From Megalodesulfovibrio gigas DSM 1382 = ATCC 19364 (lineage in GTDB: Bacteria > Desulfobacterota > Desulfovibrionia > Desulfovibrionales > Desulfovibrionaceae): 64,000 bases of DNA. Positions 1-64,000 of this stretch are shown here, piece after piece (position 1 is the first letter of the stretch; each line of letters starts with the position of its first letter). Location of the stretch: positions 3,466,432 through 3,530,431 of the forward strand of contig NC_022444.1 of NCBI RefSeq assembly GCF_000468495.1, given 5' to 3'. Made by a program: the position numbers and the translations under genes. The notes below the pieces were generated by a model. The model saw only the letters and a list, made by a program, of their open reading frames with translations. It ran no database searches and was not told the DNA's origin.

Positions 1-1310
1 TTGGCGCCATCAAGATCACCGGTTTTCCACAAGAGATTTCCAAGATGGGAATAAAAATGTGCGTAGTTGTCTTTGACTGCTATAGCATCTTGAGCTCTCT
101 TGATCGCCTGGTCATACATCCCCAAGTCTGAAAATATGTTACTCGATCTAAATAAATAAACATCACTTCTGGGGCAACTATCCAGCGCCCTTTCAATGGA
201 CTCCGAAGCGCCTTGAAAATCACCATTTTTTGTTTGTAGTATTGACTTTTGATAATAGAAGAAGGGCAGTTGATTATACGCTATTAGCTCGTCCAGTCTT
301 TCAAGCTGTGACTGCCCGGGGGCAGCCCTCAGCAACCCCTCCACAGTATTGAATTTAAAATGAGTATACGTGTCAATAAAATTCGCCGAAGACGAACGCA
401 TCTCATCGTATACGTCTCGCGGGAAAACTTCATTCCATGGCACGCTCATAAATCGTTTTAACGTGAAACAGTCGTACTGACCATTCCAAAAATACTGCAG
501 AAGGTCTGAGGCAATTGTTCCAACAAGAGGGAGGGGCGAATAAAAAAAGCGCTCGACATTTGCGTTTATCACCACATCTGGGGACAGTCTTGTGATTATA
601 TCTTTGTAAAAGAACGGGGTGTGGAAAAAATATGTTTCGGAAAAATAGTCTGCGATGCGATTCAAAAAACCATTACTGAATGAGTCTCCAAAGATAATCG
701 CCCTTTTCTGCTTAGGTATTGTGTTTTTAAAAACACGCACCAGGCCCCTCTCAAAAAGTAAGTTATCCCATGTCGATTTTGAAGTGTGCTCCAATTCGAC
801 ACTATAGGCGTAACTGCTCATCTTGGGATCAATTGTTGCTCCAAGATCGCCTGGGCCTGTTTTAAATTCTTTAACGCCAGGAATTTTTAGCCCATCAAGT
901 CCAAGCTTGCTCTGAAAGAACTCATTCCATGCGACACAGCAACCCACCTCATTCCAATGGGTATCAAGCTTATAGTATGTCAAGCAGTCTGTGTATTTTC
1001 TTAACGTGCTGCATGGATAAAAAACGTTTGACGATACCTGCTCAAGCTGCTTGGCGACACGTTTGTCTGAAACGAAAAGCCCTTCGGGGAGGAATTCTCT
1101 ATATACGCAATGCTTGTTAGGCGCTATGAAGACAAAATACTCACAGCCATTTTTTTTACAAAAATCTACACGGGCATTGATGCTAGTGTTCCATCGTTGC
1201 AGCATTGCTGTCGACAGGTTTCTTCTTGCTGTTATCTGATCCAGAACCGGATTGGAGTCCCCACCTAAAAAAAGAAAACCATCCTTTCCCCGTATTGCCG
1301 TAATATCCAT
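1..1310 (-). CDS. AlgX/AlgJ-like SGNH protein with C-terminal TPRs (3' end outside window)
   Basis: The minus-strand reading frame is open from an ATG at 1310 to the window edge, so only the first ~436 residues are seen. A GAGGAT ribosome site lies 6 nt before the ATG. Residues 116-120 read DTHWN and 208-212 GDSFS; these match the Asp-x-His and Ser motifs of AlgX/AlgJ-type SGNH O-acetyltransferases that act on exported polysaccharides. Residues ~345-436 are helical repeats with TPR spacing (for example ALDSCPRSDVYLFRSSNIFS). No signal peptide is visible at the chosen start. The codon use is AT-richer than the neighbours. Related proteins usually work with an MBOAT acyl carrier, which would lie outside the window. 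The fold assignment is good; substrate and role are inferred. Confidence 0.7.
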   Translation of the reverse strand, partial: MDITAIRGKDGFLFLGGDSNPVLDQITARRNLSTAMLQRWNTSINARVDFCKKNGCEYFVFIAPNKHCVYREFLPEGLFVSDKRVAKQLEQVSSNVFYPCSTLRKYTDCLTYYKLDTHWNEVGCCVAWNEFFQSKLGLDGLKIPGVKEFKTGPGDLGATIDPKMSSYAYSVELEHTSKSTWDNLLFERGLVRVFKNTIPKQKRAIIFGDSFSNGFLNRIADYFSETYFFHTPFFYKDIITRLSPDVVINANVERFFYSPLPLVGTIASDLLQYFWNGQYDCFTLKRFMSVPWNEVFPRDVYDEMRSSSANFIDTYTHFKFNTVEGLLRAAPGQSQLERLDELIAYNQLPFFYYQKSILQTKNGDFQGASESIERALDSCPRSDVYLFRSSNIFSDLGMYDQAIKRAQDAIAVKDNYAHFYSHLGNLLWKTGDLDGA

Positions 1311-1337
1311 TCTGCAATCCTCAAACACATACCGAAA

Positions 1338-1528
1338 TCACGACTTGGCAAAGTCAATATCGACGTACGTGTGGTTTGTTTTTCGAACTCGCATTCGCGT
1401 TCTCCCTACCAACTCTAACGGGGCTGGAGGGACAACCATATTAAAACGCCTCAAACAACGTCGGAACGGCAGGGCCCTGGCGGGGGGCACAGCCACGGGC
1501 GGCAGCTTGCCTGATTCGGCTTAATAAC
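1338..1528 (-). other. Short spacer with a 33-codon ORF of doubtful status
   Basis: Between the broken nuclease gene and the AlgX-like gene the minus strand has a short open frame (ATG 1439 to TGA 1338). It has no strong ribosome site and no recognised motif. It could be the tail of a decayed gene; I do not call it a gene. Confidence 0.3.
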
Positions 1529-1778
1529 TTAAAGTGGACAGTTTCTCAAGCACCTGCTCCAACTCATCCATAGCGCCAAAAGCTCCGCACGAAGCTTCCG
1601 CCGTTCATCATTCTGGAATGATTTCGAATATTTATTGAATAAATTCAGAGGTTTAGGCAAATCAAGCTCGCCATTATCGTAAAATCCCCTCTTTCTGTCT
1701 ACCACCTTACCGCCCCCAATGTACCGCCGTTCTGGTCCTGGCGCCAGAAGTGGCCCAGGAGAACTGGACCAGTCGCTA

Positions 1779-2774
1779 GAGCATATTAATTTTGAAAAGA
1801 GCTATACCCGCAGGAGGCAAACCACCCTTTTGCGTCCTGGGCTGTGACGGCATCCAGGGCCGTGGCAATGGCTTTGAGCAGTGTCTCTTGCGAACGAGCC
1901 TTTATGGATCGTAAGATCTGCTTTACTTTGCTCCACATCTTTTCAATGGGATTGAAATCAGGGCTGTATGCTGGCAGAAGAAGCACTCTTGCGCCTCGTT
2001 GTTCTATGAGTACTATAACTTTTTGGTCTTTATATGCAGAAAGATTGTCCATTACGACAACGTCGTCGTCGCGGAGGCGTGGTGCAAGCATTTTTTCTCT
2101 ATTTATGCGGAAAATTTCAGCGTTAACAGCACCATCAAAGACAACGCATTCCGTACTTCCATCCAGTCGAATGGAAGACAGCATGGTCGTCGTTTTCCAA
2201 TGGCCATGTGGGGCGGCGTCCACGCAACGATTGCCATAAAGCGCTCGACCATAGAGGCGGGTCATATTCGTTTTGGCGCTGGACTCATCCAGAAAGACAA
2301 GGCGCTCAGGAGGAATCTGTTGCACAGTTTCAGGCCACTTCTCACGCGCCTGTTTTACATCCTCCCGCTCTTGCTCAGCCGCGCGTAGCGATTTTTTTTA
2401 TAGCTGAACCCGAGCGCTCGGATGGTATTGTGCACGGTGACAAGCGAGCATGTTTTTGCAAATCGTTCGCGGACTTGCTCAAGGGTAACGTCTGGATGTT
2501 CCTCCAGAAACGCAACAAGCTGTTCTCGCTCCTGGGGAGAGAAGGCCGCGGCCATGTGCCCTCTGCGGCGCGGCTCAAGCCTGTTCTCCTCTTTATATTC
2601 TCGGAGCCAGCGTTTGAGCGTGCTCGTGTGACATTCAAACATCCTGGACACGGTTTCCAGCGTCCCTTTGCCTGATAAGTATGCCTTTACCGCCAATTCT
2701 CGAACTTCTTTTGTTGCTATGCCCATGGCATGAGCATAGCACTATTGCTAGACTTTTTCAATATTAAAATGCTC
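1779..2774 (-). mobile_element. Complete IS630-family insertion sequence (996 bp)
   Basis: The element is bounded by imperfect inverted repeats of about 24 bp. The left end begins GAGCATATTAATTTTGAAAA and the right end, read inward, GAGCATTTTAATATTGAAAA. A TA dinucleotide flanks both ends (1777-1778 and 2775-2776), the target duplication typical of IS630/Tc1-mariner elements. It carries one transposase made from two frames. A second, truncated copy lies at 61284-61802 with an identical coding sequence over the shared part. Confidence 0.92.
1786..2726 (-). CDS. IS630 transposase, two frames joined by -1 frameshift
   Basis: The first frame (2726 to 2355) encodes a helix-turn-helix domain (GTLETVSRMFECHTSTLKRW). 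The second (2325 to 1786 if read from its own start) encodes the DDE domain: VFLDESS (first Asp), VVMDNLSAYK (second Asp) and YSPDFNPIEKMWSKVK (Glu). A run of eight A on the coding strand (T at 2392-2399) lies where the frames meet. A -1 slip there reads SYKKKSLRAAEQE and joins them into a single protein of about 313 residues, the usual size for this family. The copy appears intact and potentially active. Confidence 0.9.
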
Positions 2775-3095
2775 TAATGAGCGGCTTGTCCCAGGCCTTG
2801 GCTTCCAATATGAATATGGGTATGTTGGGATTGGCTTTGACGCCCAGATAGTCAATGAATCTGGTCGTCTCTGCCTTGATACGCGCTTCCTCAGCGACAT
2901 TCCCGCCCGCACCTCGGTCCCAGCCAAGCAATTGCAGCAGCCGGTCGAAAAAGAAAATCCGGGTATCATGCTCGTGAAACACGGCATCGCCAGCGCCAGC
3001 ATAGGGGTTGATCGCCGGACGTGTTTGCTCATCCTCGATTGTTTTGAGCAACTCTTCGAGTCCAAGTCGAAACTCATTCTCGACGCGCCCCCTGT

Positions 3096-6000
3096 TCATT
3101 GCAGCAATTCCGGCAGACAATAGAGCAGGCGGCGCGCAGCGGGCCAGCCAGCGTTCATGAACATGTCGAGACAGTTGATCAACAAGCCACGCCGGCCTTC
3201 CTCCTCGAAGAGTTGCTTATGATCGGCGAGGAATATGCCAATGAGTTTGACAAACTGGTCCGCGCCGAGGGATTCGAACTGATAGCCCGTCTTGCGCCCA
3301 CCGCCGAGCAGGGCGTGTGCTGTGAGGTCGAACGCACGTGCGGCATCGAACGGCCGCAGGAATTCCAGCAGGTTGAGCAGATTATAGACTGTGTGCGGCG
3401 TGGCATGATTGCCAATGATCTCCAGTGTATCCGCAATTTCGTCGAAGAACAGGCGGAGCCCCGCGCCTCCGAGGGCAGGCTCGGCCTCCTGGTCAGTATG
3501 GCTGGCTCCCGAGGCATAGTAGAGTTCGTGACAGACCGCATCAAGCAGCCTGGCCATGGCGCGCCCCTGCTCTTGCGCCGCCTCGTCAGGCTTCTTGATT
3601 GCAAAATAGTCAGCAAGGCCGCCGTCCGCCGCCTGGGCCACCGCATGCACAAGCGCCTGGGAGCGATGTCGAATCGCATTCTGCTCCGTATCCTCATTCG
3701 CCTTGCCGTCGAGGCCGAGCACCAACGCCTTGCGAAGTGTCCCGAGGACGTTACAGAGTTCGGGGAGATGCTCGGTCGGCATCGCGATCCAGCCGTCTAT
3801 CACCGCATGGGCGGCCTGCCGCTCATGGGTCACCCAGAGAATCGTGAGCGAATTTGCGAGCGACTTGCGCATTCGCGCTTGCTTATCGGGCGCATCCGCA
3901 AAGCGCCCCAGGAGCCCAAGCGCCAACTGCAGCACCCGATCCGGCGCATGAGGAACAAAACGGCAGAGCACGTCCGGCATAACATGGTCGAGCACGCCCA
4001 GGTTGGTCTCCACATCGAAACGTGCCGACAGCCGTCGCCAGAATCCTTCAGTATCAAGTGCACTGATTCGCGGTAGATAAAGCGCCGCCATGAGCCGTAC
4101 CGCCGGGTGCGGATCCTGAAGTAACGCATCGATTCGCAGTGCGAGCGCAGAGTACAGGTCGGGCCGTCCTCGCGAGAGAGCAAGCGCGAGCTTGGCGGCG
4201 TCGACACGTGGCGCGGGCGAGCCCCACGATGCGCCACGTTCAAAATTCGCCTCGGTGTCCTCTTCCGTTTGAGGACCTTGCGATGTCGCCACCAGCGTGA
4301 ACAGATCGATTAAACGCGTGGTCGAAACGGGGTCCTCGGCCCTTGGCGTCTCCTTGCGCTCGATCAGGCGATCAAGGGCGCGAGCGATCTGGCCCTCGGC
4401 GTGGTCCACAAGATCGGGATGCTGCGCGTCGCGATCAATCGTTGAGGCCAGCCGTTCCAGCACATCAAGGGTTTCCTGGAGCGGGACCGGCGTTGCCTCT
4501 CTCGCATCCCGCTCAAGCTCGAGTTGGTCCTCGACGGTGTCAATCGCCGCCATCAGCGACTGGTTGGCAGGCAGGTCGCGGTCGAGCTCAAGGATCCAAT
4601 CATAGGGCTTTGGGGAACCATCAATGCTGTGGATGGTATACAGTCGTTCATTGCGCACATCGTCCGCGGCCTTTGGCTCATCCACAACGGACCGTGCGTG
4701 GTCGGTCAGCAGCCGTTCCCGCCCAATTGCACCGAACAGCCAGCGCTCGAAGCTCTCGCGAGCGCCATCCGGCGACTGGAGTCGGGAAAAGTCAAATGCG
4801 GGCACTCCTGTCTCGAAGTCTCGACGCGCTGATTCACTCAGCCGATCATACCCGGCGGCCACTGCGTCCACGGCATCCCTCCACGTGTCGGGCAGTGTGA
4901 GGAAGGCCTCCTGCATCGCCAGGGGCAGCACGAGATCCAGCACTTCGTCGCGCCGTTCGCTTGCGACCATGAACAGGCGGGACCAAAAGATGGCGAGGCT
5001 TGCTTTCTCGACAAGGCATTCCACAACCGGCCGCGCTGCTGTTGCGTCGCTGCTTCGCAGATAGTCGAGCAGCGTCTTGACGAGGGCCTCGCCATCATCA
5101 CGAGATTCCTGATCAGGGTCGCTGGCCCAGATGTAGCTCCAGTCTTCGCGCAGCCGGACCGTTCGTGATTCGAGCGTGATGCTGACATCCAGCCATTCGG
5201 ATTTGCGGGGATTCTCGCGCGCGACATAGGCTTCGGTGGCCTCAAGAATCGCATCAACCGCTTCCTTGGGATGGAGCGCAAGAAACGTGGGCACAAATTC
5301 GGTGAGCGCATGGCAGGCCGATTCATAATCCTGGCGGGCATTGGAGCGCAGGGCCAAGATCTGGCTGTCCCCCAACATGGTTTCGCGATCATCTGTGACG
5401 ACGTATGCGAAGACGTGCTGATAGATCTGCCGGGCAAAGGCAGGATCATGCGTGGCAATTTCTTTTATCCTGCGGCACAGCGCCGGCACCTCCTCGGGGG
5501 CAAAGCGCTCAAGGCGGGCAGGATCAAAGACGCGTTCAAGCAGACAGCGCGAGACCTCCGGATCGGTGTCATAGGTGCCGCCCACAAAGTTGATCGCCGC
5601 GATGACCAGATTGCGGGGTTCGTCGAGGGTCAAGGCATGGTCAAGCAGCGCGCGGGCTGCGATCCCAAGATCTGCGCGTTCCTGCTCGTCGGAAACCTTC
5701 CCGAGGAAGCAGAGCAGCAAGAACCGCATGACTTCGGAGACCGGAGACACATTCGCGGCAAGATCGCGCAACAATCGCACCCATGGCGCAAGGGGCGTTT
5801 CCGGATGGTCTTCGAGCCGGATGGCCAGTGCGCCGCTCAAGTGCACCAGTGCCTGCACCGCAAGATCATCTGCCTTGACAGCACGCTGCGCAAGTATGGC
5901 TACATCACTCGGCGACAGCGGATATTCGGCGCAGATCCGCCCGGTCGCGCCACGGATCACCGGGTCGCCGTTCCCGTCGGCCAGAATGCGAGCCGCCGCT

Positions 6001-7970
6001 GTCCAGAACCTCGCCCGGGTTTGGTCGGCATCCCAGATTTCGTGCAGCACGAATGCCAACGCAGGAGCGAGCATCAGCCCGCGAGCGTCAGCCTTGGGGA
6101 AGCTGAGCGAGCCATCTACCAACTGTTCCGGATCCAGATACTCTCGGGACACGGCATAATCGAAAAGAACATGGTGGCGGAATTGAATTTGGCGGTCACC
6201 GTTAATCGAGACCAGCACTCCCTTGCGCTTCAGGGCATCAACGGTTGCCGGCTCAGATCCCGCCGCTGTGGAAAAAGCCGCCCGAAGGACTCGCCCCTCG
6301 ACCATTTCATGCACCATGCGATGAATGCAGGCTTTTGCAGGAGCCCCGAGCGCATTGACGCGGTGATCCCAGTAAAGCTTCAACAATGCTGTTTGCGAAG
6401 CAATGTGCGAGAAGTCGGCAGTGACCAGGCCGTCCTTGATCAACTCGCACAGCAGACGCGTGTTGAACGGGACTGCCGCAAGATCGCGCAGTGCAGGGGG
6501 CGCATGTTTGAGCGCGGCTTGGAGGGCCGGTGTCTGGTCGAGCAGCTTCTGAAACTCGGTGGGAGACCAGGACGGCACCTGCACGTGCCGAACGGTTTGA
6601 AAGCCCTGCGCCTGGAAATCTGCCGCAGGCGGGGCTCCCTTGAACAACGTTCGGTACTGTTGCCCCATCCGCAGGTCAAAGGTGCGTATGGAGGCAATGA
6701 CACGCCAGCGTCCTTTCCGCTCCATGATGCGCTCAATGAGCTTGCGAAAGACGCCTTCCTCTTTATCCCCGCGGGCTGCGTCCAACGCATCGATGATCAG
6801 CCAGCCCGGACCTGCACCGTCCCAGGCGTCGAGGGTCTCAATCAGCCCATGCTCTAGCTCAAGTTCATTCTTGAGGCCTTCGAGGGTCTCGACCGAATGC
6901 CTGTCGACCGCCAGTTCAAGCACGTCATGCTTGCGAGCCCGCAGCTCGCGAGCAAGCGCGTTCAGCACGCCACTTTTCCCGGCTCCCGGCTCGCCCACGA
7001 TGAGGAACGGCCCCTCAAGCGCCGCGGCCAGGATCGCCTCCTCGCATTCTCGCTTGATTGTGACAGGCTGGCCGTCCGCCGCCTCGATCGTCTCGTAGCG
7101 CTCCAGCATCTTGGCCGTTTCAGCGCTATGGTTGCGCAGCCGCTCGATATCGCGCTTGAAGTTCGGCGGTGACGGCAGCGTCAGACCCCGCGCAAAAAGG
7201 TCCCTGCGGAGCGTGGTAAAATCCACTCCCCCGCGCTGCGCCATCAACTCGCCGCACAGCGCCACAAGGCCAGCCACCAACGCCCGGGCATGTGCTGTGT
7301 GGGGGGTGTCGAAGGCCTGGAACACGGCAGCAGCTTCCTGTTCGAGACTCGCAGGATCGAACTGAAATATTCGAACCAAGCCTGCCAGCGTGTTGGCGAA
7401 CCCGTGCTCCAACGGCGCGGAGGTGGTGCTTTTCCATGTGCTTTCGACAACGGCAGAGAACTGCGAAAAGGCTTTGGTCTGCTCCTTATTCAGCGCCCCG
7501 CCGCCCGGCTGCGAGGCGAGTCGAAGGGCATTCGCCAGCGTGAGCACCACCGTTTTAGGCGCAGTTGGGCCAACGGCCAGCACCAGACGATCAAGATGCG
7601 GATCCAGTGGACGTTTCCATTGCCGTGTTCCATCGCCGGACAGGCAAGCCAGCCAAAGCCGGACAAACTGGGCTATCGTCTTGCCCAGGGGGCTTACCGG
7701 ATCTGATGAGAGCGACACGTCGGTCTTTGCCTGTATTGCAACAAAGCCGTCTGCGGATGTTGCAATCAGCATATCATCGACCGACGCTTCTGTTTCAAAG
7801 CGCATCCACACGGGTGTGGCGTCGCCCAGCTCGAGAATCGCGGGTAATGGCCGCTGGGCCAAAAGTTTGCAGCCGATGAGCGCGCCCAAGCGTTGTTGAA
7901 ACAGGATGCCAGCGCTCGTCGCGGCGCCGCCACCGCCGACCCGCTGGGACGTTTGACCCGTCATGTTCAC
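3096..7970 (-). CDS. Large P-loop (STAND-like) NTPase with N-terminal nuclease-like domain
   Basis: The protein has 1624 residues. It starts at GTG 7970 behind an AAGGA site; an ATG two codons on is the alternative. Residues ~15-90 ([14 protein letters not shown], then ASVDDM, then [10 protein letters not shown]) resemble the D...QxK core of Cap4/DUF4297-type PD-(D/E)xK nuclease domains. A P-loop NTPase follows: Walker A GEPGAGKS at 326-333, Walker [11 protein letters not shown] at ~390-399, and an arginine-bearing sensor strand VIASIRTFD near 424-432. The remaining ~1100 residues are alpha-helical, HEAT-like and without transmembrane segments, the layout of signal-transduction ATPases that sense a ligand with a C-terminal repeat array. 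The gene overlaps the HsdR_N-like gene by 4 bp. A role in antiphage defence is inferred from architecture and context; no named system is recognised. Confidence 0.75.
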
Positions 7971-8130
7971 GTCGCGGTCCTTTGCTTCACGCTTTTTCCG
8001 TTTTCCACTACGCGTGATTGCGTACCGTAGTCAATCCTGCCTCACCCCTGCAGACGCCTATAATAGCGAGGGCAGATTTGTGGGGGAGTTCCGTAGCGCC
8101 TGAGCAATTCCTTCGGGAGAGGGAGACTCA

Positions 8131-8376
8131 TTGCGCAAACGAGGGGAATCGCAATCTATATTTCAGACCAATCAAGTCAATTTGCCCCAAACGGCACGTT
8201 CGTTGGTAGTACCCCTTCATACGACGCCCACCGGCCGCAACTGCTCCCGTTGTGATTACACCATGACTGTGCCCGCCAATGATGGAAAGGGAGGCAATGG
8301 TATGCATTGCTCCAATTGTAGCCGCTACCAAGTCTTTAAGAACGTCTGTCGTGGCTGCGGCGCACGCTATGAGTAG
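8131..8376 (+). CDS. Small zinc-ribbon-like protein
   Basis: An 81-codon frame opens at TTG 8131 behind a purine-rich GGGAGAGGGAG tract. The C-terminal half carries three CxxC pairs (CSRC, CSNC, CRGC) within about 40 residues, a pattern expected of a zinc ribbon and unlikely by chance. There are no other features. A TATAAT hexamer lies at 8059-8064 without a convincing -35. It sits divergent from the NTPase gene and upstream of the glycan cluster. A long opposite-strand frame exists but lacks any motif. Function unknown. Confidence 0.5.
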   Translation: MRKRGESQSIFQTNQVNLPQTARSLVVPLHTTPTGRNCSRCDYTMTVPANDGKGGNGMHCSNCSRYQVFKNVCRGCGARYE

Positions 8377-8379
8377 CAT

Positions 8380-8393
8380 ACACTGCACAGTGT
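8380..8393. promoter_or_regulatory. 14-bp palindrome ahead of the glycan cluster
   Basis: ACACTG-CA-CAGTGT is a perfect dyad just after the zinc-ribbon gene and 230 bp before the methyltransferase-aminotransferase gene. It may be an operator. No matching regulator is known. Confidence 0.3.
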
Positions 8394-8570
8394 TATACAG
8401 GAAGATGGGTTTTCGTCTGCTTTGGACAGGATTTTCCGACCATACCACCGCATCGGGTTTTTTTTGGCAAACTGCGATCCGTAGTTGCCGCTCGCCCGGG
8501 GAATTCCGCTTGACAATGAAGGCATTGATAAGACAGATAAATTCACGCCGGAATGCGTCTCTCTGCGGTT

Positions 8571-8608
8571 GAGGGCACACGGTTAGGCCACACGATTAGG
8601 CCACACGG
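8571..8608. repeat. Short tandem repeat of a ~13-bp unit
   Basis: TTAGGCCACACGA and TTAGGCCACACGG follow each other, preceded by a partial unit (GAGGGCACACGG). The array ends 14 bp before the next gene, so it lies in its leader. Role unknown. Confidence 0.7.
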
Positions 8609-8622
8609 CCCCTGGAACTGCG

Positions 8623-10479
8623 GTGCGACATATGGCTATGATGAACCTTGATGTCTTTTCACAACAGTTGCTGCGATTTTACGACACGTGCCTCTCGGAG
8701 CATGGGGACACTGCGCGCGGGGCTGGCTGGCCGAACGAGACGGACCGCGGACGCAGATTCCGTATCGGATGCGAAATCATTGCGCAATTTGGCGGAGGTG
8801 ACTCTGTCACGGTCTGCGATCTTGGCTGCGGCACTGGTGAATTGTACGGCCACATCGTGCGGAACGGCCTCGACAACATTTCGTATACCGGCGTCGATCT
8901 GTCCTCTGCCGCATTGCAGTACGCCACCGAGAAGTTTCCGGCAGCCAATTTTTTGCAGCTCGATGTCCTGCAGTGTTCAGATGAGCTGCTGCAAGCAATC
9001 AATTGCGATTTCATCTTCGCCAATGGCCTCTTTACAGTCAAAAACAGTGCCAGCCACGCGACGATGTTCCGCTTCATGACCGCGACGCTCGAACGGGTAT
9101 GGCCCAAGGCCCGCCGCGGCATCATCTTTAATGTGATGTCGAAGGTCGTCGACTGGGAGCGCGAGGATCTCTTCCATGTATCATATGATGAGCTTGCCGA
9201 ATATCTTCACCGACTGGCCGGACGTTTCATTGGGTTCCGAGCCGATTATGGCCTCTATGAACTGATGGCCTACGCGGTGAAGCCGGGAGCGGCGTCGCGG
9301 CAGGCCGTCTGCCGGCCAATTCCCCCACAGGCTGCATGGATCCCTGTCTTTCGCCCGGCCCTGCCAACCGCCGAACGCCTCGCCCCATTTCTTGCGATAA
9401 TCGACCAGACCCGGCAGTATTCCAACTACGGCGGCCTGGTCGGACGGTTCGCGAAGCGCCTCTCGGAAACGTTGGGCCTTGGGGCGGACGGGGTACGCCC
9501 CGCTGTCTCCGGCACCCTGGCTCTGCTTGGAGCGATTCTTGCCAGTGCCGGACGGGCGAGTCCGGACCGTCCGTTGGCGCTTTGTCCGGCCCATACCTTC
9601 GTCGCCACAGCCAATGCGGCCGAGATGGCCGGGTACCAGCCGTATTTTGTTGATGTGGACGTCAATTCCTGGCTCTTCGAGCCGGCCATGGCCCGAAATC
9701 ATCCCGCGCTGGACAGGGTGGGCTTGGTTCTGGCGGTGGCTCCTTACGGGCAGGGCGTCGAACAGGCGGCATGGGCGGCATTCTCTCGCGACACGGGTAT
9801 TCCCGTGGTCATCGATGGCGCCGCCACCTTTGAACGATTAGCCGCATTTCCAGGGGAGTTGGTCGGACAGGTTCCGGTCGCCCTCAGCCTGCATGCGACC
9901 AAGACCTTCAGCACAGGCGAGGGCGGAGCGGTGGTCTGTGCTGACCGGGGCCTCCTCGATCGTGCGACAGCAGCGCTGAACTTCGGTTTCAATGGCGAAC
10001 GCATCAGCAGCATGCCAGGGACCAACGGCAAGATGAGCGAGTATCACGCCGCCGTCGGATTGGCAGCGTTGGAGGCTTGGCCCGAAACGCAAGCCGCCTT
10101 CGACAAGGCGGCGTACACGTATCGGCGTCAGGCTGAAGCGGCAGGGTGTGGAGACCGAGTCGTCACCGCCCCTCGCATCGCCTCCTGTTACACGCTCTAT
10201 CATGCCCGGGATGCAGTCGAGGCGGCGGCCGTTGAGAACGCTTTGCACGCAGCACGCATAGAATACAGGCACTGGTATGGCCCCGGCCTGCACCTGGAAC
10301 CTGCGTTCCGGAGCGCGCCCCGCGACGAGCTGCCCAATACGGAACAACTGGGCCGTTGCCTCATTGGTCTGCCCATGGCGCCCGATCTGTCGACGCAGGA
10401 GATTTTTCGAATCGTGGCCGCTCTTGATGCAGGGTTGCGGGGAATTTCAGGTCATGACGAGGAGGGCAACAATGGCTGA
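8623..10479 (+). CDS. Fused SAM methyltransferase and DegT/DnrJ/EryC1 aminotransferase
   Basis: The frame encodes 618 residues from GTG 8623, with in-frame ATGs at 8632, 8638 and 8641; none has a clear ribosome site. Residues ~55-160 form a class I methyltransferase (VCDLGCGTGELYGHI motif I, YTGVDLSS). From about residue 225 a PLP-dependent sugar aminotransferase of the DegT/DnrJ/EryC1 family follows, with the cofactor lysine in HATKTFSTGEGG and ALCPAHTFVATANAAEMAGY in the large domain. Such aminotransferases make amino sugars for surface glycans. The stop overlaps the next start by 8 bp, so translation is probably coupled with the acetyltransferase that would modify the new amine. Fusion of the two activities in one chain is unusual. 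Confidence 0.85.
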   Translation: MRHMAMMNLDVFSQQLLRFYDTCLSEHGDTARGAGWPNETDRGRRFRIGCEIIAQFGGGDSVTVCDLGCGTGELYGHIVRNGLDNISYTGVDLSSAALQYATEKFPAANFLQLDVLQCSDELLQAINCDFIFANGLFTVKNSASHATMFRFMTATLERVWPKARRGIIFNVMSKVVDWEREDLFHVSYDELAEYLHRLAGRFIGFRADYGLYELMAYAVKPGAASRQAVCRPIPPQAAWIPVFRPALPTAERLAPFLAIIDQTRQYSNYGGLVGRFAKRLSETLGLGADGVRPAVSGTLALLGAILASAGRASPDRPLALCPAHTFVATANAAEMAGYQPYFVDVDVNSWLFEPAMARNHPALDRVGLVLAVAPYGQGVEQAAWAAFSRDTGIPVVIDGAATFERLAAFPGELVGQVPVALSLHATKTFSTGEGGAVVCADRGLLDRATAALNFGFNGERISSMPGTNGKMSEYHAAVGLAALEAWPETQAAFDKAAYTYRRQAEAAGCGDRVVTAPRIASCYTLYHARDAVEAAAVENALHAARIEYRHWYGPGLHLEPAFRSAPRDELPNTEQLGRCLIGLPMAPDLSTQEIFRIVAALDAGLRGISGHDEEGNNG

Positions 10480-11137
10480 CGTGGTGCTTTTTGGCGCAGG
10501 GCAGATCGCGGATGTCGCACGCGTCTATATGGACACTCATGGCCCGGATCGAATCGTCGGCTTTACCGCGGATGCGGCGTACTGCACAGCCGAGACCTTT
10601 GCCGGTCGGCCGCTGGTCCCCTGGGAGGACCTTGAGCGCCATTTCCCGCCGGATCAGGTGCAACTGCTTGGTCCCCTCAGCTTTCGCAGGCTCAACGAAT
10701 TTCGCCGGGCGCGCTACCTGGAAGGCAAGGCTCGCGGTTACGCCTTCACCTCCTTCATTCACCCCGCTTGCCATAACTATGCGCAGTCCATTGGCGAGAA
10801 TTGTTTTATCCTGGAGGAGAACACGTTGCAGCCCTTTGTGTGCATCGGCAATAATGTCATGCTTTGGAGCGGCAACCACATTGGCCACCATACGCGGATC
10901 GAGGACCACTGCTTTCTGGCCGGGCATGTCGGCGTGGCGAGCAATGTGGTCATTGAGGAGGGCTGCCTCATCGCAGGCTGTGGCGGTGTCAATTATGGCG
11001 TGCGGCTCGGAGCCTGGAGTTTTGTCGGTATGGGCGCCATCATCCGAAGAGACCTCCCCCCGGAGAGTGTGACGCCCCCTACGCCGCACCCCCGCATTGC
11101 GCCGTATTCCAGCCGGCGGATACGGAGGCTGTTCTGA
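10472..11137 (+). CDS. NeuD/PglD-like sugar acetyltransferase
   Basis: A 221-residue protein starting at ATG 10472, with a GAGGAGGG ribosome site just upstream. The N-terminus (DVVLFGAGQIADVARVYM) is the Rossmann-like PglD_N domain. The C-terminal half has the hexapeptide repeats of a left-handed beta helix (IGENCFILEENTLQPFVCIG, IGHHTRIEDHCFLAG, VIEEGCLIAGCGGV). Family members N- or O-acetylate UDP- or NDP-amino sugars. Its position straight after the DegT aminotransferase suggests it acylates the amino group that enzyme installs. Its TGA shares its A with the ATG of the next gene. Confidence 0.82.
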   Translation: MADVVLFGAGQIADVARVYMDTHGPDRIVGFTADAAYCTAETFAGRPLVPWEDLERHFPPDQVQLLGPLSFRRLNEFRRARYLEGKARGYAFTSFIHPACHNYAQSIGENCFILEENTLQPFVCIGNNVMLWSGNHIGHHTRIEDHCFLAGHVGVASNVVIEEGCLIAGCGGVNYGVRLGAWSFVGMGAIIRRDLPPESVTPPTPHPRIAPYSSRRIRRLF

Positions 11138-12132
11138 TGTCCTGCCATGTGGCCACGGTCTGGCGGCGGATGCGCCGCATCATCGGCCCGGCAGAGTATC
11201 TCCCATGGAACAAGAGCCGTGTCGGACTCCCAGTCTGCCTGCCGTGCGACGAGCACTGCTGGCGTATCTGGTTTTCCGCATGCAACGAGCAGGGACAAAG
11301 CGATGCCTTGTGCGTGGACGTCGATCCATCGGATGCCATGAATATCCTGGCGTTTCGCCAGTGCCCCGGACTTGAACGCGGCGGGGACGGAGCGTTCGAC
11401 AGCGCCGGCTTGATGCCGGGGTGCGTCCTCGCGGTCGATGGCTGCATCCTGTTGTGGTATTCCGGCATGCGTCTGCGCCAGGATGTGCCGTATGAACTAG
11501 CCATCGGGCTGGCTATCAGCGAGGATGGTGGCGTCAGTTTCCGCAAGGTGAGCGAGGCCCCTGTATTGACTGCCGGACCAGACGATGCCGGTCTCGCCCA
11601 CAGCCCCATGGTCGTCCACCACCCTGACGGCTTCGAAATGTGGTATGCCGGCGGTACTGAATGGACATCGTTCGAGGGCCGTGTCAATCCACAGTATTCC
11701 CTGCGTTGCGCCCATTCTCCTGATGGCATTCACTGGACGCCAGCCGGTCCGGTTTTTGCCCTTGCGGAACAGGGAATTGGCGCTGCCGGGCGGCCATGGT
11801 TCGTCGCCTCGGAGCGGCCAAGGCTGTTTTTCGATGTCCGTGGGGCGAATCGCTTTCGCGAGCCAACCTCTGGGGAAGCCTATCGTCTGCATCATGCGCC
11901 ACTGCACGGCAAGACGATACGACCAGCTGAGATAGAGCCGGTGGTGTTCACCCCGGTACCGACAGCCGATGATTGGGACGGCTGGATGCAGGCCTATTGC
12001 TGCATCGTCCCATTCCGGGATTCGCACATCATGTTCTACACCGGCAATGGCTTTGGTCGTGCCGGCTTTGGCTATGCAGTGGCCGAGCCGGTCTCCGGTG
12101 CTGAACAGATCCCAGACCGTGGACGATCGTGA
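11137..12132 (+). CDS. Beta-propeller glycosidase-like protein
   Basis: A 331-residue protein without a signal peptide. It has repeated propeller blades typical of five-bladed GH43/GH32/GH130-like folds (LWYSGMRL, IGLAISEDGGVSF, MWYAGGTEW, CAHSPDGIHWTP, IMFYTGNGFGRAGFGYAVA). Proteins of this kind occur in lipopolysaccharide and surface-polysaccharide clusters, but their catalytic role is often unproven. The start overlaps the previous stop (TGATG), and the end overlaps the WbqC-like gene. No specific substrate can be assigned. Confidence 0.7.
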   Translation: MSCHVATVWRRMRRIIGPAEYLPWNKSRVGLPVCLPCDEHCWRIWFSACNEQGQSDALCVDVDPSDAMNILAFRQCPGLERGGDGAFDSAGLMPGCVLAVDGCILLWYSGMRLRQDVPYELAIGLAISEDGGVSFRKVSEAPVLTAGPDDAGLAHSPMVVHHPDGFEMWYAGGTEWTSFEGRVNPQYSLRCAHSPDGIHWTPAGPVFALAEQGIGAAGRPWFVASERPRLFFDVRGANRFREPTSGEAYRLHHAPLHGKTIRPAEIEPVVFTPVPTADDWDGWMQAYCCIVPFRDSHIMFYTGNGFGRAGFGYAVAEPVSGAEQIPDRGRS

Positions 12133-12929
12133 CCATGGCCTGCAGACATGCCCACCGGATCCGCCGACGCATTGCGGTCATGCAGCCGTACTTTTTTCCC
12201 TATGCCGGCTACTTCCGCCTTCTGGCAGGCGTAGACTGTTTTGTGCTGCTCGACTGCGTCCAGTTCAATCGGCGTGGCCGGGTGCACCGCACTGAAGTCC
12301 CGGCCCCGGCCGGGGGAACGCAATGGCTTACCCTGCCCCTGGCTCGGCAGCCGCGCGAGACGTGCATCCGCGACCTAGCCTTTGCGGCCGATGCCCGATC
12401 GGCCTTTGATGCTCGCTTGCACCGGCATCCTTGGCTGGCCGCTGGTTCCGGGCCTGCCTCGGACCGCGTCCGGGCCTTCCTGGGCTCCCCCCTGCTGCGG
12501 GTAATGGATTTTATCGAAGCCGGTGTGCATCTTGTCGCGGATTTGCTGGATCTGCGACCCGAAATCATCCTGGCGTCGACGCTGGAGCTTCCGCCCGACG
12601 TCCGCGGCCAGGATCGGATCATCGCCATTGTCAAGGCGCTGCAGGGAACGGAATACCTCAACGCCCCCGGTGGCCGAAGCCTCTATGACTCCCAGGCCTT
12701 CGAACAAGCAGGGCTGCAGCTCGAATTCCTGCCACCGTATGGAGGGGATTTTCCATTGCTGTTGCCAGCACTTATGTCCGTGGATCCTCGGGAGATCCAG
12801 GCCGACATCCGCCGAACAATGCGGGCCCCCATGGACATTGATTTATACGAGCATAACAGCTCGCTAAATAACGTACATTGCACTCCAGGACGGCGCGCCG
12901 GATGCGATGATTCTGCCAGAAATCATTAA
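12129..12929 (+). CDS. WbqC-like family protein
   Basis: The gene begins at GTG 12129, overlapping the preceding TGA (GTGA); ATG 12135 is the alternative. The conserved N-terminal signature IAVMQPYFFPYAGYFRLL and the following VQFNRRGRVHR motif identify the WbqC-like family found in O-antigen clusters. The biochemical role of the family is not settled; members are often next to amino-sugar acyl-transfer genes, as here. The last ~20 residues are low in conservation and overlap a small downstream frame. Confidence 0.8.
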   Translation: MTMACRHAHRIRRRIAVMQPYFFPYAGYFRLLAGVDCFVLLDCVQFNRRGRVHRTEVPAPAGGTQWLTLPLARQPRETCIRDLAFAADARSAFDARLHRHPWLAAGSGPASDRVRAFLGSPLLRVMDFIEAGVHLVADLLDLRPEIILASTLELPPDVRGQDRIIAIVKALQGTEYLNAPGGRSLYDSQAFEQAGLQLEFLPPYGGDFPLLLPALMSVDPREIQADIRRTMRAPMDIDLYEHNSSLNNVHCTPGRRAGCDDSARNH

Positions 12930-13032
12930 ATTCACTTCAGCGATTTCTGGATTGAAAAAGTCCATGGAGGATTTTTTCAACACCCTGATAAGGTTTCGTG
13001 ACAACAATTTGAAAGACGCGGGTTCGAAATGA
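12907..13032 (+). CDS. Candidate 41-residue small protein
   Basis: An ATG at 12907, inside the end of the WbqC-like gene, opens a 42-codon frame whose TGA (13030-13032) overlaps the ATG of the glycosyltransferase as ATGA. The predicted peptide is amphipathic and helical (ISGLKKSMEDFFNTLIRFRD). The exact coupling on the downstream side favours a real gene; the upstream ribosome site is weak. Confidence 0.4.
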   Translation: MILPEIIKFTSAISGLKKSMEDFFNTLIRFRDNNLKDAGSK

Positions 13033-13934
13033 AACTGGTTGCGCAAGTGATAGCAGGCAACTCGGCGCATGATCTCATTGGATGCTTTGCCCATCATAGA
13101 AGCATGGGCGTGGATGCGTTCATCGTCTGTCATTGGCATTCGGATGACAACACGCCAGAGCTGCTGCAGACCCTGGAACGGGAGCACGCCGATATCACGG
13201 TTGTGCAGCTTCCGGGGAACCTGGAACAAATTCTGGACGCTGAGCGGGCTACACTGGATCTGGCACGCAGGAAATACGACGCCGACTGGATCATCCGAAT
13301 CGATTCCGACGAACGCTGGCTTGTGCAACGCGGATCGCTCAAAGAGGCCGTGGCCAAGGAGACCCAGACGGCATCAATCACAGCGCCGCGCTATAATATT
13401 GTCTGGCCCACGCCGGAAGCAGCGGCGCAGGCGGACATCTCGTCAACAATGGCGTTGCGGGAACTCCCACTGGCCGTATTTCCGGTGACCATTGACCCGG
13501 CCGAGCGCAGCACCCTTGGAGGCATACCCTGGGTGCTTACACGCGTGGGGCCAAAATGCTGCATGCGCGCCTGTGAGTCCCTTGATTTCAACGTAGGCGG
13601 CCATGCGGTCATCAACCGGGTGAACAAACAGGGTATTCCGACTTCCGTCGCGACTGATATCGTCATTGCTCATATCGCTTTCACCACACTCGCTCGATTT
13701 GAAATCAAGATGCGTGCTGTCTCGATGATCGTCGACGCCGCGCCTGCAAACAGAAATCCCAACCTTGGCTGGCATTGGGTACGCCTTGCCGAAATTTTCA
13801 AGCAGGGCCCTGCGGCTGTGGAAGCCGAGTGGAGAAGGCAATTCATGACCCCAGAAGCAGCGGAACAGTTGGTCGGTCGCGAGGTGGTTGTTCCTGGAGA
13901 CAGGGTCTTCGAATTGGCACGAACCCTTGCTTGA
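13029..13934 (+). CDS. Family 2-like glycosyltransferase
   Basis: A 301-residue cytoplasmic protein. It starts KLVAQVIAGNSAHDLIGCFA and carries DADWIIRIDSDERW near residues 88-101, which has the DxD-like sugar-nucleotide and metal site of GT-A enzymes related to GT2/GT92 (Glyco_tranf_2_4). There is no membrane anchor. It is the likely transferase of the glycan cluster, possibly coupled to the 41-codon frame before it. Donor and acceptor are unknown. Confidence 0.72.
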   Translation: MKLVAQVIAGNSAHDLIGCFAHHRSMGVDAFIVCHWHSDDNTPELLQTLEREHADITVVQLPGNLEQILDAERATLDLARRKYDADWIIRIDSDERWLVQRGSLKEAVAKETQTASITAPRYNIVWPTPEAAAQADISSTMALRELPLAVFPVTIDPAERSTLGGIPWVLTRVGPKCCMRACESLDFNVGGHAVINRVNKQGIPTSVATDIVIAHIAFTTLARFEIKMRAVSMIVDAAPANRNPNLGWHWVRLAEIFKQGPAAVEAEWRRQFMTPEAAEQLVGREVVVPGDRVFELARTLA

Positions 13935-14089
13935 GATAGAACAACAGCGCACAATTTGTGCCCCTGAAAATTCTCATTTCCAGCGATTGAAAAGTGCCAC
14001 CTACGTTCCTTGTTTAACAACTGCCTTGCTCACAACGCTTTCTGCATCGTAGCGGGGACTTCATCGCTTTCTACATAGGGATTGACAGT

Positions 14090-15529
14090 ATGAACATTCT
14101 TCTCGTTGTCGCACCCAGAATGCCAGCATTGACGATGCAATCGACTCTCTGGTTGCCTGTCTCGTTGCTCTACCTTGCCGCCGTGCTCCGTGAAGCAGGC
14201 CACGCTCCAACTATTCTCGATCTTGCCGCGGTCCGTGTTCCCGAGGGCGTACAGCCGGAAGAGCACTATCGCACTTTGCTGCTGGACAAAATCCGCGAGC
14301 TTGATCCGGGGTATATAGGTATTAGCTGCCGTGCCACCATGGATTTTCCACAAATCAGACAACTTGCTCGTGTCATACACGAGGAAGTGCCGAACACCCC
14401 TATTTGCCTTGGCGGAGCACACCCAACGTGGCATTGCCGCGAAATACTTGAGCACTGCCCGGAAATTGATTGCATCGTGCTCGGCGAAGGAGAACCACAG
14501 GTCGTGGCGCTGGCAGAGGCCATCGCCGCCGGTGACCGACGCGCGTACGCGAATATTGAATCATTTGCGTATGTTGATAAAGAAAGCGGCAGTATTATGG
14601 TAAATCCCAGGAAATCATACATTCAAGACCTCGACACCTGGCCTTTCCCGGCCTATGATCTTGTTGATTTTTCTAATTATCACAGTAATTTTTCGACATG
14701 GCACAACCCCAAGGGGCACCAGATCAACATGCGGGCCCCAATACTTACTTCCAGGAGCTGTCCCTTCAACTGCAGCTTTTGCATGGGGCATTCAATGTCC
14801 GGAAGAGGGTTTCGCCCGCGATCGCCTGCCGAAGTCGTCCGCGAGCTTGAATTCCTGGTGCGAGAGTTTGGGCAAAACTTCTTTTGCTTTTACGACGAGA
14901 ATTGTCTTCTGCACAAGGATCGCTTCATCGCTATTTGCGATGGAATTTACAAAACAGGCTTCGACATCCAGCTCTCCGCCCCGGTTGGCTTTTATCTCAA
15001 TGCCGTCGATGAAGACATTGTCAAGGCGTTCGTGCGGGCTGGAGGCTGCGCCGTGGGCGTGCCAATTGAAACTGGAAGCAGCTACCTACGAAACAAGATT
15101 ATAGAAAAGAAAATAAGTGACGACACCATCAAGCATGTTGTTAAATTGTACAAAAAATACGATTTATTCACGTATGGGGCGTTCATCATGGGTTTTGAAG
15201 AGGATACGCCTGCCACACTGGACGAGACCATAGCCATGATCCACGAATTGCAGCTCGATGTGAACGACGTCTTCAATCTAGTGCCGTATCCTGGAACACG
15301 GATCCACGCTCAGGCCAAAAGGAACGGCACATTGCTCATCGATGACAGCCAAGCATGGAAAGGTGAGGTGATACTTGGATCGCGTGGAGGGGCGCAGCAG
15401 TTTTTCATTCAGCCTCCGGGGCTGAGCATGGAGGAGCTGAGGCAGTACCGGGCAAAATTCGACCAGCTTAGACTGTATAGCGACCGCGCGCGCAACTTGA
15501 ACAGGCAGGGACAGAAGCAGTCCCGGTAG
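14090..15529 (+). CDS. B12-binding-domain radical SAM enzyme
   Basis: A 479-residue protein. Residues 1-170 form the cobalamin-binding domain (LPVSLLYLAAVLREAGH, ICLGGAHPTWH, IVLGEGEPQ). The radical SAM domain follows with the cluster motif CPFNCSFC near residue 225, where three cysteines bind the [4Fe-4S] cluster. Family members do methylations or rearrangements on lipids, glycans or antibiotics. The position behind a sugar-modifying cluster suggests a glycan or lipid substrate, but it is separated from the glycosyltransferase by 155 bp and may have its own promoter. The 3' end adjoins a transposase remnant. Confidence 0.85.
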   Translation: MNILLVVAPRMPALTMQSTLWLPVSLLYLAAVLREAGHAPTILDLAAVRVPEGVQPEEHYRTLLLDKIRELDPGYIGISCRATMDFPQIRQLARVIHEEVPNTPICLGGAHPTWHCREILEHCPEIDCIVLGEGEPQVVALAEAIAAGDRRAYANIESFAYVDKESGSIMVNPRKSYIQDLDTWPFPAYDLVDFSNYHSNFSTWHNPKGHQINMRAPILTSRSCPFNCSFCMGHSMSGRGFRPRSPAEVVRELEFLVREFGQNFFCFYDENCLLHKDRFIAICDGIYKTGFDIQLSAPVGFYLNAVDEDIVKAFVRAGGCAVGVPIETGSSYLRNKIIEKKISDDTIKHVVKLYKKYDLFTYGAFIMGFEEDTPATLDETIAMIHELQLDVNDVFNLVPYPGTRIHAQAKRNGTLLIDDSQAWKGEVILGSRGGAQQFFIQPPGLSMEELRQYRAKFDQLRLYSDRARNLNRQGQKQSR

Positions 15530-15624
15530 TCTGGACAGTTTCGCGGCGTTCGCAAGGTGGAGCCCGGGGTGTCGGGCTATGCCGCGTCGCCTCTTTTCTC
15601 TTCCTGGGGTGCCGTTTCCGGAGC

Positions 15625-15780
15625 AGCCAGGAGGGGGGCATGCCCCCCTCATGAGCGGCTGGCCAAATATAGGTCCATGGCCGATGGCCGTCAAAGACCG
15701 AATGCGGCCGGCGGTGGTTGTAGAACCTGAACCAGTCTCCCAGCGCCTGCCAGCGACAGTCAGGGCCATTTGCTGCCTGA
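15625..15780 (-). pseudogene. IS3-type transposase C-terminal remnant
   Basis: The minus strand reads WQALGDWFRFYNHRRPHS followed by FDGHRPWTYIW, the typical end of an IS3-family integrase-core transposase. The frame lacks a start and the rest of the enzyme. A perfect 20-bp palindrome (GAGGGGGGCATGCCCCCCTC, 15631-15650) lies at its 3' side. Confidence 0.65.
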
Positions 15781-15973
15781 CGCTGTGAGCAGGAGTTGCT
15801 TTCGCGAGTTATCAGATAAATTGATGGATAAGATAAATAAAATGAGTCAATAACGATTTGTTTCCAGCGCTTCCCCTTGTTACCAAGGGAATTCCAGCTG
15901 CCTGACGGGATGATTTGCGTTGTTGCCGTTCCCTGCCAGCCTCACCGTCGCGGCATTTTGGGGGGAGCACGCT

Positions 15974-17116
15974 ATGGAACGATTCGACGCCGCGTATCTT
16001 GAGCAACGAGTGGAGCGCAATCTTGCGGCGGCAGCCGCGTTCAAGGAAGGCGGAGGGAAGGTCGGCGCGGTGTATTGCGCCTTCATGCCCAAGGAGTTGA
16101 TTGCCGCGGCGGGGGCCTTGCCGGTGTCGTTGTGCGCCGGGAGCGAGCGTCCCATTGCGGCCGCCGAGCAGTCCCTGCCGAGAAACCTGTGCCCGCTGAT
16201 CAAGTCGAGCTTCGGCTTTGCCATCACGGACCAGTGCCCCTATTTCCATGATACCGACTTCATCCTTGCCGATGCCACCTGTGACGGCAAGAAGAAGATG
16301 TTTGAGCTGCTGGCCGAGATCAAGCCGTTGCAGGTGATGCTGCTGCCGCAAAGCGCCAGCAATCCCGAAGCGCTGGACCAGTGGCACGCGGAACTGCACA
16401 AGGCCAAGGCCTCCGTGGAACTGCTCACCGGCAATATCGTCACGGATGAGGCCCTGCGCGAGCAGATCCGGCGCTACAATGCCCTGCGGCGCACCACGCG
16501 GGAGCTGTATGCCTTGAATGCAGGGGAAACACCCCTGGCCTTTGGTCGCGAGTTGGCGGTGATCACCGATTCGGCCGGCTTTGACATCGATCTTCCCGGC
16601 CGGCTTGCCGAGATGGCCAGGGCCGCGGAGGTGCTTCGCGCCCGGGCTCTGGATGACGCGTTTGTGCGCGACATGCGCGCAAGGCCGCGCATCCTGCTGA
16701 CCGGATGCCCCAACACCAACAAAAAAGTGCTCCATCTCCTCGAAGATGCCGGGGGCGTGGTGGTTGCCATGGAGAACTGCGGCGGGCTCAAGACGGCCGG
16801 GCTGCAGGTGGACGAACGGGACGACCCCTTGCGCGCCCTGGCGCGCAGCTCCCTGGCCGTGGCCTGCCCGTGCATGACGCCCAATGCCGCACGGCTTGAC
16901 CTGCTGGGGCAACTCATCGACGCCTTTGCCATCGACGGCGTGGTGGAACTGATCTGGCAGGCCTGCCACACCTACAACATTGAGGCCTTCAGCGTCCGGC
17001 GGCATGTCATGCAGACGAAGGGCGTCTCGTATCTGCAAATCGAGACGGACTATTCCGAAAGCGATGTGGAACAACTCCGGGTGCGGGTCGAAGCCTTTCT
17101 TGAAATGCTGCGCTGA
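15974..17116 (+). CDS. 2-hydroxyacyl-CoA dehydratase (HgdB/YjiM)-family protein
   Basis: A 380-residue protein starting at ATG 15974 behind GGGGGAG. Sequence features match the HgdB/BcrB/YjiM D-component family: FMPKELIAAAGALPVSLCAG near the start, RNLCPLIKSSFG, DATCDGKKKMFELL and a C-terminal LIWQACHTYN. Conserved cysteines bind iron-sulfur clusters; single-gene members include double-cubane cluster proteins. Canonical enzymes need an ATP-dependent activator (HgdC/YjiL), and none is encoded in this window. It lies 42 bp before a transporter operon, so its substrate is probably imported by it. Catalytic role is inferred. Confidence 0.8.
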   Translation: MERFDAAYLEQRVERNLAAAAAFKEGGGKVGAVYCAFMPKELIAAAGALPVSLCAGSERPIAAAEQSLPRNLCPLIKSSFGFAITDQCPYFHDTDFILADATCDGKKKMFELLAEIKPLQVMLLPQSASNPEALDQWHAELHKAKASVELLTGNIVTDEALREQIRRYNALRRTTRELYALNAGETPLAFGRELAVITDSAGFDIDLPGRLAEMARAAEVLRARALDDAFVRDMRARPRILLTGCPNTNKKVLHLLEDAGGVVVAMENCGGLKTAGLQVDERDDPLRALARSSLAVACPCMTPNAARLDLLGQLIDAFAIDGVVELIWQACHTYNIEAFSVRRHVMQTKGVSYLQIETDYSESDVEQLRVRVEAFLEMLR

Positions 17117-17158
17117 ATGGGCGCTGCGTTGCACTCTCAACCAGTTTGGAGGATGTGC

Positions 17159-18262
17159 ATGACGAAGTTGCTTGGCGGTCTGCTGGCTCTATGCCTGCTG
17201 GCCGCAACACTGCTTGTGGGACCGTGTCTGGCGGCGGAGTACAAAATAGGCGTGGTCACGCCCACCTTGTCCGCCAGCGAGGATGAATTCCGCGGGGCCG
17301 AGATGACGGCCAAGGCCTATCCGGGCATGATCAAGCACATCACCCTGCCGGAAAATTTCTCTGCCGAGCAGGAAACGGCCATCACGCAAATCCTTAGCCT
17401 GGCTGACGATCCGGCCATGAAGGCCATCGTGATTTGCGCCGGGTACTCGGGCATCCTGCCGGCCATTCAGAAGGTCAAGGAAAAGCGGCCGGACATGCGC
17501 TTCATCACCGCGCCCATTTGGGACGATCCGGACATGATGGCCAAATATGTGGATCTGGCCCTGGATACCGACTGGCTGCGGCGCGGCGAGACCATCCCTG
17601 CCAAGGCCCAGAAAATGGGCGCCAAAACGTTCATCCACTATTCCTTCCCCACGCACATGACCAAGGAACTCCTGGTGAAGCGCCGCGACGCCATGAAGGC
17701 CACCTGCGAAAAGCTGGGCATGACCTTTGTGGAAGTGAGCACCCCGGACCCCCAGGCAGGCAACGGCCCCGCGGCCATGCTGCAGTTCCTCCAGGAGGAC
17801 ATCCCGCGGCAAATAACCAAATATGGCAAGGATACCGCCATTTTTGGCACCAACTGCCCCATGCAGGATGTCATCATCGCCAAGGCCCTGGAACTGGGGT
17901 TCATCATGCCCGAGCAGTGCTGCCCCACGCCCACCCAGGGCTATCCCGCGGCCATGGGCCTGGAAATCAAGCCTGAGGATGCCGGCGACTTTGACAAGAT
18001 CAACGCCCAGATCAAGGAACGCGCCGCCAAGGCCAATGTGACTGGCCGGCTCTCCACCTGGCCGGTGCCGGTGGGCGTGTTCTTCCCCAAATTCGCCGTG
18101 GAAGCGGCCCGCGCGTCCATCGAAGGGTCCATGTCCCTCACGGATCTGGCCGCTCTCTCGGCCCTGGCTCGCAAGGTGGCCGGGGTGGAGGTGTCTTTCA
18201 GCCCCATGAAGGACGGGATCAACAATTACTACCTGATCATCATGGATTCCATCATCTACTAA
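17159..18262 (+). CDS. DUF3798 periplasmic binding protein
   Basis: A 367-residue protein starting at ATG 17159 with a GGAGG site 6 nt upstream. The N-terminus is a Sec signal peptide (LLGGLLALCLLAATLLVGP) with likely cleavage before AEYK; no proper lipobox. The mature part matches DUF3798, a periplasmic binding-protein fold related to BMP/sugar-binding proteins (YKIGVVTPTLSASEDEFRG, HYSFPTHMTKELL, IFGTNCPMQDVII). It is the first gene of an ABC transporter set (ATPase and two permeases follow) and would deliver the ligand. The ligand is unknown. Confidence 0.85.
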   Translation: MTKLLGGLLALCLLAATLLVGPCLAAEYKIGVVTPTLSASEDEFRGAEMTAKAYPGMIKHITLPENFSAEQETAITQILSLADDPAMKAIVICAGYSGILPAIQKVKEKRPDMRFITAPIWDDPDMMAKYVDLALDTDWLRRGETIPAKAQKMGAKTFIHYSFPTHMTKELLVKRRDAMKATCEKLGMTFVEVSTPDPQAGNGPAAMLQFLQEDIPRQITKYGKDTAIFGTNCPMQDVIIAKALELGFIMPEQCCPTPTQGYPAAMGLEIKPEDAGDFDKINAQIKERAAKANVTGRLSTWPVPVGVFFPKFAVEAARASIEGSMSLTDLAALSALARKVAGVEVSFSPMKDGINNYYLIIMDSIIY

Positions 18263-18285
18263 CCCGCATCCTCCAGCGCTGCGCG

Positions 18286-19926
18286 GTGGCTGTGCCGCGC
18301 AGCGCGTTTCCCATGCCCCGCCACCTGCTCGAACTCCGGCATATTTCCAAGTCGTTTGGCCATACGCACGCCTTGCGGGGCGTCCATCTGACGGTTGCGC
18401 CCGGCGAAATCCACGGCCTCCTGGGCATGAATGGGTCCGGCAAAAGCACGCTGTTGCACATCCTGGCCGGGCATCCTTGCATCCAGTTGGGGCACGGCAG
18501 AGGCTCTCGCGGGTTTCAAGGGGAAATTCGCCTGCAGGGGCAGGCGTTTTCTCCCCGCTCGCCAGCCGAGGCCATGGCCAGGGGCGTGGGCATGATTCAT
18601 CAGGAATCTGTGCTGCTCCCGGAATTCACTGTGGGGGAGAATATCGCCCTGGGACGTGAAGTTGTGCGGCCCTGGACCGCGCGCGTGCTGGGACGCAGAT
18701 TTGCCGCCCTGGACCGGGAGCGCAACGACGAGGGGGCGCGCCTGGCCATGCAACAGCTGGGGCTGGAGATGTCCCCTGCAACCCGGACAGGGGCGCTCAG
18801 CCTGGGGCGCAAGCTGCTGGTGGAGGTGGCCCGCGAGCTGATCAACCCGAATCTGCGGTTGCTGTTGCTCGACGAACCCACCTCGGCCCTGGATGAAGAA
18901 GACACGCGACGCCTCCATGCCTGCCTGCGGACCCTGGCGGCCAACGGCGTGGGGATTGTCTATGTCTCGCACCGCCTGCAGGAGGTCTTTGCCTTGTGCC
19001 ATCGGGCAACCATCCTGCGCGATGGCGAGGTGGTGGCTGAGGCGCCGGGCGGGGCCTTCGATGTGGGGAAAATCTGCGAGCTCATGACCTCCCGCCCCTT
19101 GCGCACGGCGCAACCCTCGCTGCACACGCAGCGGCTGGACGATAGCCCCCCCTTGCTTCGCTTGCGGAATTTCCGGGTGGACATGCCCGGCGAGCCGTTG
19201 CGCAACATGACCCTGGACGTCCGCCAGGGAGAAATGATCGGCCTGGCCGGGCTGACCGGCCATGGCCGCCCGGCCCTGGGGCGGGGGCTGTTTGGCCTGT
19301 GCCCGACGGGCGGGCAGGCGCTGTTCGGACAATCTGACACGATCGACCTTTGCACGGACGCCGGACGCCGCAAGGCATGCGACGAGCTGGCATATATTCC
19401 TGAAGATCGTCGCCAAATGGGCCTGCTGTTGCAGCACAGCGTGCAGGACAATCTGACCTTTTCCGTTCTGCATCGCCGGGGACGGTTCCTTCGTCCGTTT
19501 CCCGTGCCGGCCTTGCGCTGGTGCGATGAGCGGGCTGCCCGCCGTTTTGCCGAAGAGTGTGTGCAGACATTTGGCATCCGCTGCGCCTCGGTGCGGCAAC
19601 CGGTCTCACAACTCAGCGGCGGCAATCAGCAAAAACTCTGCATCGCCCGGGCGCTGGCATCCTCGCCGCGACTGTTGCTGGTGTCCGAACCTGTCCGAGG
19701 CATCGACGTGGAGGCCAAGGAAGCCATTTTGGGGCAGTTGCTGCGCAGCAACACCAAGGAGGGGCTGACCATCATCATGGCTTCCAGCGAACTCGATACA
19801 CTGCAACGGTGCTGCACCCGCATTGTCGTATTGCATGAGGGACGCCTCCAGGCTGTGTTGCCTTCAGGCACGGACGAGCAGATCATTTCGCGCTGCATGT
19901 GCGGTGTTGCCGGGGAGATGGCATGA
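18286..19926 (+). CDS. Sugar/nucleoside-type ABC transporter ATPase, two NBDs
   Basis: The frame runs 546 residues from GTG 18286; ATG 18313 (PRHLLELRHISKSFG) is an equally likely start, and neither has a clear ribosome site. Two nucleotide-binding domains are fused, as in RbsA/MglA/BmpC. The first has Walker A GMNGSGKS and Walker B LLLLDEPTSAL but a degenerate signature (LSLGRKLLVE). The second has a degenerate Walker A (GLTGHGRPALGRG), an intact LSGGNQQKL signature and VSEPVRGID. This asymmetry is normal for the family. It energises the two permeases encoded next; the stop overlaps the first permease as ATGA. Confidence 0.9.
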   Translation: MAVPRSAFPMPRHLLELRHISKSFGHTHALRGVHLTVAPGEIHGLLGMNGSGKSTLLHILAGHPCIQLGHGRGSRGFQGEIRLQGQAFSPRSPAEAMARGVGMIHQESVLLPEFTVGENIALGREVVRPWTARVLGRRFAALDRERNDEGARLAMQQLGLEMSPATRTGALSLGRKLLVEVARELINPNLRLLLLDEPTSALDEEDTRRLHACLRTLAANGVGIVYVSHRLQEVFALCHRATILRDGEVVAEAPGGAFDVGKICELMTSRPLRTAQPSLHTQRLDDSPPLLRLRNFRVDMPGEPLRNMTLDVRQGEMIGLAGLTGHGRPALGRGLFGLCPTGGQALFGQSDTIDLCTDAGRRKACDELAYIPEDRRQMGLLLQHSVQDNLTFSVLHRRGRFLRPFPVPALRWCDERAARRFAEECVQTFGIRCASVRQPVSQLSGGNQQKLCIARALASSPRLLLVSEPVRGIDVEAKEAILGQLLRSNTKEGLTIIMASSELDTLQRCCTRIVVLHEGRLQAVLPSGTDEQIISRCMCGVAGEMA

Positions 19927-20963
19927 AATTTCCGCGCGTGCCGCCGGCGCAGGGCATCATCCTGCTGTTTCTGGCAGGACTGCTGGCCGCGGCGTGGATG
20001 CTGGACATGGACATCCTGCAACTGCTGGGCGACGCCTTGACACGCCTGGGCATGAACGGCGTGCTGGTGCTCTCCTTGCTTCCCATGTTCAATGCCGGCC
20101 TGGGGCTGAATTTTGGCCTGCCCGTGGCCGTCACCGCCGGCCTGCTGGGCATGTGCCTGGCGGTGAATTTTCGTCTGTCCGGGCTGCCCGGCCTGTTCGG
20201 CGCCCTGGCCTTTGCTGTTCCCGCTGCGGTGTTGCTGGGTTACGGCTATGCACTGCTGCTGCGGCGGGTGCGCGGTCGGGAGGAGATTGCCGGCACGTTT
20301 CTGGGTTTTTCCTTCGTGGCGGGGATGAATCTGTTCTGGGCCACCGCACCCTTTACCAACCCGGCCATGCTCTGGCCCATCGGCGGTGCCGGGATGCGCC
20401 CCACCATCGGCCTGGGGCCATACTTCGGCAAGGCCCTGAACAACGCGTTGCCCCTGTCGCTGCCCTTGGGCTTCGGCTCCCTGACCATTCCGGCCGGCAT
20501 GTTGGCCTTTTATGGGGCCGTCTGTCTGCTGCTGTGGCTGTACTACCGGACCCGCCTGGGCAAGGCGGCCCTGGCCGTGGGCGAGAACGAGCTGTTTGCG
20601 GCCATTCATGGCGTGGATGTGCACCGGACGCGCCTGGCGGCCGTAATTGTCTCCACCATCCTCGGCGCGTTCGGCATGATTGTGTATGCGCAGAGCTACG
20701 GCTTTGTGGAACTGTACGACGCGCCGTTGATGATGGCGTTTCCAGCGGCGTCGGCCATGCTCATTGGCGGGGTTTCAGGGGGGCGGGGGACGATTCCGCA
20801 GGCCGTCCTGGGCGCATTGTTGTTTCAGTCGCTCTATGTCTTGTCCGCACCCATTGCCAATGAAGTGTTCATCCCGGAATCTGCGGAAATTCTGCGCATG
20901 CTCATTACAAACGCCGTGATTCTGTATGCCTTCATGCACCGCGGGAACCCAAAGGGGACATGA
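19923..20963 (+). CDS. ABC transporter permease (BPD_transp_2, RbsC-like) 1
   Basis: A 346-residue integral membrane protein starting at ATG 19923 in an ATGA overlap. About eight to ten hydrophobic segments are visible, with the GLGLNFGLPVAVTAGLLG and GAFGMIVYAQSYGFVELYDA regions characteristic of the MglC/RbsC permease family. It pairs with the next permease to form the transport channel. Confidence 0.88.
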   Translation: MKFPRVPPAQGIILLFLAGLLAAAWMLDMDILQLLGDALTRLGMNGVLVLSLLPMFNAGLGLNFGLPVAVTAGLLGMCLAVNFRLSGLPGLFGALAFAVPAAVLLGYGYALLLRRVRGREEIAGTFLGFSFVAGMNLFWATAPFTNPAMLWPIGGAGMRPTIGLGPYFGKALNNALPLSLPLGFGSLTIPAGMLAFYGAVCLLLWLYYRTRLGKAALAVGENELFAAIHGVDVHRTRLAAVIVSTILGAFGMIVYAQSYGFVELYDAPLMMAFPAASAMLIGGVSGGRGTIPQAVLGALLFQSLYVLSAPIANEVFIPESAEILRMLITNAVILYAFMHRGNPKGT

Positions 20964-20966
20964 AGC

Positions 20967-22046
20967 ATGCGTCGTGCGATTAAGGACAATCCTACTTCCT
21001 TGCTGTTTGCGTTGTTGTGCGTCATCGGCTGGCATTATTCGGGCATGTCTGCGGCCTTCCTGTGCAATGAAGTGATGGTTCGCTTCGTGCGCAACGGGGT
21101 GTTGGTTCTGGCCCTGCTCATCCCCCTGACCGCAGGCATGGGACTCAATTTCGCCATCAGCGTGGGAGCCATCGCCGCGCAAACGGGGGTGCTTCTGGCC
21201 CTGAATGCCGGTGTGGGCGGCCTGCCTGGCCTGGGCCTGGCGGCGGTGGTCGGGTGCCTGCTGGCCCTGGGTGCGGGCTGGCTCATTGGCCGGGGGCTGA
21301 ACCTTGTCAAAGGCAAGGAAATGATCGCCACGATGATCATCGGCTTTCTGGCCACCTGCCTGTATCAGCTCGTGTTTTTGGTGGGATATGGCTCGCTTAT
21401 TCCGGCGTATAATCAGGAGATGCTGCTCTCCAGGGGCGTTGGCGTGCGCAGTACCGTGGATCTGCTGCCGTACCGCCATGGGCTGGATACGTATTGGCTG
21501 ATTCACCTTGGCCCGCTGGAGGTGCCCCTATTCATGATTCTGGTGGTGCTGGGGTGTGCCCTGGGTGTGCGGGGCATCATGCGGTCCCGGATTGGCGGCC
21601 ATTTTCGGGCGGTGGGCCAGGACGTGGAGAAGGCCAGGCTCCTGGGGCTTGATGTGGAAGGAGTCCGCGTGCAGGCGATGATGTTGTCCACCACCATTGC
21701 CTGTCTCGGACAGCTCTTTCATTTGCAAAACATCGGTATGATGAACGTCTACACCGCGCACCTCAACGCAGGCATTTTCTCCTGCGCCGCGCTGCTGGCT
21801 GGCGGAGCGACGTTGTATGCTGCCGGCGTGGGCAATGCCTTTCTGGGTCTGTTGCTGTTTCATGCGTTGTTTATCGTGTCCCCCCAGGCCGGGCAGAACC
21901 TGTTCCAGAATGCAGCCCTTGGCGAGTATTTTCGCAGTTTCACGGCCTACGGCACCATCGCCTTTGCCCTGATCCTCAACCCTGCGGCACCACGCCGCAC
22001 ACGGCCTCGGCCAGCAGCGGAAAAAGACGCACCTGCCGGTGATTGA
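20967..22046 (+). CDS. ABC transporter permease (BPD_transp_2) 2
   Basis: A 359-residue membrane protein starting 3 bp after the first permease. It is a diverged relative of the latter (GMGLNFAISVGAIAAQTGVL compares with the equivalent segment there). The C-terminal ~25 residues are hydrophilic and proline/arginine-rich, and the last 71 bp overlap the convergent IS1595-like gene. Confidence 0.86.
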   Translation: MRRAIKDNPTSLLFALLCVIGWHYSGMSAAFLCNEVMVRFVRNGVLVLALLIPLTAGMGLNFAISVGAIAAQTGVLLALNAGVGGLPGLGLAAVVGCLLALGAGWLIGRGLNLVKGKEMIATMIIGFLATCLYQLVFLVGYGSLIPAYNQEMLLSRGVGVRSTVDLLPYRHGLDTYWLIHLGPLEVPLFMILVVLGCALGVRGIMRSRIGGHFRAVGQDVEKARLLGLDVEGVRVQAMMLSTTIACLGQLFHLQNIGMMNVYTAHLNAGIFSCAALLAGGATLYAAGVGNAFLGLLLFHALFIVSPQAGQNLFQNAALGEYFRSFTAYGTIAFALILNPAAPRRTRPRPAAEKDAPAGD

Positions 22047-22875
22047 ACAGGAATTCCAGCTCCTTGAGATGAAGCGGAAAGTGCGCCGGGGCCATGCCAC
22101 GCAGCCGGGCGAAGCGACGTTTGGCAAAGATCCAGAAGCGGTTGGCGTCCACGGGCAGGCCCTTGGTTTCGTGACGAACATACTGCGCCGGCCAGAGGGA
22201 CGGTCCACAGCAGAGCAAGGAGAGGTACTGCCGGTATGGTGCAGTATAGACCACTTGCCCCAGGCTGGCGGTGGCCAGATGGAAATTTGTCTTGAAGTGC
22301 AGCAGGGCCGCGGGCGTGAGATCCGGCAGCAGATCGCAGAGCATGAACCCGTTCAGTTCGATGAGTCCGAAAACCGGCGCGTCCTGCAGCGGCTGCGCTG
22401 GCGGGGTGCTCCCCGGTCCGGGCCAGATGCCGGCGCGGAACAGAGCCGGCGCATCAAGCGACTGTGCAAGCAGGGCGCGGCGCACGGCGTCCTGGGCCTT
22501 GAGCACGGTTTCGTAGTGCACGCCAAGTTGCCCGGCCATGTCCCGTGGCGTGGCGCCCAGTTCGAACAGCTTCAGAAACCACAGCCACTGCCGGCATGAA
22601 AAATTGCACGCGTTCAGAAAGCGTCGGCTGAAGTCATGAAAGGTGTAGCCACAGGCAGCGCACCGGCGGCGGCCGTCTGCCAGTTTGTAGAGCTTGCGGG
22701 CCTTGCAGTGCAGGCAATGCCGTTGATGGTTTTTCCAACAAAATCCCAGTAGAAAACGGCGGGCTTTTTGCTCGCTGGACACGAGTTCCGAAAAATTCAG
22801 GAGTTCCGAGGTCTCACACGCTCCGGCAAAAGGCGCGACACCCTTGCGATTCTGAGCGTCAAGAGGAATGGGCAT
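21976..22875 (-). CDS. IS1595-transposase-like protein lacking the DDE residues
   Basis: A 299-residue protein with a zinc ribbon near residues 54-80 (CLHCKARKLYKL...CAACGYTFHDFS) and the C-terminal FWIFAKRRFARLRGM...FPLHLKELEFLFNHR signature of IS1595-family transposases. The catalytic positions look lost: the first acidic strand reads FGLIELNG rather than a DE pair, and VYTAPYRQYL has Ala where the second Asp is expected. No inverted repeats were found around it. This suggests a domesticated DNA-binding protein. It faces away from the ModE-like gene and overlaps the permease 3' end by 71 bp. Confidence 0.65.
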   Translation of the reverse strand: MPIPLDAQNRKGVAPFAGACETSELLNFSELVSSEQKARRFLLGFCWKNHQRHCLHCKARKLYKLADGRRRCAACGYTFHDFSRRFLNACNFSCRQWLWFLKLFELGATPRDMAGQLGVHYETVLKAQDAVRRALLAQSLDAPALFRAGIWPGPGSTPPAQPLQDAPVFGLIELNGFMLCDLLPDLTPAALLHFKTNFHLATASLGQVVYTAPYRQYLSLLCCGPSLWPAQYVRHETKGLPVDANRFWIFAKRRFARLRGMAPAHFPLHLKELEFLFNHRQVRLFPLLAEAVCGVVPQG

Positions 22876-23098
22876 GGCGTGCTCATTAAAACATGCGTAA
22901 TTTTAGGTTGATGCAAGACTGATTGTGTACGACGTCGTGCCAAATCTTCCACAAGTGTTTGTACTGCCATTGTCCCAACTCACTGGGAGAGATACGCTCA
23001 ATCCAGGAGAAATGGCGGATGCGCGCCACCAACAATCGAAATTTCAAATCGTAAGCATAGCCAGCTCCTATAATTCTGCTGGCAAGGGAGGTCAATGC

Positions 23099-23545
23099 AT
23101 GGAACAGGAGATGACCATTCGCGTGCACCTGTGGGTGGAGACGCGAGAGGGGGTCGCATTTGGCATGGGCAGGTTGTTGCTCTTGGATTTTATTGAACAA
23201 TACGGCTCGCTACGCAAGGCGGCCAGCGCCATGGGCATGTCCTACCGGGCGGCGTGGTGCAAGCTCAGGGCGTCGGAAAAAGCCCTGGGCGTGACGCTGG
23301 TGGAGCCGGTGGGCAGCAAGCGGGAGGGCTGCCGGTTGACACCGGAGGGCGCGCGGTTGCGGGAATCCTTCCGGGCCTGGTTCAGGACCGTGGAGCGCAC
23401 GGCGCAACTCAATGCCCAGGCGCTCTTTGCCTGGCCGACGCGGGCGTATCCTGCCGCGGAGACGTCGGCCGATATCGCCATACTCGGCGACGAGGCTCCA
23501 ATGCCGCCACCAGTTCGCAGGATGCTGCCCGCCGCAGCACTTTGA
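23099..23545 (+). CDS. ModE-like HTH regulator (N-terminal domain only)
   Basis: A 148-residue protein starting at ATG 23099 with GGGAGG 8 nt upstream; a TATAAT lies at 23069-23074. Residues ~20-90 match the winged-helix domain of ModE (GRLLLLDFIEQYGSLRKAAS, MSYRAAWCKLRASEKALG, LTPEGARLRESF). The molbindin (TOBE) domains of full ModE are missing, as in many short ModE-like proteins of sulfate reducers. Placement directly before formate dehydrogenase, an enzyme with a Mo/W cofactor, suggests molybdate- or tungstate-linked control of the fdh operon. Metal sensing is inferred. Confidence 0.82.
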   Translation: MEQEMTIRVHLWVETREGVAFGMGRLLLLDFIEQYGSLRKAASAMGMSYRAAWCKLRASEKALGVTLVEPVGSKREGCRLTPEGARLRESFRAWFRTVERTAQLNAQALFAWPTRAYPAAETSADIAILGDEAPMPPPVRRMLPAAAL

Positions 23546-23608
23546 GCGCAGGCAGGCTCCCCGGTCCTGGGGAGCGGGTTGCGAAGCGTTCGCCATCTCC
23601 CGGCTGCA

Positions 23609-23639
23609 AAGCCCGGGCGTTCTGCCTGGGCTTTTTTTA
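23609..23639 (+). terminator. Rho-independent terminator of the ModE-like gene
   Basis: AAGCCCGGGC and GCCTGGGCTT form a stem around a 5-nt loop, followed by seven T. It ends transcription between the regulator and fdhA. Confidence 0.88.
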
Positions 23640-23653
23640 TGCCCTCCGTCTGG

Positions 23654-23698
23654 ATATGTATCTAATCTAATACATATATCATGCTGAAATCATAGCAT
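23654..23698. promoter_or_regulatory. Two adjacent dyads upstream of fdhA, candidate ModE-type operators
   Basis: ATATGTAT and ATACATAT (23654-23661, 23670-23677) form a perfect inverted repeat with an 8-bp spacer. ATGCT and AGCAT (23681-23685, 23694-23698) form a second one, also with an 8-bp spacer. They lie 128-172 bp before fdhA. The AT-rich arms recall the TATATA arms of the E. coli ModE site. Binding is inferred from position. Confidence 0.5.
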
Positions 23699-23825
23699 TA
23701 ATCATTGACCACACCTTCTTTGGCAGCCTACAACTCAGGCCGGCGCACACCTCCGGCCCCCTGACGCCAAGGCCGGATTCCGGGTGCACCGCCAGACATG
23801 AGGCGTCGCAATCGAGGAGGTTGCC

Positions 23826-26800
23826 ATGGGACTGTCGCGTCGAGGGTTCCTTAAATGCACCAGTGCCGGGGTGGTGGGCCTGTCTTTGGCCCGGTTCGGC
23901 ATCAATGCGGCGCCGGTGTCGGCCTATGCCGCCACCATGAAGATTGAGGACAGCAAGGAGTTCATCTCCATCTGCCCCTTCTGCTCCTGCTGCTGCAACA
24001 CGCTGGTGCACGTGAAGGACGGCAAGATCATCAACGTGGAGGGCGATCCGGACTATCCCGTCTCCGGCGGGGGCCTGTGCGCCAAGGGCGCGTCCCTGCG
24101 CTCCCTGCATACCAGCCCGAACCGGCTCACCAAGCCGCTGTATCGCGCGCCGGGCAGCGACAAGTGGGAGGAAAAAGACTGGGACTGGATGATGGAGCGC
24201 ATCGCCCAGCGCATCAAGGAAACCCGCGACCGCGACTTCAAGCAGAAGAACGAGGCCGGCCAGACCGTGAACCGGGTGGAGTCCATCTTCCATCTGGGCT
24301 CCTCGCAGGTCTCCAATGAAGAAGCCGCGGTGCTGCACCAGATGATCCGCGCCCTGGGCATCGTGCACTTTGACCACCAGGCCCGCGTCTGCCACAGCTC
24401 CACGGTGCCGGCCCTGGCAGAGTCCTTCGGCCGTGGCGCCATGACCAATCATTACAACGACATTCAGAACGCAGACGCCATCCTGATCATGGGCAGCAAC
24501 TGCGCCGAGCACCATCCCATGACCTTCCGTTTTGTCAACCGGGCCAAGCAGAAGGGCGCGGTGGTCATGCATGTGGACCCGAAATTCTCGCGCACCTCGG
24601 CCCGCAGCACCTTCCATGTGCCCATCCGTTCCGGCACGGACATCGCCTTCCTGGGCGGCATGGTCAAATACATCCTGGACAACAAAAAGTACTTTGAAGA
24701 CTACATGATGGAGTACACCAACGCCGCCTTTATCGTCGGCGAGAAGTTCTCCTTCACGGACGGCATCTTCTCCGGCTTCGACCCCAAGAAGAAAAAGTAC
24801 GACAAGAGCGCCTGGGCCTTCGAAAAGGACGACGCCGGCCTGCCCAAGAAGGATCCGACCCTCAAGCACCCCCGCTGCGTGCTCAATCTGCTGAAAGAGC
24901 ACTACAAGGGCTACACCCCTGAGCAGGTTTCCAGCATTACCGGCGTTTCGGTCAAGGACATCCTGCGCGTGTACGAGGCCTTCACCGCCACGGGCAAGCC
25001 CGACAAAGCCGGCACCGTCATTTATGCCCTGGGTTGGACGCAACATACCGTGGGTGTGCAGAATATCCGCCTTTCCGCCATGGTGCAGCTGCTCCTGGGC
25101 AACATCGGCATTGCCGGCGGGGGCATCAACGCCCTGCGCGGCGAACCCAATGTGCAGGGCACCACGGACCATGCCCTGCTCTACGGCTACCTGCCCGGCT
25201 ACCACAACGTGCCCACGGCCAACTTCCAGACCCTGGGCGAGTTCATCAAATCCCAGACCCCGCTTTCCAAGGACGCCAAAAGCGTCAACTGGTGGCAGCA
25301 CCGGCCCAAATACGTCGTCAGCCTGCTCAAGGCCTGGTACGGCGAGCACGCCACCAAGGAAAACGACTTCTGTTATGCCTACGTGCCCAAACTCGATCCG
25401 GACATGGACTGCTCGCACCTGTTCATCTTCGATCGCATGTACAAGGGGCAGATCAAGGGCGGCCTGTGCTTCGGCCACAATCCGGCCCAGAGCATGCCCA
25501 ACGTGCACAAGGCCCGCAAGGCCCTGGACAAGCTGGACTGGCTGGTCATCGGCGAGGTGTTCCACAACGAGACCACGGACAACTGGCAGCGGCCCGGCGT
25601 GGACCCCAAGACTATAAAAACTGAAGTCTTCCTCCTGCCCTCGGCGTATCGCGCGGAAAAGGAAGGCACAGTCTCCAACTCTGGCCGCTGGCACATGTGG
25701 CACTACAAGGCCGCCGAGCCCCTGGGCATGAGCCGCAACATGGGCGAGATGTTTGTGGAAATGATGACCCGCGTCAAGAAGCTCTACGCCAAGGGCGGCA
25801 CCTTCCCGGATCCAGTGGTCAAGGCCGACTTCCCAGAAACATTCGACGCGGATCTCGTCTGCCGCAAGACCAACGGCTGGTTCACCCGAGACGTCAAAAT
25901 CGGCGACACGGAATACAAGAAGGGCCAACAGGTGCCCGGATTCCCCACCCTGCAGGACGACGGCTCCACCGTCAGCCTGAACTGGCTCTACTGTGGCGGC
26001 TACACCGACGCCGGCAACCTGGCCAAGCGTCGAGACCTGACCCAGACACCCATGCAGGCCAAGCTCGGCCTGTATCCCGGCTTCGCCTGGGCCTGGCCCA
26101 TGAACCGGCGCATCCTGTACAACCGCGCTTCCGTGGACAAGAACGGCAAGCCCTTCAACCCCGAGCGCGTGGTCATTGCCTGGGAAGGCGGCAAATGGGT
26201 GGGAGACATCCCCGACGGCGGCGCGCCGCCATTGGCCATGGAAAAGGGCACCTACCCCTTCATCATGACCACCGAAGGCCGCTCCCAGCTCTACGGCCCC
26301 GGCCGTGCGGATGGCCCCTTCCCCGTGCATTACGAGCCGGCGGAAACGCCCGTCAAAACCAACCCGCTTTCCAAGCAAATGAGCAACCCCTGCATGAAGG
26401 TGATGGAAAGCGATATGGACAAGCTGGCCGAAAATGGCGACCCGCGCTTCCCCATCGTACTCACCACCTACAGCCTTACGGAACACTGGTGCTCCGGCTC
26501 CGAAACCCGCAACGGCCCGGCCCTGCTGGAAGCCGAACCCCAGCAGTACGTGGAGATGAGCCACGAGCTGGCCAAGGAAAAGGGCATCAACAACGGCGAT
26601 GTGGTGGAAGTGGAAAGCCTGCGCGGCAAGGTCCAGGCCGTGGCCATGGTCACGGTGCGCATCCGGCCCTTCCAGGTGCAGGGCAAGACGGTGCATCTGG
26701 TGGGCATGCCTTTCGCCTTCGGCTGGACCAAGCCCAAATGCGGAGATTCCGTGAACCGCCTCACCCCCTCCGTGGGCGATCCCAACACCACCATTCCGGA

Positions 26801-26855
26801 GTACAAGGCCTGCCTGGTGAACCTGCGCAAGTGCGAGAAGGTCACGGAACTGTAG
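23826..26855 (+). CDS. fdhA: Formate dehydrogenase catalytic subunit (W/Mo-bis-PGD, Cys form)
   Basis: A 1009-residue protein with a GAGGAGG site 5 nt before ATG 23826. The N-terminus has a twin-arginine signal (SRRGFLK) with cleavage near AYA at 35, so the enzyme is periplasmic. Cys50, 53, 57 and 85 give the CX2CX3CX27C site for the proximal [4Fe-4S] cluster, followed by the bis-molybdopterin-guanine-dinucleotide domains. The metal-ligand position is Cys189 (ARVCHSSTV), codon TGC at 24390-24392, followed by the active-site His190. In many Desulfovibrio enzymes, including the crystallised D. gigas W-enzyme (described with SeCys158), this residue is selenocysteine; here it is encoded as cysteine. 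It catalyses formate oxidation (or CO2 reduction) and passes electrons to FdhB. Confidence 0.95.
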   Translation: MGLSRRGFLKCTSAGVVGLSLARFGINAAPVSAYAATMKIEDSKEFISICPFCSCCCNTLVHVKDGKIINVEGDPDYPVSGGGLCAKGASLRSLHTSPNRLTKPLYRAPGSDKWEEKDWDWMMERIAQRIKETRDRDFKQKNEAGQTVNRVESIFHLGSSQVSNEEAAVLHQMIRALGIVHFDHQARVCHSSTVPALAESFGRGAMTNHYNDIQNADAILIMGSNCAEHHPMTFRFVNRAKQKGAVVMHVDPKFSRTSARSTFHVPIRSGTDIAFLGGMVKYILDNKKYFEDYMMEYTNAAFIVGEKFSFTDGIFSGFDPKKKKYDKSAWAFEKDDAGLPKKDPTLKHPRCVLNLLKEHYKGYTPEQVSSITGVSVKDILRVYEAFTATGKPDKAGTVIYALGWTQHTVGVQNIRLSAMVQLLLGNIGIAGGGINALRGEPNVQGTTDHALLYGYLPGYHNVPTANFQTLGEFIKSQTPLSKDAKSVNWWQHRPKYVVSLLKAWYGEHATKENDFCYAYVPKLDPDMDCSHLFIFDRMYKGQIKGGLCFGHNPAQSMPNVHKARKALDKLDWLVIGEVFHNETTDNWQRPGVDPKTIKTEVFLLPSAYRAEKEGTVSNSGRWHMWHYKAAEPLGMSRNMGEMFVEMMTRVKKLYAKGGTFPDPVVKADFPETFDADLVCRKTNGWFTRDVKIGDTEYKKGQQVPGFPTLQDDGSTVSLNWLYCGGYTDAGNLAKRRDLTQTPMQAKLGLYPGFAWAWPMNRRILYNRASVDKNGKPFNPERVVIAWEGGKWVGDIPDGGAPPLAMEKGTYPFIMTTEGRSQLYGPGRADGPFPVHYEPAETPVKTNPLSKQMSNPCMKVMESDMDKLAENGDPRFPIVLTTYSLTEHWCSGSETRNGPALLEAEPQQYVEMSHELAKEKGINNGDVVEVESLRGKVQAVAMVTVRIRPFQVQGKTVHLVGMPFAFGWTKPKCGDSVNRLTPSVGDPNTTIPEYKACLVNLRKCEKVTEL

Positions 26856-26874
26856 GATTACAAGGAGAATCGAA

Positions 26875-27618
26875 ATGCCCAAGGCGTTTCTCGTCGATAC
26901 CACCCGCTGCACGGCCTGCCGCGGCTGCCAGGTGGCCTGCAAGGAATGGAAGGACCATCCGCCCGTGGCCACCAAACAGACCGGCACGCACCAGAACCCG
27001 CCGGATCTGAACCCCTATAACTACAAACTCGTCCGTTTCAGCGAGCACCTGCTTGATGGCGTGGTCAAATGGTACTTTTTTCCGGATCAGTGCCGCCACT
27101 GTGTGGCGCCGCCCTGCAAGAACACCGCAGATATGAGCCTGGAAGGCGCCGTCATCCAGGACGAAGCCACAGGCGCGGTGATTTTCACGGAAAAAACCAA
27201 GGAGATCTCCAAGGCCGATCAGGAATCCATCCGGGAATCCTGTCCCTACGACATCCCGCGAAGCAACGAGAAAACCGGCCTGCTCACCAAGTGCGACATG
27301 TGCATCGACCGCGTCCAGGCCAACCGCCTGCCCATGTGCGTCAAGAGTTGCGCCATGGGGGCCATGCAGTTTGGCGAGCGCGAGGAGATGCTTAAAGTCG
27401 CCCAGGCCCGTCTGGCCGAAATCAAGGCCGAATTCCCCGCCGCCAAGCTGTTGGATGCGGACGATGTGGCCGTCATCTTCCTGGTGGAGGATGATCCCAA
27501 ACGCTACCACACCCACGCCGTGGCCCAGCTGACCGCACCTGCCGGGCCGCTCTCGCGTCAACAGTTCCTGGCCAGGGCCAATCCCTTGAGGGGCCTGGCC
27601 CGTACCTTCCACGGCTAG
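26875..27618 (+). CDS. fdhB: Formate dehydrogenase iron-sulfur subunit
   Basis: A 247-residue ferredoxin-type subunit that starts 19 bp after fdhA with an AAGGAG site. Cluster motifs are CTACRGCQVAC at the N-terminus, CRHCVAPPC, which lacks the usual fourth cysteine directly after it, and CPYDIPR / CDMCIDRV / CVKSC. The incomplete set fits the three [4Fe-4S] clusters known in the beta subunit of the D. gigas-type dimeric enzyme. It has no signal peptide and should be exported with FdhA by the Tat system. It carries electrons towards periplasmic cytochromes; no membrane anchor subunit is encoded here. Confidence 0.93.
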   Translation: MPKAFLVDTTRCTACRGCQVACKEWKDHPPVATKQTGTHQNPPDLNPYNYKLVRFSEHLLDGVVKWYFFPDQCRHCVAPPCKNTADMSLEGAVIQDEATGAVIFTEKTKEISKADQESIRESCPYDIPRSNEKTGLLTKCDMCIDRVQANRLPMCVKSCAMGAMQFGEREEMLKVAQARLAEIKAEFPAAKLLDADDVAVIFLVEDDPKRYHTHAVAQLTAPAGPLSRQQFLARANPLRGLARTFHG

Positions 27619-27755
27619 GGCAAGCTATCTTTGAAAGAAGTTCTCGGGGGAAAACCTTTCTAAAGAAAGTTCTTCCGCCCTTCAATAGCTGGCCCCCTTT
27701 CCAAAGACTTTTATTGTGATTCAAGGTCACTATCAAAGTTTTGGAAGGGGAGAGC

Positions 27756-27796
27756 GCGAGAGGGGAGAACCTTTTGCAAAAGGTTTCCCCTCTCGC
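27756..27796. terminator. Strong hairpin between fdhB and fdhE
   Basis: GCGAGAGGGG-A-GAACCTTTT pairs with AAAAGGTT-T-CCCCTCTCGC. A T-run follows after AAGGTCC. It probably terminates or attenuates fdhAB transcription. Confidence 0.7.
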
Positions 27797-27932
27797 AAGG
27801 TCCTTTTTCAAAATTAAACTGCTCTAGCGCAGTCCGCCGCCAGCTCGACACAAGGTCCGGTCCGGACACACACACCACCCGTGCGGACGCCGTTTTGCAA
27901 CGGCGTCCGCACCCGAATCAGGAGCAATGTTC

Positions 27933-28844
27933 ATGGAATCCACGCGCGTTTCTCCCGCTGCGGCCCGTCTGCTGGCCGATGCTGCAACACTCTCCAGGGA
28001 ACTGCCGGAATTGAAAGGACTGATCGAAAGCGTCGCCCCGCTGTTGGCCGCCCGGGCCGAGCTGCTGGAGACGCTCCCCGGCTGGCAGGGACCGTTGCCA
28101 CAGGTGGAAGAGCCGCATTTCTGCCAGGGAAATTACCTGTTGGCCGAGTCTGGATTTCAGGCCCTTGCCCCGTTGCTCCCCCTGGCCGCCCAGCGACTGC
28201 TGCCGGCCATGACCACGGCCTTTCCCGGCCTGGCCGGGGAGCTGGACACCCTGCAACGAGGCCTGACAGAGGGTGCCCTGCCCTTTGCTGATCTGGAAGC
28301 CCTGGCCCTGGACGAAGAGGATATCCGCCTTGCCGGCGTGTCGCCAGAGGTGTTGCGGTTTGTCGCCTGGCAGTTGGTCAAGCCGCTGCTGGAGCGCCAG
28401 GCCCAGGATCTGGCGTCCCTCATCCGCCACCTGCCCTGGACGCAGGCCACCTGCCCCATCTGCGGTGGCGGGCCAGACTTCTCCCGTCTGCTGCGGCCGA
28501 AGGACAACGCCGAATTCATCACGGCCCACGGCGGCGCGCGCCACCTGCGCTGCGCCACCTGCGCCGCGGAATGGAAATACAAGCGCATCAGCTGCCCTGC
28601 CTGCGGCAACGAGGAGCCCTCGACGCTGACGGTCCTGCGCAACGAAGCCCGCCCCGGCGACCGCGTGGACGCCTGCGACGTCTGCAAGGCCTACCTGCTG
28701 TGCCTTGATGCGTCAGAAATGATCGATATCCCAGATACTTCAATCGCCATGCTCACCATGCTTCCCCTGGAACTGCGCGCCCGCCAGGCCGGCTACACGC
28801 CCATGGCCCTGCAACCCTGGGAGCTGGAGGAGCCGGCGTGCTGA
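27933..28844 (+). CDS. fdhE: Formate dehydrogenase accessory protein FdhE
   Basis: A 303-residue protein. ATG 27933 is preferred over ATG 27927 because it sits 8 nt from AGGAG. The C-terminal half holds rubredoxin-like metal sites CPICGG, CATCAAEW, CPACGN and CDVC typical of FdhE, which helps mature and insert the cofactor of respiratory formate dehydrogenases before Tat export. Its place behind fdhAB is standard. Confidence 0.9.
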   Translation: MESTRVSPAAARLLADAATLSRELPELKGLIESVAPLLAARAELLETLPGWQGPLPQVEEPHFCQGNYLLAESGFQALAPLLPLAAQRLLPAMTTAFPGLAGELDTLQRGLTEGALPFADLEALALDEEDIRLAGVSPEVLRFVAWQLVKPLLERQAQDLASLIRHLPWTQATCPICGGGPDFSRLLRPKDNAEFITAHGGARHLRCATCAAEWKYKRISCPACGNEEPSTLTVLRNEARPGDRVDACDVCKAYLLCLDASEMIDIPDTSIAMLTMLPLELRARQAGYTPMALQPWELEEPAC

Positions 28845-28895
28845 TGGCTGGTGCAATGGGGATGGTCTCGGCGGCACTGTTGCAAAAAACAGTTC

Positions 28896-29447
28896 TCAGC
28901 CCATCGCTTTCCCAAGGTACCTGTAAATCGTCGCCTTGGAGAGGCCATACTCTCGCATCAGGTCCTTAATCAGGAGCCCACTCGCCCGTTTTTGCTGCAA
29001 CTCCAAAATCTCGTGCGGGCGCAGAGCCTTGCTGCGCCCGAACTTGACCCCGTTTTCCTTGGCCTTGAGGATGCCGTCCATCTGCCGCTCGGCTCGGATT
29101 TCCGTCTCAAACTGCCCGATGGCGCCCAGCATGTTGAACAGAAGCCGCCCTGTGGCGTCGCCGGTGTCGATGTTCTGATCGAGCACCTTGAGGTAGACCT
29201 TCTTGCGCGTGAGCTGTTCGGCGATCTGGCACAGGTGCAAGGTGGATCGGGCAAGCCGGTCCAGCCGCGTCACCACCAGCGTGTCGCCTTCGCGCACATA
29301 CTCCAGACAGGCGTTGAGCCTGGGTCGTTCCCCGGATGCGCCCGAGCGGGTTTCTTCAAAGAGCTTGTCACAATGGGCCAGCTTGTCCCGCTGCACTTGC
29401 AGGCTCTGTCCCCGCGAAGAGACCCTGGCATAGCCGACGATGGCCAT
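28896..29447 (-). CDS. Serine recombinase (TnpR-type resolvase)
   Basis: A 183-residue resolvase/invertase. The catalytic serine lies in GYARVSSRGQS near residue 10, with RLDRLARST and the arginine-rich GQFETEIRAERQMDG helix conserved. The C-terminal helix-turn-helix is intact (LMREYGLSKATIYRYL). Just beyond its stop, 28873-28886 reads GGCACTGTTGCAAA, which resembles IS6-family ends. A 5'-deleted second copy lies at 38596-38872. No transposase is beside it, so it is probably the surviving part of a transposon. Confidence 0.9.
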   Translation of the reverse strand: MAIVGYARVSSRGQSLQVQRDKLAHCDKLFEETRSGASGERPRLNACLEYVREGDTLVVTRLDRLARSTLHLCQIAEQLTRKKVYLKVLDQNIDTGDATGRLLFNMLGAIGQFETEIRAERQMDGILKAKENGVKFGRSKALRPHEILELQQKRASGLLIKDLMREYGLSKATIYRYLGKAMG

Positions 29448-29606
29448 GGGTTGCCCTCGGTGTGCTTATTCGTTTTAGACAATGTGAGAACATAGTATTG
29501 AGACATGGAAAAAGACACGTCAAGGGGTGAGGCGCAAAAAGTATAGGTTGAGAGACGCAAGACTTTCCCATGGCAAGGCGAAAGCCTCCTGTGGGTGCGC
29601 CGCGCT

Positions 29607-29642
29607 AAGCCCTTGGCCGGACACAGCGCCGGCCAAGGGCTT
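29607..29642. terminator. Perfect 14-bp hairpin
   Basis: AAGCCCTTGGCCGG and CCGGCCAAGGGCTT flank an 8-nt loop. There is no long T tract. It stands between the resolvase and the Fic remnant and probably isolates their transcription. Confidence 0.6.
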
Positions 29643-29684
29643 ATGGGTAAATATGGGTATGAATGCAGGTATGGAGCGCAGCAC

Positions 29685-29812
29685 ATGCCGAACTCTGACA
29701 CGATCCACACCTCTCCCGAACTTCTGTCGCTCATTGCGGAATGCGATGAGTTCAAAGGGGCGTGGCGTGCCCTTGGGGCGTTGGCCCCCGAGCGCCTGAA
29801 CGCCTTGAGTTA
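29685..29812 (+). pseudogene. Fic-family protein, N-terminal fragment
   Basis: From ATG 29685 the frame reads LLSLIAECDEFKGAWRALG and then ALAPERLNAL, the start of Fic (DUF4172-type) AMP-transferase proteins. The similarity stops abruptly at about 29810, where the 3' end of the oppositely oriented hipA gene begins; the Fic catalytic motif is gone. This is a recombination joint, not a functional gene. Confidence 0.65.
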
Positions 29813-31108
29813 TGCCCCCCGCTCAAGCCGTGCTCGCGTCAACGCGCAACGTCGGTGCAGTTCCTCAAGGATAGGTGTCAGGATGGCATGCGTCTCGCCC
29901 TGCTGAATCGTCTCGGCGACCAGGGTTTCGGCAAGCACGGGCAGGCGCGCTGCCAGCGTTGCGAGACGCTTTTTGAGCTGTGCCGCAGACAGGCCGGACG
30001 CAGTGGCGAAGCGCTCCCAGTGACGCGGCATCACATCCTCAAACACGTATCTCCCGCCGATCTTCATGGCCATCCTGTCCGTCAGCTCTGGATAGACCGC
30101 CGTGCAGAGCACATCATACAACGGTGCCAGCACCGCGCCTTGGGCTGCGTACAGCAGGGAGAAATTCTTGGCATGGGCGTCGTGATTGCCAAGCAGGGCG
30201 TTGAACAGCATGGCGTCGAGCAGGGCCAGGAGATGCGGCGCGCTGGGACGCGTGGCCTGCCGGAGCAGCGAAAAGCACTGCGCGGCATCGGGCCCGCCTT
30301 CGTTTTGGTATTTATACTCGGGCGGCACGCCCAGGGCCTGGCAGAAATCCTCCTGGTGCAGGCGATGGATGGTGCCGTTGGCCAGTCGCTGACGATCATA
30401 GCGGGTCACGAGCAGCAAGGCGCGGCCGGCCACGCGATGCACCTGGACGGCGGCCGTGTGCAGCTTCAGTCGAGCGGCCAGGGTCATGCAAAACCACTCG
30501 TTGCACACGCTCCCCTCCACACCGGCGATGGCCGGTTTGAGAATATGCGTGCTCGCAGTGCCATGCAGGGGGAGGCCGATGCGCCCCTCCCAGACCACCA
30601 CCGGCAACTTGTCCTGCGCGCCGGCCAGGGACAACCGAACGCCGGCCTCGCCAGCCAGCAGCGGCCTTCGGGGCAACTCCTCCATGAGCTGCAGCAGGGC
30701 GGCGTCATCCAGCCAGCGGACCCGCTCGCCCTCCTCTCCTCCCTCTCCCCCATCTCTCGTGAAGGTGGCTTCCTCCGCGGGCGTCTGTCCCGGCTCCAGC
30801 AGAGTCACCGCCCCGGCGCATTCCCCGCCAAGCCGGTCCAATAAGGCAAAATCATTCCTGGCGGAGATATGCAGCATCCGCGCAATGCTCGCGCGCATGG
30901 CGCCTTCGGGCAACAAGCCGGCAAAAAAGGGCCGGGCGGCCCTGTCGTCGAAGATCTCCGCGCGCAGGGGCAAGGACATGGACAAGGGGCGCGCCGTGGC
31001 AGACTCCAGCCACGGCGCCGCATACACGAATCCCAGCCGCCCGTCCTGTTGTGAAAGCGTCCCCACAAGCCGGGCATCCCACCAGACCTGCAACTCCCGC
31101 GGCGTCAC
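29810..31108 (-). CDS. hipA: HipA-type serine/threonine kinase toxin
   Basis: A 432-residue HipA with the N-terminal HipA_N region (WWDARLVGTLSQQDGRLGF) and the kinase core: SLAGAQDKLPVV, the catalytic GNHDAHAKNFSLLY, and LYDVLCTAVYP as the metal-binding Asp. It starts at GTG 31108, overlapping the hipB stop as GTGA. HipA kinases inactivate glutamyl-tRNA synthetase or other targets and cause dormancy; HipB neutralises them. All key kinase residues are present, so it is probably functional. Confidence 0.92.
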   Translation of the reverse strand: MTPRELQVWWDARLVGTLSQQDGRLGFVYAAPWLESATARPLSMSLPLRAEIFDDRAARPFFAGLLPEGAMRASIARMLHISARNDFALLDRLGGECAGAVTLLEPGQTPAEEATFTRDGGEGGEEGERVRWLDDAALLQLMEELPRRPLLAGEAGVRLSLAGAQDKLPVVVWEGRIGLPLHGTASTHILKPAIAGVEGSVCNEWFCMTLAARLKLHTAAVQVHRVAGRALLLVTRYDRQRLANGTIHRLHQEDFCQALGVPPEYKYQNEGGPDAAQCFSLLRQATRPSAPHLLALLDAMLFNALLGNHDAHAKNFSLLYAAQGAVLAPLYDVLCTAVYPELTDRMAMKIGGRYVFEDVMPRHWERFATASGLSAAQLKKRLATLAARLPVLAETLVAETIQQGETHAILTPILEELHRRCALTRARLERGA

Positions 31109-31359
31109 GGCTGCGCTCCAGGCTCGGTCTTTGCTTCACCCGCAGGCAGACCGTCGATAATCAGGCCGCCGCCCAGGGCCTGCACCACGCGCAGCATGGT
31201 TTCAAAGCGCACCGAAGGCTTGCCGGCCTCCAGCTCCACAATGAACCGGACGCCCACACCGGCCGCAAGGGCCAACTGCGGCTGGGTGAGCCCCAGGGCC
31301 TTGCGCGCAGCACGAACGGCCTTGCCCAGCGCAGCAGCATCTTGAATGGAAACTGGCAT
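31105..31359 (-). CDS. hipB: HipB-type antitoxin / Xre repressor
   Basis: An 84-residue protein starting at ATG 31359 (PVSIQDAAALG). The Xre helix-turn-helix is clear (LGLTQPQLALAAGVGVRFIV, ELEAGKPSVRFETMLRV). It precedes hipA in the usual order and should repress the operon by binding the three palindromes upstream. Confidence 0.9.
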   Translation of the reverse strand: MPVSIQDAAALGKAVRAARKALGLTQPQLALAAGVGVRFIVELEAGKPSVRFETMLRVVQALGGGLIIDGLPAGEAKTEPGAQP

Positions 31360-31366
31360 GACTTCA

Positions 31367-31478
31367 TTCCCTTTCGGGAAATACTCGGACGTTTTTACCG
31401 CAAGATCAAGCAAAAGTTCCCGTTCGGGATTTTTTTGCCTTGATGGCAGAAAAAAAGAATATATTTCCCGATCGGGAA
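31367..31478. promoter_or_regulatory. Three hipBA operators
   Basis: TTCCCTTTCGGGAA (31367-31380), TTCCCGTTCGGGAT (31417-31430) and TTCCCGATCGGGAA (31465-31478) are near-identical palindromes. Their centres are 50 and 48 bp apart, close to five helical turns, so bound HipB dimers would lie on one face of the DNA. The first overlaps the hipB leader. Confidence 0.85.
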
Positions 31479-31483
31479 TTATG

Positions 31484-31633
31484 GCGCTACATCTCCGGCC
31501 GCTGGCGCACGTCCGGCCACTTGGCACGAGGAAACACCAGCCCCAGGCCGGTCCAGTTCAAGCGATCCATAATCCGAACGCCTTCGGGATCGCCGTCAGG
31601 CACGAAAATGCGGATGATGAAGGGGGGCGGTCA
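31484..31633 (-). repeat. Captured 5' fragment of the GIY-YIG gene
   Basis: About 150 bp nearly identical to 60935-61083, the first ~48 codons of the GIY-YIG gene. The ATG is lost and one extra G is present. The fragment begins six bp beyond hipBA operator 3. Confidence 0.88.
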
Positions 31634-31661
31634 ACTTCGATTCAGAAAGTGTCTGCCCAAC

Positions 31662-32183
31662 TCAAAACAATCCGCATGGGGTAGTAGCAACTTTTATGTA
31701 GCCACCTGAAATTGCCTTGTTGCCTGGGGTGCAATCTAAAATTTCTTTGCTGATTATCATTTTCTCATCGCTTACAACTATTACGCATTCATCCTTTTGC
31801 AGTATGGATATAGTTCTTTTCTCGAGCGTGGGCTTATTGGTGCAATCCTTTCCATGATACAAGTCTACACCAAAGTTGGAGATTGATACCAAATTTACTT
31901 CGCTGGCCGCACGCAACTTATCTCCAACTTGAAGATGCTCAATTGATGCATCGACATCTTCACGGAGTAGAAACAGTTGCCCCTGGTCAGATCGGCTTCT
32001 ATTTGTTGCGACGCCATAATAGGCCATTGCGTTCAAGCCGAGTTTTTGCGCCTTGACTGCTTCAATTTTACAAAACCAACTAGTCGGAAGAGTGAAGCTT
32101 AAAATTCCATATATTGCCCCGACAAACACAACAACCGCAGGTATCATCCCAAGTGCGGCTATCAATCTTTTAACTTTATCCAT
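31662..32183 (-). CDS. Unknown membrane-anchored protein
   Basis: A 173-residue protein from ATG 32183 (an ATG at 32192 is also possible). One N-terminal transmembrane segment (LIAALGMIPAVVVFVGAIYG) is followed by an extracytoplasmic domain with several cysteines and no recognised motif. AT-rich compared with the surroundings, which points to recent acquisition. No function assigned. Confidence 0.55.
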   Translation of the reverse strand: MDKVKRLIAALGMIPAVVVFVGAIYGILSFTLPTSWFCKIEAVKAQKLGLNAMAYYGVATNRSRSDQGQLFLLREDVDASIEHLQVGDKLRAASEVNLVSISNFGVDLYHGKDCTNKPTLEKRTISILQKDECVIVVSDEKMIISKEILDCTPGNKAISGGYIKVATTPCGLF

Positions 32184-32252
32184 GGCCTGCATCTCTCCAT
32201 ATAAAAGTATTTTACTTTATAATATACAAAATTTTAAAAAATGCAATATCAA

Positions 32253-32541
32253 TCACACCCCCTCAAACACATCCTCCGCAACTTCCCTGGCATTTCCCAT
32301 TTCCACGAATGCCTGGAGCACGCTGCGTACTTCTGCTGCCTTGGCGCGGGTGAAGGTGGCGCGGACGGTTGCCAGGGAGAGGGAGATTCGGCCAGGAGGT
32401 CTCGCACAGCTCGGTCAAAAAACTCTGCGCATTGGCCAGCTCCGCCCCGCCCGACCTGTTCCAGCGGTTGATGAAGGCGGCGACGGGACACGGAGCGTCC
32501 GGGGTGGCGGGAGAAGCAAGGGAAGTGGCGGATTCTTGCAT
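32253..32541 (-). pseudogene. Collapsed MmeI-like (type IIL) methyltransferase remnant
   Basis: From ATG 32541 the minus strand reads FINRWNRSGGAELANAQSFL then TELCE, which resembles the N-terminus of class IIL/MmeI-like restriction-methylation proteins (FIxRWxxSGGAExANxQxFLxELC). In another frame the segment ends VRATFTRAKAAEVRSVLQAF and stops at 32253, which resembles the C-terminus of the same family. Everything between (about 900 codons in homologues) is missing, consistent with an internal deletion. Confidence 0.5.
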
Positions 32542-32699
32542 GGTGTTGTGTATCGGAGGGTGGATAGAAGCGAAAGCCACCATGCGGGGAATGGGCGGGG
32601 AGGTCCAGGGAGGAGGGGGGGGCTGTCACGAATTGTGCAGCACCATTTTCGGCTTACTCGGCAGGTCCATTCATCAAGAATACTCAGAAGTTTTTGATG

Positions 32700-33003
32700 G
32701 CAATTTTTAGTAATAATTTTGGAAAATTTATTTTATTATTTCAGTATATTAAATTATTTTCAAAGCACTATTCACAACAGAAAAAATATCATTAAATGTA
32801 TTAATTTTTACATTATTTTTTACATATATAAACACGAAATATTATTCCATAGAAAACCAGTCAGGAGAAACGGCTTGACAGTCCATCCCTAACACTCAAG
32901 AACAAGGCAGCGTCCACCTGCGTATGTTGCACTTATTGCATATATTTCATTTGGGTGTTGCCCCCACCTTCCTCCTCAATGCCGCACCAACGCAGGAGCT
33001 GCC
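32700..33003. other. AT-rich intergenic stretch
   Basis: No gene, strong hairpin or repeat seen. The base composition drops sharply from the GC-rich flanks, as in transferred DNA. Confidence 0.6.
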
Positions 33004-33486
33004 ATGAACAATCTCGCCCATCACCAGCCGCCGCCCTCGGCGCAGGACGCCGCCCTGGCGCGGTTGTCCGGTCAGATGTTGTCGCGCCTTGCCGCCGGAA
33101 ATCGCCCCTTGCGGGTGCAGGTGCTTGAGGCCGGGCTGGAATCTCCCCTTGAGCTGCCCTCGGGGGCCGTGTCCCTGCTGGTGGACATCCTGGAGGCGAT
33201 GGCCGCCGGGCGCGGCGTCACGCTCATTCCAGAAACTGCCGAGCTGACGACGGTGCAGGCCGCCGAGGTGCTCAACGTCTCCCGCCCGTTCCTGATCCGC
33301 CTGCTGGACACGGGCGAAATTCCCCACCGCAAGGTTGGGACACATCGACGCGTCCGCATGGAAGACGTGCTGGCCTACAAGCAACGCATCGACGCCGAGC
33401 GTGAAGCCATCCTCGATCAGCTTGCTGCCGAGGCCCAGGCGCAGGACATGGGATACGAGCGCCTCAGACCCCCAGGACATCCATGA
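33004..33486 (+). CDS. Excisionase-HTH antitoxin of a PIN-type module
   Basis: A 160-residue protein with a MerR/excisionase-like helix-turn-helix at ~80-125 (ELTTVQAAEVLNVSRPFLIR, HRKVGTHRRVRMEDVLAY). Proteins of this type are antitoxins for PIN-domain toxins. Its TGA overlaps the ATG of the PIN gene as ATGA. Confidence 0.78.
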   Translation: MNNLAHHQPPPSAQDAALARLSGQMLSRLAAGNRPLRVQVLEAGLESPLELPSGAVSLLVDILEAMAAGRGVTLIPETAELTTVQAAEVLNVSRPFLIRLLDTGEIPHRKVGTHRRVRMEDVLAYKQRIDAEREAILDQLAAEAQAQDMGYERLRPPGHP

Positions 33487-33702
33487 CGCCCTGTATCGCG
33501 CTGCTTGATGCAAATGTCCTGTACCCGGCCCCCATGCGCGATCTGCTGCTGCAGCTGGCGGTGGATGATCTGTTCCGTGCGAAAGGTTCAAGCGCGGCTG
33601 CGCAATCCGCACTATTCCGTGCCAGACTATCTCGCCATCCTGTCGCATCAAGGACTTACCAAGCCGACAGAAAATCTAAAAGATTCTGGAATGTATCTTT
33701 AA
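33483..33702 (+). pseudogene. PIN-domain toxin with internal deletion and frameshift
   Basis: The start CIALLDANVLYPAPMRDLLL is a PIN-domain N-terminus with the first catalytic Asp (LLDAN). After DDLFRAK the similarity breaks. A different frame then supplies NPHYSVPDYLAILSHQGL, which fits the C-terminus of this toxin family, ending at 33702. The central ~100 residues with the remaining acidic residues are lost, so the toxin is inactive. Confidence 0.65.
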
Positions 33703-33755
33703 TGAAAGCTCATATATTTCACACTATTATTTACATTTTCAGGCTTAATTTTTAG

Positions 33756-34130
33756 TAGAAAATTTCAATATATTTAACTTATCAAAAGCGGCAACTTTCA
33801 CGTATTGCTACACGATAGAGAATGAGAAAGATATTGCGATATATTTTCCATCGCCAACTGCCCTTGAACGGACACCCTCGACGGTGTCCTTTCTCACTCG
33901 GCTACACCGCGTGACTGGTCCCCCCAGAATGCGTCGATCCCGTTATGGCTTGGGCGAACACGGATGATTCACGGGCAGTCTGTTTCCCTGGCGTTTTGGC
34001 CATGACAATACAGCATCCGTATGAACAAGTTGCGCAAAAATGCTTGATAAAATTCACGATTGATATCGATGTGTTATATATTTTTTACAGTAAAATTCTA
34101 GACATCTAGCCCGGCATGATGTTAGTCTAA
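33756..34130. other. AT-rich leader of the partition operon with a dyad
   Basis: No gene is seen. CTAGA-CA-TCTAG at 34098-34109 is a perfect dyad 75 bp before parA and is a candidate operator or centromere-like site. Confidence 0.45.
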
Positions 34131-34184
34131 TTTTTGATAGGAAACTTGGCAGGAAACGCGACAGAAAATCCGGGAGTAATTACG

Positions 34185-34958
34185 GTGATTATTGCCATTG
34201 CATCTCACAAGGGAGGCGTAGGGAAAACGACCACCTGCGCGGCCCTGGCGTTCTTGCTAGCCAAAACCAAGCCAGTGCTTCTGATCGACATGGATCCGCA
34301 AAGCAATGCCACCTCCATATTCCCCCCCGAAGTGGATGGTCCTGGCTTGGCCGAACTCCTGGCGGGAGAGGCAAAGCTGGCTGACTGCGTGCGCCCCTCC
34401 ATGCTGCCCGACATTTCCATCCTTCCTGCCACTTCTGCCCTGGGCGCGGTGGAAAGCGACCTGGCCAGACGCGATGACGCAGGGCTGCCGGCAATCATGG
34501 CCGCCATCCGCAAGGCTGCCAAAGCTGCGGGAGGCGATGTAGTCATCGACACGGCTCCCAGCCTTGCGCCCCTGGCCCTTGCCGCCATGGCCACCGCAAC
34601 CCATGTTATCGTGCCCGCGGCAACCAACTCCGGTTTTGCGTTGGACGGCCTTGAACGAACGCTGGAGGCCTGCCAGGAAGTCCGGAGCATCATGCGCCGG
34701 CCGCGCATTGTGCCCATGATTTTGGCAACCCTGCATGCGGCTCGAACCGCCTCGTGTCGGGCAATCCTTGGGACGCTGGAAGAACAGCACGGCGCCGCCC
34801 TGATCCCGCGCACCATCCCCCGCGGGGTGGCCGTTGAACAGGCCGAAATCATGCGCCGCCCACTGCCGGATGTCTTCCCAAAAAATCCTGCCAGCAAAGC
34901 GTATAAATCCGTTCTTGATTACATCATTTCTCACGGAGGTGATGCTCGTGGCAACTGA
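34185..34958 (+). CDS. parA: ParA-type partition ATPase
   Basis: A 257-residue Walker-type ATPase. GTG 34185 is preferred over TTG 34134 because GGGAG lies 8 nt before it. KGGVGKTTTC is the deviant Walker A, LLIDMDPQSNAT the A' motif, and VVIDTAPSLAP Walker B. The short N-terminus without a helix-turn-helix fits ParA of small partition systems. It overlaps the next gene and lies next to a replication initiator, so it probably segregates this replicon. Confidence 0.9.
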   Translation: MIIAIASHKGGVGKTTTCAALAFLLAKTKPVLLIDMDPQSNATSIFPPEVDGPGLAELLAGEAKLADCVRPSMLPDISILPATSALGAVESDLARRDDAGLPAIMAAIRKAAKAAGGDVVIDTAPSLAPLALAAMATATHVIVPAATNSGFALDGLERTLEACQEVRSIMRRPRIVPMILATLHAARTASCRAILGTLEEQHGAALIPRTIPRGVAVEQAEIMRRPLPDVFPKNPASKAYKSVLDYIISHGGDARGN

Positions 34959-35382
34959 CACCTTAAGTCGTCTCAAGAAAAGCATTGATTCAAGAAAGAA
35001 AGAGATAAATCCCAGCATCATTTCAGATAGTCAGCACGATGCGAAATCAATCAGGAAACCTAGTAATACTGAAAGCAGGAAATACGGTGTCAAATCCGAT
35101 GGCATACCCAGCTCTTTTTCTGACAGCAAAGACGTCAAACCGTTTCGTCTGAAAGATCCGAAAGCTCCTCGCACACCACGCCAGCGCAAGGTCGCCAACT
35201 TCCTTCGCCGGCATGGCGTAGTGGAGGCGTTGTGGGAAGATTTGGCCAAGCATCTGGACCTGCCGCGGGGAACGGTGTTGCAGATTGCCCGCACCTTTGA
35301 GGAGCGAGGCTTGCTGCGCCGCGAGACCCTGCCCGGTCGCACCGGCGTACGGCTGACGTGGGCAGAAACCGAATCCGACTGA
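34948..35382 (+). CDS. HTH-domain partner of ParA
   Basis: A 144-residue protein. GTG 34948 (8 nt behind GGAGG) is preferred over ATG 34942. The N-terminal half is basic and disordered; the C-terminal part is a winged helix (VEALWEDLAKHLDLPRGTVL, QIARTFEERGLLRRE). It overlaps parA by 11 bp and probably serves as the centromere-binding partner, though it has no ParB nuclease-like domain. Confidence 0.65.
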   Translation: MATDTLSRLKKSIDSRKKEINPSIISDSQHDAKSIRKPSNTESRKYGVKSDGIPSSFSDSKDVKPFRLKDPKAPRTPRQRKVANFLRRHGVVEALWEDLAKHLDLPRGTVLQIARTFEERGLLRRETLPGRTGVRLTWAETESD

Positions 35383-35434
35383 CGCCAGCCTCTCCCACGC
35401 CCTCGATGAAGGGTGCCGTACTGGAGCTGACCAG

Positions 35435-36244
35435 ATGACAGATCGCATCATAAAGATACAACAATTGCAGCAGAAAGATCGCATGGATCGCTTCGTCCAG
35501 CTCAAGCTGTACGAACAGCAAAGCGTCATGCCGAATCTGGCCGCAAAGTCCATGCTCTTCAAACCCACGGCCAAGGGCAGGCGCCCCCATTTCCCGGAAT
35601 GGGAAGCCGTGCCCGTGGTCAATCTGCCCGAAATAGAGATGCATTTCCGGTACACACAGCTTGATCAGAACGACCTGACGGGCTGGCTTGTCCTCATCCA
35701 GTTTGCCAAGCATCGCGAAGACCTCGTTGCCGCCTTCAACGGTAAGGAATTTTTGCGTCGTATGCGCCGGCAAGGAAACAGCCGGGACTACGCGTGGCTG
35801 AATTCCTTTGTGGACAGAATCAACGGGACGCAGCTTCGGATTGGAGTCACTGGCAAGGCAGAAGGCAAAGACAGAAGGTATATTTATCAGGAAGCCCTTG
35901 CGCCACGGTTCATGGCCGAGACCACCCAGAATCTGTATGCCTTAGAACTTTCGAAGGTGCTTTGGGCCTTCTTTGGGGTCGATAGCTGGTCTTTTGTGGA
36001 CCTGAACGCACGCCTGGCCCTCGGACAAAATCAAATGGCCATGGCATTTCAGGCGTTCCTCATGGCCAACCAATCCCCTTATTGGGCCACCTGGGAAGGC
36101 ATGCATGCACTCTGGGGTGCAGGCTATGCGGAAGAGCGGCTGTTCAGACGAAAATTTCAAATGCGAGTACTCAAGCCGCTCCTGGAACAGGGGATCGTAA
36201 AAAGCGTGATTGAGAAGAGTTCCTCCATCGGAGTCTATTGGTAA
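35435..36244 (+). CDS. TrfA-like plasmid replication initiator
   Basis: A 269-residue protein. It resembles the TrfA family: FRYTQLDQNDLTGWLVLIQF, ELSKVLWAFFGVDSWSFVDL and GYAEERLFRRKFQMRVLKPL correspond to the winged-helix DNA-binding regions. Eight iterons start 23 bp beyond its stop, the arrangement expected for an initiator and its origin. Confidence 0.85.
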   Translation: MTDRIIKIQQLQQKDRMDRFVQLKLYEQQSVMPNLAAKSMLFKPTAKGRRPHFPEWEAVPVVNLPEIEMHFRYTQLDQNDLTGWLVLIQFAKHREDLVAAFNGKEFLRRMRRQGNSRDYAWLNSFVDRINGTQLRIGVTGKAEGKDRRYIYQEALAPRFMAETTQNLYALELSKVLWAFFGVDSWSFVDLNARLALGQNQMAMAFQAFLMANQSPYWATWEGMHALWGAGYAEERLFRRKFQMRVLKPLLEQGIVKSVIEKSSSIGVYW

Positions 36245-36266
36245 TTTCGGATTAACAAGGTCTGCA

Positions 36267-36567
36267 ACGTGCAATCGGGTCACCTCCTCATTCACGGGCC
36301 AACGTGCAATCAGGTCACGCGCAACGTGCAATCAGGTCACAAACACCCCTCCCTCAACGTGCAATCAGGTCACAAGCGACGTGCAATCAGGTCACGCAAA
36401 ACGTGCAATCAGGTCACCTCCCAACGTGCAATCAGGTCACACAAAAGTCTGGGAACCCTTGCCACGCCTTGCTTCCCAGCCCGCTAACAACTCTTTTCTT
36501 AACAACTTAAAAAATAAGAAAGACCTGCGCCATGTCCTCGTCGTCTCGGTGTGACCTGATTGCACGT
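36267..36567. repeat. oriV: Iteron origin of replication (7 direct + 1 inverted 17-bp repeats)
   Basis: ACGTGCAATCAGGTCAC occurs at 36302, 36324, 36357, 36379, 36401 and 36424, with one G variant at 36267, and inverted at 36551-36567. Start-to-start spacings are 35, 22, 33, 22, 22 and 23 bp, nearly multiples of one helical turn. An AT-rich stretch (about 36485-36525) between the seventh and the inverted copy is a candidate unwinding element. Confidence 0.92.
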
Positions 36568-36570
36568 TGG

Positions 36571-36831
36571 ACAAGCCAAAGTCGCCCATGCTCCTGAAGG
36601 CCCATGCTTCACATCCTGACCCTGAGGGGAGGACTTAAAAAAGAAACAGCCCCCCATAAGGGGCATGCTTCGCATGCAGGCCTGCGGGCCTGCGGCCCTT
36701 TACTGGGGGCTGCGCCCCCAGCCCCCCATCAAGCAGGCCCCCTATTCACGCAGAACCAGGCCAAGAAGCAACGCAAGTAAAAAGCCAGAGACTTTCTCCC
36801 TCTGTTGCCGGAAAATGCCTCTGAGCGCCTT
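36571..36831. other. Intergenic stretch with nested GC hairpins
   Basis: No gene seen. Compact inverted repeats are present, the clearest CTGGGGGCTGCGCCCCCAG near 36703-36721 and CATGCTTCGCATG near 36664-36676. Confidence 0.5.
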
Positions 36832-37158
36832 TCAGGGCGCCTGGAACGTCTCGCGGATGCTCTTCACCGACGCTGCCAACAACTCCTTGCCGATGACGTC
36901 CGAAGCCCGCCCTACCTCGGCCAGGTACGCCGCGCCCTTTTCGGCAAAGAGCCCCGTCAGGGCCTGATGATGGCGATGCAGCAACTGTCCGTAGTCCTTG
37001 AGAAAGGCGTTGTGGAGCGTCACCAGCATGAGCACGGGATCATCCGCATCGACCCTGGAACCATGCTGCACCTCCAGAAACGACCGCGCATCCTGCAACG
37101 CCATTCCCACGCCTTCGGGCAGCCCCGGCTTTGTGCTGTCCTGATTTCCGTTGACCAT
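36832..37158 (-). CDS. TraM-like conjugal transfer protein
   Basis: A 108-residue protein starting at ATG 37158 behind GAGGCGG. The segment VDADDPVLMLVTLHNAFLKD followed by a coiled-coil-like helix resembles IncP-type TraM. It stands among mobilisation remnants. The family call is tentative. Confidence 0.5.
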   Translation of the reverse strand: MVNGNQDSTKPGLPEGVGMALQDARSFLEVQHGSRVDADDPVLMLVTLHNAFLKDYGQLLHRHHQALTGLFAEKGAAYLAEVGRASDVIGKELLAASVKSIRETFQAP

Positions 37159-37229
37159 GACCGCCTCAGCACAGCCTGGCTTCATCCAGCACGGCCACGG
37201 TGTCGCGCCAGAAAGTCTTGAGCCGCTGC

Positions 37230-37650
37230 CGGGTCATGATGGGCAGGTCCGAGGCAATGGCCGAGGCAAAGGTCTGCCGCCGGGACAGCGGCAGCGGCGA
37301 GCTCTTCAAGGCCTGGCAGGAGGCCATGGCCACCCGCCGCACGGAGCTGGAGACATTGCGCCATGCCGCCCAGGCCGAGGCCGCAGCGATTGTCCGACTC
37401 CTGGCGCACGACCCGCCAGGATATCGCCCAGATGCCCGTCTCTCGCCGCGACCGCGCGGCCTTGCAGCATCGGGCGAGACAGCATGAGCGCGAGGTCAAA
37501 CAGCGCTTCTACGAGCGGACGAGCATGCAGCGTGATCAGTTCCGGAAAGAGCAGCCCTTCTTGACTTGGGCGAGGTTCCGGGAGGGGGCGCAAGAACATG
37601 ATCAGAAAAAGGCCCAGGCCAAGGAGCAGGCACCGGACTTCAAGCATTGA
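37230..37650 (+). pseudogene. Probable relaxase C-terminal remnant, frameshifted
   Basis: One frame reads LFKAWQEAMATRRTELETLR and a shifted frame continues SRRDRAALQHRARQHEREVK then FYERTSMQRDQF to a stop at 37650. The basic, charged helical composition is that of relaxase (MobA/TraI-type) C-termini. No start or catalytic tyrosine domain is present. Confidence 0.4.
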
Positions 37651-37927
37651 TCGCCGGCCACAACCCCCAGTCCGGCGAGTCGAGGACGCTCCCCCTGCGA
37701 CATGAGGTAGTCGTCAGGCTATCGAAGAAATTTCGAAATGAGTTGAATGTATGAACCATTGCATCAACTGAGCGTAAACGTTTGTTGCGTGCGAGACTCC
37801 CCCGAATTTTGCGTTGCATGCCACAGAACAGATAGCATATTGTAGAAAGCGTTGAATGCCCGTCGTGCGTCCAGCAGATACGGGTATGCTGTCACACAGA
37901 ACATGCACTGCCCTTGGAGGCTGCACA

Positions 37928-38218
37928 TTGAATAAACAGCGAGCTCTTGACCTGCTGCGCCGCTGCAAGCCGGATCTGCAGGCCCGCTTCGGCGTCACTC
38001 GGCTGGCCTTGTTCGGCTCCACCGCCCGCGATACGGCGACCAGCGGCAGCGATGTGGATGTGCTGGTCGCCTTTGACGGCCCGGCCACCTCCACGCGCTA
38101 TTTCGGCGTGCAATTCTACCTGGAGGACCTGTTTGGCTGTCCGGTCGATCTGGTTACAGAAAAGGCCCTGCGGCCGGAGCTTCGTCCCTATATAGAACAG
38201 GAACAGGCCCATGTCTAA
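37928..38218 (+). CDS. mntA: MntA-type minimal nucleotidyltransferase antitoxin
   Basis: A 96-residue protein from TTG 37928, 8 nt behind GGAGG. The nucleotidyltransferase core LALFGSTARDTATSGSDVDV holds the GS...DxD signature. Family members AMPylate and silence the paired HEPN toxin. It overlaps the HEPN gene by 8 bp. Confidence 0.9.
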   Translation: MNKQRALDLLRRCKPDLQARFGVTRLALFGSTARDTATSGSDVDVLVAFDGPATSTRYFGVQFYLEDLFGCPVDLVTEKALRPELRPYIEQEQAHV

Positions 38219-38567
38219 TGCCACCCAACGCGAATGGCGCTTCTACCTGGATGACATGATCGGCTTCGCCGAAAAGGTGCTCACCTACACCGGCGGATTC
38301 GACCAAGCCGGGTTCGTGGCCAGCGAGCTGACCTACGACGCCACCTTGCGCAACCTGGAGCTGATTGGTGAAGCCGCCACCCATATCCCGGATGAAGTCC
38401 GCGCTACCCATGCTGAAATTCCCTGGCGGATGATCATCGCCACCCGCAACCGCCTCATCCACGGCTACCTCGGTATTGACGATGACGTTCTCTGGAGCAT
38501 TGTCCGGGACGAAGTGCCTGTACTGTTGCCACTGCTCAGGGCGCTCAAGCACAAGGCGCAGCCATGA
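38211..38567 (+). CDS. hepT: HepT-type HEPN (DUF86) toxin
   Basis: A 118-residue protein with the RX4-6H RNase-type motif RNRLIHGYLGID near residues 79-90, and the tyrosine (HGY) that is AMPylated by MntA. Together the two genes form a complete type VII toxin-antitoxin module. Confidence 0.9.
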   Translation: MSNATQREWRFYLDDMIGFAEKVLTYTGGFDQAGFVASELTYDATLRNLELIGEAATHIPDEVRATHAEIPWRMIIATRNRLIHGYLGIDDDVLWSIVRDEVPVLLPLLRALKHKAQP

Positions 38568-38595
38568 TAATGGGCTCTGTTGTAAAAATCTGTTC

Positions 38596-38872
38596 TCAGC
38601 CCATCGCGTTCCCAAGGTGCCTGTAGATCGTCGCCTTGGAGAGGCCGTACTCTCGCATTAACTCCTTAATTTGGAGCCCGCTCGCCCTTTTCTGCTGCAG
38701 CACCAGGACGCCTTGATGGCTAAGGGCCTTGCTGCACCCGAACTTGATCCCGTTTCCCTTGGCCTTGAGGATGCCGTCCATCTGCCGCTCGGCTCGGATT
38801 TCCGTCACAAACTGCCCGATGGCGCCCAGCATTTTGAAGAGAAGCCGCCCTGTGGCGTCGGCCTTGCGGGTA
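38596..38872 (-). pseudogene. Resolvase fragment (second copy, 5' half deleted)
   Basis: From DATGRLLFKMLGAIGQF to the stop it parallels the resolvase at 28896-29447, about 80% identical. The catalytic N-terminal half is replaced by sequence shared with the 3' end of the histidine kinase gene. GGCTCTGTTGTAAA at 38573-38586 matches the IS6-like end at 28873. Confidence 0.85.
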
Positions 38873-38882
38873 TGTTTCTTGG

Positions 38883-40568
38883 TCAAAAACGAACGGGTAG
38901 GCCACCAGTCGATGAGGGCGTCACCCCCTGCTCATTGTAGAGCGGCAGTTTCAGGATAAGCGTCGTGCGTCCCGGGGAGGACGCATCCAATTCCAACGTG
39001 CCGCCCTGCGCCGTGGCCATGAGCTGGGCGGAATACGCTCCAAGGCCTGTGCCCCCGTACTTGCCGGACGTCACGTATTTGCCAAAAAATCGAGAGCGGA
39101 TGCATTCCGGCACCGCGCCGGGGTTGCTCACCCGCAGCACGGCCAGGCCTTCTTCCTGCGACAGGGAGATGTGCACCTGCTGGCCTGCTGCGGGCAAGGC
39201 TTCCAAGGCATTGCGCAGCAGATTGACGAGCAGGGTTTGACACAGCAGCGGGTCCCCTCTGGCCTGGAGCGAGGCAAGACCGGTCAGTGCCACATGGGCG
39301 CTGCGCTTCTCGGCCAGGTCGGACAACTCTTCTATGGCCTCTTCCGCCACCTCGTGCAGTTGCACCGCGGTTGGGCGCAGCGTATAGGTGCCGGCCTCGA
39401 TGCGGCGCAGGGTCATGGAATTGTCCAGCACGGACAACCCCCGGCGATTGGTGCGGCTTATCTGCTCCAGAATGTACTGCTGCTCAGACGTCAGATTGCT
39501 GGCCCCGCGCAACAACTGGATGCCGGAATGCACCGAGATCATAGGGCTTCGCAAATCGTGGTGGATGATGTGCTCGATGTCCTTTTGCAGTCTCTCCGCT
39601 TCCTCGCGTTCCGTGACGTCCCGCGCGCCGATGCGCAGCCCCAGGAAGTCCCCGGCACTGCCGTGCACTGGTTCGCAAAACAGACTTATCCAAAGCACGT
39701 GGCCCTGCTTGTGTGTTGCGCGGAACCGGATGTCCTTGAAGGATTTTTTCAACGTCAGCGCCTGGCGCAGTGTTTGTTGCAAGGACTGACGATCCTCCGC
39801 GTGAATGAGAGGCCAGGGATAGTCGGCCATGGCCATGCACTCGGCCACGGTATATCCCGTCAGCGGTTCCACGGCAGGGTTCACCCACAGCAACGCACCG
39901 TCCGGATCCAGCCAGCTTTCCCAGCCGATGGTATGATCCGCAATGATTTTGAACCGCTGTTCGCTTTTTCTGAGTTCGGTTTCTGCCTCCACCCGTTCCG
40001 TGACGTCAATTATGGCGACATAACAGGCCCTCTCGGCCTCCTCTGTCTGGCGCAGGCACCGGCTCTCCATGCGTGCATGCCGCACGTGGCCACCCTTGCC
40101 CGCGTGGTCCGGGTGGTCCGGGTTCAGGCGAAGGGAGATCTCGCACCGGTAGACAGTCTCGCTCTCCATTGTGGCGGCCAGATGCTGTTGGAATACGTCT
40201 CGATGCTGCGGGATGATGAAGTCGGCCAGGAAGCGGCCTTCCAGGATGGAGCGAGGCGTATGGAGCAATACACCCAAGGTCAGGTTGCAGGTTTGGATGC
40301 GGCCCTGGGGGTTCAGGGTGGCATAGCCCACGGGCGCCTGATCGTACAGGGTGGCATACGCATCCCGGGAGTGTTCCAGATCCTGGCGAAGTTCGCGCAA
40401 CTCTTCATTTTGCGCCAAAAGCTCCGCCTGGTACACGCCAAATTCGTACACGAGCTGTTGGACATCTCTTGGAGTAAGTGAAGAGATGTCGGCAGCGTTG
40501 CCATGCGATGCACCGTTGCGCGCCAGTTGCCGAAGTTTCAATGGATCACTATTTCTTTGCATGGGCAT
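38883..40568 (-). CDS. PAS-domain sensor histidine kinase
   Basis: A 561-residue cytoplasmic kinase. Two PAS domains are visible (APVGYATLNPQGRIQTCN; WESWLDPDGALLWVNPAVEP), then the phosphorylated His in IIHHDLRSPM and an HATPase with NLLRNALEAL (N box) and GTGLGAY. There is no membrane segment. The last residues run into the resolvase fragment, so the native C-terminus may have been replaced. It probably signals with the CheB-CheR fusion and the sigma-54 regulator nearby. Confidence 0.88.
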   Translation of the reverse strand: MPMQRNSDPLKLRQLARNGASHGNAADISSLTPRDVQQLVYEFGVYQAELLAQNEELRELRQDLEHSRDAYATLYDQAPVGYATLNPQGRIQTCNLTLGVLLHTPRSILEGRFLADFIIPQHRDVFQQHLAATMESETVYRCEISLRLNPDHPDHAGKGGHVRHARMESRCLRQTEEAERACYVAIIDVTERVEAETELRKSEQRFKIIADHTIGWESWLDPDGALLWVNPAVEPLTGYTVAECMAMADYPWPLIHAEDRQSLQQTLRQALTLKKSFKDIRFRATHKQGHVLWISLFCEPVHGSAGDFLGLRIGARDVTEREEAERLQKDIEHIIHHDLRSPMISVHSGIQLLRGASNLTSEQQYILEQISRTNRRGLSVLDNSMTLRRIEAGTYTLRPTAVQLHEVAEEAIEELSDLAEKRSAHVALTGLASLQARGDPLLCQTLLVNLLRNALEALPAAGQQVHISLSQEEGLAVLRVSNPGAVPECIRSRFFGKYVTSGKYGGTGLGAYSAQLMATAQGGTLELDASSPGRTTLILKLPLYNEQGVTPSSTGGLPVRF

Positions 40569-40652
40569 ACGGCCCCCTGATGTTAACCCACCTATCCTTT
40601 ACCATTATATTTTATATTACGATAGTACAAAAGATGACACCGAGCATGTTTC

Positions 40653-43580
40653 TCAAGATTGCATATTCTCACCCGAAACGGCGAGCAGGAGCAGAGAGGG
40701 ACGGCCTGCAACCAAAATGGGCCGTACGCTTATGCGCAGGGTCAGCGGGCCAATGCTGGGAAACACGTGGGGCAGGGGCTGGTCCCGAACTTCGGTGCCC
40801 TTGCTCAGGGCCTCGTGCGCCAGGGACAGCAACGCCGGCACGTTCCACTGCCCTTGCCCGAGCTGCGGCAGGGCCACGCCCACCACATCTGCGGGCGTCG
40901 TTTTGAAGGCGATGTAAAACGCCTTGTTCGCCGACTGCACCACCAGCTGTGCATCCAGCACCAACAACGGCTCCCGGACAGTCTGGATGATGGATTCCGC
41001 CAACGCCCGCGCTGCCTCCGCCTCCATCTCGCTGTGCTTAAGCTGGGTGATGTCGTTGAAGGTGGCCACCACGCCCACGATGACGTCGCCCAGCGTCCGA
41101 TACGGGTTGATGCGCAACTGATACCAGTCCCCCTGGGTGCCCTTGAGCTCCCGTGTCAGGGTATTCAGATCGGTCAGTACGTTGTGCACGTCGCTTTCTA
41201 GATCTTTGTATTCCAGGTGCAGGGCGATTTCCTGCACCGGCCGGTCCAGGTCTCCGGGGCGCAGGGCCATGATTCGCCGCATGGCCGGGGTGAAGCGTTT
41301 GATGCGCAATTCTCTGTCCAGAAACAGCGTGGCAATGCGCGTGCTGGTGAGCAGGTTGGCCATGTCGTCCCCAATATGCGCCAGCTCCTCGTTCTTGCCC
41401 TGCAGCTCCGCGTTCAGGGTGCTTTGCTCCTCGTTGATGGACTGCAGCTCCTCCTTGGCGGTTTCCAGCTCCTCGTTGGTACTTTTCAGCTCCTCATTGG
41501 TGGACTGCAATTCCTCATTGGCAGATTTCAATTCCTCGTTGGCTGCCTCATATTCTTCGACAACAGACTGCATATCTTCGCGCAACTGCTGCAACGAACC
41601 CTCCAGATCCGTGATGCGCAGGCGGAAAATGTCTTCATGGACCGTGTCCATTTCTGCAGTGGAAATGCTTCGTGGGGCAGGAATCGCGGTGAAGGTGATG
41701 ACGCAACAGGTCTCTCCCCACTCCGGCACCTGCACGGGACTGACGAGAATATCCACAAACTCTTCCTGCTCATGCCCAATCACCTTGACGGCATGCCGCA
41801 CCTGGGGCTGATTCTTGACCGATGCTGCGTTGATGGCCGTGGCGAGGTCAAAGCGCAGGCCTTGCCGGGCCATGTCCAGCACGTTGGTGGTGAGCAGGCC
41901 TTCCCGAAGTTCCAGATATCGGCCCGTGCGGCCGTGAATATACAGCACCTCGCCTGTTTTCGAGACCAGTAGCGAGGGCGGACAACTTGCGGCAAGCAGC
42001 AGGCGCTCGGCAATTTGTCGTGTGTTGGTGCCGTGCCCCTGGGTGCTGGTGGCCATGGGCATGTTCACCAGCGCCTCGGCCCTGGCGGCGTCCCAGTGGC
42101 CGTTCACATCGCCTGCAATGGCGTGGGCGGCCTGCGCGCCATGAGACTTGCGCTCAAAAATGCGGTGCTTTTTGTGCAGCTCCTGAAATGGTTCCGCCAG
42201 ACTGGACACGCTTTCCGACGAGCCGAGCATGAACAACCCGCGTGGCCGCAAGCTGTACTGGAACTGCGCCAGCACTTTTTCCTGTGCCTGGGCCTTGAGG
42301 TACATGAGCAGATTGCGGCAGCAAATGAGATCCAGGCTGGAAAACGGCGGATCCTGAATGACATTCTGTACGGCAAACACCAGCATGTCCCGGATTTCGC
42401 TCTTGGCTTTGAGTCTGCCCTCCTGGGAGACAAAAAATCGTTGTGTCCGGGCCTCGCCCAGGTCCGCGGCGATGCTTTCCGGAAATACCCCGGCCCTGGC
42501 CTTGCTGATGGCGGCGTCATCCAGGTCTGTGGCGTAGATGACCACCTGCAGGCCCAGGCCCAGTTCATCGAGCAGTTCCCGGACGATGATGGCCACGGAA
42601 TACGCCTCTTCCCCGGTGGCGCAGCCTGGCGTCCAGGCCCGGAACTGCTCGCGCCCCAGGGTGGGCAGGCGCTCGCGCAGCAGCTCTTTGAGCGTCTCGA
42701 ACGCCTCCGCATCCCGAAAAAAGTTGGTGACGCTGATGAGCATGTCCTTGAAGAGCGCCCGGGACTCCTCGGCATTGCCACGCAGAAACGCCACGTATTC
42801 CTTGAGGGTCTCAATGTGGTGCACGTGCATGCGCCGCATGATCCGTCGATTGACGGTATTATCCTTATATAGGGAAAAATCCTGCTTGCTTTTGCTTTTG
42901 ATGAGCATCAGCACCTTGTCCCGGTCGCTGGATGGCAGCACGGCTTCGCGCACGGTTACTGATCCCGGGGCCATATCCAGCTTCTTGGCAAAGGCGGCAA
43001 TGCGAACGGGCAGTTCGGCCGGGGGCAGGATGTCGTCTGCCAGATTGGCGTCGATGATGCTGCGGGGCATGGTGTCGAATGCAGCCGAGGCCGGAGTCTG
43101 CGCCAGCACCAGTCCGCCCGTCTCACTCACGGCCCTGCACCCTTTGACGCCGTCTGTATTGGACCCGGACAGTATCACTGCCGCCACGCGCCCGTTCGCC
43201 TCCTGGGCCAGGCTGAGCAAAAAATGGTCGATGGCCATGCCGCCGCCAACCTCTCGCGGCTCCAGCTGAATTCGCCCGTCGAACAGGGCCATGCGCTTGT
43301 CCGGGGGAGCCACATGGACCACGCCCGCGGCAATGTGCATGCCATCCTCGGCCAGCACCACCGCCAACGACGTATGCTTGCTGAGCAGCGACGTGAACAC
43401 GTCCTTGCCGGCCTCAGGGGACTGATGCTGGACAATAAAAAACGCCCAGCGCCGGGCATCTTCCAACGTGGCCAGGGCGTCCAGAAACACGCTCAGGGCG
43501 TCCAGCCCCCCGGCGGAGGCTCCAAGGCCCACCAGCAGAGCAGGGGGGGTGATGGCGGCTTTGCTTTCAGTAGCTGTCAT
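40653..43580 (-). CDS. CheB-CheR-PAS fusion signalling protein
   Basis: A 975-residue protein. It carries CheB methylesterase (GLGASAGG, IVQHQSP, LSGSNTDG; residues ~15-195), then CheR methyltransferase (TNFFRDAEAFETL, WTPGCATGEEAYSVA, CRNLLMYL; ~215-480), a linker with heptad repeats of the NEELxSxNEEL type (coiled coil, ~660-725), and a PAS region. Enzymes of this layout sense a signal and modify partners rather than classical chemoreceptors. The usual C-terminal kinase is missing; the separate kinase at 38883-40568 may supply it. It is transcribed divergently from the sigma-54 regulator. Confidence 0.88.
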   Translation of the reverse strand: MTATESKAAITPPALLVGLGASAGGLDALSVFLDALATLEDARRWAFFIVQHQSPEAGKDVFTSLLSKHTSLAVVLAEDGMHIAAGVVHVAPPDKRMALFDGRIQLEPREVGGGMAIDHFLLSLAQEANGRVAAVILSGSNTDGVKGCRAVSETGGLVLAQTPASAAFDTMPRSIIDANLADDILPPAELPVRIAAFAKKLDMAPGSVTVREAVLPSSDRDKVLMLIKSKSKQDFSLYKDNTVNRRIMRRMHVHHIETLKEYVAFLRGNAEESRALFKDMLISVTNFFRDAEAFETLKELLRERLPTLGREQFRAWTPGCATGEEAYSVAIIVRELLDELGLGLQVVIYATDLDDAAISKARAGVFPESIAADLGEARTQRFFVSQEGRLKAKSEIRDMLVFAVQNVIQDPPFSSLDLICCRNLLMYLKAQAQEKVLAQFQYSLRPRGLFMLGSSESVSSLAEPFQELHKKHRIFERKSHGAQAAHAIAGDVNGHWDAARAEALVNMPMATSTQGHGTNTRQIAERLLLAASCPPSLLVSKTGEVLYIHGRTGRYLELREGLLTTNVLDMARQGLRFDLATAINAASVKNQPQVRHAVKVIGHEQEEFVDILVSPVQVPEWGETCCVITFTAIPAPRSISTAEMDTVHEDIFRLRITDLEGSLQQLREDMQSVVEEYEAANEELKSANEELQSTNEELKSTNEELETAKEELQSINEEQSTLNAELQGKNEELAHIGDDMANLLTSTRIATLFLDRELRIKRFTPAMRRIMALRPGDLDRPVQEIALHLEYKDLESDVHNVLTDLNTLTRELKGTQGDWYQLRINPYRTLGDVIVGVVATFNDITQLKHSEMEAEAARALAESIIQTVREPLLVLDAQLVVQSANKAFYIAFKTTPADVVGVALPQLGQGQWNVPALLSLAHEALSKGTEVRDQPLPHVFPSIGPLTLRISVRPILVAGRPSLLLLAVSGENMQS

Positions 43581-43727
43581 GAAGTGTCACCTTCAACAAT
43601 GGTGGAACAGGCAAGTAAAGGGCAGCATGCATTTGCAGGGAAGTCCAGCTGCCAAAAGAATAGGCATTTGGAAAGATGAATTCAAGCTGGGAATGCTGTA
43701 TGCTGTTCCGTAAAGGAAGGAACCGCC

Positions 43728-45167
43728 ATGGCCAGGATTCTGATTGTTGATGATGACGAAATCACCAGCATGGCGCTTGCACAAGTCATGCGAGAGGAAG
43801 GGCACACGGTGCATACCGAATTCGTCCTGGAGAGCGGGCTTGCCAGAGCCGCCGCTGTCCCTGTGGACATCGTGTTCCTGGATGTGCTGCTTCCGGATGG
43901 CAATGGCCTGGAGTGGCTGCCCAGATTTATGGCCCTGCCTTCCAGCCCGTTGATGATCATCATCACCACCGCCGGGGACCCCAACGGCGCAGAGCTGGCC
44001 ATCCGCAACGGCGCCTGGAACTATCTGCAAAAGCCCTGCTCCGCCCAGATGGTCCAACTGAGTCTCCGGCAGGCCCTTGCCTATCGGGAAAAGGCCCTGG
44101 CGCCGCAACCCGTGGAACGCGGGCTGATTGTGGGCTCCAGTCCGCAACTTGCCAAATGCATCAAGGAAATGTCGCTTGCGGCCAGCAGCCATGTGAATGT
44201 GCTGGTGTACGGGGAAACAGGCGTGGGCAAGGATCTCTTTGTCAGGGCCTTGCACCAGAACAGCACCGTATTGAACGGCCCGTTCATCACCGTGGATTGC
44301 TCGGCCTTGCATCCGGCCATCGCGGTAAGCGAGCTTTTTGGACACAAGAAAGGCTCCTTCACCAGCGCCGTGTCTACCAACCAAGGCCTTGTGCAACAGG
44401 CCCACGGGGGGACGCTGTTTCTGGATGAAATAAGCGAATTGGATTTGGAGACGCAAAAACTGCTGCTCCGCGTGCTGGAAACCCGCCAGTTCCGGCCCTT
44501 GGGAGAACATCGAGAGGCGCAGAGCGATTTTCGATGCGTCTGCGCCAGCAACAAGGACCTTGCGGCCATGGTGGAGCAAGGCTTGTTCCGCAAGGATCTG
44601 TTCTTTCGCATTCGGGAAGCCACCATCCACCTGCCCCCGCTGCGGGAGCGGCTCGCCGATGTGCCGGAGCTGGTGGCGTTTTTTCTGGCCCGCGCCTGCA
44701 CGCAGAACAAGCTGACCATGAAGACCGTATCGCCCGATCTGATGCGCATGTTTTGCGCGTACAGTTGGCCGGGGAATGTGCGGGAACTGCATCATGTGGT
44801 CCGGGCCATGGTCTCGTCCGCCCAAACGGATGAGGTGATCATGCCCTGGCACGTGCCCCTGGAGCTGCGCGCCCTGCTCATCCGCTCCACCGTGCGGGGC
44901 CGGACACCTGCGCAGGCCCCATTCCCCACCATCGCTCCCGCAACCACAGCGGCAGACGCGAACTGGAAGACCTACCGCGCCGAGGCCATGGCGCAGGTGG
45001 AGCGCGCCTATTTTCACGGCCTGGTGGAACACTGCCACGGCGACTTTTCCAGGATGCTGGCGGTCTCGGGGTTGAGCCAGGCGCAGCTGTACCGCATGCT
45101 GCACAAGCATGGCCTCGCCGCCCGCCCCAAACGCGCGGCCCCCACACCCGGCAGCTCCGCACACTGA
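43728..45167 (+). CDS. Sigma-54-dependent response regulator with degenerate GAFTGA loop
   Basis: A 479-residue NtrC-type regulator. Receiver: phosphoacceptor Asp in VDIVFLDVLLPDG and Lys in YLQKPC. AAA+ domain: Walker A GETGVGKD, GGTLFLDEI and an arginine-rich RKDLFFRIREATIHLPPLRE. The sigma-54 contact loop reads GSFTSA instead of GAFTGA. A C-terminal Fis-like helix-turn-helix is present (SGLSQAQLYRMLHKHGL). It is divergent from the CheB-CheR gene and probably forms a system with the two minus-strand genes. Confidence 0.87.
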   Translation: MARILIVDDDEITSMALAQVMREEGHTVHTEFVLESGLARAAAVPVDIVFLDVLLPDGNGLEWLPRFMALPSSPLMIIITTAGDPNGAELAIRNGAWNYLQKPCSAQMVQLSLRQALAYREKALAPQPVERGLIVGSSPQLAKCIKEMSLAASSHVNVLVYGETGVGKDLFVRALHQNSTVLNGPFITVDCSALHPAIAVSELFGHKKGSFTSAVSTNQGLVQQAHGGTLFLDEISELDLETQKLLLRVLETRQFRPLGEHREAQSDFRCVCASNKDLAAMVEQGLFRKDLFFRIREATIHLPPLRERLADVPELVAFFLARACTQNKLTMKTVSPDLMRMFCAYSWPGNVRELHHVVRAMVSSAQTDEVIMPWHVPLELRALLIRSTVRGRTPAQAPFPTIAPATTAADANWKTYRAEAMAQVERAYFHGLVEHCHGDFSRMLAVSGLSQAQLYRMLHKHGLAARPKRAAPTPGSSAH

Positions 45168-45175
45168 TGCGCTGC

Positions 45176-45215
45176 CCCTGAAACCGGGCGATGCGTTCGT
45201 CACCCGGTTTCAGGG
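45176..45215. terminator. Hairpin after the response regulator
   Basis: CCCTGAAACCGGG and CCCGGTTTCAGGG form 13-bp arms around a 14-nt loop directly after the stop. There is no T tract, so it may be a rho-dependent end or a stabilising hairpin. Confidence 0.6.
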
Positions 45216-45399
45216 AGAACTGTTCGCCACAATCCACGCCTTTCGGCAGGCTCTTCATTCTCGTGACATGCGAATTGCGCATGGCATGATTCGCATGCCG
45301 CGAGAATGAGCCGGGAGTCTGTTGCCGGCGAAATATATTCAGGTGCTATTGTAGTGCGTTGCGAGAAGCCACGCCATGGCACAGATAGTGTAATGCATT

Positions 45400-45807
45400 A
45401 TGGTGGATGGCGACACTGGTGGAGTTGTCACATTGCGCGGCAATGTGGACAGCATGGCGCAAAAGGATCTGACAACCGAGTATGCCCGCGATGTTGAAGG
45501 CGTTACAAAAGTCAACAACGAAATGACCGTGTCTGCCATGAACAAAAAGCCGGCAGAATCTACGGTGGTGGAGAAGGTTGGGGCCCTGTTGGAGGCCGTG
45601 GACGACGCGTCCATTACTGCGCTGGTCAAGACCACGCTGCGTTACCATCGTTCCACAAGCGCGCTCAAGCCCACAGTGGAGACGCATGAAGGGATCGTCT
45701 CCATGCAGGGGAACGCAACGACTGCAGCCCAAAAGGATCTGGCCACCAAGTTGGTGAGCGATCTCCATGGGGTGAAGAAGGTCGTCAACAACATGACCGT
45801 CGAATAA
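45400..45807 (+). CDS. BON-domain protein, N-terminally truncated
   Basis: A 135-residue protein with one complete BON domain (ETHEGIVSMQGNATTAAQKD...GVKKVVNNMTV) and the latter part of another. No signal peptide is present and the first BON domain lacks its beginning; an in-frame TAA stands just upstream of ATG 45400. OsmY-like BON proteins are envelope stress proteins. The truncation may be real decay or an alternative start that cannot be seen. Confidence 0.7.
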   Translation: MVDGDTGGVVTLRGNVDSMAQKDLTTEYARDVEGVTKVNNEMTVSAMNKKPAESTVVEKVGALLEAVDDASITALVKTTLRYHRSTSALKPTVETHEGIVSMQGNATTAAQKDLATKLVSDLHGVKKVVNNMTVE

Positions 45808-45935
45808 CAACAGATGTGCATGCACCAGCATGTGTCTTCAACGCTCCATCTGGCCGCAGCGCCCCCTTCATCGCGGCCAGATGGAGCCACCAGCATCTTA
45901 CCATTCGCGCACTCGCAGCGCAGAAGGCACGTACC

Positions 45936-46094
45936 ATGGCATTATCTACAATTCTCATCATCGTTCTGGTGCTCGCATTGCTCGGCATGATTCCCGTGTG
46001 GCCGCATAGCCGATCCTGGGGCTATGGCCCTGGTGGCATACTGGGGGTCATTCTGGTGGTGGTGCTTATTCTGTTCCTGATGGGAAAAATCTAA
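45936..46094 (+). CDS. DUF3309 small membrane protein
   Basis: A 52-residue protein with two transmembrane segments (LIIVLVLALLGMIPVW and GILGVILVVVLILFL) linked by SRSWGYGPG, the DUF3309 signature. It usually occurs with stress-induced genes. Function unknown. Confidence 0.82.
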   Translation: MALSTILIIVLVLALLGMIPVWPHSRSWGYGPGGILGVILVVVLILFLMGKI

Positions 46095-46119
46095 CTGCTA
46101 TGTTCAAGGAGCTGAAGGC

Positions 46120-46299
46120 ATGAAAGAGAGCACCAAGAATGCAGTGCAAGGAAAGTTGCATCAGGTTCGCGGCAACATCAAGGAAACCGTCGGCACCATC
46201 GTCAAGAACGTGGACCTTGAGGCCGAAGGCAAGGCCGAGATCATCAACGGAACAATCCAGGAACATCTTGGGAAGATAGAGAAGGAACTGGGCAGATAG
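46120..46299 (+). CDS. CsbD-family stress protein
   Basis: A 59-residue protein (ATG 46120; AAGGAG upstream). AVQGKLHQVRGNIKETVGTI and the following EAEGKAEIINGTIQ are the CsbD/YjbJ signature. Members are small hydrophilic general-stress proteins. It stands 113 bp before the glucan synthase. Confidence 0.88.
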   Translation: MKESTKNAVQGKLHQVRGNIKETVGTIVKNVDLEAEGKAEIINGTIQEHLGKIEKELGR

Positions 46300-46412
46300 C
46301 AATAGGGCCTCCACGCCGGCGCACTCCGTGCCGGCGGGTTCACCACAGCAGCCAGGAGCACGCTATCGCCATCAACGGGTTTATCCTTTCGGCACGCACC
46401 TGCAAGGCCCCC

Positions 46413-49400
46413 TTGCACACTCAGGATGCGACCCTGCTGCGCGCGGAGTTGTTTAGTATCAAGCAGCTGGAGCGCCACGCCGTAGCCATGGCGGGGCAGC
46501 ATCGCATTGATCCGCATCCCGGTGCGGACAAGCTGCTGCCCAGGCTGGCGGACAACGCCCGCGTTTTAACGATGGCGCACGAAGTGGTGACAGCGGCGGC
46601 CTTGCCCGGACAACGCATCGCCCCCGCAGAAGCTTGGCTGCTGGACAATTATTATCTGATCGAGCAGCAGATCGTCATGGCCCGCCGCCATCTGCCACGC
46701 GGGTATAGCAAGCAGCTGCCGCGCCTGATGGATGGTGATTCAGCAGGCTTTCCACGCGTTTATGATCTGGCGCTGGCGTTGATTTCCCATATGGACGGCC
46801 ATGTGGACAAAGACAACGTCCGCCAGTTCATTGCCGCCTACCAGACCGTCACCCCCTTGAAACTGGGAGAGCTTTGGGCATTTCCCATCATGCTGCAACT
46901 GACGCTCCTGGAAAATCTGCGTCGGGTCAGCGTGCGTATTGCCTGCCTGCGAGAGGAACGGGACCAGGCCACGGTCTGGGCTGACAACATGCTCACCACC
47001 GCCGAGCAGGAGCCCAAGCAGCTCATCCAGCTGCTGGCCAGGTATGCCCATGCAGACGCCCCCCTCACGGCGCCTTTTGTGGAAGAATACCACCTCCGCC
47101 TTCAGAACCAGGGGCCGGCCATGGCCTTTGTGCAAACCTGGATGGAACAGAAGCTGCTGGAACAGGGGGTAACGGCGGTGCAGCTGTCCGAAGCCGCCAG
47201 CAGGGAGGGCGCGGCCAATCAGATTTCCATTGCCAACAGCATCGGCAGTCTGCGCTTCATCGGGGCCACGGATTGGCGTGAGTACGTGGAATCTCTCAGC
47301 ATGGTTGAGCAGGCCTTGCGCGACGATCCTGCAGGAGTGCATGCTCGCCAGGATTTTGCCACGCGCGACCGCTACCGTCACGTCATCGAAGAAGTGGCCC
47401 ACGACAGCCCCCTTGGCGAGCAGGACGTGGCCCGTGCCGCCTGCGGCCTTGCCCGGGCTGCAGCCCAGGCGGCGGGGGCGGATCATCGCACCGCGCATGT
47501 GGGCTACTATCTCGTGGACCATGGCCGGCACACTCTGGAACGCGTGGCAGGCTGCCGGTTCACCTGGAAACGCTGGGGCAGGAGATCAGGGCCGCGGAAC
47601 CGGCTTGGTCTGTACCTCGGGGGCATTCTGCTGCTTGTCGCCCTGGCGGTCACGGGCCTGCTGCACCTGACGGCGAAGCTTGGCCCAGCCAGCTGGACAG
47701 GCTGGGAGTTCTGGCTAATCGCCATCACAGGTGCCCTCGGCGCTTCCACCCTGGCCAGTTCCCTGGTGAATCTGGCAGTCACCCTCACCTTGCCCCCGCG
47801 CCTGTTGCCTCGCCTGGATTTTTCCCTGGGCATTCCCGAAGAGCACCGTACCATGGTGGTGGTGCCTACCTTGGTGCGCCGGCTTCAGGATGTTGATGAT
47901 CTGATTGAAGCTTTGGAAATACGGTACCTTGGCAATCGCGATGCCAATGTGTTCTTTGCCTTGCTCACGGATTGTCACGACGCCCCGGAAGCCGTCATGC
48001 CAGGAGAAGACCTCCTGCTTGCCCATGCCAGGGCGTCTGTGCAGGCCCTCAATGAGACATATTGCGATGACCGTCCAGGCATCTTCTTCCTGTTCCATCG
48101 GCCACGCCTTTGGAATCCATATGAGAATGTTTGGATGGGGTACGAACGCAAGCGCGGCAAGCTGGAGCAGTTCAATGCGTTATTGCGTGGCGGCGATGCT
48201 GCCGCGTTCTCCGATGTGGTGGGAGACATACGCATTTTGCCAACCATAAAATACGTTATCACATTGGATACCGATACACAGCTGCCGCGAGATACAGCGC
48301 GCATGCTCATTGGCAATTTGGCGCATCCCCTCAACAGGCCAGTATTCGACCCCATCAAGGGTCGTGTGGTGGAGGGCTATGCCATCCTCCAGCCTCGCGT
48401 GTCCATCAGCCTGACCAGCGCCGGGCATTCACGGTTTGCCAAGCTCTTTGCCGGAGAGGCCGGCATAGACCCGTATTCCCGCGAAGTCTCCGACGTGTAT
48501 CAGGATTTATTTGGAGAAGGATCCTTCATCGGCAAGGGCATTTACGATGTGGATGCCTTTCGCCGGGCCGTGGGCGGTCGTTTTCCGGAGAATCTCATCC
48601 TCAGTCATGATTTGGTGGAAGGCGGCTATGCCCGGTCGGCTTTGGTAACGGATGTGGACCTCATCGAGGAACACCCCGCCAGCTACACCAGGGAGGCCAG
48701 CAGGCGACACCGCTGGATTCGTGGCGACTGGCAGCTGGCCGGGTGGCTGCTGCCTTGGGTTCCGGGACCCTCACGAGCAGGGGAGCCCAGGGCCAGACGG
48801 CAGCCGAATCCGCTTTCGGCCCTGTCTGTCTGGAAAATATTCGACAACATTCGCCGCAGCCTGGCATCACCTGCACTCCTGGTGTTGCTGGCCTGCGGCT
48901 GGCTCATGGGGCCCGGCGCGCCATGGCTGTGGTCGTTGCTGGTGGCCGGCATGCTGGTGCTGCCGGACCTGCTGCGGGCCATGGTGGAACTGGTGCGCAA
49001 GCCAGCGGACCGTGGCTGGCTCACCCATGCGCTGCTGGCCGGCCATTCGTCGGGCCGGCCGGTGTTGCTCTCGCTGCTGGCTCTGGTGTTCCTGCCCTAT
49101 GACGCCCTGCTGTGCGTGGACGCCATCCTGCGATCGGGCCTGCGGATGCTGTTTACCCGGCGCGGGTTGCTGCTCTGGCACATGCCGCTGTACGCCGGGC
49201 GCAACGCCCGCCGATCCCTGGGCGGGTTTTTCCTGGAAATGTGGGTCGCGCCGGTGGTGGCCGTGGCCTTGGGGATGGCGTTGTGGAGCGTGCGCCCGGT
49301 GGAGATGCTGTATTGCGCGCCGGTGCTGCTGCTGTGGCTGGTTTCGCCTGCGGTGGCGTGGTGGATTAGCAAGCCGCTTAAGCCTATTGCGCAAGATTTG

Positions 49401-52400
49401 ACCGACGAGCAACGCACATTCCTGCGGGTCTGCGCCCGGCGGACCTGGCGCTATTTTGCAGAATTCGTGGGCCCCAAAGACAACTGGCTGCCGCCGGACA
49501 ACTTCCAAGAGCATCAGGCAGCAGGCATTGCCACGCGAACTTCCCCCACCAACATGGGCATGGCCTTGCTGTCGGGGCTGATGGCCCATGACTTTGGCTA
49601 CATCCCGGCTGGCCAGCTTTTGCAATTTATCGAAAATACTCTGATTTCCATGGAAAAGTTGGAGCGCTACCGCGGCCATTTTTTCAACTGGTACGACACC
49701 CGCACCCTGCAGCCCCTGCGCCCGCAGTATGTCTCTTCCGTGGATAGCGGCAACCTGCTGGGCTGCCTGCTTACCTTGCAGACGGGGTTGGTTGAGCTCA
49801 AGGAGCAGCCGGTGCTGTCGCCAAGAGCGTTTCACGGGCTGCAGGATACTGCGCAAGTGCTCTCAGAGTGTATTTCTTCCTCCATCACCTCGGCGCTTGC
49901 CCAAAAGGCGACCCATCTGCACGATGCCATTGCCTTGGTTATTGCAGGCGATCCCCTGCGGTCCATGGAAGCGGCGCTTGCCACCCTCGGTGAATTGCAG
50001 CGCCAGGGCAAAGAGTTGCTGGCCTGGCTGCCCTCCAACACTGCCGAGGAAGGCGAGCTGTTTTATTGGGCGCACGCCTTTAACAGACAAACACAAGCAT
50101 TGATTGATGAAATAAGCATGTTGTCCCCTGCCGCGCCGCTGGGTGCTCCCCGGGGCAAGGCCATTCCGACCCTGGCGGCGCTGGTCATTGCCCAGGCCCA
50201 AGGCGCGTTGGATCGCTTCCGGGTCATCGACGACCTCATGGAGCGCATCCGCCTGCTTTCAGCCATGGATTTTGAGTTTCTCTACGACACCTCACGCGAT
50301 CTCCTGAGCATCGGCTACGACGTGGGCGAACGGCGCCGCGATCCTGCCTGTTACGACCTGCTGGCCTCGGAAGCGCGGCTCACCAGTTTTCTGCTTATCG
50401 CCCAGGGGCAGATCCCGCAAAAGCACTGGTTCACCCTGGGCCGGCTGCTCACCAGCCACGGCAGCGGCCTGAGTTTGATTTCCTGGAGCGGCTCCATGTT
50501 CGAATACCTCATGCCGCAGCTCATCATGCCCAGTTATGAGAACACGTTGCTGGAACAGACCTGTCGTGCTGCCGTGGCCAGGCAAATGGAATACGCCCGT
50601 CAGCGCGCCGTGCCCTGGGGGATTTCCGAATCATGCTACAACGCCGTGGATGGATTACATGTGTATCAATACCGGGCCTTTGGCGTGCCAGGACTCGGTT
50701 TTAAACGCGGGCTGGGGGATGATCTGGTCATTGCGCCGTACGCCAGCGCCCTGGCGCTGCTGGTGCTGCCCAGGGAGGCCTGCCGCAACCTGCAGGATAT
50801 GGCGGCCACGGGATTTTTGGGCGCATACGGGTTTTATGAATCGGCGGATTACACACCCTCGCGGGTGCTGCGTGGCAAGACGCATGCTGTGGTGCGGGCA
50901 TTCATGGCGCACCACCAGGGAATGAGCCTGCTTGCCTTTGGCCATGCGCTGCTCCACCGCCCCATGCAGCGCCGTTTTATGGCTTCCCCCATGGCTCGGG
51001 CTACGGAACTGCTGCTGCAGGAGCGCGTGCCCAAAAAGGGAGCCACATTGCACCCCCACGCGACGGAAGCAAGCGCCGCGCGTCCACCTGCTGCAGATGT
51101 CGGGGCAATCTTGCGCACCTTTACCGATCCTGCCACACCCATGCCGGAAGTGCATCTGCTCTCCAACGGCAGCTACCATGTCATGGTCACCGCGGCGGGA
51201 GGCGGCTACAGCCGTTGGCGCGATCTGGCCATCACCCGCTGGCGCGAAGACGTCACGGCCGATTCCTGGGGCTCGTTCATCTACCTGCGCGACCAGGAAA
51301 CCGGGCGCTACTGGTCCACGGCGTATCAGCCCACGCAGGACGCAGGCAAGCGGTACGAGGCTACCTTTGCCCAGGGGAGGGCAGAATTCCGGCGGCAGGA
51401 TTACGCCCTGGAAACCCATACCGAGATCTGCGTTTCTCCCGAAGACGATGTGGAGATTCGCCGTGTCACCCTCACCAATCTTTCCTCGCGAACCCGGTAC
51501 ATCGAAGTGACGAGCTATGCGGAAGTGGTCCTGGCACCGCAGAACTCGGATTTGTCCCACCGCGCCTTCAGCAACCTGTTTGTGCAAACCAGCATCCTGC
51601 AGGACCGGCAGGCCATCCTCTGCACAAGACGCCCCCGAACGCCGGAAGAACAGACGCCGTTGATGTTTCATCTGCTGGCCTGCCCCGGCGTGGCAGCCAG
51701 CGAACCTTCCTATGAGACGGACCGCGCCAGGTTCATCGGCCGCGGGCGCTCGACGGCAAATCCGGCGGCATTGAACTTTCAACAAGGTACGCAGCAACTT
51801 TCCAATACCCAGGGATCGGTGCTTGATCCCATTGTGGCCATCCGCAGAGTCATCACCTTGTTGCCCGACGAGTCCGCCACGATACAGCTTATCACCGGCG
51901 TCGCAGATAAGCGGGATGCCGTGCTCGGCATGCTGGAAAAGTACTGCGACCGGCATTTTGTGGAACGTGCCTTCGAGATGGCCTGGTTCCAAAGCCAGGA
52001 AATTTTGCGCCACCTTGGCGCATCGGAAACCGACGCGCAGCTGTTTGGCCGCCTGGCCACGTCGGTGGTGTTCAGCAGCGCGACCCGCCGCGCCGCGCCG
52101 GGTCTCATTGCGCGCAATCAGCTCGGCCAGTCTGGGCTGTGGCGGTTTTCCATTTCGGGAGACTTGCCCATCGTCCTGTTGCGTATTGGAGACACCACCC
52201 GCATTGGCCTGGTCAAGGAAGTGCTCCAGGCCCATGCCTACTGGCGCATGAAAGGCCTGGCCGCCGATTTGGTGATCCTCAACGAAGATTTCACCAGCTA
52301 CCGGGCTGTGCTGCAGGAGCAGATCATGGGGCTGGTGCATGCCGGCCCCGAGGCCCAGGCGCTGGACAAGCCGGGCGGCGTGTTCGTGCGCCGGGCCGAA

Positions 52401-55025
52401 GAGTTTTCTGAAGAAGACCGGGTGCTCTTCCAGACCGTGGCCCGCGTGGTGCTCACCGATGCTGCGGAAACCCTGGCCGAACAGGTGGAACGCCGGGTAC
52501 TGCCCGACCGCATGCCAAAACCGCTGGAGCCCCTGCGCCGCCGGCCCGTGGAAGCAATCCAGCCCCTGTCCCCGCGTGATCGCATCTTCTGCAACGGGCT
52601 TGGCGGCTTCACGCCAGATGGGCGCGAGTATGTCATCACCCTGGAACCCGGCCAGAACACCCCGGCGCCCTGGGTCAATGTCATCGCCAGTCCGCATATT
52701 GGCACCGTGGTCAGCGAAAGTGGCAGCGCCTACACCTGGGTGGAAAATGCCCATGAATTCCGCCTTACTAACTGGCATAACGATCCCGTCACAGACGCCA
52801 GTGGCGAAGCGTTGTATCTGCGTGATGAAGACACCGGCGCGTTCTGGTCTCCCACGCCCCTGCCTGCCTGCAGGGGGGTGAGCCCGTCCGGCTACGTATG
52901 CCGGCACGGCTTTGGCTACAGTGTCTTTGAGCATACCGAGTGCGAGATCTCTTCCGAGTTGCACACGTATGTGGCCATGGATGCGCCAGTGAAGTTTGTC
53001 GTGATAAAACTCCGCAACAATTCAACTAGATTGCGTCGATTGTCCGCAACCGGATACTGGGAACTGGTGCTGGGAGAATGGCGGCATGCGAACCAGATGC
53101 ACATTGTGACCGAAATAGATCCGCAAAGCGGCGCGCTCCTGGCCCGCAACGCCTATGGTCGGGAATGCGCCAACCGGGTGGCGTTTGTGCAAGTCAGTGA
53201 ACAGGCGAGCGGGAAGGGCCGCTCCATGACGGGCAGCCGGACGGAATTCATTGGCCGCAATGGCTCCCTGGACAACCCGGCGTGCATGCATCGAAAACGA
53301 TTGTCCGGCAAAACCGGGGCGGGGCTCGACCCCTGCGCCGCCATCCAGACACAGATTGAACTGGCAGAAGGGCAAGAGCGTGAAGTGGTGTTCATTTTCG
53401 GCACCGCAACGCATGCGGCCCAAGCGCATGACTATTTTCAGCGATTTTCCGGCCCGGCCGGGGCCCGGCAGGCCCTGGAGGAAGTGTGGCGCTACTGGAA
53501 CCACACCCTGGGCGCAGTGCATTTTGAAACGCCAGATACCGCCCTCAATGTCATGGCCAACGGCTGGTTGTTGTACCAGACCATTTCGTGCCGGCTCTGG
53601 GGCCGCAGCGGCTACTACCAGTCTGGCGGGGCGTATGGATTTCGCGACCAGTTGCAAGACGCCATGGCCCTGGTCCATGCCACGCCATGGCTGGCCCGGG
53701 AACAACTGCTGCGCTGCGCCGCGCGTCAGTTTCCCCAAGGCGACGTGCAGCATTGGTGGCACCCGCCCAATGGGCAAGGCGTGCGCACGCATTTTTCCGA
53801 CGACTATTTGTGGCTCGTCTATGCCACCTGCCGCTACATCCAGGCCACAGGGGATACGGGAATACTTGATGAACAAACGCATTTTCTCGAAGGTCGCGAG
53901 GTAGATCCCAAGGAGGAAGCCTACTTCGATCAGCCCCAACGCTCCCCCGAGTCTGCCACACTCTATGAACATTGCGGCCGGGCCATCAAGCACGGCCTGC
54001 GCTTTGGCGAGCATCAGTTGCCCCTCATGGGCTGCGGCGACTGGAACGACGGCATGAACCGCATCGGCCACGGCGGCAAGGGCGAAAGTGTCTGGCTGGC
54101 GTGGTTCTTGTTCGAGAACCTGCAACGATTCGCCGAACTGGCCCGCAGTAAGGGCGATACGTTCATTGCAGAATCCTGTCTCCAGCAGGCGGCCACCCTG
54201 CGCCAGAACATCGAGGCCAACGCCTGGGACGGCAACTGGTACCGCCGGGCCTACTTCGACGACGGCACGCCCCTGGGATCGGTCAGCAACGAGGAATGCC
54301 AGATCGATTCCATCAGCCAGAGCTGGGCGGTTCTCTCCGGCGGGGGAGACCCCATCCGCGCCCGCCAGGCCATGGACGCCGTGGACAAGCGCCTGGTGCG
54401 CCGCGACATGCGCCTTGTGCAACTGCTGGCCCCCCCATTTGACACGTCCGCCCTGGAGCCCGGCTACATCAAAGGCTATGTCCCGGGCGTGCGCGAAAAC
54501 GGCGGGCAGTACACCCACGCCGCCATCTGGGCCGCCACCGCCTTTGCCATGCTGGGCGACAGGCACCGCGCCTGGGAACTCTTCGACATGCTGAACCCCA
54601 TCTCTCACGGCAGTACGCCGGAGGCCATGGAGCGCTACAAGGTTGAACCGTATGTCATGTGCGCAGACATTTACGGCGCTGCGCCGCACCAAGGCCGCGG
54701 CGGCTGGACCTGGTACACCGGCGCGGCCGGCTGGATGTACCGCTTGACCGCGGAAACTCTGCTTGGCCTGCATCGGGAAGGTGACAGTCTGCGAATTTCG
54801 CCTTGCATTCCTGACGATTGGCCTGCCTGCATGGTGCACTACCGCTTCCGGGACACGTTCTACCACATCACCATCAAACGAATCAGCGAAACAGCGCAAC
54901 ACGTTGTCCGTGTGGTGGTGGACGGTGTGATAATGGGTGCAGATTCAGGTATATCACAGAACAAGGATAGAATTCCTCTGGTGGATGACAGGCAGGATCA
55001 CAATGTTACGGTGGAATTGGAATGA
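46413..55025 (+). CDS. ndvB: Cyclic beta-1,2-glucan synthase (NdvB/ChvB-like)
   Basis: A 2870-residue membrane protein. It starts at TTG 46413; the frame stays open upstream to an ATC at 46365 that sits behind AGGAG. Residues ~1-400 hold the conserved NdvB N-terminus (RAELFSIKQLERHA). Transmembrane segments from ~405 flank a GT84 domain (ITLDTDTQLPRDTARM near 615; RRHRWIRGDWQ near 763). A glycoamylase-like region follows at ~1000-1560, and CBM_X/GH94 phosphorylase-like domains fill the C-terminal half (QIDSISQSWAVLSGGGDP; NGGQYTHAAIWAATAFAMLG). It polymerises UDP-glucose, trims and cyclises the glucan, which acts in osmotic adaptation. Length is normal. Confidence 0.92.
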   Translation: MHTQDATLLRAELFSIKQLERHAVAMAGQHRIDPHPGADKLLPRLADNARVLTMAHEVVTAAALPGQRIAPAEAWLLDNYYLIEQQIVMARRHLPRGYSKQLPRLMDGDSAGFPRVYDLALALISHMDGHVDKDNVRQFIAAYQTVTPLKLGELWAFPIMLQLTLLENLRRVSVRIACLREERDQATVWADNMLTTAEQEPKQLIQLLARYAHADAPLTAPFVEEYHLRLQNQGPAMAFVQTWMEQKLLEQGVTAVQLSEAASREGAANQISIANSIGSLRFIGATDWREYVESLSMVEQALRDDPAGVHARQDFATRDRYRHVIEEVAHDSPLGEQDVARAACGLARAAAQAAGADHRTAHVGYYLVDHGRHTLERVAGCRFTWKRWGRRSGPRNRLGLYLGGILLLVALAVTGLLHLTAKLGPASWTGWEFWLIAITGALGASTLASSLVNLAVTLTLPPRLLPRLDFSLGIPEEHRTMVVVPTLVRRLQDVDDLIEALEIRYLGNRDANVFFALLTDCHDAPEAVMPGEDLLLAHARASVQALNETYCDDRPGIFFLFHRPRLWNPYENVWMGYERKRGKLEQFNALLRGGDAAAFSDVVGDIRILPTIKYVITLDTDTQLPRDTARMLIGNLAHPLNRPVFDPIKGRVVEGYAILQPRVSISLTSAGHSRFAKLFAGEAGIDPYSREVSDVYQDLFGEGSFIGKGIYDVDAFRRAVGGRFPENLILSHDLVEGGYARSALVTDVDLIEEHPASYTREASRRHRWIRGDWQLAGWLLPWVPGPSRAGEPRARRQPNPLSALSVWKIFDNIRRSLASPALLVLLACGWLMGPGAPWLWSLLVAGMLVLPDLLRAMVELVRKPADRGWLTHALLAGHSSGRPVLLSLLALVFLPYDALLCVDAILRSGLRMLFTRRGLLLWHMPLYAGRNARRSLGGFFLEMWVAPVVAVALGMALWSVRPVEMLYCAPVLLLWLVSPAVAWWISKPLKPIAQDLTDEQRTFLRVCARRTWRYFAEFVGPKDNWLPPDNFQEHQAAGIATRTSPTNMGMALLSGLMAHDFGYIPAGQLLQFIENTLISMEKLERYRGHFFNWYDTRTLQPLRPQYVSSVDSGNLLGCLLTLQTGLVELKEQPVLSPRAFHGLQDTAQVLSECISSSITSALAQKATHLHDAIALVIAGDPLRSMEAALATLGELQRQGKELLAWLPSNTAEEGELFYWAHAFNRQTQALIDEISMLSPAAPLGAPRGKAIPTLAALVIAQAQGALDRFRVIDDLMERIRLLSAMDFEFLYDTSRDLLSIGYDVGERRRDPACYDLLASEARLTSFLLIAQGQIPQKHWFTLGRLLTSHGSGLSLISWSGSMFEYLMPQLIMPSYENTLLEQTCRAAVARQMEYARQRAVPWGISESCYNAVDGLHVYQYRAFGVPGLGFKRGLGDDLVIAPYASALALLVLPREACRNLQDMAATGFLGAYGFYESADYTPSRVLRGKTHAVVRAFMAHHQGMSLLAFGHALLHRPMQRRFMASPMARATELLLQERVPKKGATLHPHATEASAARPPAADVGAILRTFTDPATPMPEVHLLSNGSYHVMVTAAGGGYSRWRDLAITRWREDVTADSWGSFIYLRDQETGRYWSTAYQPTQDAGKRYEATFAQGRAEFRRQDYALETHTEICVSPEDDVEIRRVTLTNLSSRTRYIEVTSYAEVVLAPQNSDLSHRAFSNLFVQTSILQDRQAILCTRRPRTPEEQTPLMFHLLACPGVAASEPSYETDRARFIGRGRSTANPAALNFQQGTQQLSNTQGSVLDPIVAIRRVITLLPDESATIQLITGVADKRDAVLGMLEKYCDRHFVERAFEMAWFQSQEILRHLGASETDAQLFGRLATSVVFSSATRRAAPGLIARNQLGQSGLWRFSISGDLPIVLLRIGDTTRIGLVKEVLQAHAYWRMKGLAADLVILNEDFTSYRAVLQEQIMGLVHAGPEAQALDKPGGVFVRRAEEFSEEDRVLFQTVARVVLTDAAETLAEQVERRVLPDRMPKPLEPLRRRPVEAIQPLSPRDRIFCNGLGGFTPDGREYVITLEPGQNTPAPWVNVIASPHIGTVVSESGSAYTWVENAHEFRLTNWHNDPVTDASGEALYLRDEDTGAFWSPTPLPACRGVSPSGYVCRHGFGYSVFEHTECEISSELHTYVAMDAPVKFVVIKLRNNSTRLRRLSATGYWELVLGEWRHANQMHIVTEIDPQSGALLARNAYGRECANRVAFVQVSEQASGKGRSMTGSRTEFIGRNGSLDNPACMHRKRLSGKTGAGLDPCAAIQTQIELAEGQEREVVFIFGTATHAAQAHDYFQRFSGPAGARQALEEVWRYWNHTLGAVHFETPDTALNVMANGWLLYQTISCRLWGRSGYYQSGGAYGFRDQLQDAMALVHATPWLAREQLLRCAARQFPQGDVQHWWHPPNGQGVRTHFSDDYLWLVYATCRYIQATGDTGILDEQTHFLEGREVDPKEEAYFDQPQRSPESATLYEHCGRAIKHGLRFGEHQLPLMGCGDWNDGMNRIGHGGKGESVWLAWFLFENLQRFAELARSKGDTFIAESCLQQAATLRQNIEANAWDGNWYRRAYFDDGTPLGSVSNEECQIDSISQSWAVLSGGGDPIRARQAMDAVDKRLVRRDMRLVQLLAPPFDTSALEPGYIKGYVPGVRENGGQYTHAAIWAATAFAMLGDRHRAWELFDMLNPISHGSTPEAMERYKVEPYVMCADIYGAAPHQGRGGWTWYTGAAGWMYRLTAETLLGLHREGDSLRISPCIPDDWPACMVHYRFRDTFYHITIKRISETAQHVVRVVVDGVIMGADSGISQNKDRIPLVDDRQDHNVTVELE

Positions 55026-55134
55026 GCGTGACATTACGACCCGCATTCCGTGCGCTCCATACTGGCACACGCCACACCATGCAACAATACTGCAGCTGGC
55101 ATCCTTTCGCCAGTCTGCGAGGAGATGCCACACC

Positions 55135-55266
55135 ATGGCCACCAAGCAAGACTATGCCCAGACCATGAACAAGGAAATGCAACAGATTCTGGACCACGCC
55201 AAGGCCCTTGTGGACGCCACTTCGGGCATGGGGGACCCGGGTCCCGTATTTGGTGTGGCATCCTGA
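55135..55266 (+). CDS. Short 43-residue protein, possibly truncated
   Basis: Starts at ATG 55135 behind GAGGAG. The helical beginning (KQDYAQTMNKEMQQILDHAK) resembles small stress-type coiled-coil proteins. It ends abruptly in a GDPGPVFGVAS tail next to a transposase remnant, so it may be a cut gene. Confidence 0.4.
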   Translation: MATKQDYAQTMNKEMQQILDHAKALVDATSGMGDPGPVFGVAS

Positions 55267-55382
55267 AGCATATATCTGGCCAGACATAACAGAATCATCA
55301 CGGATCGCAAGGAACGCGCTGGGTAGCTCCAATGTTTTTTGGCACCGACCGTCGCGGCGGTTTGCTTGGGCCTGTTTCCAAA

Positions 55383-55466
55383 TCATCGCAGCCAGATGAG
55401 GCATGAAGCGATGGCGACCGTGGCCAGGAAGGTAACTTTGAGTTTCTCGCAGCGTGTGGCAATTCT
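55383..55466 (-). pseudogene. IS5-type transposase C-terminal remnant
   Basis: The minus strand encodes RIATRCEKLKVTFLATVAIA then CLIWLR and a stop, the typical end of IS5-family transposases (RIATRYDK...FLA...IRLWLR). No more of the enzyme is visible. Confidence 0.6.
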
Positions 55467-55803
55467 TCAAAACTCTTTATTTTTAATGTATCATTGATAT
55501 GCTTTAATAGATATACTCTGCGATAGGAGTAAGTAGCGCTTTACGCATAATTCAGTTCGTATTTTTTGCATGAAATGAAATAACGCCACGGCTACATCGA
55601 CAACTGTTGTGCCAAGAAATGTATTTGTATTTAAAAGTTTAAACATGCGCTCCCATGTAAAAAAAGAGTCGAATGCACTGGCGTTTGGTTTACTTCATCG
55701 GACATGCTACGGCTTCTCCATGAGTCATGTTCGTTCGTCTCATTTCAATAGGCGGACGGTGCTGTGCTCCGCCCGCCTATTAGGTTGCCTTAGGAATCAA
55801 TGT
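55467..55803. other. AT-rich intergenic stretch with one hairpin
   Basis: No gene is seen. AATAGGCGG and CCGCCTATT (55747-55781) form a hairpin just past the 3' end of the minus-strand hydrolase gene and may mark its transcript end. Confidence 0.5.
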
Positions 55804-56853
55804 TTATTTTTCCAGCAGTGTTGCGGCCTTCTTCAGGACTATTTCGGCGTACTCGCATTCATGACCGCCGCCGTGGATAGCTGCTCCACAATCAGTGGGG
55901 TTTGAGGTCTTCCCTTTGTGGCCGATGCTGAAGGCAACAAGGCCACCGTCGGGAAAGAACTTGCGGATGCTGTCGGCAAGTGTTTTAGCCAACGCGTCCT
56001 GCCACGTGGCTTGCTTGAGCTGCGCGGCCTGCTTTGGGTTCGAGACGAAAAGTGGTTCCAGCAAAATGGCCGGCATGTCCGTATACAGTAGGTTTTCGTT
56101 GCCACGACCATCTATTCCGCCCAGCGCCACGCCCGGCCAAGTGGAAGAGGGAGAAAACACTTTGGTGCCCAGCAGGCTGGCAGCTGCTTGGGCATACCAC
56201 ATGCCCCAGTTGATGCTGGTGAGGGATGCATTGGCGGCTACCACCGCCAGGGCATAATTGGCCGAAGGGTCGGCAGAATTAAAGTGATGCTCCGCATAAC
56301 AAATGCACTTGTCGGCGTTGGCGGATTTTTGCCGAACGGAATAGTTGCCACTATAGAACTTGACCATGTACTTGGGTACAGCGGATACCGATGAATACAC
56401 CGAAGTTGCGCCGGATTGCTGCAGCATCGCTACTGCCTCAGGCAGCAAAGCAAGAACATGCTCTGTGTAGTCCTCATTGGAAGGGCAGTAGGTTCGACCA
56501 ATGAAGGCGATAAAGGCTGCAGGGTCGCTAGAGTGAACTTTCCAGCCAAGATACGGGGAGCGCTCCAGGAAGTGCCAATAGCCCTTGATGAAGGAATCCA
56601 CCCCATCAAAGGCGCAGTAGCTGTCACCCTCATTGGCAGAGTCGGTATAGTCGACAGGCGTGGCGAATCCTTTCATTTCATCCCGCCACTTGAGCCCTCC
56701 AAAATTCATATGTTTAAGAGCCAGCATGGAATGTCCCCGACCGGACTCGAGCATCCACTGAGCCAGCACAATCGCCTTCAGGTTGGGAAACTCAAGGTCG
56801 GCTCCTGCAAGAGACTTGGCTAATGTCTTGAACGTGTCAGAATAATTTGACAT
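55804..56853 (-). CDS. Glucosaminidase plus N-acetylmuramoyl-L-alanine amidase
   Basis: A 349-residue protein from ATG 56853 (GGGGA upstream). The N-terminal half (LAQWMLESGRGHSMLALKHM, GLKWRDEM, FDGVDSFIKGYWHFLER) is a GH73-type glucosaminidase with the Glu in ESG. The C-terminal half is an Amidase_3 zinc amidase (YALAVVAANASLTSINWG, LLEPLFVSN). Both would cut peptidoglycan. No signal peptide is visible. It is the last gene of a minus-strand run after patatin and amidohydrolase genes. A prophage or secretion-system lysin is an alternative origin. Confidence 0.78.
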   Translation of the reverse strand: MSNYSDTFKTLAKSLAGADLEFPNLKAIVLAQWMLESGRGHSMLALKHMNFGGLKWRDEMKGFATPVDYTDSANEGDSYCAFDGVDSFIKGYWHFLERSPYLGWKVHSSDPAAFIAFIGRTYCPSNEDYTEHVLALLPEAVAMLQQSGATSVYSSVSAVPKYMVKFYSGNYSVRQKSANADKCICYAEHHFNSADPSANYALAVVAANASLTSINWGMWYAQAAASLLGTKVFSPSSTWPGVALGGIDGRGNENLLYTDMPAILLEPLFVSNPKQAAQLKQATWQDALAKTLADSIRKFFPDGGLVAFSIGHKGKTSNPTDCGAAIHGGGHECEYAEIVLKKAATLLEK

Positions 56854-56970
56854 ACAATCCCCGCTGTTCCTTATGAGTTCTGAGTGTTGGCACTGCTTCT
56901 CCACCATCTTGGTCCGCTTGCCCAATGGCTAGCAGGCTACTGAACCATCAGGACAAGGTGCCTTTTTGCA

Positions 56971-57966
56971 TTAAGCCATTCCAAGAACAGCTGCTGCATT
57001 GGTCATCACCACTTCGGAAAAGCCCAGGAAGCGAAGGTATTCCACGTTGCGGTCCAGGATGTTTTCCAGGGCCTTGATGCGCCTGATTTCGGCGCTGTTG
57101 CCGTCGGTGCGGAATGTGTTGTCCAGTTTCGGGAGATTGGGCCAGTCGCTGCCCATCACCAGACGATCATGAGGGACTCTGAGGGCCATCAGTTTGGCCA
57201 TGAAGGACCGCTTCCAGCCGCCCACCAGGGCCGAGACGTCGGCATACAGCTTCCAGCCACGCGCATCCGCCTGACCCATCATGCGCAGGAAGGCCTCGGA
57301 AAAGTCGTTGTCCTCGTCGGTGATGGGCAGGGCGCAGTGCGCCATGATCACGGTGACCCCAGCATCTAGTGCCGGGATGAGCAGCTCGGGATGGTTGTTG
57401 GCCTTCAGGCTCTGGTCCCCGCCGGCCTCGGCAATGGTGTGCTCGTCGCCCACATGGCACAGCAGGGGCAGCTTCAGTTCCACGAGCTTCTTGTAAAACG
57501 GGCGGCACAAGTCGTGTATGGGAAGAATGTTCTGGGAGGAAGGAATCCATTTGACCAGCACAGCCCCGGCCTTCTTCACCTTGGCCAGTTCTTTCAGGGC
57601 GTCCTGCCGATAGGGATGCACCGAGGCGCCGAACAGGGCACAGTCAGGATTCTCGCTGCAAATTGTGGCCACCCAATTATTGGGCGTATACAGTGCGGGC
57701 TGCATGGGCTGGCCGTGGGCGTCGTAGGGCTTGTCAAATGCCAGGAGCACCCCTTGCTTCACGCACTTGGAACTCCGGATTTCATCGAGGATTCTGTCTC
57801 GAACGTCTTCGTCATTCAGGCTCATGGGCACATTGGCCAGAAAGCCGAAGGCCGTGCCAGCCATGCAGAGGCCCCGCATTTTGGGAGACAGAGAGCATTG
57901 CCCTTCCCCGTTGTTGTCCCCAAACACATGAATGTGAATGTCGATGTATTGTTTTGCGCAACCCAT
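56971..57966 (-). CDS. Amidohydrolase_2-type metal-dependent hydrolase
   Basis: A 331-residue protein starting at ATG 57966, 5 nt behind a G-rich ribosome site. IDIHIHVFGD gives the HxH metal site; LPLLCHVGDEHT, VIMAHCALP and LVMGSDWPNLP follow the TIM-barrel order of amidohydrolase_2 proteins. The substrate is unknown. It lies 45 bp after the patatin-like gene, probably in the same transcript. Confidence 0.82.
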   Translation of the reverse strand: MGCAKQYIDIHIHVFGDNNGEGQCSLSPKMRGLCMAGTAFGFLANVPMSLNDEDVRDRILDEIRSSKCVKQGVLLAFDKPYDAHGQPMQPALYTPNNWVATICSENPDCALFGASVHPYRQDALKELAKVKKAGAVLVKWIPSSQNILPIHDLCRPFYKKLVELKLPLLCHVGDEHTIAEAGGDQSLKANNHPELLIPALDAGVTVIMAHCALPITDEDNDFSEAFLRMMGQADARGWKLYADVSALVGGWKRSFMAKLMALRVPHDRLVMGSDWPNLPKLDNTFRTDGNSAEIRRIKALENILDRNVEYLRFLGFSEVVMTNAAAVLGMA

Positions 57967-58011
57967 GCGTTCCCCCCCTGCGGCGATGCGATCTTGCATG
58001 CTTTGCCAGTG

Positions 58012-59847
58012 CTATAACGCCCTCTTCTCTTCCAACTCTTCCAATGCCTTGTCGATGGCAGTCATGGCAGCGTCCGCGAGGCGGCCGCCGGCGATGGACT
58101 TGCCGAGCAGCCCCACGAAGAACCGCCCCAGCGCGTCGAGCTCCACGAGATCGTCAAGCGCCAAGTCCACAAAGCGGGTTGTACGGTATCTGACCATTTT
58201 TTTGAGCGCACCACGATCGACGGCACTCTTGCCGGGGAAGGGCGGCATCGCAGGTTCGTTCTTGGCACTGCCCACCAGCGGGATGACGGGCAGTGTGTCG
58301 TCAGTCTTATCCGGCGCAAAGCCTGGGATGTCCCCACTGCGATAGGCATCCGTGAAGACGGGGTTGGCCTTGTGGAGCACCAAATGCTTTTGTAGATATT
58401 CCCAGCAGTTGCGCCGGCCAAGAAAGAAGTCGTGCATGCGAAACTCCCTGGACAGGAATCCAAGGAACGCGCCCAGGCCTGCCGTGGCCAGGGCCTGGTC
58501 CCCAATGGCAACGCGGTGGCTGCGGGTCTGGCGCTGGGGGTAGATTACGAAACGGCTGTACACCTCTTCCTGCAGGGCGAGCTGGATGTCAGACGTGGAA
58601 AAACAGGCTTGCCGGCGTAACGCGCCGAGGGTTTTCCCCAGATTGGGGCGCATGCCTTCTTCCAGACCATCGCTGAAGGCAAATCCGCCGACAAAGGGGT
58701 CCACCAGCAAAACCCCGCGATTGGCTGTTTTTCCATCCCGGGGATTCCGGCCCAGCAGGCCACTCAGGGCGGTGCGGGCCAGGGCGATGGGGTGGTTGTT
58801 CAGGGTGCCGCCATCCACGGCCATGAACGACCGCTTGGCCGAAGCCATCTTGCCGCCAATCTTGTCCCATACCGGCTGCAGCAGGCGCACGGTTGGGAGC
58901 AACTCCCCACCTGGCCCTGGCACGTGTGTGATCACGGGACGATAGGCGTAGTGCACCGAAGGCCGGTTTCTGATTCCGCTGGCAGGAAAACCACCCGGAA
59001 AGGCCCCGGTAGCCAGGGTATACGGTACGACGCCTTGCCAATCGATTTCATGCAGCCAGTCAGAGGTGATGCCATTCCCGATCTTGGGCACCACGGCAAA
59101 GGCATCGCCACATTCAGGCCGCGGCCTCGTTGGGGTGACCCGGGGATCCAATCCAACGGCAAAACGTACGTAATCCGCATGATCTACGAAAAACTTTTCC
59201 GGCACGGCTTCGGCTATGAGCGGCCCGGAAAATTCCGTGGCATAGGGCGTGCCCACCAAGTTGGTCAGGGTCAGCACGACCTCAAATGGATCTTGGATGA
59301 ATGCTTTTCTGAGCCCTGGCGTCAGCCCCTGGCCAGTGAACCGGATCAAGTCGTCGCCAGCCTTTTCCAATGGCTTGGCGTTGAGCAGGCTTTTGACTGG
59401 CAGTGCTGGAGAAAGATCGCTGACGTCGGCCATTCCGGCGACATCCAGCTGATTGACCCACACATCATAGAATGGATTGCCACTTTGCGTGAGATGCGCC
59501 GTGGCAAGGGTCATGTGCGGAAATGTATACGGCAGCGTTTTGGCCAGGATGACGGCATTCACGCCTCCGCCCGACGCGCCGGTGGCGATGCGGAGCAGCA
59601 CATGATGATCGGGCACCACCAACGTGCCCGATGTGTTGCGCTCCCGCTGCGCCGTGGTCCATTCCTCCAGGGCCTCCAGCAGGAAATCGACGACCCCGGC
59701 AGTATAGGCCCCTGCCGACACCGTGCCGCCCATCACCAGGCCAAGCTCATACGTCTGCGGCTCCGGGTCGCCAGGATCTACAGAATATTGTTCGCACAAT
59801 GTTTCGAGCTGTTGCTCGGACAAGGGGCCGAAGGTATCAGGGGGCAT
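58012..59847 (-). CDS. Patatin-like phospholipase
   Basis: A 611-residue protein; ATG 59847 lies 6 nt from GGAG and is preferred over ATG 59853 or GTG 59859. LGLVMGGTVSAGAYTAGVVD is the oxyanion glycine-rich start, IATGASGGGVNA holds the nucleophile Ser (GxSxG), and MAVDGGTLNNHP gives the catalytic Asp (DGG). No signal peptide or membrane segment. The long C-terminal region is specific to large bacterial patatins. It hydrolyses acyl lipids; the target is unknown. Confidence 0.85.
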   Translation of the reverse strand: MPPDTFGPLSEQQLETLCEQYSVDPGDPEPQTYELGLVMGGTVSAGAYTAGVVDFLLEALEEWTTAQRERNTSGTLVVPDHHVLLRIATGASGGGVNAVILAKTLPYTFPHMTLATAHLTQSGNPFYDVWVNQLDVAGMADVSDLSPALPVKSLLNAKPLEKAGDDLIRFTGQGLTPGLRKAFIQDPFEVVLTLTNLVGTPYATEFSGPLIAEAVPEKFFVDHADYVRFAVGLDPRVTPTRPRPECGDAFAVVPKIGNGITSDWLHEIDWQGVVPYTLATGAFPGGFPASGIRNRPSVHYAYRPVITHVPGPGGELLPTVRLLQPVWDKIGGKMASAKRSFMAVDGGTLNNHPIALARTALSGLLGRNPRDGKTANRGVLLVDPFVGGFAFSDGLEEGMRPNLGKTLGALRRQACFSTSDIQLALQEEVYSRFVIYPQRQTRSHRVAIGDQALATAGLGAFLGFLSREFRMHDFFLGRRNCWEYLQKHLVLHKANPVFTDAYRSGDIPGFAPDKTDDTLPVIPLVGSAKNEPAMPPFPGKSAVDRGALKKMVRYRTTRFVDLALDDLVELDALGRFFVGLLGKSIAGGRLADAAMTAIDKALEELEEKRAL

Positions 59848-59859
59848 ACGCATCTCCAC

Positions 59860-60175
59860 TAATGATACGAAACATTACTTCCGTATTGGCGTATATCACG
59901 CCGTGGAATTATGCAATATGAATATGTAGTGATTATATTTGTACGCAGTATCGGGGTTTTTCCCGTTGCCGTGGTAATCTATTATGTATATATACATGAT
60001 ACTGGGATGTTGCAAGGAGATGGACACACCCCCTTAGGGAATAATCTGGATGCAATGGAGGGGTGGCGCGCGGACAACACATTAAAATCATAGATCATAT
60101 TCTGCTTGGCCGTGATTGACCATAAGTGAATCGGCAAATGCGGGTTTATTTGGATCCATATATGTCGGCAAGAGA
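59860..60175. other. Intergenic region before the patatin operon
   Basis: AT-rich, no gene seen. It should hold the promoter of the minus-strand hydrolase run, but no convincing -35/-10 pair was identified. Confidence 0.5.
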
Positions 60176-61084
60176 CTACCCCTTCCCCAGCAGATCCGTC
60201 AGCTTGCGGGCCTCCAGGAGTCTGGCGAAGGTGGTGTAGCGCGGGCTTTGCATGGCGCCTGGGGGCGCGTCGCCGTAGGGAATGGGGGTGATGGGCGTGG
60301 CTTTTTCGGCGAGGATTATCTTGTACTTGCCGCTCTCGCCGTAGGGTTCGATGCGGGCCACGGGGGCGTAGTGGGTGATGGCGGAGATGGGATGCGTCTG
60401 GTAGCCGGCGATATATTTGATCTTGTCCAGCATGCCACCGGAAATGCGGATGGCGTGCCAGACGCCTTCGCCCAGAAAGGCCTTCTCGAAGCCGTCCTTC
60501 TGGGCCGGGACGATGACGGTGTCCTGCTCGCCGCGCTTGAGGGGCTGCGCCGGGGCGCCCGTGGGCACCACGGCCTTGGGGATTTCGAAGGCCCGCAGGC
60601 CCACCAGGGGAAGAATCTGCAGGATTTCCGCAAGAAAGCCTTGGGTATCGGCCTTTTCGGCCTCGCTCAGGGCGGGCTCCTGGGGGGCGTTGCCGTTGTC
60701 CAGGTGGCAGCGATTGGCCGCGGCGGCCTGCCTGAGGAGGGCGTATTCCAGCCAGGTGACATGGGCGCGATTCAGGCCGGTGCTGCTGGAGACAAAAATG
60801 ATGCCCCAGTCCCAGAATTCCTTTTTAGCGGCGTGGGAATCCAGGCGATTGCCGACGCCGTCGGCCTGGCCGATGTACAGCGTGGGGAGGTCGTCTTCCT
60901 CGCCGCGATAGCCCACGAGAATGTAGACCCCGGTGCGCTGCATCTCCGGCCGCTGGCGCACGTCCGGCCACTTGGCGCGAGGAAATACCAGCCCCAGGCC
61001 GGTCCAGTTCATGCGATCAATAATCCGAACGCCTTCGGGATCGCCGTCAGGCACGAAAATGCGGATGGTGAAGGGGGCGGTCAT
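60176..61084 (-). CDS. GIY-YIG nuclease-family protein
   Basis: A 302-residue protein. Residues ~50-120 are a GIY-YIG domain: GVYILVGY (GIY-like), LPTLYIGQAD (YIG), VGNRL and a later TWLEYALL. The rest resembles the regulatory half of restriction-like GIY-YIG proteins found near defence genes. Its first ~48 codons are duplicated at 31484-31633. Function as a nuclease is probable; biological role unknown. Confidence 0.78.
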   Translation of the reverse strand: MTAPFTIRIFVPDGDPEGVRIIDRMNWTGLGLVFPRAKWPDVRQRPEMQRTGVYILVGYRGEEDDLPTLYIGQADGVGNRLDSHAAKKEFWDWGIIFVSSSTGLNRAHVTWLEYALLRQAAAANRCHLDNGNAPQEPALSEAEKADTQGFLAEILQILPLVGLRAFEIPKAVVPTGAPAQPLKRGEQDTVIVPAQKDGFEKAFLGEGVWHAIRISGGMLDKIKYIAGYQTHPISAITHYAPVARIEPYGESGKYKIILAEKATPITPIPYGDAPPGAMQSPRYTTFARLLEARKLTDLLGKG

Positions 61085-61128
61085 GGTGATAGTTCCACGG
61101 CACAGTTTGGCGTTAGAAAGCGACAGGG

Positions 61129-61284
61129 TTAGCGGTTGAAATACACAGCATCCCGCTCATCTGTCTGCACAAATTTGTATCCCATGGAGAGTGCCACGCT
61201 ACTCCAAACAGCACAAACCTCATCTTCAATGCCTGCGGGCAATGTGGGGCATTCTTTAACAAGAGCACTGAGTCGCTCCGCCAG
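61129..61284 (-). pseudogene. C-terminal gene fragment cut by IS630
   Basis: In the minus strand LAERLSALVKECPTLPAGIE, then VCAVWSSVALSMGYKFVQTD, ends at TAA 61129. The frame is open right up to the IS630 end at 61284, and no start precedes it. The parent family is not recognised. Confidence 0.55.
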
Positions 61285-61802
61285 AGCATTTTAATCTTGA
61301 AAAAATCTATATCCGCAGGAGGCAAACCACCCTTTTGCGTCCTGGGCTGTGACGGCATCCAGGGCCGTGGCAATGGCTTTGAGCAGTGTCTCTTGCGAAC
61401 GAGCCTTTATGGATCGTAAGATCTGCTTTACTTTGCTCCACATCTTTTCAATGGGATTGAAATCAGGGCTGTATGCTGGCAGAAGAAGCACTCTTGCGCC
61501 TCGTTGTTCTATGAGTACTATAACTTTTTGGTCTTTATATGCAGAAAGATTGTCCATTACGACAACGTCGTCGTCGCGGAGGCGTGGTGCAAGCATTTTT
61601 TCTCTATTTATGCGGAAAATTTCAGCGTTAACAGCACCATCAAAGACAACGCATTCCGTACTTCCATCCAGTCGAATGGAAGACAGCATGGTCGTCGTTT
61701 TCCAATGGCCATGTGGGGCGGCGTCCACGCAACGATTGCCATAAAGCGCTCGACCATAGAGGCGGGTCATATTCGTTTTGGCGCTGGACTCATCCAGAAA
61801 GG
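61284..61802 (-). mobile_element. Truncated IS630 copy
   Basis: 519 bp matching 1779-2297, from the left inverted repeat (GAGCATTTTAATCTTGAAAA) to CCAGAAAG in the catalytic domain. The HTH part and right end are missing. The transposase fragment (up to 171 codons) is identical over the overlap. The flank is CA rather than TA, so the target duplication is not preserved. Confidence 0.92.
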
Positions 61803-61843
61803 GCACCCTGGAAATTCGATGGCGTCTGCGCTACACTTCGTCA

Positions 61844-61917
61844 TGGCGGGCGTCTCTTTGATTTCTAGTCTAGGCAACTGAAATCTAACAAAAAAAGAGA
61901 CTGCCCGCCACTTTTTT
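61844..61917 (+). terminator. Large bipartite hairpin with T tract
   Basis: TGGCGGGC-G-TCTCTTT pairs with AAAGAGA-CT-GCCCGCCA, and GATTTC with GAAATC inside. Six T follow. It stands between the IS remnant and the sulfite reductase leader. Confidence 0.75.
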
Positions 61918-62044
61918 GTGCAATATGCGGGCTAGCACCAGCTCCGACGATTTTCGGGCATTTCTTGACCTGCATCATGGGCAGGTGCACCGCCCTGCCC
62001 TATGGTCGGCTCCAGACCAATACATCCATCACCAAGGAGCCGCC

Positions 62045-62698
62045 ATGACCGCCGTCCCCGGAGCCATCCAGCAGCGCGACAAGACCACCTGGGCCATGAA
62101 GCCCCGCGCCCCCATGGGCATCGTCACCCCGGACGAACTCCGCCGCATTGCCGATGCCGCCGCCGCCCACGATGTGCATGCCCTGAAAATCACCTCCGGC
62201 CAGCGGCTCATCCTGCTGGGCATCCCTGAGGATCGCCTTGCCTCCCTGCAGGAAGCCCTGGGGCCCATGGGCCAGCTCTGCCGCAATTACGTGCAGGCCT
62301 GCCCCGGCACGGACCACTGCAGCCACGCCGTGCAGGACTCCCTGGCCATGGGCAGACAACTCGAAGCGCTGGTGTTCGGCCGGGAGTTTCCGGCCAAGGT
62401 CAAGCTGGGCGTCTCCGCGTGCCCGTTCTGCTGCGCGGAAAGCCAGGTGCGGGATATCGGCCTGGTGGGCCGGCGCAAGGGCTGGCACGTGTATGTGGGC
62501 GGCAACAGCGGCACCAAGCCCCGCGTGGCCGATCTGCTGGCCACGGACCTGAGCGATGCCGACGCTCTGGACCTCGTCCGCCGCTTCCTGGATCACTACG
62601 CCGCCACCTGCGTGGGCAAGGTGCGCGTGGCCCGGTTTGTTCAACAGCAGGGCCTGGAAGCCATCCGCACCGCCCTGGGACTGCCTGCCCCGGCCTGA
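62045..62698 (+). CDS. Assimilatory-type low-spin siroheme sulfite reductase
   Basis: A 217-residue protein, ATG 62045 behind AAGGAG. Cys86-X5-Cys92 (ACPGTDHC) and Cys126-X3-Cys130 (ACPFCC) provide the siroheme-[4Fe-4S] site in CX5C...CX3C order. Length and motifs match the small (~27 kDa) monomeric sulfite reductase of Desulfovibrio vulgaris. It reduces sulfite to sulfide in the cytoplasm; its physiological role in dissimilatory organisms is not settled. The DsrE-like selenoprotein follows 58 bp downstream, probably co-transcribed. Confidence 0.9.
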   Translation: MTAVPGAIQQRDKTTWAMKPRAPMGIVTPDELRRIADAAAAHDVHALKITSGQRLILLGIPEDRLASLQEALGPMGQLCRNYVQACPGTDHCSHAVQDSLAMGRQLEALVFGREFPAKVKLGVSACPFCCAESQVRDIGLVGRRKGWHVYVGGNSGTKPRVADLLATDLSDADALDLVRRFLDHYAATCVGKVRVARFVQQQGLEAIRTALGLPAPA

Positions 62699-62756
62699 GC
62701 TTTACCACATTAAATCCATAGATTATGCTGATGCAAACCGCACAGGAGCATCGAGC

Positions 62757-63077
62757 ATGCAAATACTGTTGATTCTCTCCAGCAACGATCCGGAAATCAA
62801 ATGGAACGCCCTGCGCTTCGGCAATTTTCTGCTCAACGAAGGCGAGGAGGTCTGCATTTTCCTCAACGGCCCGGCCGTGTCCTTGTATGATGGCGACAGC
62901 GGCCAGTTCCCCATCGCCGAGCAGGCCAAGCTCTTTGCCCTGAGCGAAGGCGTGCTGGCCGCCTGAGGCAAGTGCATGGGCATCCACGGTGTGGATGCAA
63001 TCGAACACGCAGCCCTCTCCACCATGAAGTTCCTGTACGCCCAGATGCAGCAGGCGGACAAGATTATCTCGTACTGA
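62757..63077 (+). CDS. DsrE-like selenoprotein with UGA-encoded Sec70
   Basis: Read through an in-frame TGA at 62964-62966, the frame gives a 106-residue DsrE/TusD-like protein (MQILLILSSNDPEIKWNALR at the start). The TGA falls in LAA-U-GKCM, a U-x-x-C motif at the position where DsrE-family proteins have their active cysteine. The sequence after the TGA stays protein-like (MGIHGVDAIEHAALSTMKFL) to TGA 63075. A bSECIS hairpin begins 13 nt after the codon. ATG 62757 has AGGAG 8 nt upstream. Stopping at the TGA would give only 69 residues. It probably carries persulfide sulfur with the adjacent sulfite reductase. Confidence 0.85.
62980..62998 (+). promoter_or_regulatory. Bacterial SECIS hairpin
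   Basis: GCATCCAC-GGT-GTGGATGC is a perfect 8-bp stem with a GGU loop. The loop lies 21 nt after the TGA, within the usual distance for SelB binding. Confidence 0.85.
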
Positions 63078-63141
63078 CGCCCGCGCCCCAGCGCCCCACC
63101 CGCGCTGACAAAAAAAATGCGGCCAGGCGAGAAAGTTTCTT

Positions 63142-63170
63142 GACACCCACCCCTTCGAGGGGTAGACACC
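63142..63170 (+). promoter_or_regulatory. tRNA promoter
   Basis: TTGACA (63142-63147), 17-bp spacer and TAGACA (63165-63170), 11 bp before the tRNA. Confidence 0.65.
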
Positions 63171-63181
63171 ATCTCTCGCGT

Positions 63182-63258
63182 CGGGATGTAGCGCAGTTTG
63201 GGAGCGCACCTGAATGGGGTTCAGGGGGTCGAAGGTTCAAATCCTTTCATCCCGACCA
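63182..63258 (+). tRNA. tRNA-Pro (GGG)
   Basis: A 77-nt cloverleaf: acceptor CGGGATG/CATCCCG, D arm, anticodon stem CCTGA/TCAGG with loop ATGGGGT (anticodon GGG), T arm with GGTTCAAATCC, and encoded CCA. Confidence 0.95.
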
Positions 63259-63272
63259 CAGATTTCCCCAAG

Positions 63273-63314
63273 AAAATGGGCCGGTTAACTGACAAGGTTG
63301 ACTGGCCCATTTTT
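63273..63314 (+). terminator. Terminator after tRNA-Pro
   Basis: AAAATGGGCC and GGCCCATTTT form a stem ending in a T run. Confidence 0.75.
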
Positions 63315-63572
63315 CGTTGCTGTCAACCTCCTGGTGAACCTCTGGTTGACCGGGGTGTTGGAGTGAACTGTTTAAGCAACTGTAATCACTGTGTATGATG
63401 GTGTATGAAAGGGATGAAGTCTGCCCCCTAATTTCCCGGGTGCTTCAGACATCCTTCTGCTATTTCCTCAGACATGCTCCAACACCGTATGAGACATGAG
63501 GTACGGGGTGCTGTTTCATTTTGGGCGTATCTTTGAAAAAAAGGAGGGACCTTTCTGCCCCTCCGTGTCCAG

Positions 63573-63748
63573 CTAATCCAGTTCAGGTAGCAGGGCCGCA
63601 GCCCGTTCCTCATCACCGGGCATGATGTGCCCGTACCTGCCGAGGGTCATGGACGGATTGCTGTGCCCCATCATTGAACTGACCGTCCTCACCGATGCGC
63701 CCTTTGACGTGTAGAGTTCAGCCACACTATGATGGTGAATGGTGGGAG
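63573..63748 (-). pseudogene. Tyrosine recombinase (integrase) C-terminal remnant
   Basis: On the minus strand TIHHHSVAELYTSKGASVRT, then VSSMMGHSNPSMTLGRYGHI, carries the His, GH and nucleophile Tyr of a phage-type integrase and ends at TAG 63573. The N-terminal domains are absent. It lies 0.3 kb from tRNA-Pro, the usual place for an island integrase. Confidence 0.8.
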
Positions 63749-63753
63749 GTAAA

Positions 63754-64000
63754 ATGAGAGCACTTTCTGTTTCTTTTATGAACGATTTGTTGGATAGAGA
63801 CGGGATACTATATTCTCTTGTGGAACGAATTAGGCATGATCACACCTTAATGCTTTCAATTAGAAAAGATTTTATCAATGTTTACTATCGTGGTGGAAAT
63901 ATCTTGAGGATAAAGGAAAAAGGTTCTGGTTGCTACAGCTCATTCTTTGATTTTAACTACAATAGACTAGATGCCCCATGCCCAACACTTCCAGATATAA
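63754..64000 (+). CDS. Unknown protein, N-terminal part (continues beyond window)
   Basis: ATG 63754 with GGGAGG 4 nt upstream opens an AT-rich frame (82 codons seen; LMLSIRKDFINVYYRGGNIL). No domain is recognised with confidence. Base composition marks it as foreign to the surroundings. Confidence 0.6.
   Translation, partial: MRALSVSFMNDLLDRDGILYSLVERIRHDHTLMLSIRKDFINVYYRGGNILRIKEKGSGCYSSFFDFNYNRLDAPCPTLPDI

Follow-up and report, generated by a model that had tools for sequence, protein, structure and literature searches.

The large gene at 3096-7970 of the analyzed DNA and the gene stump that follows it are a damaged copy of a two-gene phage-defense candidate that is already catalogued, PDC-M54, and not a new system. 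Searching PADLOC-DB 2.0.0 identified the large protein as PDC-M54A (residues 6-1624 against a 1621-position model, 2185 bits) and the stump adjacent to it as PDC-M54B (1.6e-44). The locus shares with PDC-M54 both genes, their order, a full-length match of A and a match of B over its first 110 positions. It differs in M54B, which is truncated by an insertion sequence (IS) to residues 1 to ~108 of ~475. The original prediction regarded this pairing of two nuclease-like modules as undescribed. The PADLOC matches rule out an undescribed system; as a match to a named system, which the prediction had set as refuting, they count in part, PDC-M54 being the name of a catalogued candidate. We consider it likely that the intact form is an Avs/NLR-type sensor-effector system, in which M54A is a nuclease and M54B contributes a second nuclease arm.

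A 2026 article on archaeal immunity (PMC12988326) describes PDCs as candidates that a guilt-by-embedding approach produced, with validation pending for most, and credits them to a 2024 preprint by Payne et al. (doi 10.1101/2024.01.29.577857). Neither a mention of PDC-M54 nor an experiment on it was found in the literature searched, and NCBIfam 20.0 gave no specific family for the proteins of the locus. The features of the locus in the window, meaning the whole 64-kb stretch of DNA that was analyzed, are as follows.

1779..2774, minus strand: IS630-type insertion sequence with TA on both sides and inverted terminal repeats, truncating M54B
1786-2325, minus strand: DDE_3 transposase of the IS630-type element
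2355-2726, minus strand: helix-turn-helix (HTH) frame of the IS630-type element
2777..3099, minus strand: what is left of PDC-M54B, its first ~108 codons, carrying a PD-(D/E)xK motif of HSDR_N-like type (D...EAK); PADLOC PDLC04706, 1.6e-44, first 110 of 475 positions
3096..7970, minus strand: PDC-M54A, intact, 1624 aa, STAND-type NTPase with an N-terminal nuclease-like domain; PADLOC PDLC04702, 2185 bits, residues 6-1624
3099..6113, minus strand: long C-terminal region of M54A, ~1000 residues, helical/HEAT-like, putative sensor (weak HEAT matches)
6159..7043, minus strand: STAND NTPase module of M54A, residues ~310-604 (sequence, fold matches, conservation)
within that module, minus strand: SIR motif, residues 427-429, and HHxxFD motif, residues 599-604
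6780-6800, minus strand: Walker B of M54A, residues 391-397
6972-6995, minus strand: Walker A of M54A, residues 326-333
7572..7916, minus strand: N-terminal PD-(D/E)xK-like domain of M54A, residues ~19-133 (AlphaFold model and conservation)
7725..7796, minus strand: candidate active site of M54A, E59, D65-D66, Q80-x-K82 (invariance in 14 non-redundant homologues)

The interrupted locus and its surroundings

M54A is a single open frame with a GTG start, a TGA end and no internal stops. The full-length 2185-bit profile match, together with the invariance of E59, D65, D66, Q80 and K82, indicates that the frame is not a chance one, so the 1624-residue protein of the original prediction is upheld. 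The proposed ATGA coupling is likewise present, as the M54A stop (3098-3096) and the ATG of the M54B remnant (3099-3097) overlap by 4 nt. The remnant frame contains FIDYLGV...EAKAWDKP and runs to a stop at 2764, slightly within the IS630-type element, which is 996 bp long and has the inverted ends TAGAGCATTTTAATATTGAAAA / TAGAGCATATTAATTTTGAAAA. Alignment with intact M54B proteins shows homology up to residue ~108, ending at the IS, and the missing ~365 residues were found neither beyond the IS nor elsewhere in the whole genome. The small gene is therefore the stump of a ~475-aa M54B; the second PD-(D/E)xK site had been correctly seen, and the smallness of the protein is the result of the truncation. 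The M54A-M54B pair in this genome is probably inactive, or acts through M54A alone. Because the partner is truncated, the window copy is unsuitable as a test construct. Just two copies of this IS630-type element were found in the genome, both within the window, the second being partial (61284-61801, 518 bp, 99% identical).

The neighborhood had been described as an IS with other defense relics. Of these, the IS does adjoin the locus. No other relics were found close to it; the flanks carry sugar/polysaccharide-type genes, and no local defense cluster was found in the 64-kb window. The only PADLOC match near the locus is mad2, a generic methyltransferase domain, and the closest toxin-antitoxin-like pair, a gene for a HipA-like kinase preceded by an HTH gene (29810-31527), lies ~22 kb away. 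Two further frames of the window deserve mention. One 618-aa frame (8623-10479) fuses a SAM methyltransferase to a DegT-type sugar aminotransferase, and a very long plus-strand open frame of 2870 aa (46413-55025) possibly runs antisense to a genuine gene.

No full-length M54A was found among 149 relatives, nor in the class (348 genomes) or the phylum (395 genomes), where the weak matches are mostly shared P-loop stretches; annotated phage records yielded no M54A either. The nearest relative found is encoded on a Rhizobium plasmid (56%). The lack of a full-length homologue in relatives, class and phylum makes vertical inheritance in this family unlikely and, together with the plasmid-borne relative, suggests from sequence comparison that M54A was probably acquired horizontally. 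Elsewhere, the M54A family is found on conjugative plasmids, and divergent relatives adjoin NACHT, HEPN, DUF262, methyltransferase and abortive-infection genes. Furthermore, two temperate phage contigs carry an intact pair between endolysin/spanin and integrase/repressor genes (L041, 494-6843; L042, 5764-12113). The interval between phage lysis and integrase/repressor genes is a usual site of accessory defense genes.

Candidate active sites of the two proteins

We modeled residues 1-720 of M54A with AlphaFold from a five-row alignment (mean pLDDT 80, pTM 0.62). The model displays a helix (19-38), three strands (53-58, 67-71 and 76-82), a helix (94-111) and a strand (128-133), and this alpha-beta-beta-beta-alpha-beta order is that of the PD-(D/E)xK core. 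D65/D66 lie at strand 67-71 and QxK in strand 76-82, the places expected for PD-(D/E)xK. Across 14 non-redundant homologues, with identity down to ~25%, E59, D65, D66, Q80, K82 and Q101 never vary. Together the model and the conservation bear out the D...QxK nuclease-like N-terminus of the original prediction; sequence search of this domain reached no nuclease model. The predicted STAND-like P-loop is also in place, with GEPGAGKS at residues 326-333 and a Walker B that reads IDALD. In the same 14 homologues Walker A (GxPGxGK), Walker B (DALD), S427/R429 and F597-H599-H600-F603-D604 are invariant. These positions name candidate residues for mutation in PDC-M54.

The C-terminal region gave weak HEAT matches, and in the model it is helical as far as residue 720. 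The helical character that had been claimed for it is thus consistent with the data at the start of the region, and a sensor role for the last ~1000 residues is plausible.

Intact M54B proteins are 463-494 aa long. Their N-terminal domain, which contains D84 and E100-A-K102, is HSDR_N-like: matches to PF04313 (HSDR_N) have E=0.022 and 0.095, under the Pfam cut-off, and hhalign of M54B with an HSDR_N protein of a viral contig gave 6.6e-7. A solo HSDR_N-DUF5655 protein is encoded on a viral contig (L058, 7911-9119), and the adjoining frame resembles a phage head/minor capsid protein. At the M54B C-terminus H419-H420-C421, C434, C444-C445-x2-C448-x5-C454 and C465 (L041 numbering) are invariant; in the phage-borne gene this cluster lies within 5440-6843 of L041. 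The CxxC-x5-C spacing resembles that seen at Fe-S sites in Cas4, AddB and Dna2, a lead only, and the cluster is probably a binding site for a metal or an Fe-S group. The AlphaFold model of M54B has a pLDDT of 43.

We propose that the C-terminal helical repeats of M54A would recognize a phage-made signal, and that the bound signal would free the STAND module for NTP-dependent oligomerization. The assembly would then cluster and activate the N-terminal PD-(D/E)xK nuclease domains, as reported for Avs (PMC12931631). M54B, made by coupled translation, would supply the second, HSDR_N-like PD-(D/E)xK nuclease arm, and the two proteins together may degrade phage and/or host DNA.

Pairing and exchange of partner nucleases

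Intact A-B pairs occur in five lineages besides the window: three plasmids (L029, L030 and L031), Bradyrhizobium (L002) and the phage of L041/L042. In all five, M54B lies directly downstream of M54A with a 4-nt (A/G)TGA overlap. On a plasmid of Rhizobium leguminosarum WSM2304 the intact pair spans 77919-84220 of NC_011366.1. Pairwise identities of A and of B among the five intact pairs are correlated (r=0.96, with 1 of 120 permutations as high, for five taxa only). Among 398 genomes of one order, A is present in six and B in only one, whose A is of the B-bearing type. The survey thus found the pair conserved in other lineages, and found the partner absent beside most of the distant homologues. 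M54B was not found beyond the B-bearing clade, and since most of the distant M54A homologues lack it, it is not needed in general.

This distribution bears on a reading in which M54A is a self-sufficient STAND nuclease and M54B an optional accessory gained in one clade, be it a regulator, a counter to anti-defense or a nuclease that broadens the range. No coupled partner accompanies 10 of 19 intact M54A homologues, all of which retain all motifs; the M54A of L054 lacks M54B though it groups with L002, in the B-bearing part of the tree; and the window M54A is itself intact, without stops. On the other hand, the nearest lineages have B with the 4-nt overlap and matched divergence, and the PADLOC candidate is defined as a pair. 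We regard self-sufficiency as a real possibility that falls somewhat short of probable. If it holds, the window copy may still defend with A alone.

On two Rhizobiaceae plasmids (L033 and L035) M54B is replaced by a true SduA (Shedu), encoded upstream and overlapping the M54A start by 1-4 nt.

6547-8004 of L033 and of L035: SduA gene coupled to M54A

The SduA of L035 matches PADLOC model PDLC00384 at 2e-141, and nothing on Shedu-STAND pairs was found in the literature searched. Partner labels cluster on the M54A tree, with 3 changes against 7.6 in shuffles. In L054 an OLD-TOPRIM protein is encoded 95 nt upstream of the M54B-less M54A (12491-14356), a possible third partner type seen in one case. 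Two other homologues are irregular: that of L039 (7995-12843) is annotated in two pieces (11432/11776) and is probably broken, and that of L040 (7950-12899) is one 1649-aa frame with homology to the query M54A only in two pieces.

The replacement of M54B by SduA leads us to suggest, tentatively and from gene neighborhoods, that M54A might be a phage-sensing STAND hub whose DNA-cutting partner is exchangeable, being M54B, Shedu or none according to clade. If this is true, a single receptor would act through two distinct nucleases, and such a dual-nuclease STAND mechanism is not described in the literature searched. From lineage to lineage one partner nuclease takes the place of another, and the pair is carried by phages too; the exchange is the part of the finding worth pursuing.

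The partners also invite a reading in which M54A-B cuts incoming plasmid or unmodified DNA directly, in the manner of a restriction enzyme and without sensing a phage protein. The HSDR_N-like domain of M54B would fit such an activity, as would the alternative partner in two relatives, Shedu being a DNA-cleaving defense nuclease. However, in intact loci a modification enzyme occurs neither within the pair nor immediately beside it, and proteins are what STAND receptors of this kind, with repeats at the C-terminus, usually sense. We judge direct restriction improbable. Still less probable, in our estimate, is a toxin-antitoxin-like or plasmid/prophage maintenance module that senses no phage. Many M54 copies are on plasmids, one is in a temperate phage, and the two genes overlap, all of which such a module might show. 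Yet a 1600-residue STAND receptor with long repeats is unlike toxin-antitoxin architecture, many M54A homologues are solo, and the structural neighbors of M54A are immune receptors.

Relation to known defense systems

The analysis places the catalogue candidate PDC-M54 among Avs/NLR-like STAND receptors. A Foldseek search with the model of residues 1-720 returned Avs4 at the top (E 1.4e-11, ~760 columns), followed by NLRC4, Avs3, NLRP9, NLRP3 and EfAvs5. TM-scores were low (0.2-0.4), indicating that only domains match known receptors and not the domain arrangement. M54A shares with the AVAST proteins Avs3, Avs4 and Avs5 an N-terminal effector, a central STAND NTPase and C-terminal repeats, the repeats being weakly supported, but is only ~10-12% identical to them, and no AVAST model (Avs1-5) matches it at E<=10 in PADLOC. 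Avs1-4 are reported with nuclease effectors and Avs5 with a Sir2 NADase (PMC12931631). M54 adds another nuclease gene, of HSDR_N type, where Avs have none or MBL-protease pairs.

Among proteins of solved structure, the best relative by sequence is an "AAA family ATPase" of 1523 aa (PDB 9n00/9n01/9yix; E=4.9e-15 with a profile of 12 homologues). Identity is low, but the two proteins are collinear over VDD...QCK near the N-terminus, the NTPase, the C-terminal part of the STAND module and, towards the C-terminus, a HEAT-like stretch. In the literature searched, no name was found for the system to which PDB 9n00 belongs.

A Cap4-type effector had been suggested for the N-terminus. The resemblance in motifs stands: M54A shares with Cap4/DUF4297 nucleases the G..(F/Y)Q helix followed by E/D and QxK in that order, and by model and conservation it has, as Cap4/DUF4297 nucleases would, the E/D...QxK motif within a core of alpha-beta-beta-beta-alpha-beta order. 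The Cap4/DUF4297 model itself was not reached, since PF14130 matched 0 of 12 M54A family members, with no listing for P0001. An hhalign comparison with a true Cap4 aligned the motifs at a Prob of 0.1%, which is not significant. Cap4 membership is thus unsupported by Pfam, by the PDB profile and by hhalign.

Shedu (SduA, PF14082) takes the partner role in the two M54A relatives, translationally coupled upstream. By sequence comparison M54B is not related to it: neither P0003 nor P0006, both M54B proteins, matched SduA/DUF4263, and hhalign of M54B with SduA gave P=0.65. Published cases of accessory nucleases joining defense ATPases exist in the nuclease-protease pairs of Avs1, Hachiman and Lamassu (PMC12799240). 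There, likewise, unrelated accessory nucleases have repeatedly been joined to defense ATPases, whereas M54 has no protease and draws on a different partner family.

Follow-up and report, generated by a model that had tools for sequence, protein, structure and literature searches.

The window analysed here, a stretch of 64,000 nucleotides from the genome of Megalodesulfovibrio gigas DSM 1382 (D. gigas), carries on its plus strand, at 62757-63077, the gene of a DsrE-like protein of 106 residues whose codon 70, an in-frame UGA, is almost certainly decoded as selenocysteine (Sec), as judged from sequence comparison. The gene was defined from its translation, a match to the DsrE domain PF02635, its relatives and a predicted structure, and these results confirmed the original prediction of an in-frame TGA and a hairpin in a DsrE-like selenoprotein gene. 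As the best explanation overall, we consider it very likely that the product is a selenoprotein of DsrE fold in which Sec70 may serve as sulfane-sulfur nucleophile.

The reading frame consists of 69 codons, a TGA at 62964-62966, 36 further codons and a second TGA at 63075-63077. It is preceded by a Shine-Dalgarno-like AGGAG at 62744-62748 (plus strand), 8 nt 5' of the ATG, and a search by consensus found no promoter for it. Translation of 62757-63077 with read-through gives MQILLILSSNDPEIKWNALRFGNFLLNEGEEVCIFLNGPAVSLYDGDSGQFPIAEQAKLFALSEGVLAA-U-GKCMGIHGVDAIEHAALSTMKFLYAQMQQADKIISY-stop, where the first TGA (plus strand) opens a UxxC motif, UGKC. Downstream of this TGA, GC3 was 0.83 in the selenoprotein frame versus 0.50 and 0.33 in the other frames. 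Comparison with the same-genus relative revealed 10 silent and 2 replacing differences in the 36 codons that follow the TGA, and 18 silent and 6 replacing differences in 68 codons before it. Because the relatives run through the TGA and these counts resemble those of the preceding part, the stretch after the TGA is, by its substitution pattern, coding and conserved. The frame and both TGAs had been predicted exactly, and the relatives conserve the C-terminal part that had been expected to be conserved.

Matches to the window protein were found in 21 of 59 relative genomes. The 247 family genomes gave 65 strong matches (E below 1e-20), and 61 of these contained exactly one in-frame TGA. A scan of named genomes, for which we used the closer alignment set A2 since the broader set A1 was too diverse, recovered 44 loci; the TGA occupied the same codon in 41 of the 42 full-length ones, the remaining locus (L103) having Cys. 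Homologues ending at the TGA, named at the outset as evidence that would speak against a selenoprotein, were not found among the relatives compared, and the TGA is kept in about 60 genomes, its position being constant in the Sec relatives. Alignment with Cys homologues, proposed as a check, placed Cys exactly at the Sec70 column in all three of them (L018, L019 and L103), with CGTC replacing the UGKC of the window protein. No relative of the selenoprotein gene was found in viral contigs, and plasmids contained only distant DsrE relatives, 32-34% identical and annotated as DsrE family protein.

The TGA is followed on the plus strand by a perfect hairpin (GCATCCAC/GGT/GTGGATGC, 62980-62998), a putative bacterial SECIS (bSECIS) element identified as an inverted repeat, by covariation and by the published bSECIS constraints, with 8-bp arms at 62980-62987 and 62991-62998 and a GGT loop at 62988-62990. 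The predicted stem and GGU loop were thus found, although the 21 nt given as their distance from the TGA is that to the loop, the stem itself starting at 13 nt. In the published bSECIS model, the loop has 3-9 nt with a G in the first two, the stem 4-16 bp, and the UGA lies 16-37 nt from the loop; the loop GGU, the stem of 8 bp and the distance of 21 nt all fall within this description. An 8-bp hairpin of such geometry follows 4 of the 1732 TGAs in the window (0.2%), and the folding energy of the hairpin by itself is unexceptional (z = -0.9) and uninformative. Among 52 distinct sequences, 98.6% of the pair cells were standard, double-change cells numbered 38 versus 15 in shuffles, and none of the slid pairing registers approached the true one in covariation. 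The third base of codon 76 and the first base of codon 80 were combined as C-G in 38 sequences, T-A in 12 and T-G in 2 (Fisher p = 4e-10, relatedness not corrected for); because that third base is silent, part of the covariation cannot stem from protein constraint. The hairpin was absent from both Cys homologues that were folded (n = 2), and the D. gigas SelD gene, which has its own in-frame TGA, contains a hairpin of identical geometry, with an 8-bp stem and a GGA loop at nt 21-23.

The window protein matched PF02635 with E = 3.4e-7 and 30.9 bits (gathering score 22.7), and 48 of the 53 family members scanned matched this domain too. AlphaFold, with an input alignment of 53 family sequences, modelled the read-through chain with a mean pLDDT of 98.3 over its whole length. 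In this model the residues after 70 form two helices plus two strands, one of them short and the other the last in the sheet, so that a chain of 69 residues would lack part of the domain. The best matches among solved structures were Escherichia coli YchN (1jx7), DsrE of DsrEFH (2hy5_A) and relatives from Sulfolobus and Bacteroides, 3mc3 and 2fb6 being among the matches; both domain and fold therefore bear out the predicted DsrE-like identity.

A second copy of the selenoprotein gene, identical in the gene, exists in D. gigas as part of an inverted duplication that spans 8 kb or more and whose copies are 99.3% identical and 1.35 Mb apart. The duplication comprises window positions 61915-64000 and beyond (G000:C2:3528346-3536329 versus 2179070-2187009), and one of its edges could not be placed, the other copy being masked there. 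Since the same-genus genome has the flank of the other copy, the window copy is, on this comparison, the derived one. Also included in the duplication are a sulfite reductase-like gene, a tRNA-Pro and an integrase-bearing element, and 382-bp repeats (96%) beside the tRNA-Pro look like attachment-site copies. Adjoining the duplicated segment, a frame on the minus strand (61291-61806) resembles, by eye, a fragment of an IS630-type transposase. Another genome of the family also has the selenoprotein gene twice (L139 and L140, G250:C1:880569 and 3862497), again through an inverted duplication, this one 12.4 kb or longer with 99.9% identity, and a relic duplicate (L118, G111:C1:4107134-4107241), consisting of the last 36 codons and the hairpin, lies approximately 200 nt 3' of an intact gene.

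Standard tables stop at the TGA, which could be a normal stop codon or have arisen by a nonsense point mutation, leaving a 69-residue product or a decaying gene; one of two genome copies could indeed decay, and L088, one of the 41 TGA loci, is damaged elsewhere, further downstream. Nevertheless, the TGA is retained across many genera, the part downstream is conserved and codon-constrained, the hairpin covaries, both D. gigas copies are identical in the gene and the fold needs the full length, making this reading extremely improbable. We rejected an ordinary stop because homologues run through the TGA, and a recent nonsense mutation because the TGA is common to both D. gigas copies and all close relatives.

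The absence of selA, selB or selC from the genome had also been named as grounds for discarding the prediction, and selA, selB, selD and tRNA-Sec (anticodon tca) were all found in D. gigas, selB scoring 350 bits together with its neighbours in the frame. When 32 Sec-type relative genomes were checked, selA was present in 28, and 3 more, without a SelA match, had selB and tRNA-Sec. In the exception, G009 (95% complete, 3 contigs), the gene (L009, G009:C2:796176-796493) keeps the TGA and an intact hairpin, and we found SelD only, with no SelA, SelB or tRNA-Sec; the assembly may have a gap there, or the Sec trait may have been lost. SelA was likewise not found in a Nanoarchaeota MAG with the Cys form. 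SelB and tRNA-Sec would read UGA codon 70 as Sec at the hairpin that follows. Near-cognate read-through, inserting Trp or Cys, is an alternative to Sec at this UGA, which is predicted from sequence, but we give it a negligible chance, because homologues carry Cys at exactly the UGA position, the genome combines the SECIS with an entire Sec system, and the relative genomes show the distribution of selA, selB and tRNA-Sec given above.

To place the protein among known DsrE-fold systems, we compared it with YchN, DsrE, TusD and YedF. YchN has the same fold (TM 0.85) at 18% identity, and in a profile alignment, counted by hand, Sec70, located at a strand end, aligned with YchN Cys78 and Cys73 with YchN Cys81; the Cys78-x-x-Cys81 motif is therefore in the same position, but YchN has Cys where the window protein has Sec. 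We take YchN Cys78 to be the equivalent of Cys78 of DsrE and TusD. In these two proteins, Cys78 is an essential sulfur-binding residue (PMC3397948). DsrE of DsrEFH and TusD of TusBCD resemble the window protein in fold (2hy5_A, TM 0.77) and, we consider, in that one essential Cys carries the persulfide; they differ in forming heterohexamers with DsrF/H or TusB/C, whereas the window gene stands alone. No dsrF/H or tusB/C partners adjoin the selenoprotein gene, which has no conserved neighbours beyond the genus, and DsrEFH is said to be missing from sulfate reducers (PMC3397948). The C-terminal DsrE domain of YedF shares a CGxC motif and is weakly matched by the Cys homologues, but our family is without the SirA-like domain, the Cys homologues reach 24-33 bits versus a cut-off of 110, and the YedF model TIGR03527 did not match the window protein.

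The nearest upstream gene (62045..62698, plus strand) encodes a small sulfite reductase-like protein (NIR_SIR_ferr + NIR_SIR; PF01077, E = 9.7e-22; PF03460, E = 2.6e-15) and ends 58 nt 5' of the selenoprotein gene. This adjacency recurs in the same-genus genome and in none of the other loci examined; since the only neighbour is conserved in the genus alone, the context says little about function. When gene neighbours were clustered across loci, every cluster obtained was antisense or attributable to chance.

A tree of 53 proteins has a supported branch, one side of which consists of the 48 close Sec members. The Cys homologues (n = 3) and a distant Sec group (L020 and L022) fall outside this main clade, the joining point of these long branches being uncertain. 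L020 and L022, from two family genomes, represent a second DsrE-like selenoprotein group (YV-U-GVCM) with its own hairpin. UxxC occurs in 30 of the 48 rows of the main clade, and the resolving position is Ser in 5 rows and Leu in 13 (18/48; the 13 include L091, U-GKLI), with Sec and hairpin intact in these UxxS and UxxL members and Sec constant in all 48 rows. The partner Cys has thus been lost in steps (UxxC, UxxS, UxxL) among the Desulfobacterota relatives, with Sec always kept, a pattern that appears to be new. Because Ser or Leu takes the resolving position while Sec never changes, it is Sec that stays constant and the partner that is optional.

Reviews class DsrE-like selenoproteins as UxxC, and most such proteins are treated as redox enzymes; this label implies an oxidoreductase of thiol-disulfide type, with Sec70 and Cys73 as a selenenylsulfide redox pair, and agrees with the UGKC of the window protein and the UxxC of the majority of main-clade rows. 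We regard a redox pair as possible though rather doubtful, since the rows with Ser or Leu form a supported part of the clade and retain Sec and hairpin; with UxxS and UxxL members in the same clade, the Sec-Cys pair is not essential to the chemistry of the family as a whole. Sequence pattern and analogy with DsrE and TusD would instead favour, at about even odds, a single nucleophile holding sulfane sulfur over an obligatory Sec-Cys redox pair, and a single-nucleophile role of Sec70 in sulfur transfer has, in our estimate, an equal chance of being right or wrong. Most likely, Sec70 would act as the nucleophile that takes up sulfane sulfur and then hands it on, or reduces it; Cys73 could resolve the intermediate intramolecularly in UxxC members, and an external thiol would have to do so in the UxxS and UxxL relatives. 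More tentatively, with a probability just short of even, the DsrE-like selenoproteins of Desulfobacterota would be a single Sec-only clade in which Sec is the sole active chalcogen, so that the family would carry or reduce sulfane sulfur by means of selenium instead of acting as a UxxC redox protein.

DsrE-like selenoproteins had, as the original prediction stated, been predicted earlier, in publications of 2005-2008: UxxC forms from the Sargasso Sea in 2005 (PMC1088965), a D. vulgaris protein in 2006 (PMC1794560), and two groups, 'DsrE 1' and 'DsrE 2', in the 2008 GOS study (PMC2398784). DsrE-like UxxC selenoproteins (WP_014524487.1) also appear in reviews of 2022 and 2026, and the latter points out that pipelines often truncate selenoprotein genes. 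Compared by description, the published proteins share with ours the PF02635 domain, UxxC, a bacterial SECIS and sulfate-reducer hosts, and the window gene is very probably a new, or perhaps already listed, example of this kind. The D. gigas genome paper mentions 9 selenocysteine-containing proteins (PMC4287179), which may include it. As D. vulgaris was not among the 44 loci recovered in the named-genome scan, its published protein could come from a sister group, for example L020/L022. In the published lists of DsrE-like selenoproteins consulted (2008 GOS, reviews), no UxxS or UxxL subfamily was found.

Together, our results settle how this gene of a model sulfate reducer is read, and they supply a robust alignment of the family with more than 50 distinct members. 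Loss of the partner Cys in steps while Sec stays constant amounts to a natural experiment by which two mechanisms of UxxC selenoproteins can be told apart, both testable with small, well-folded proteins.
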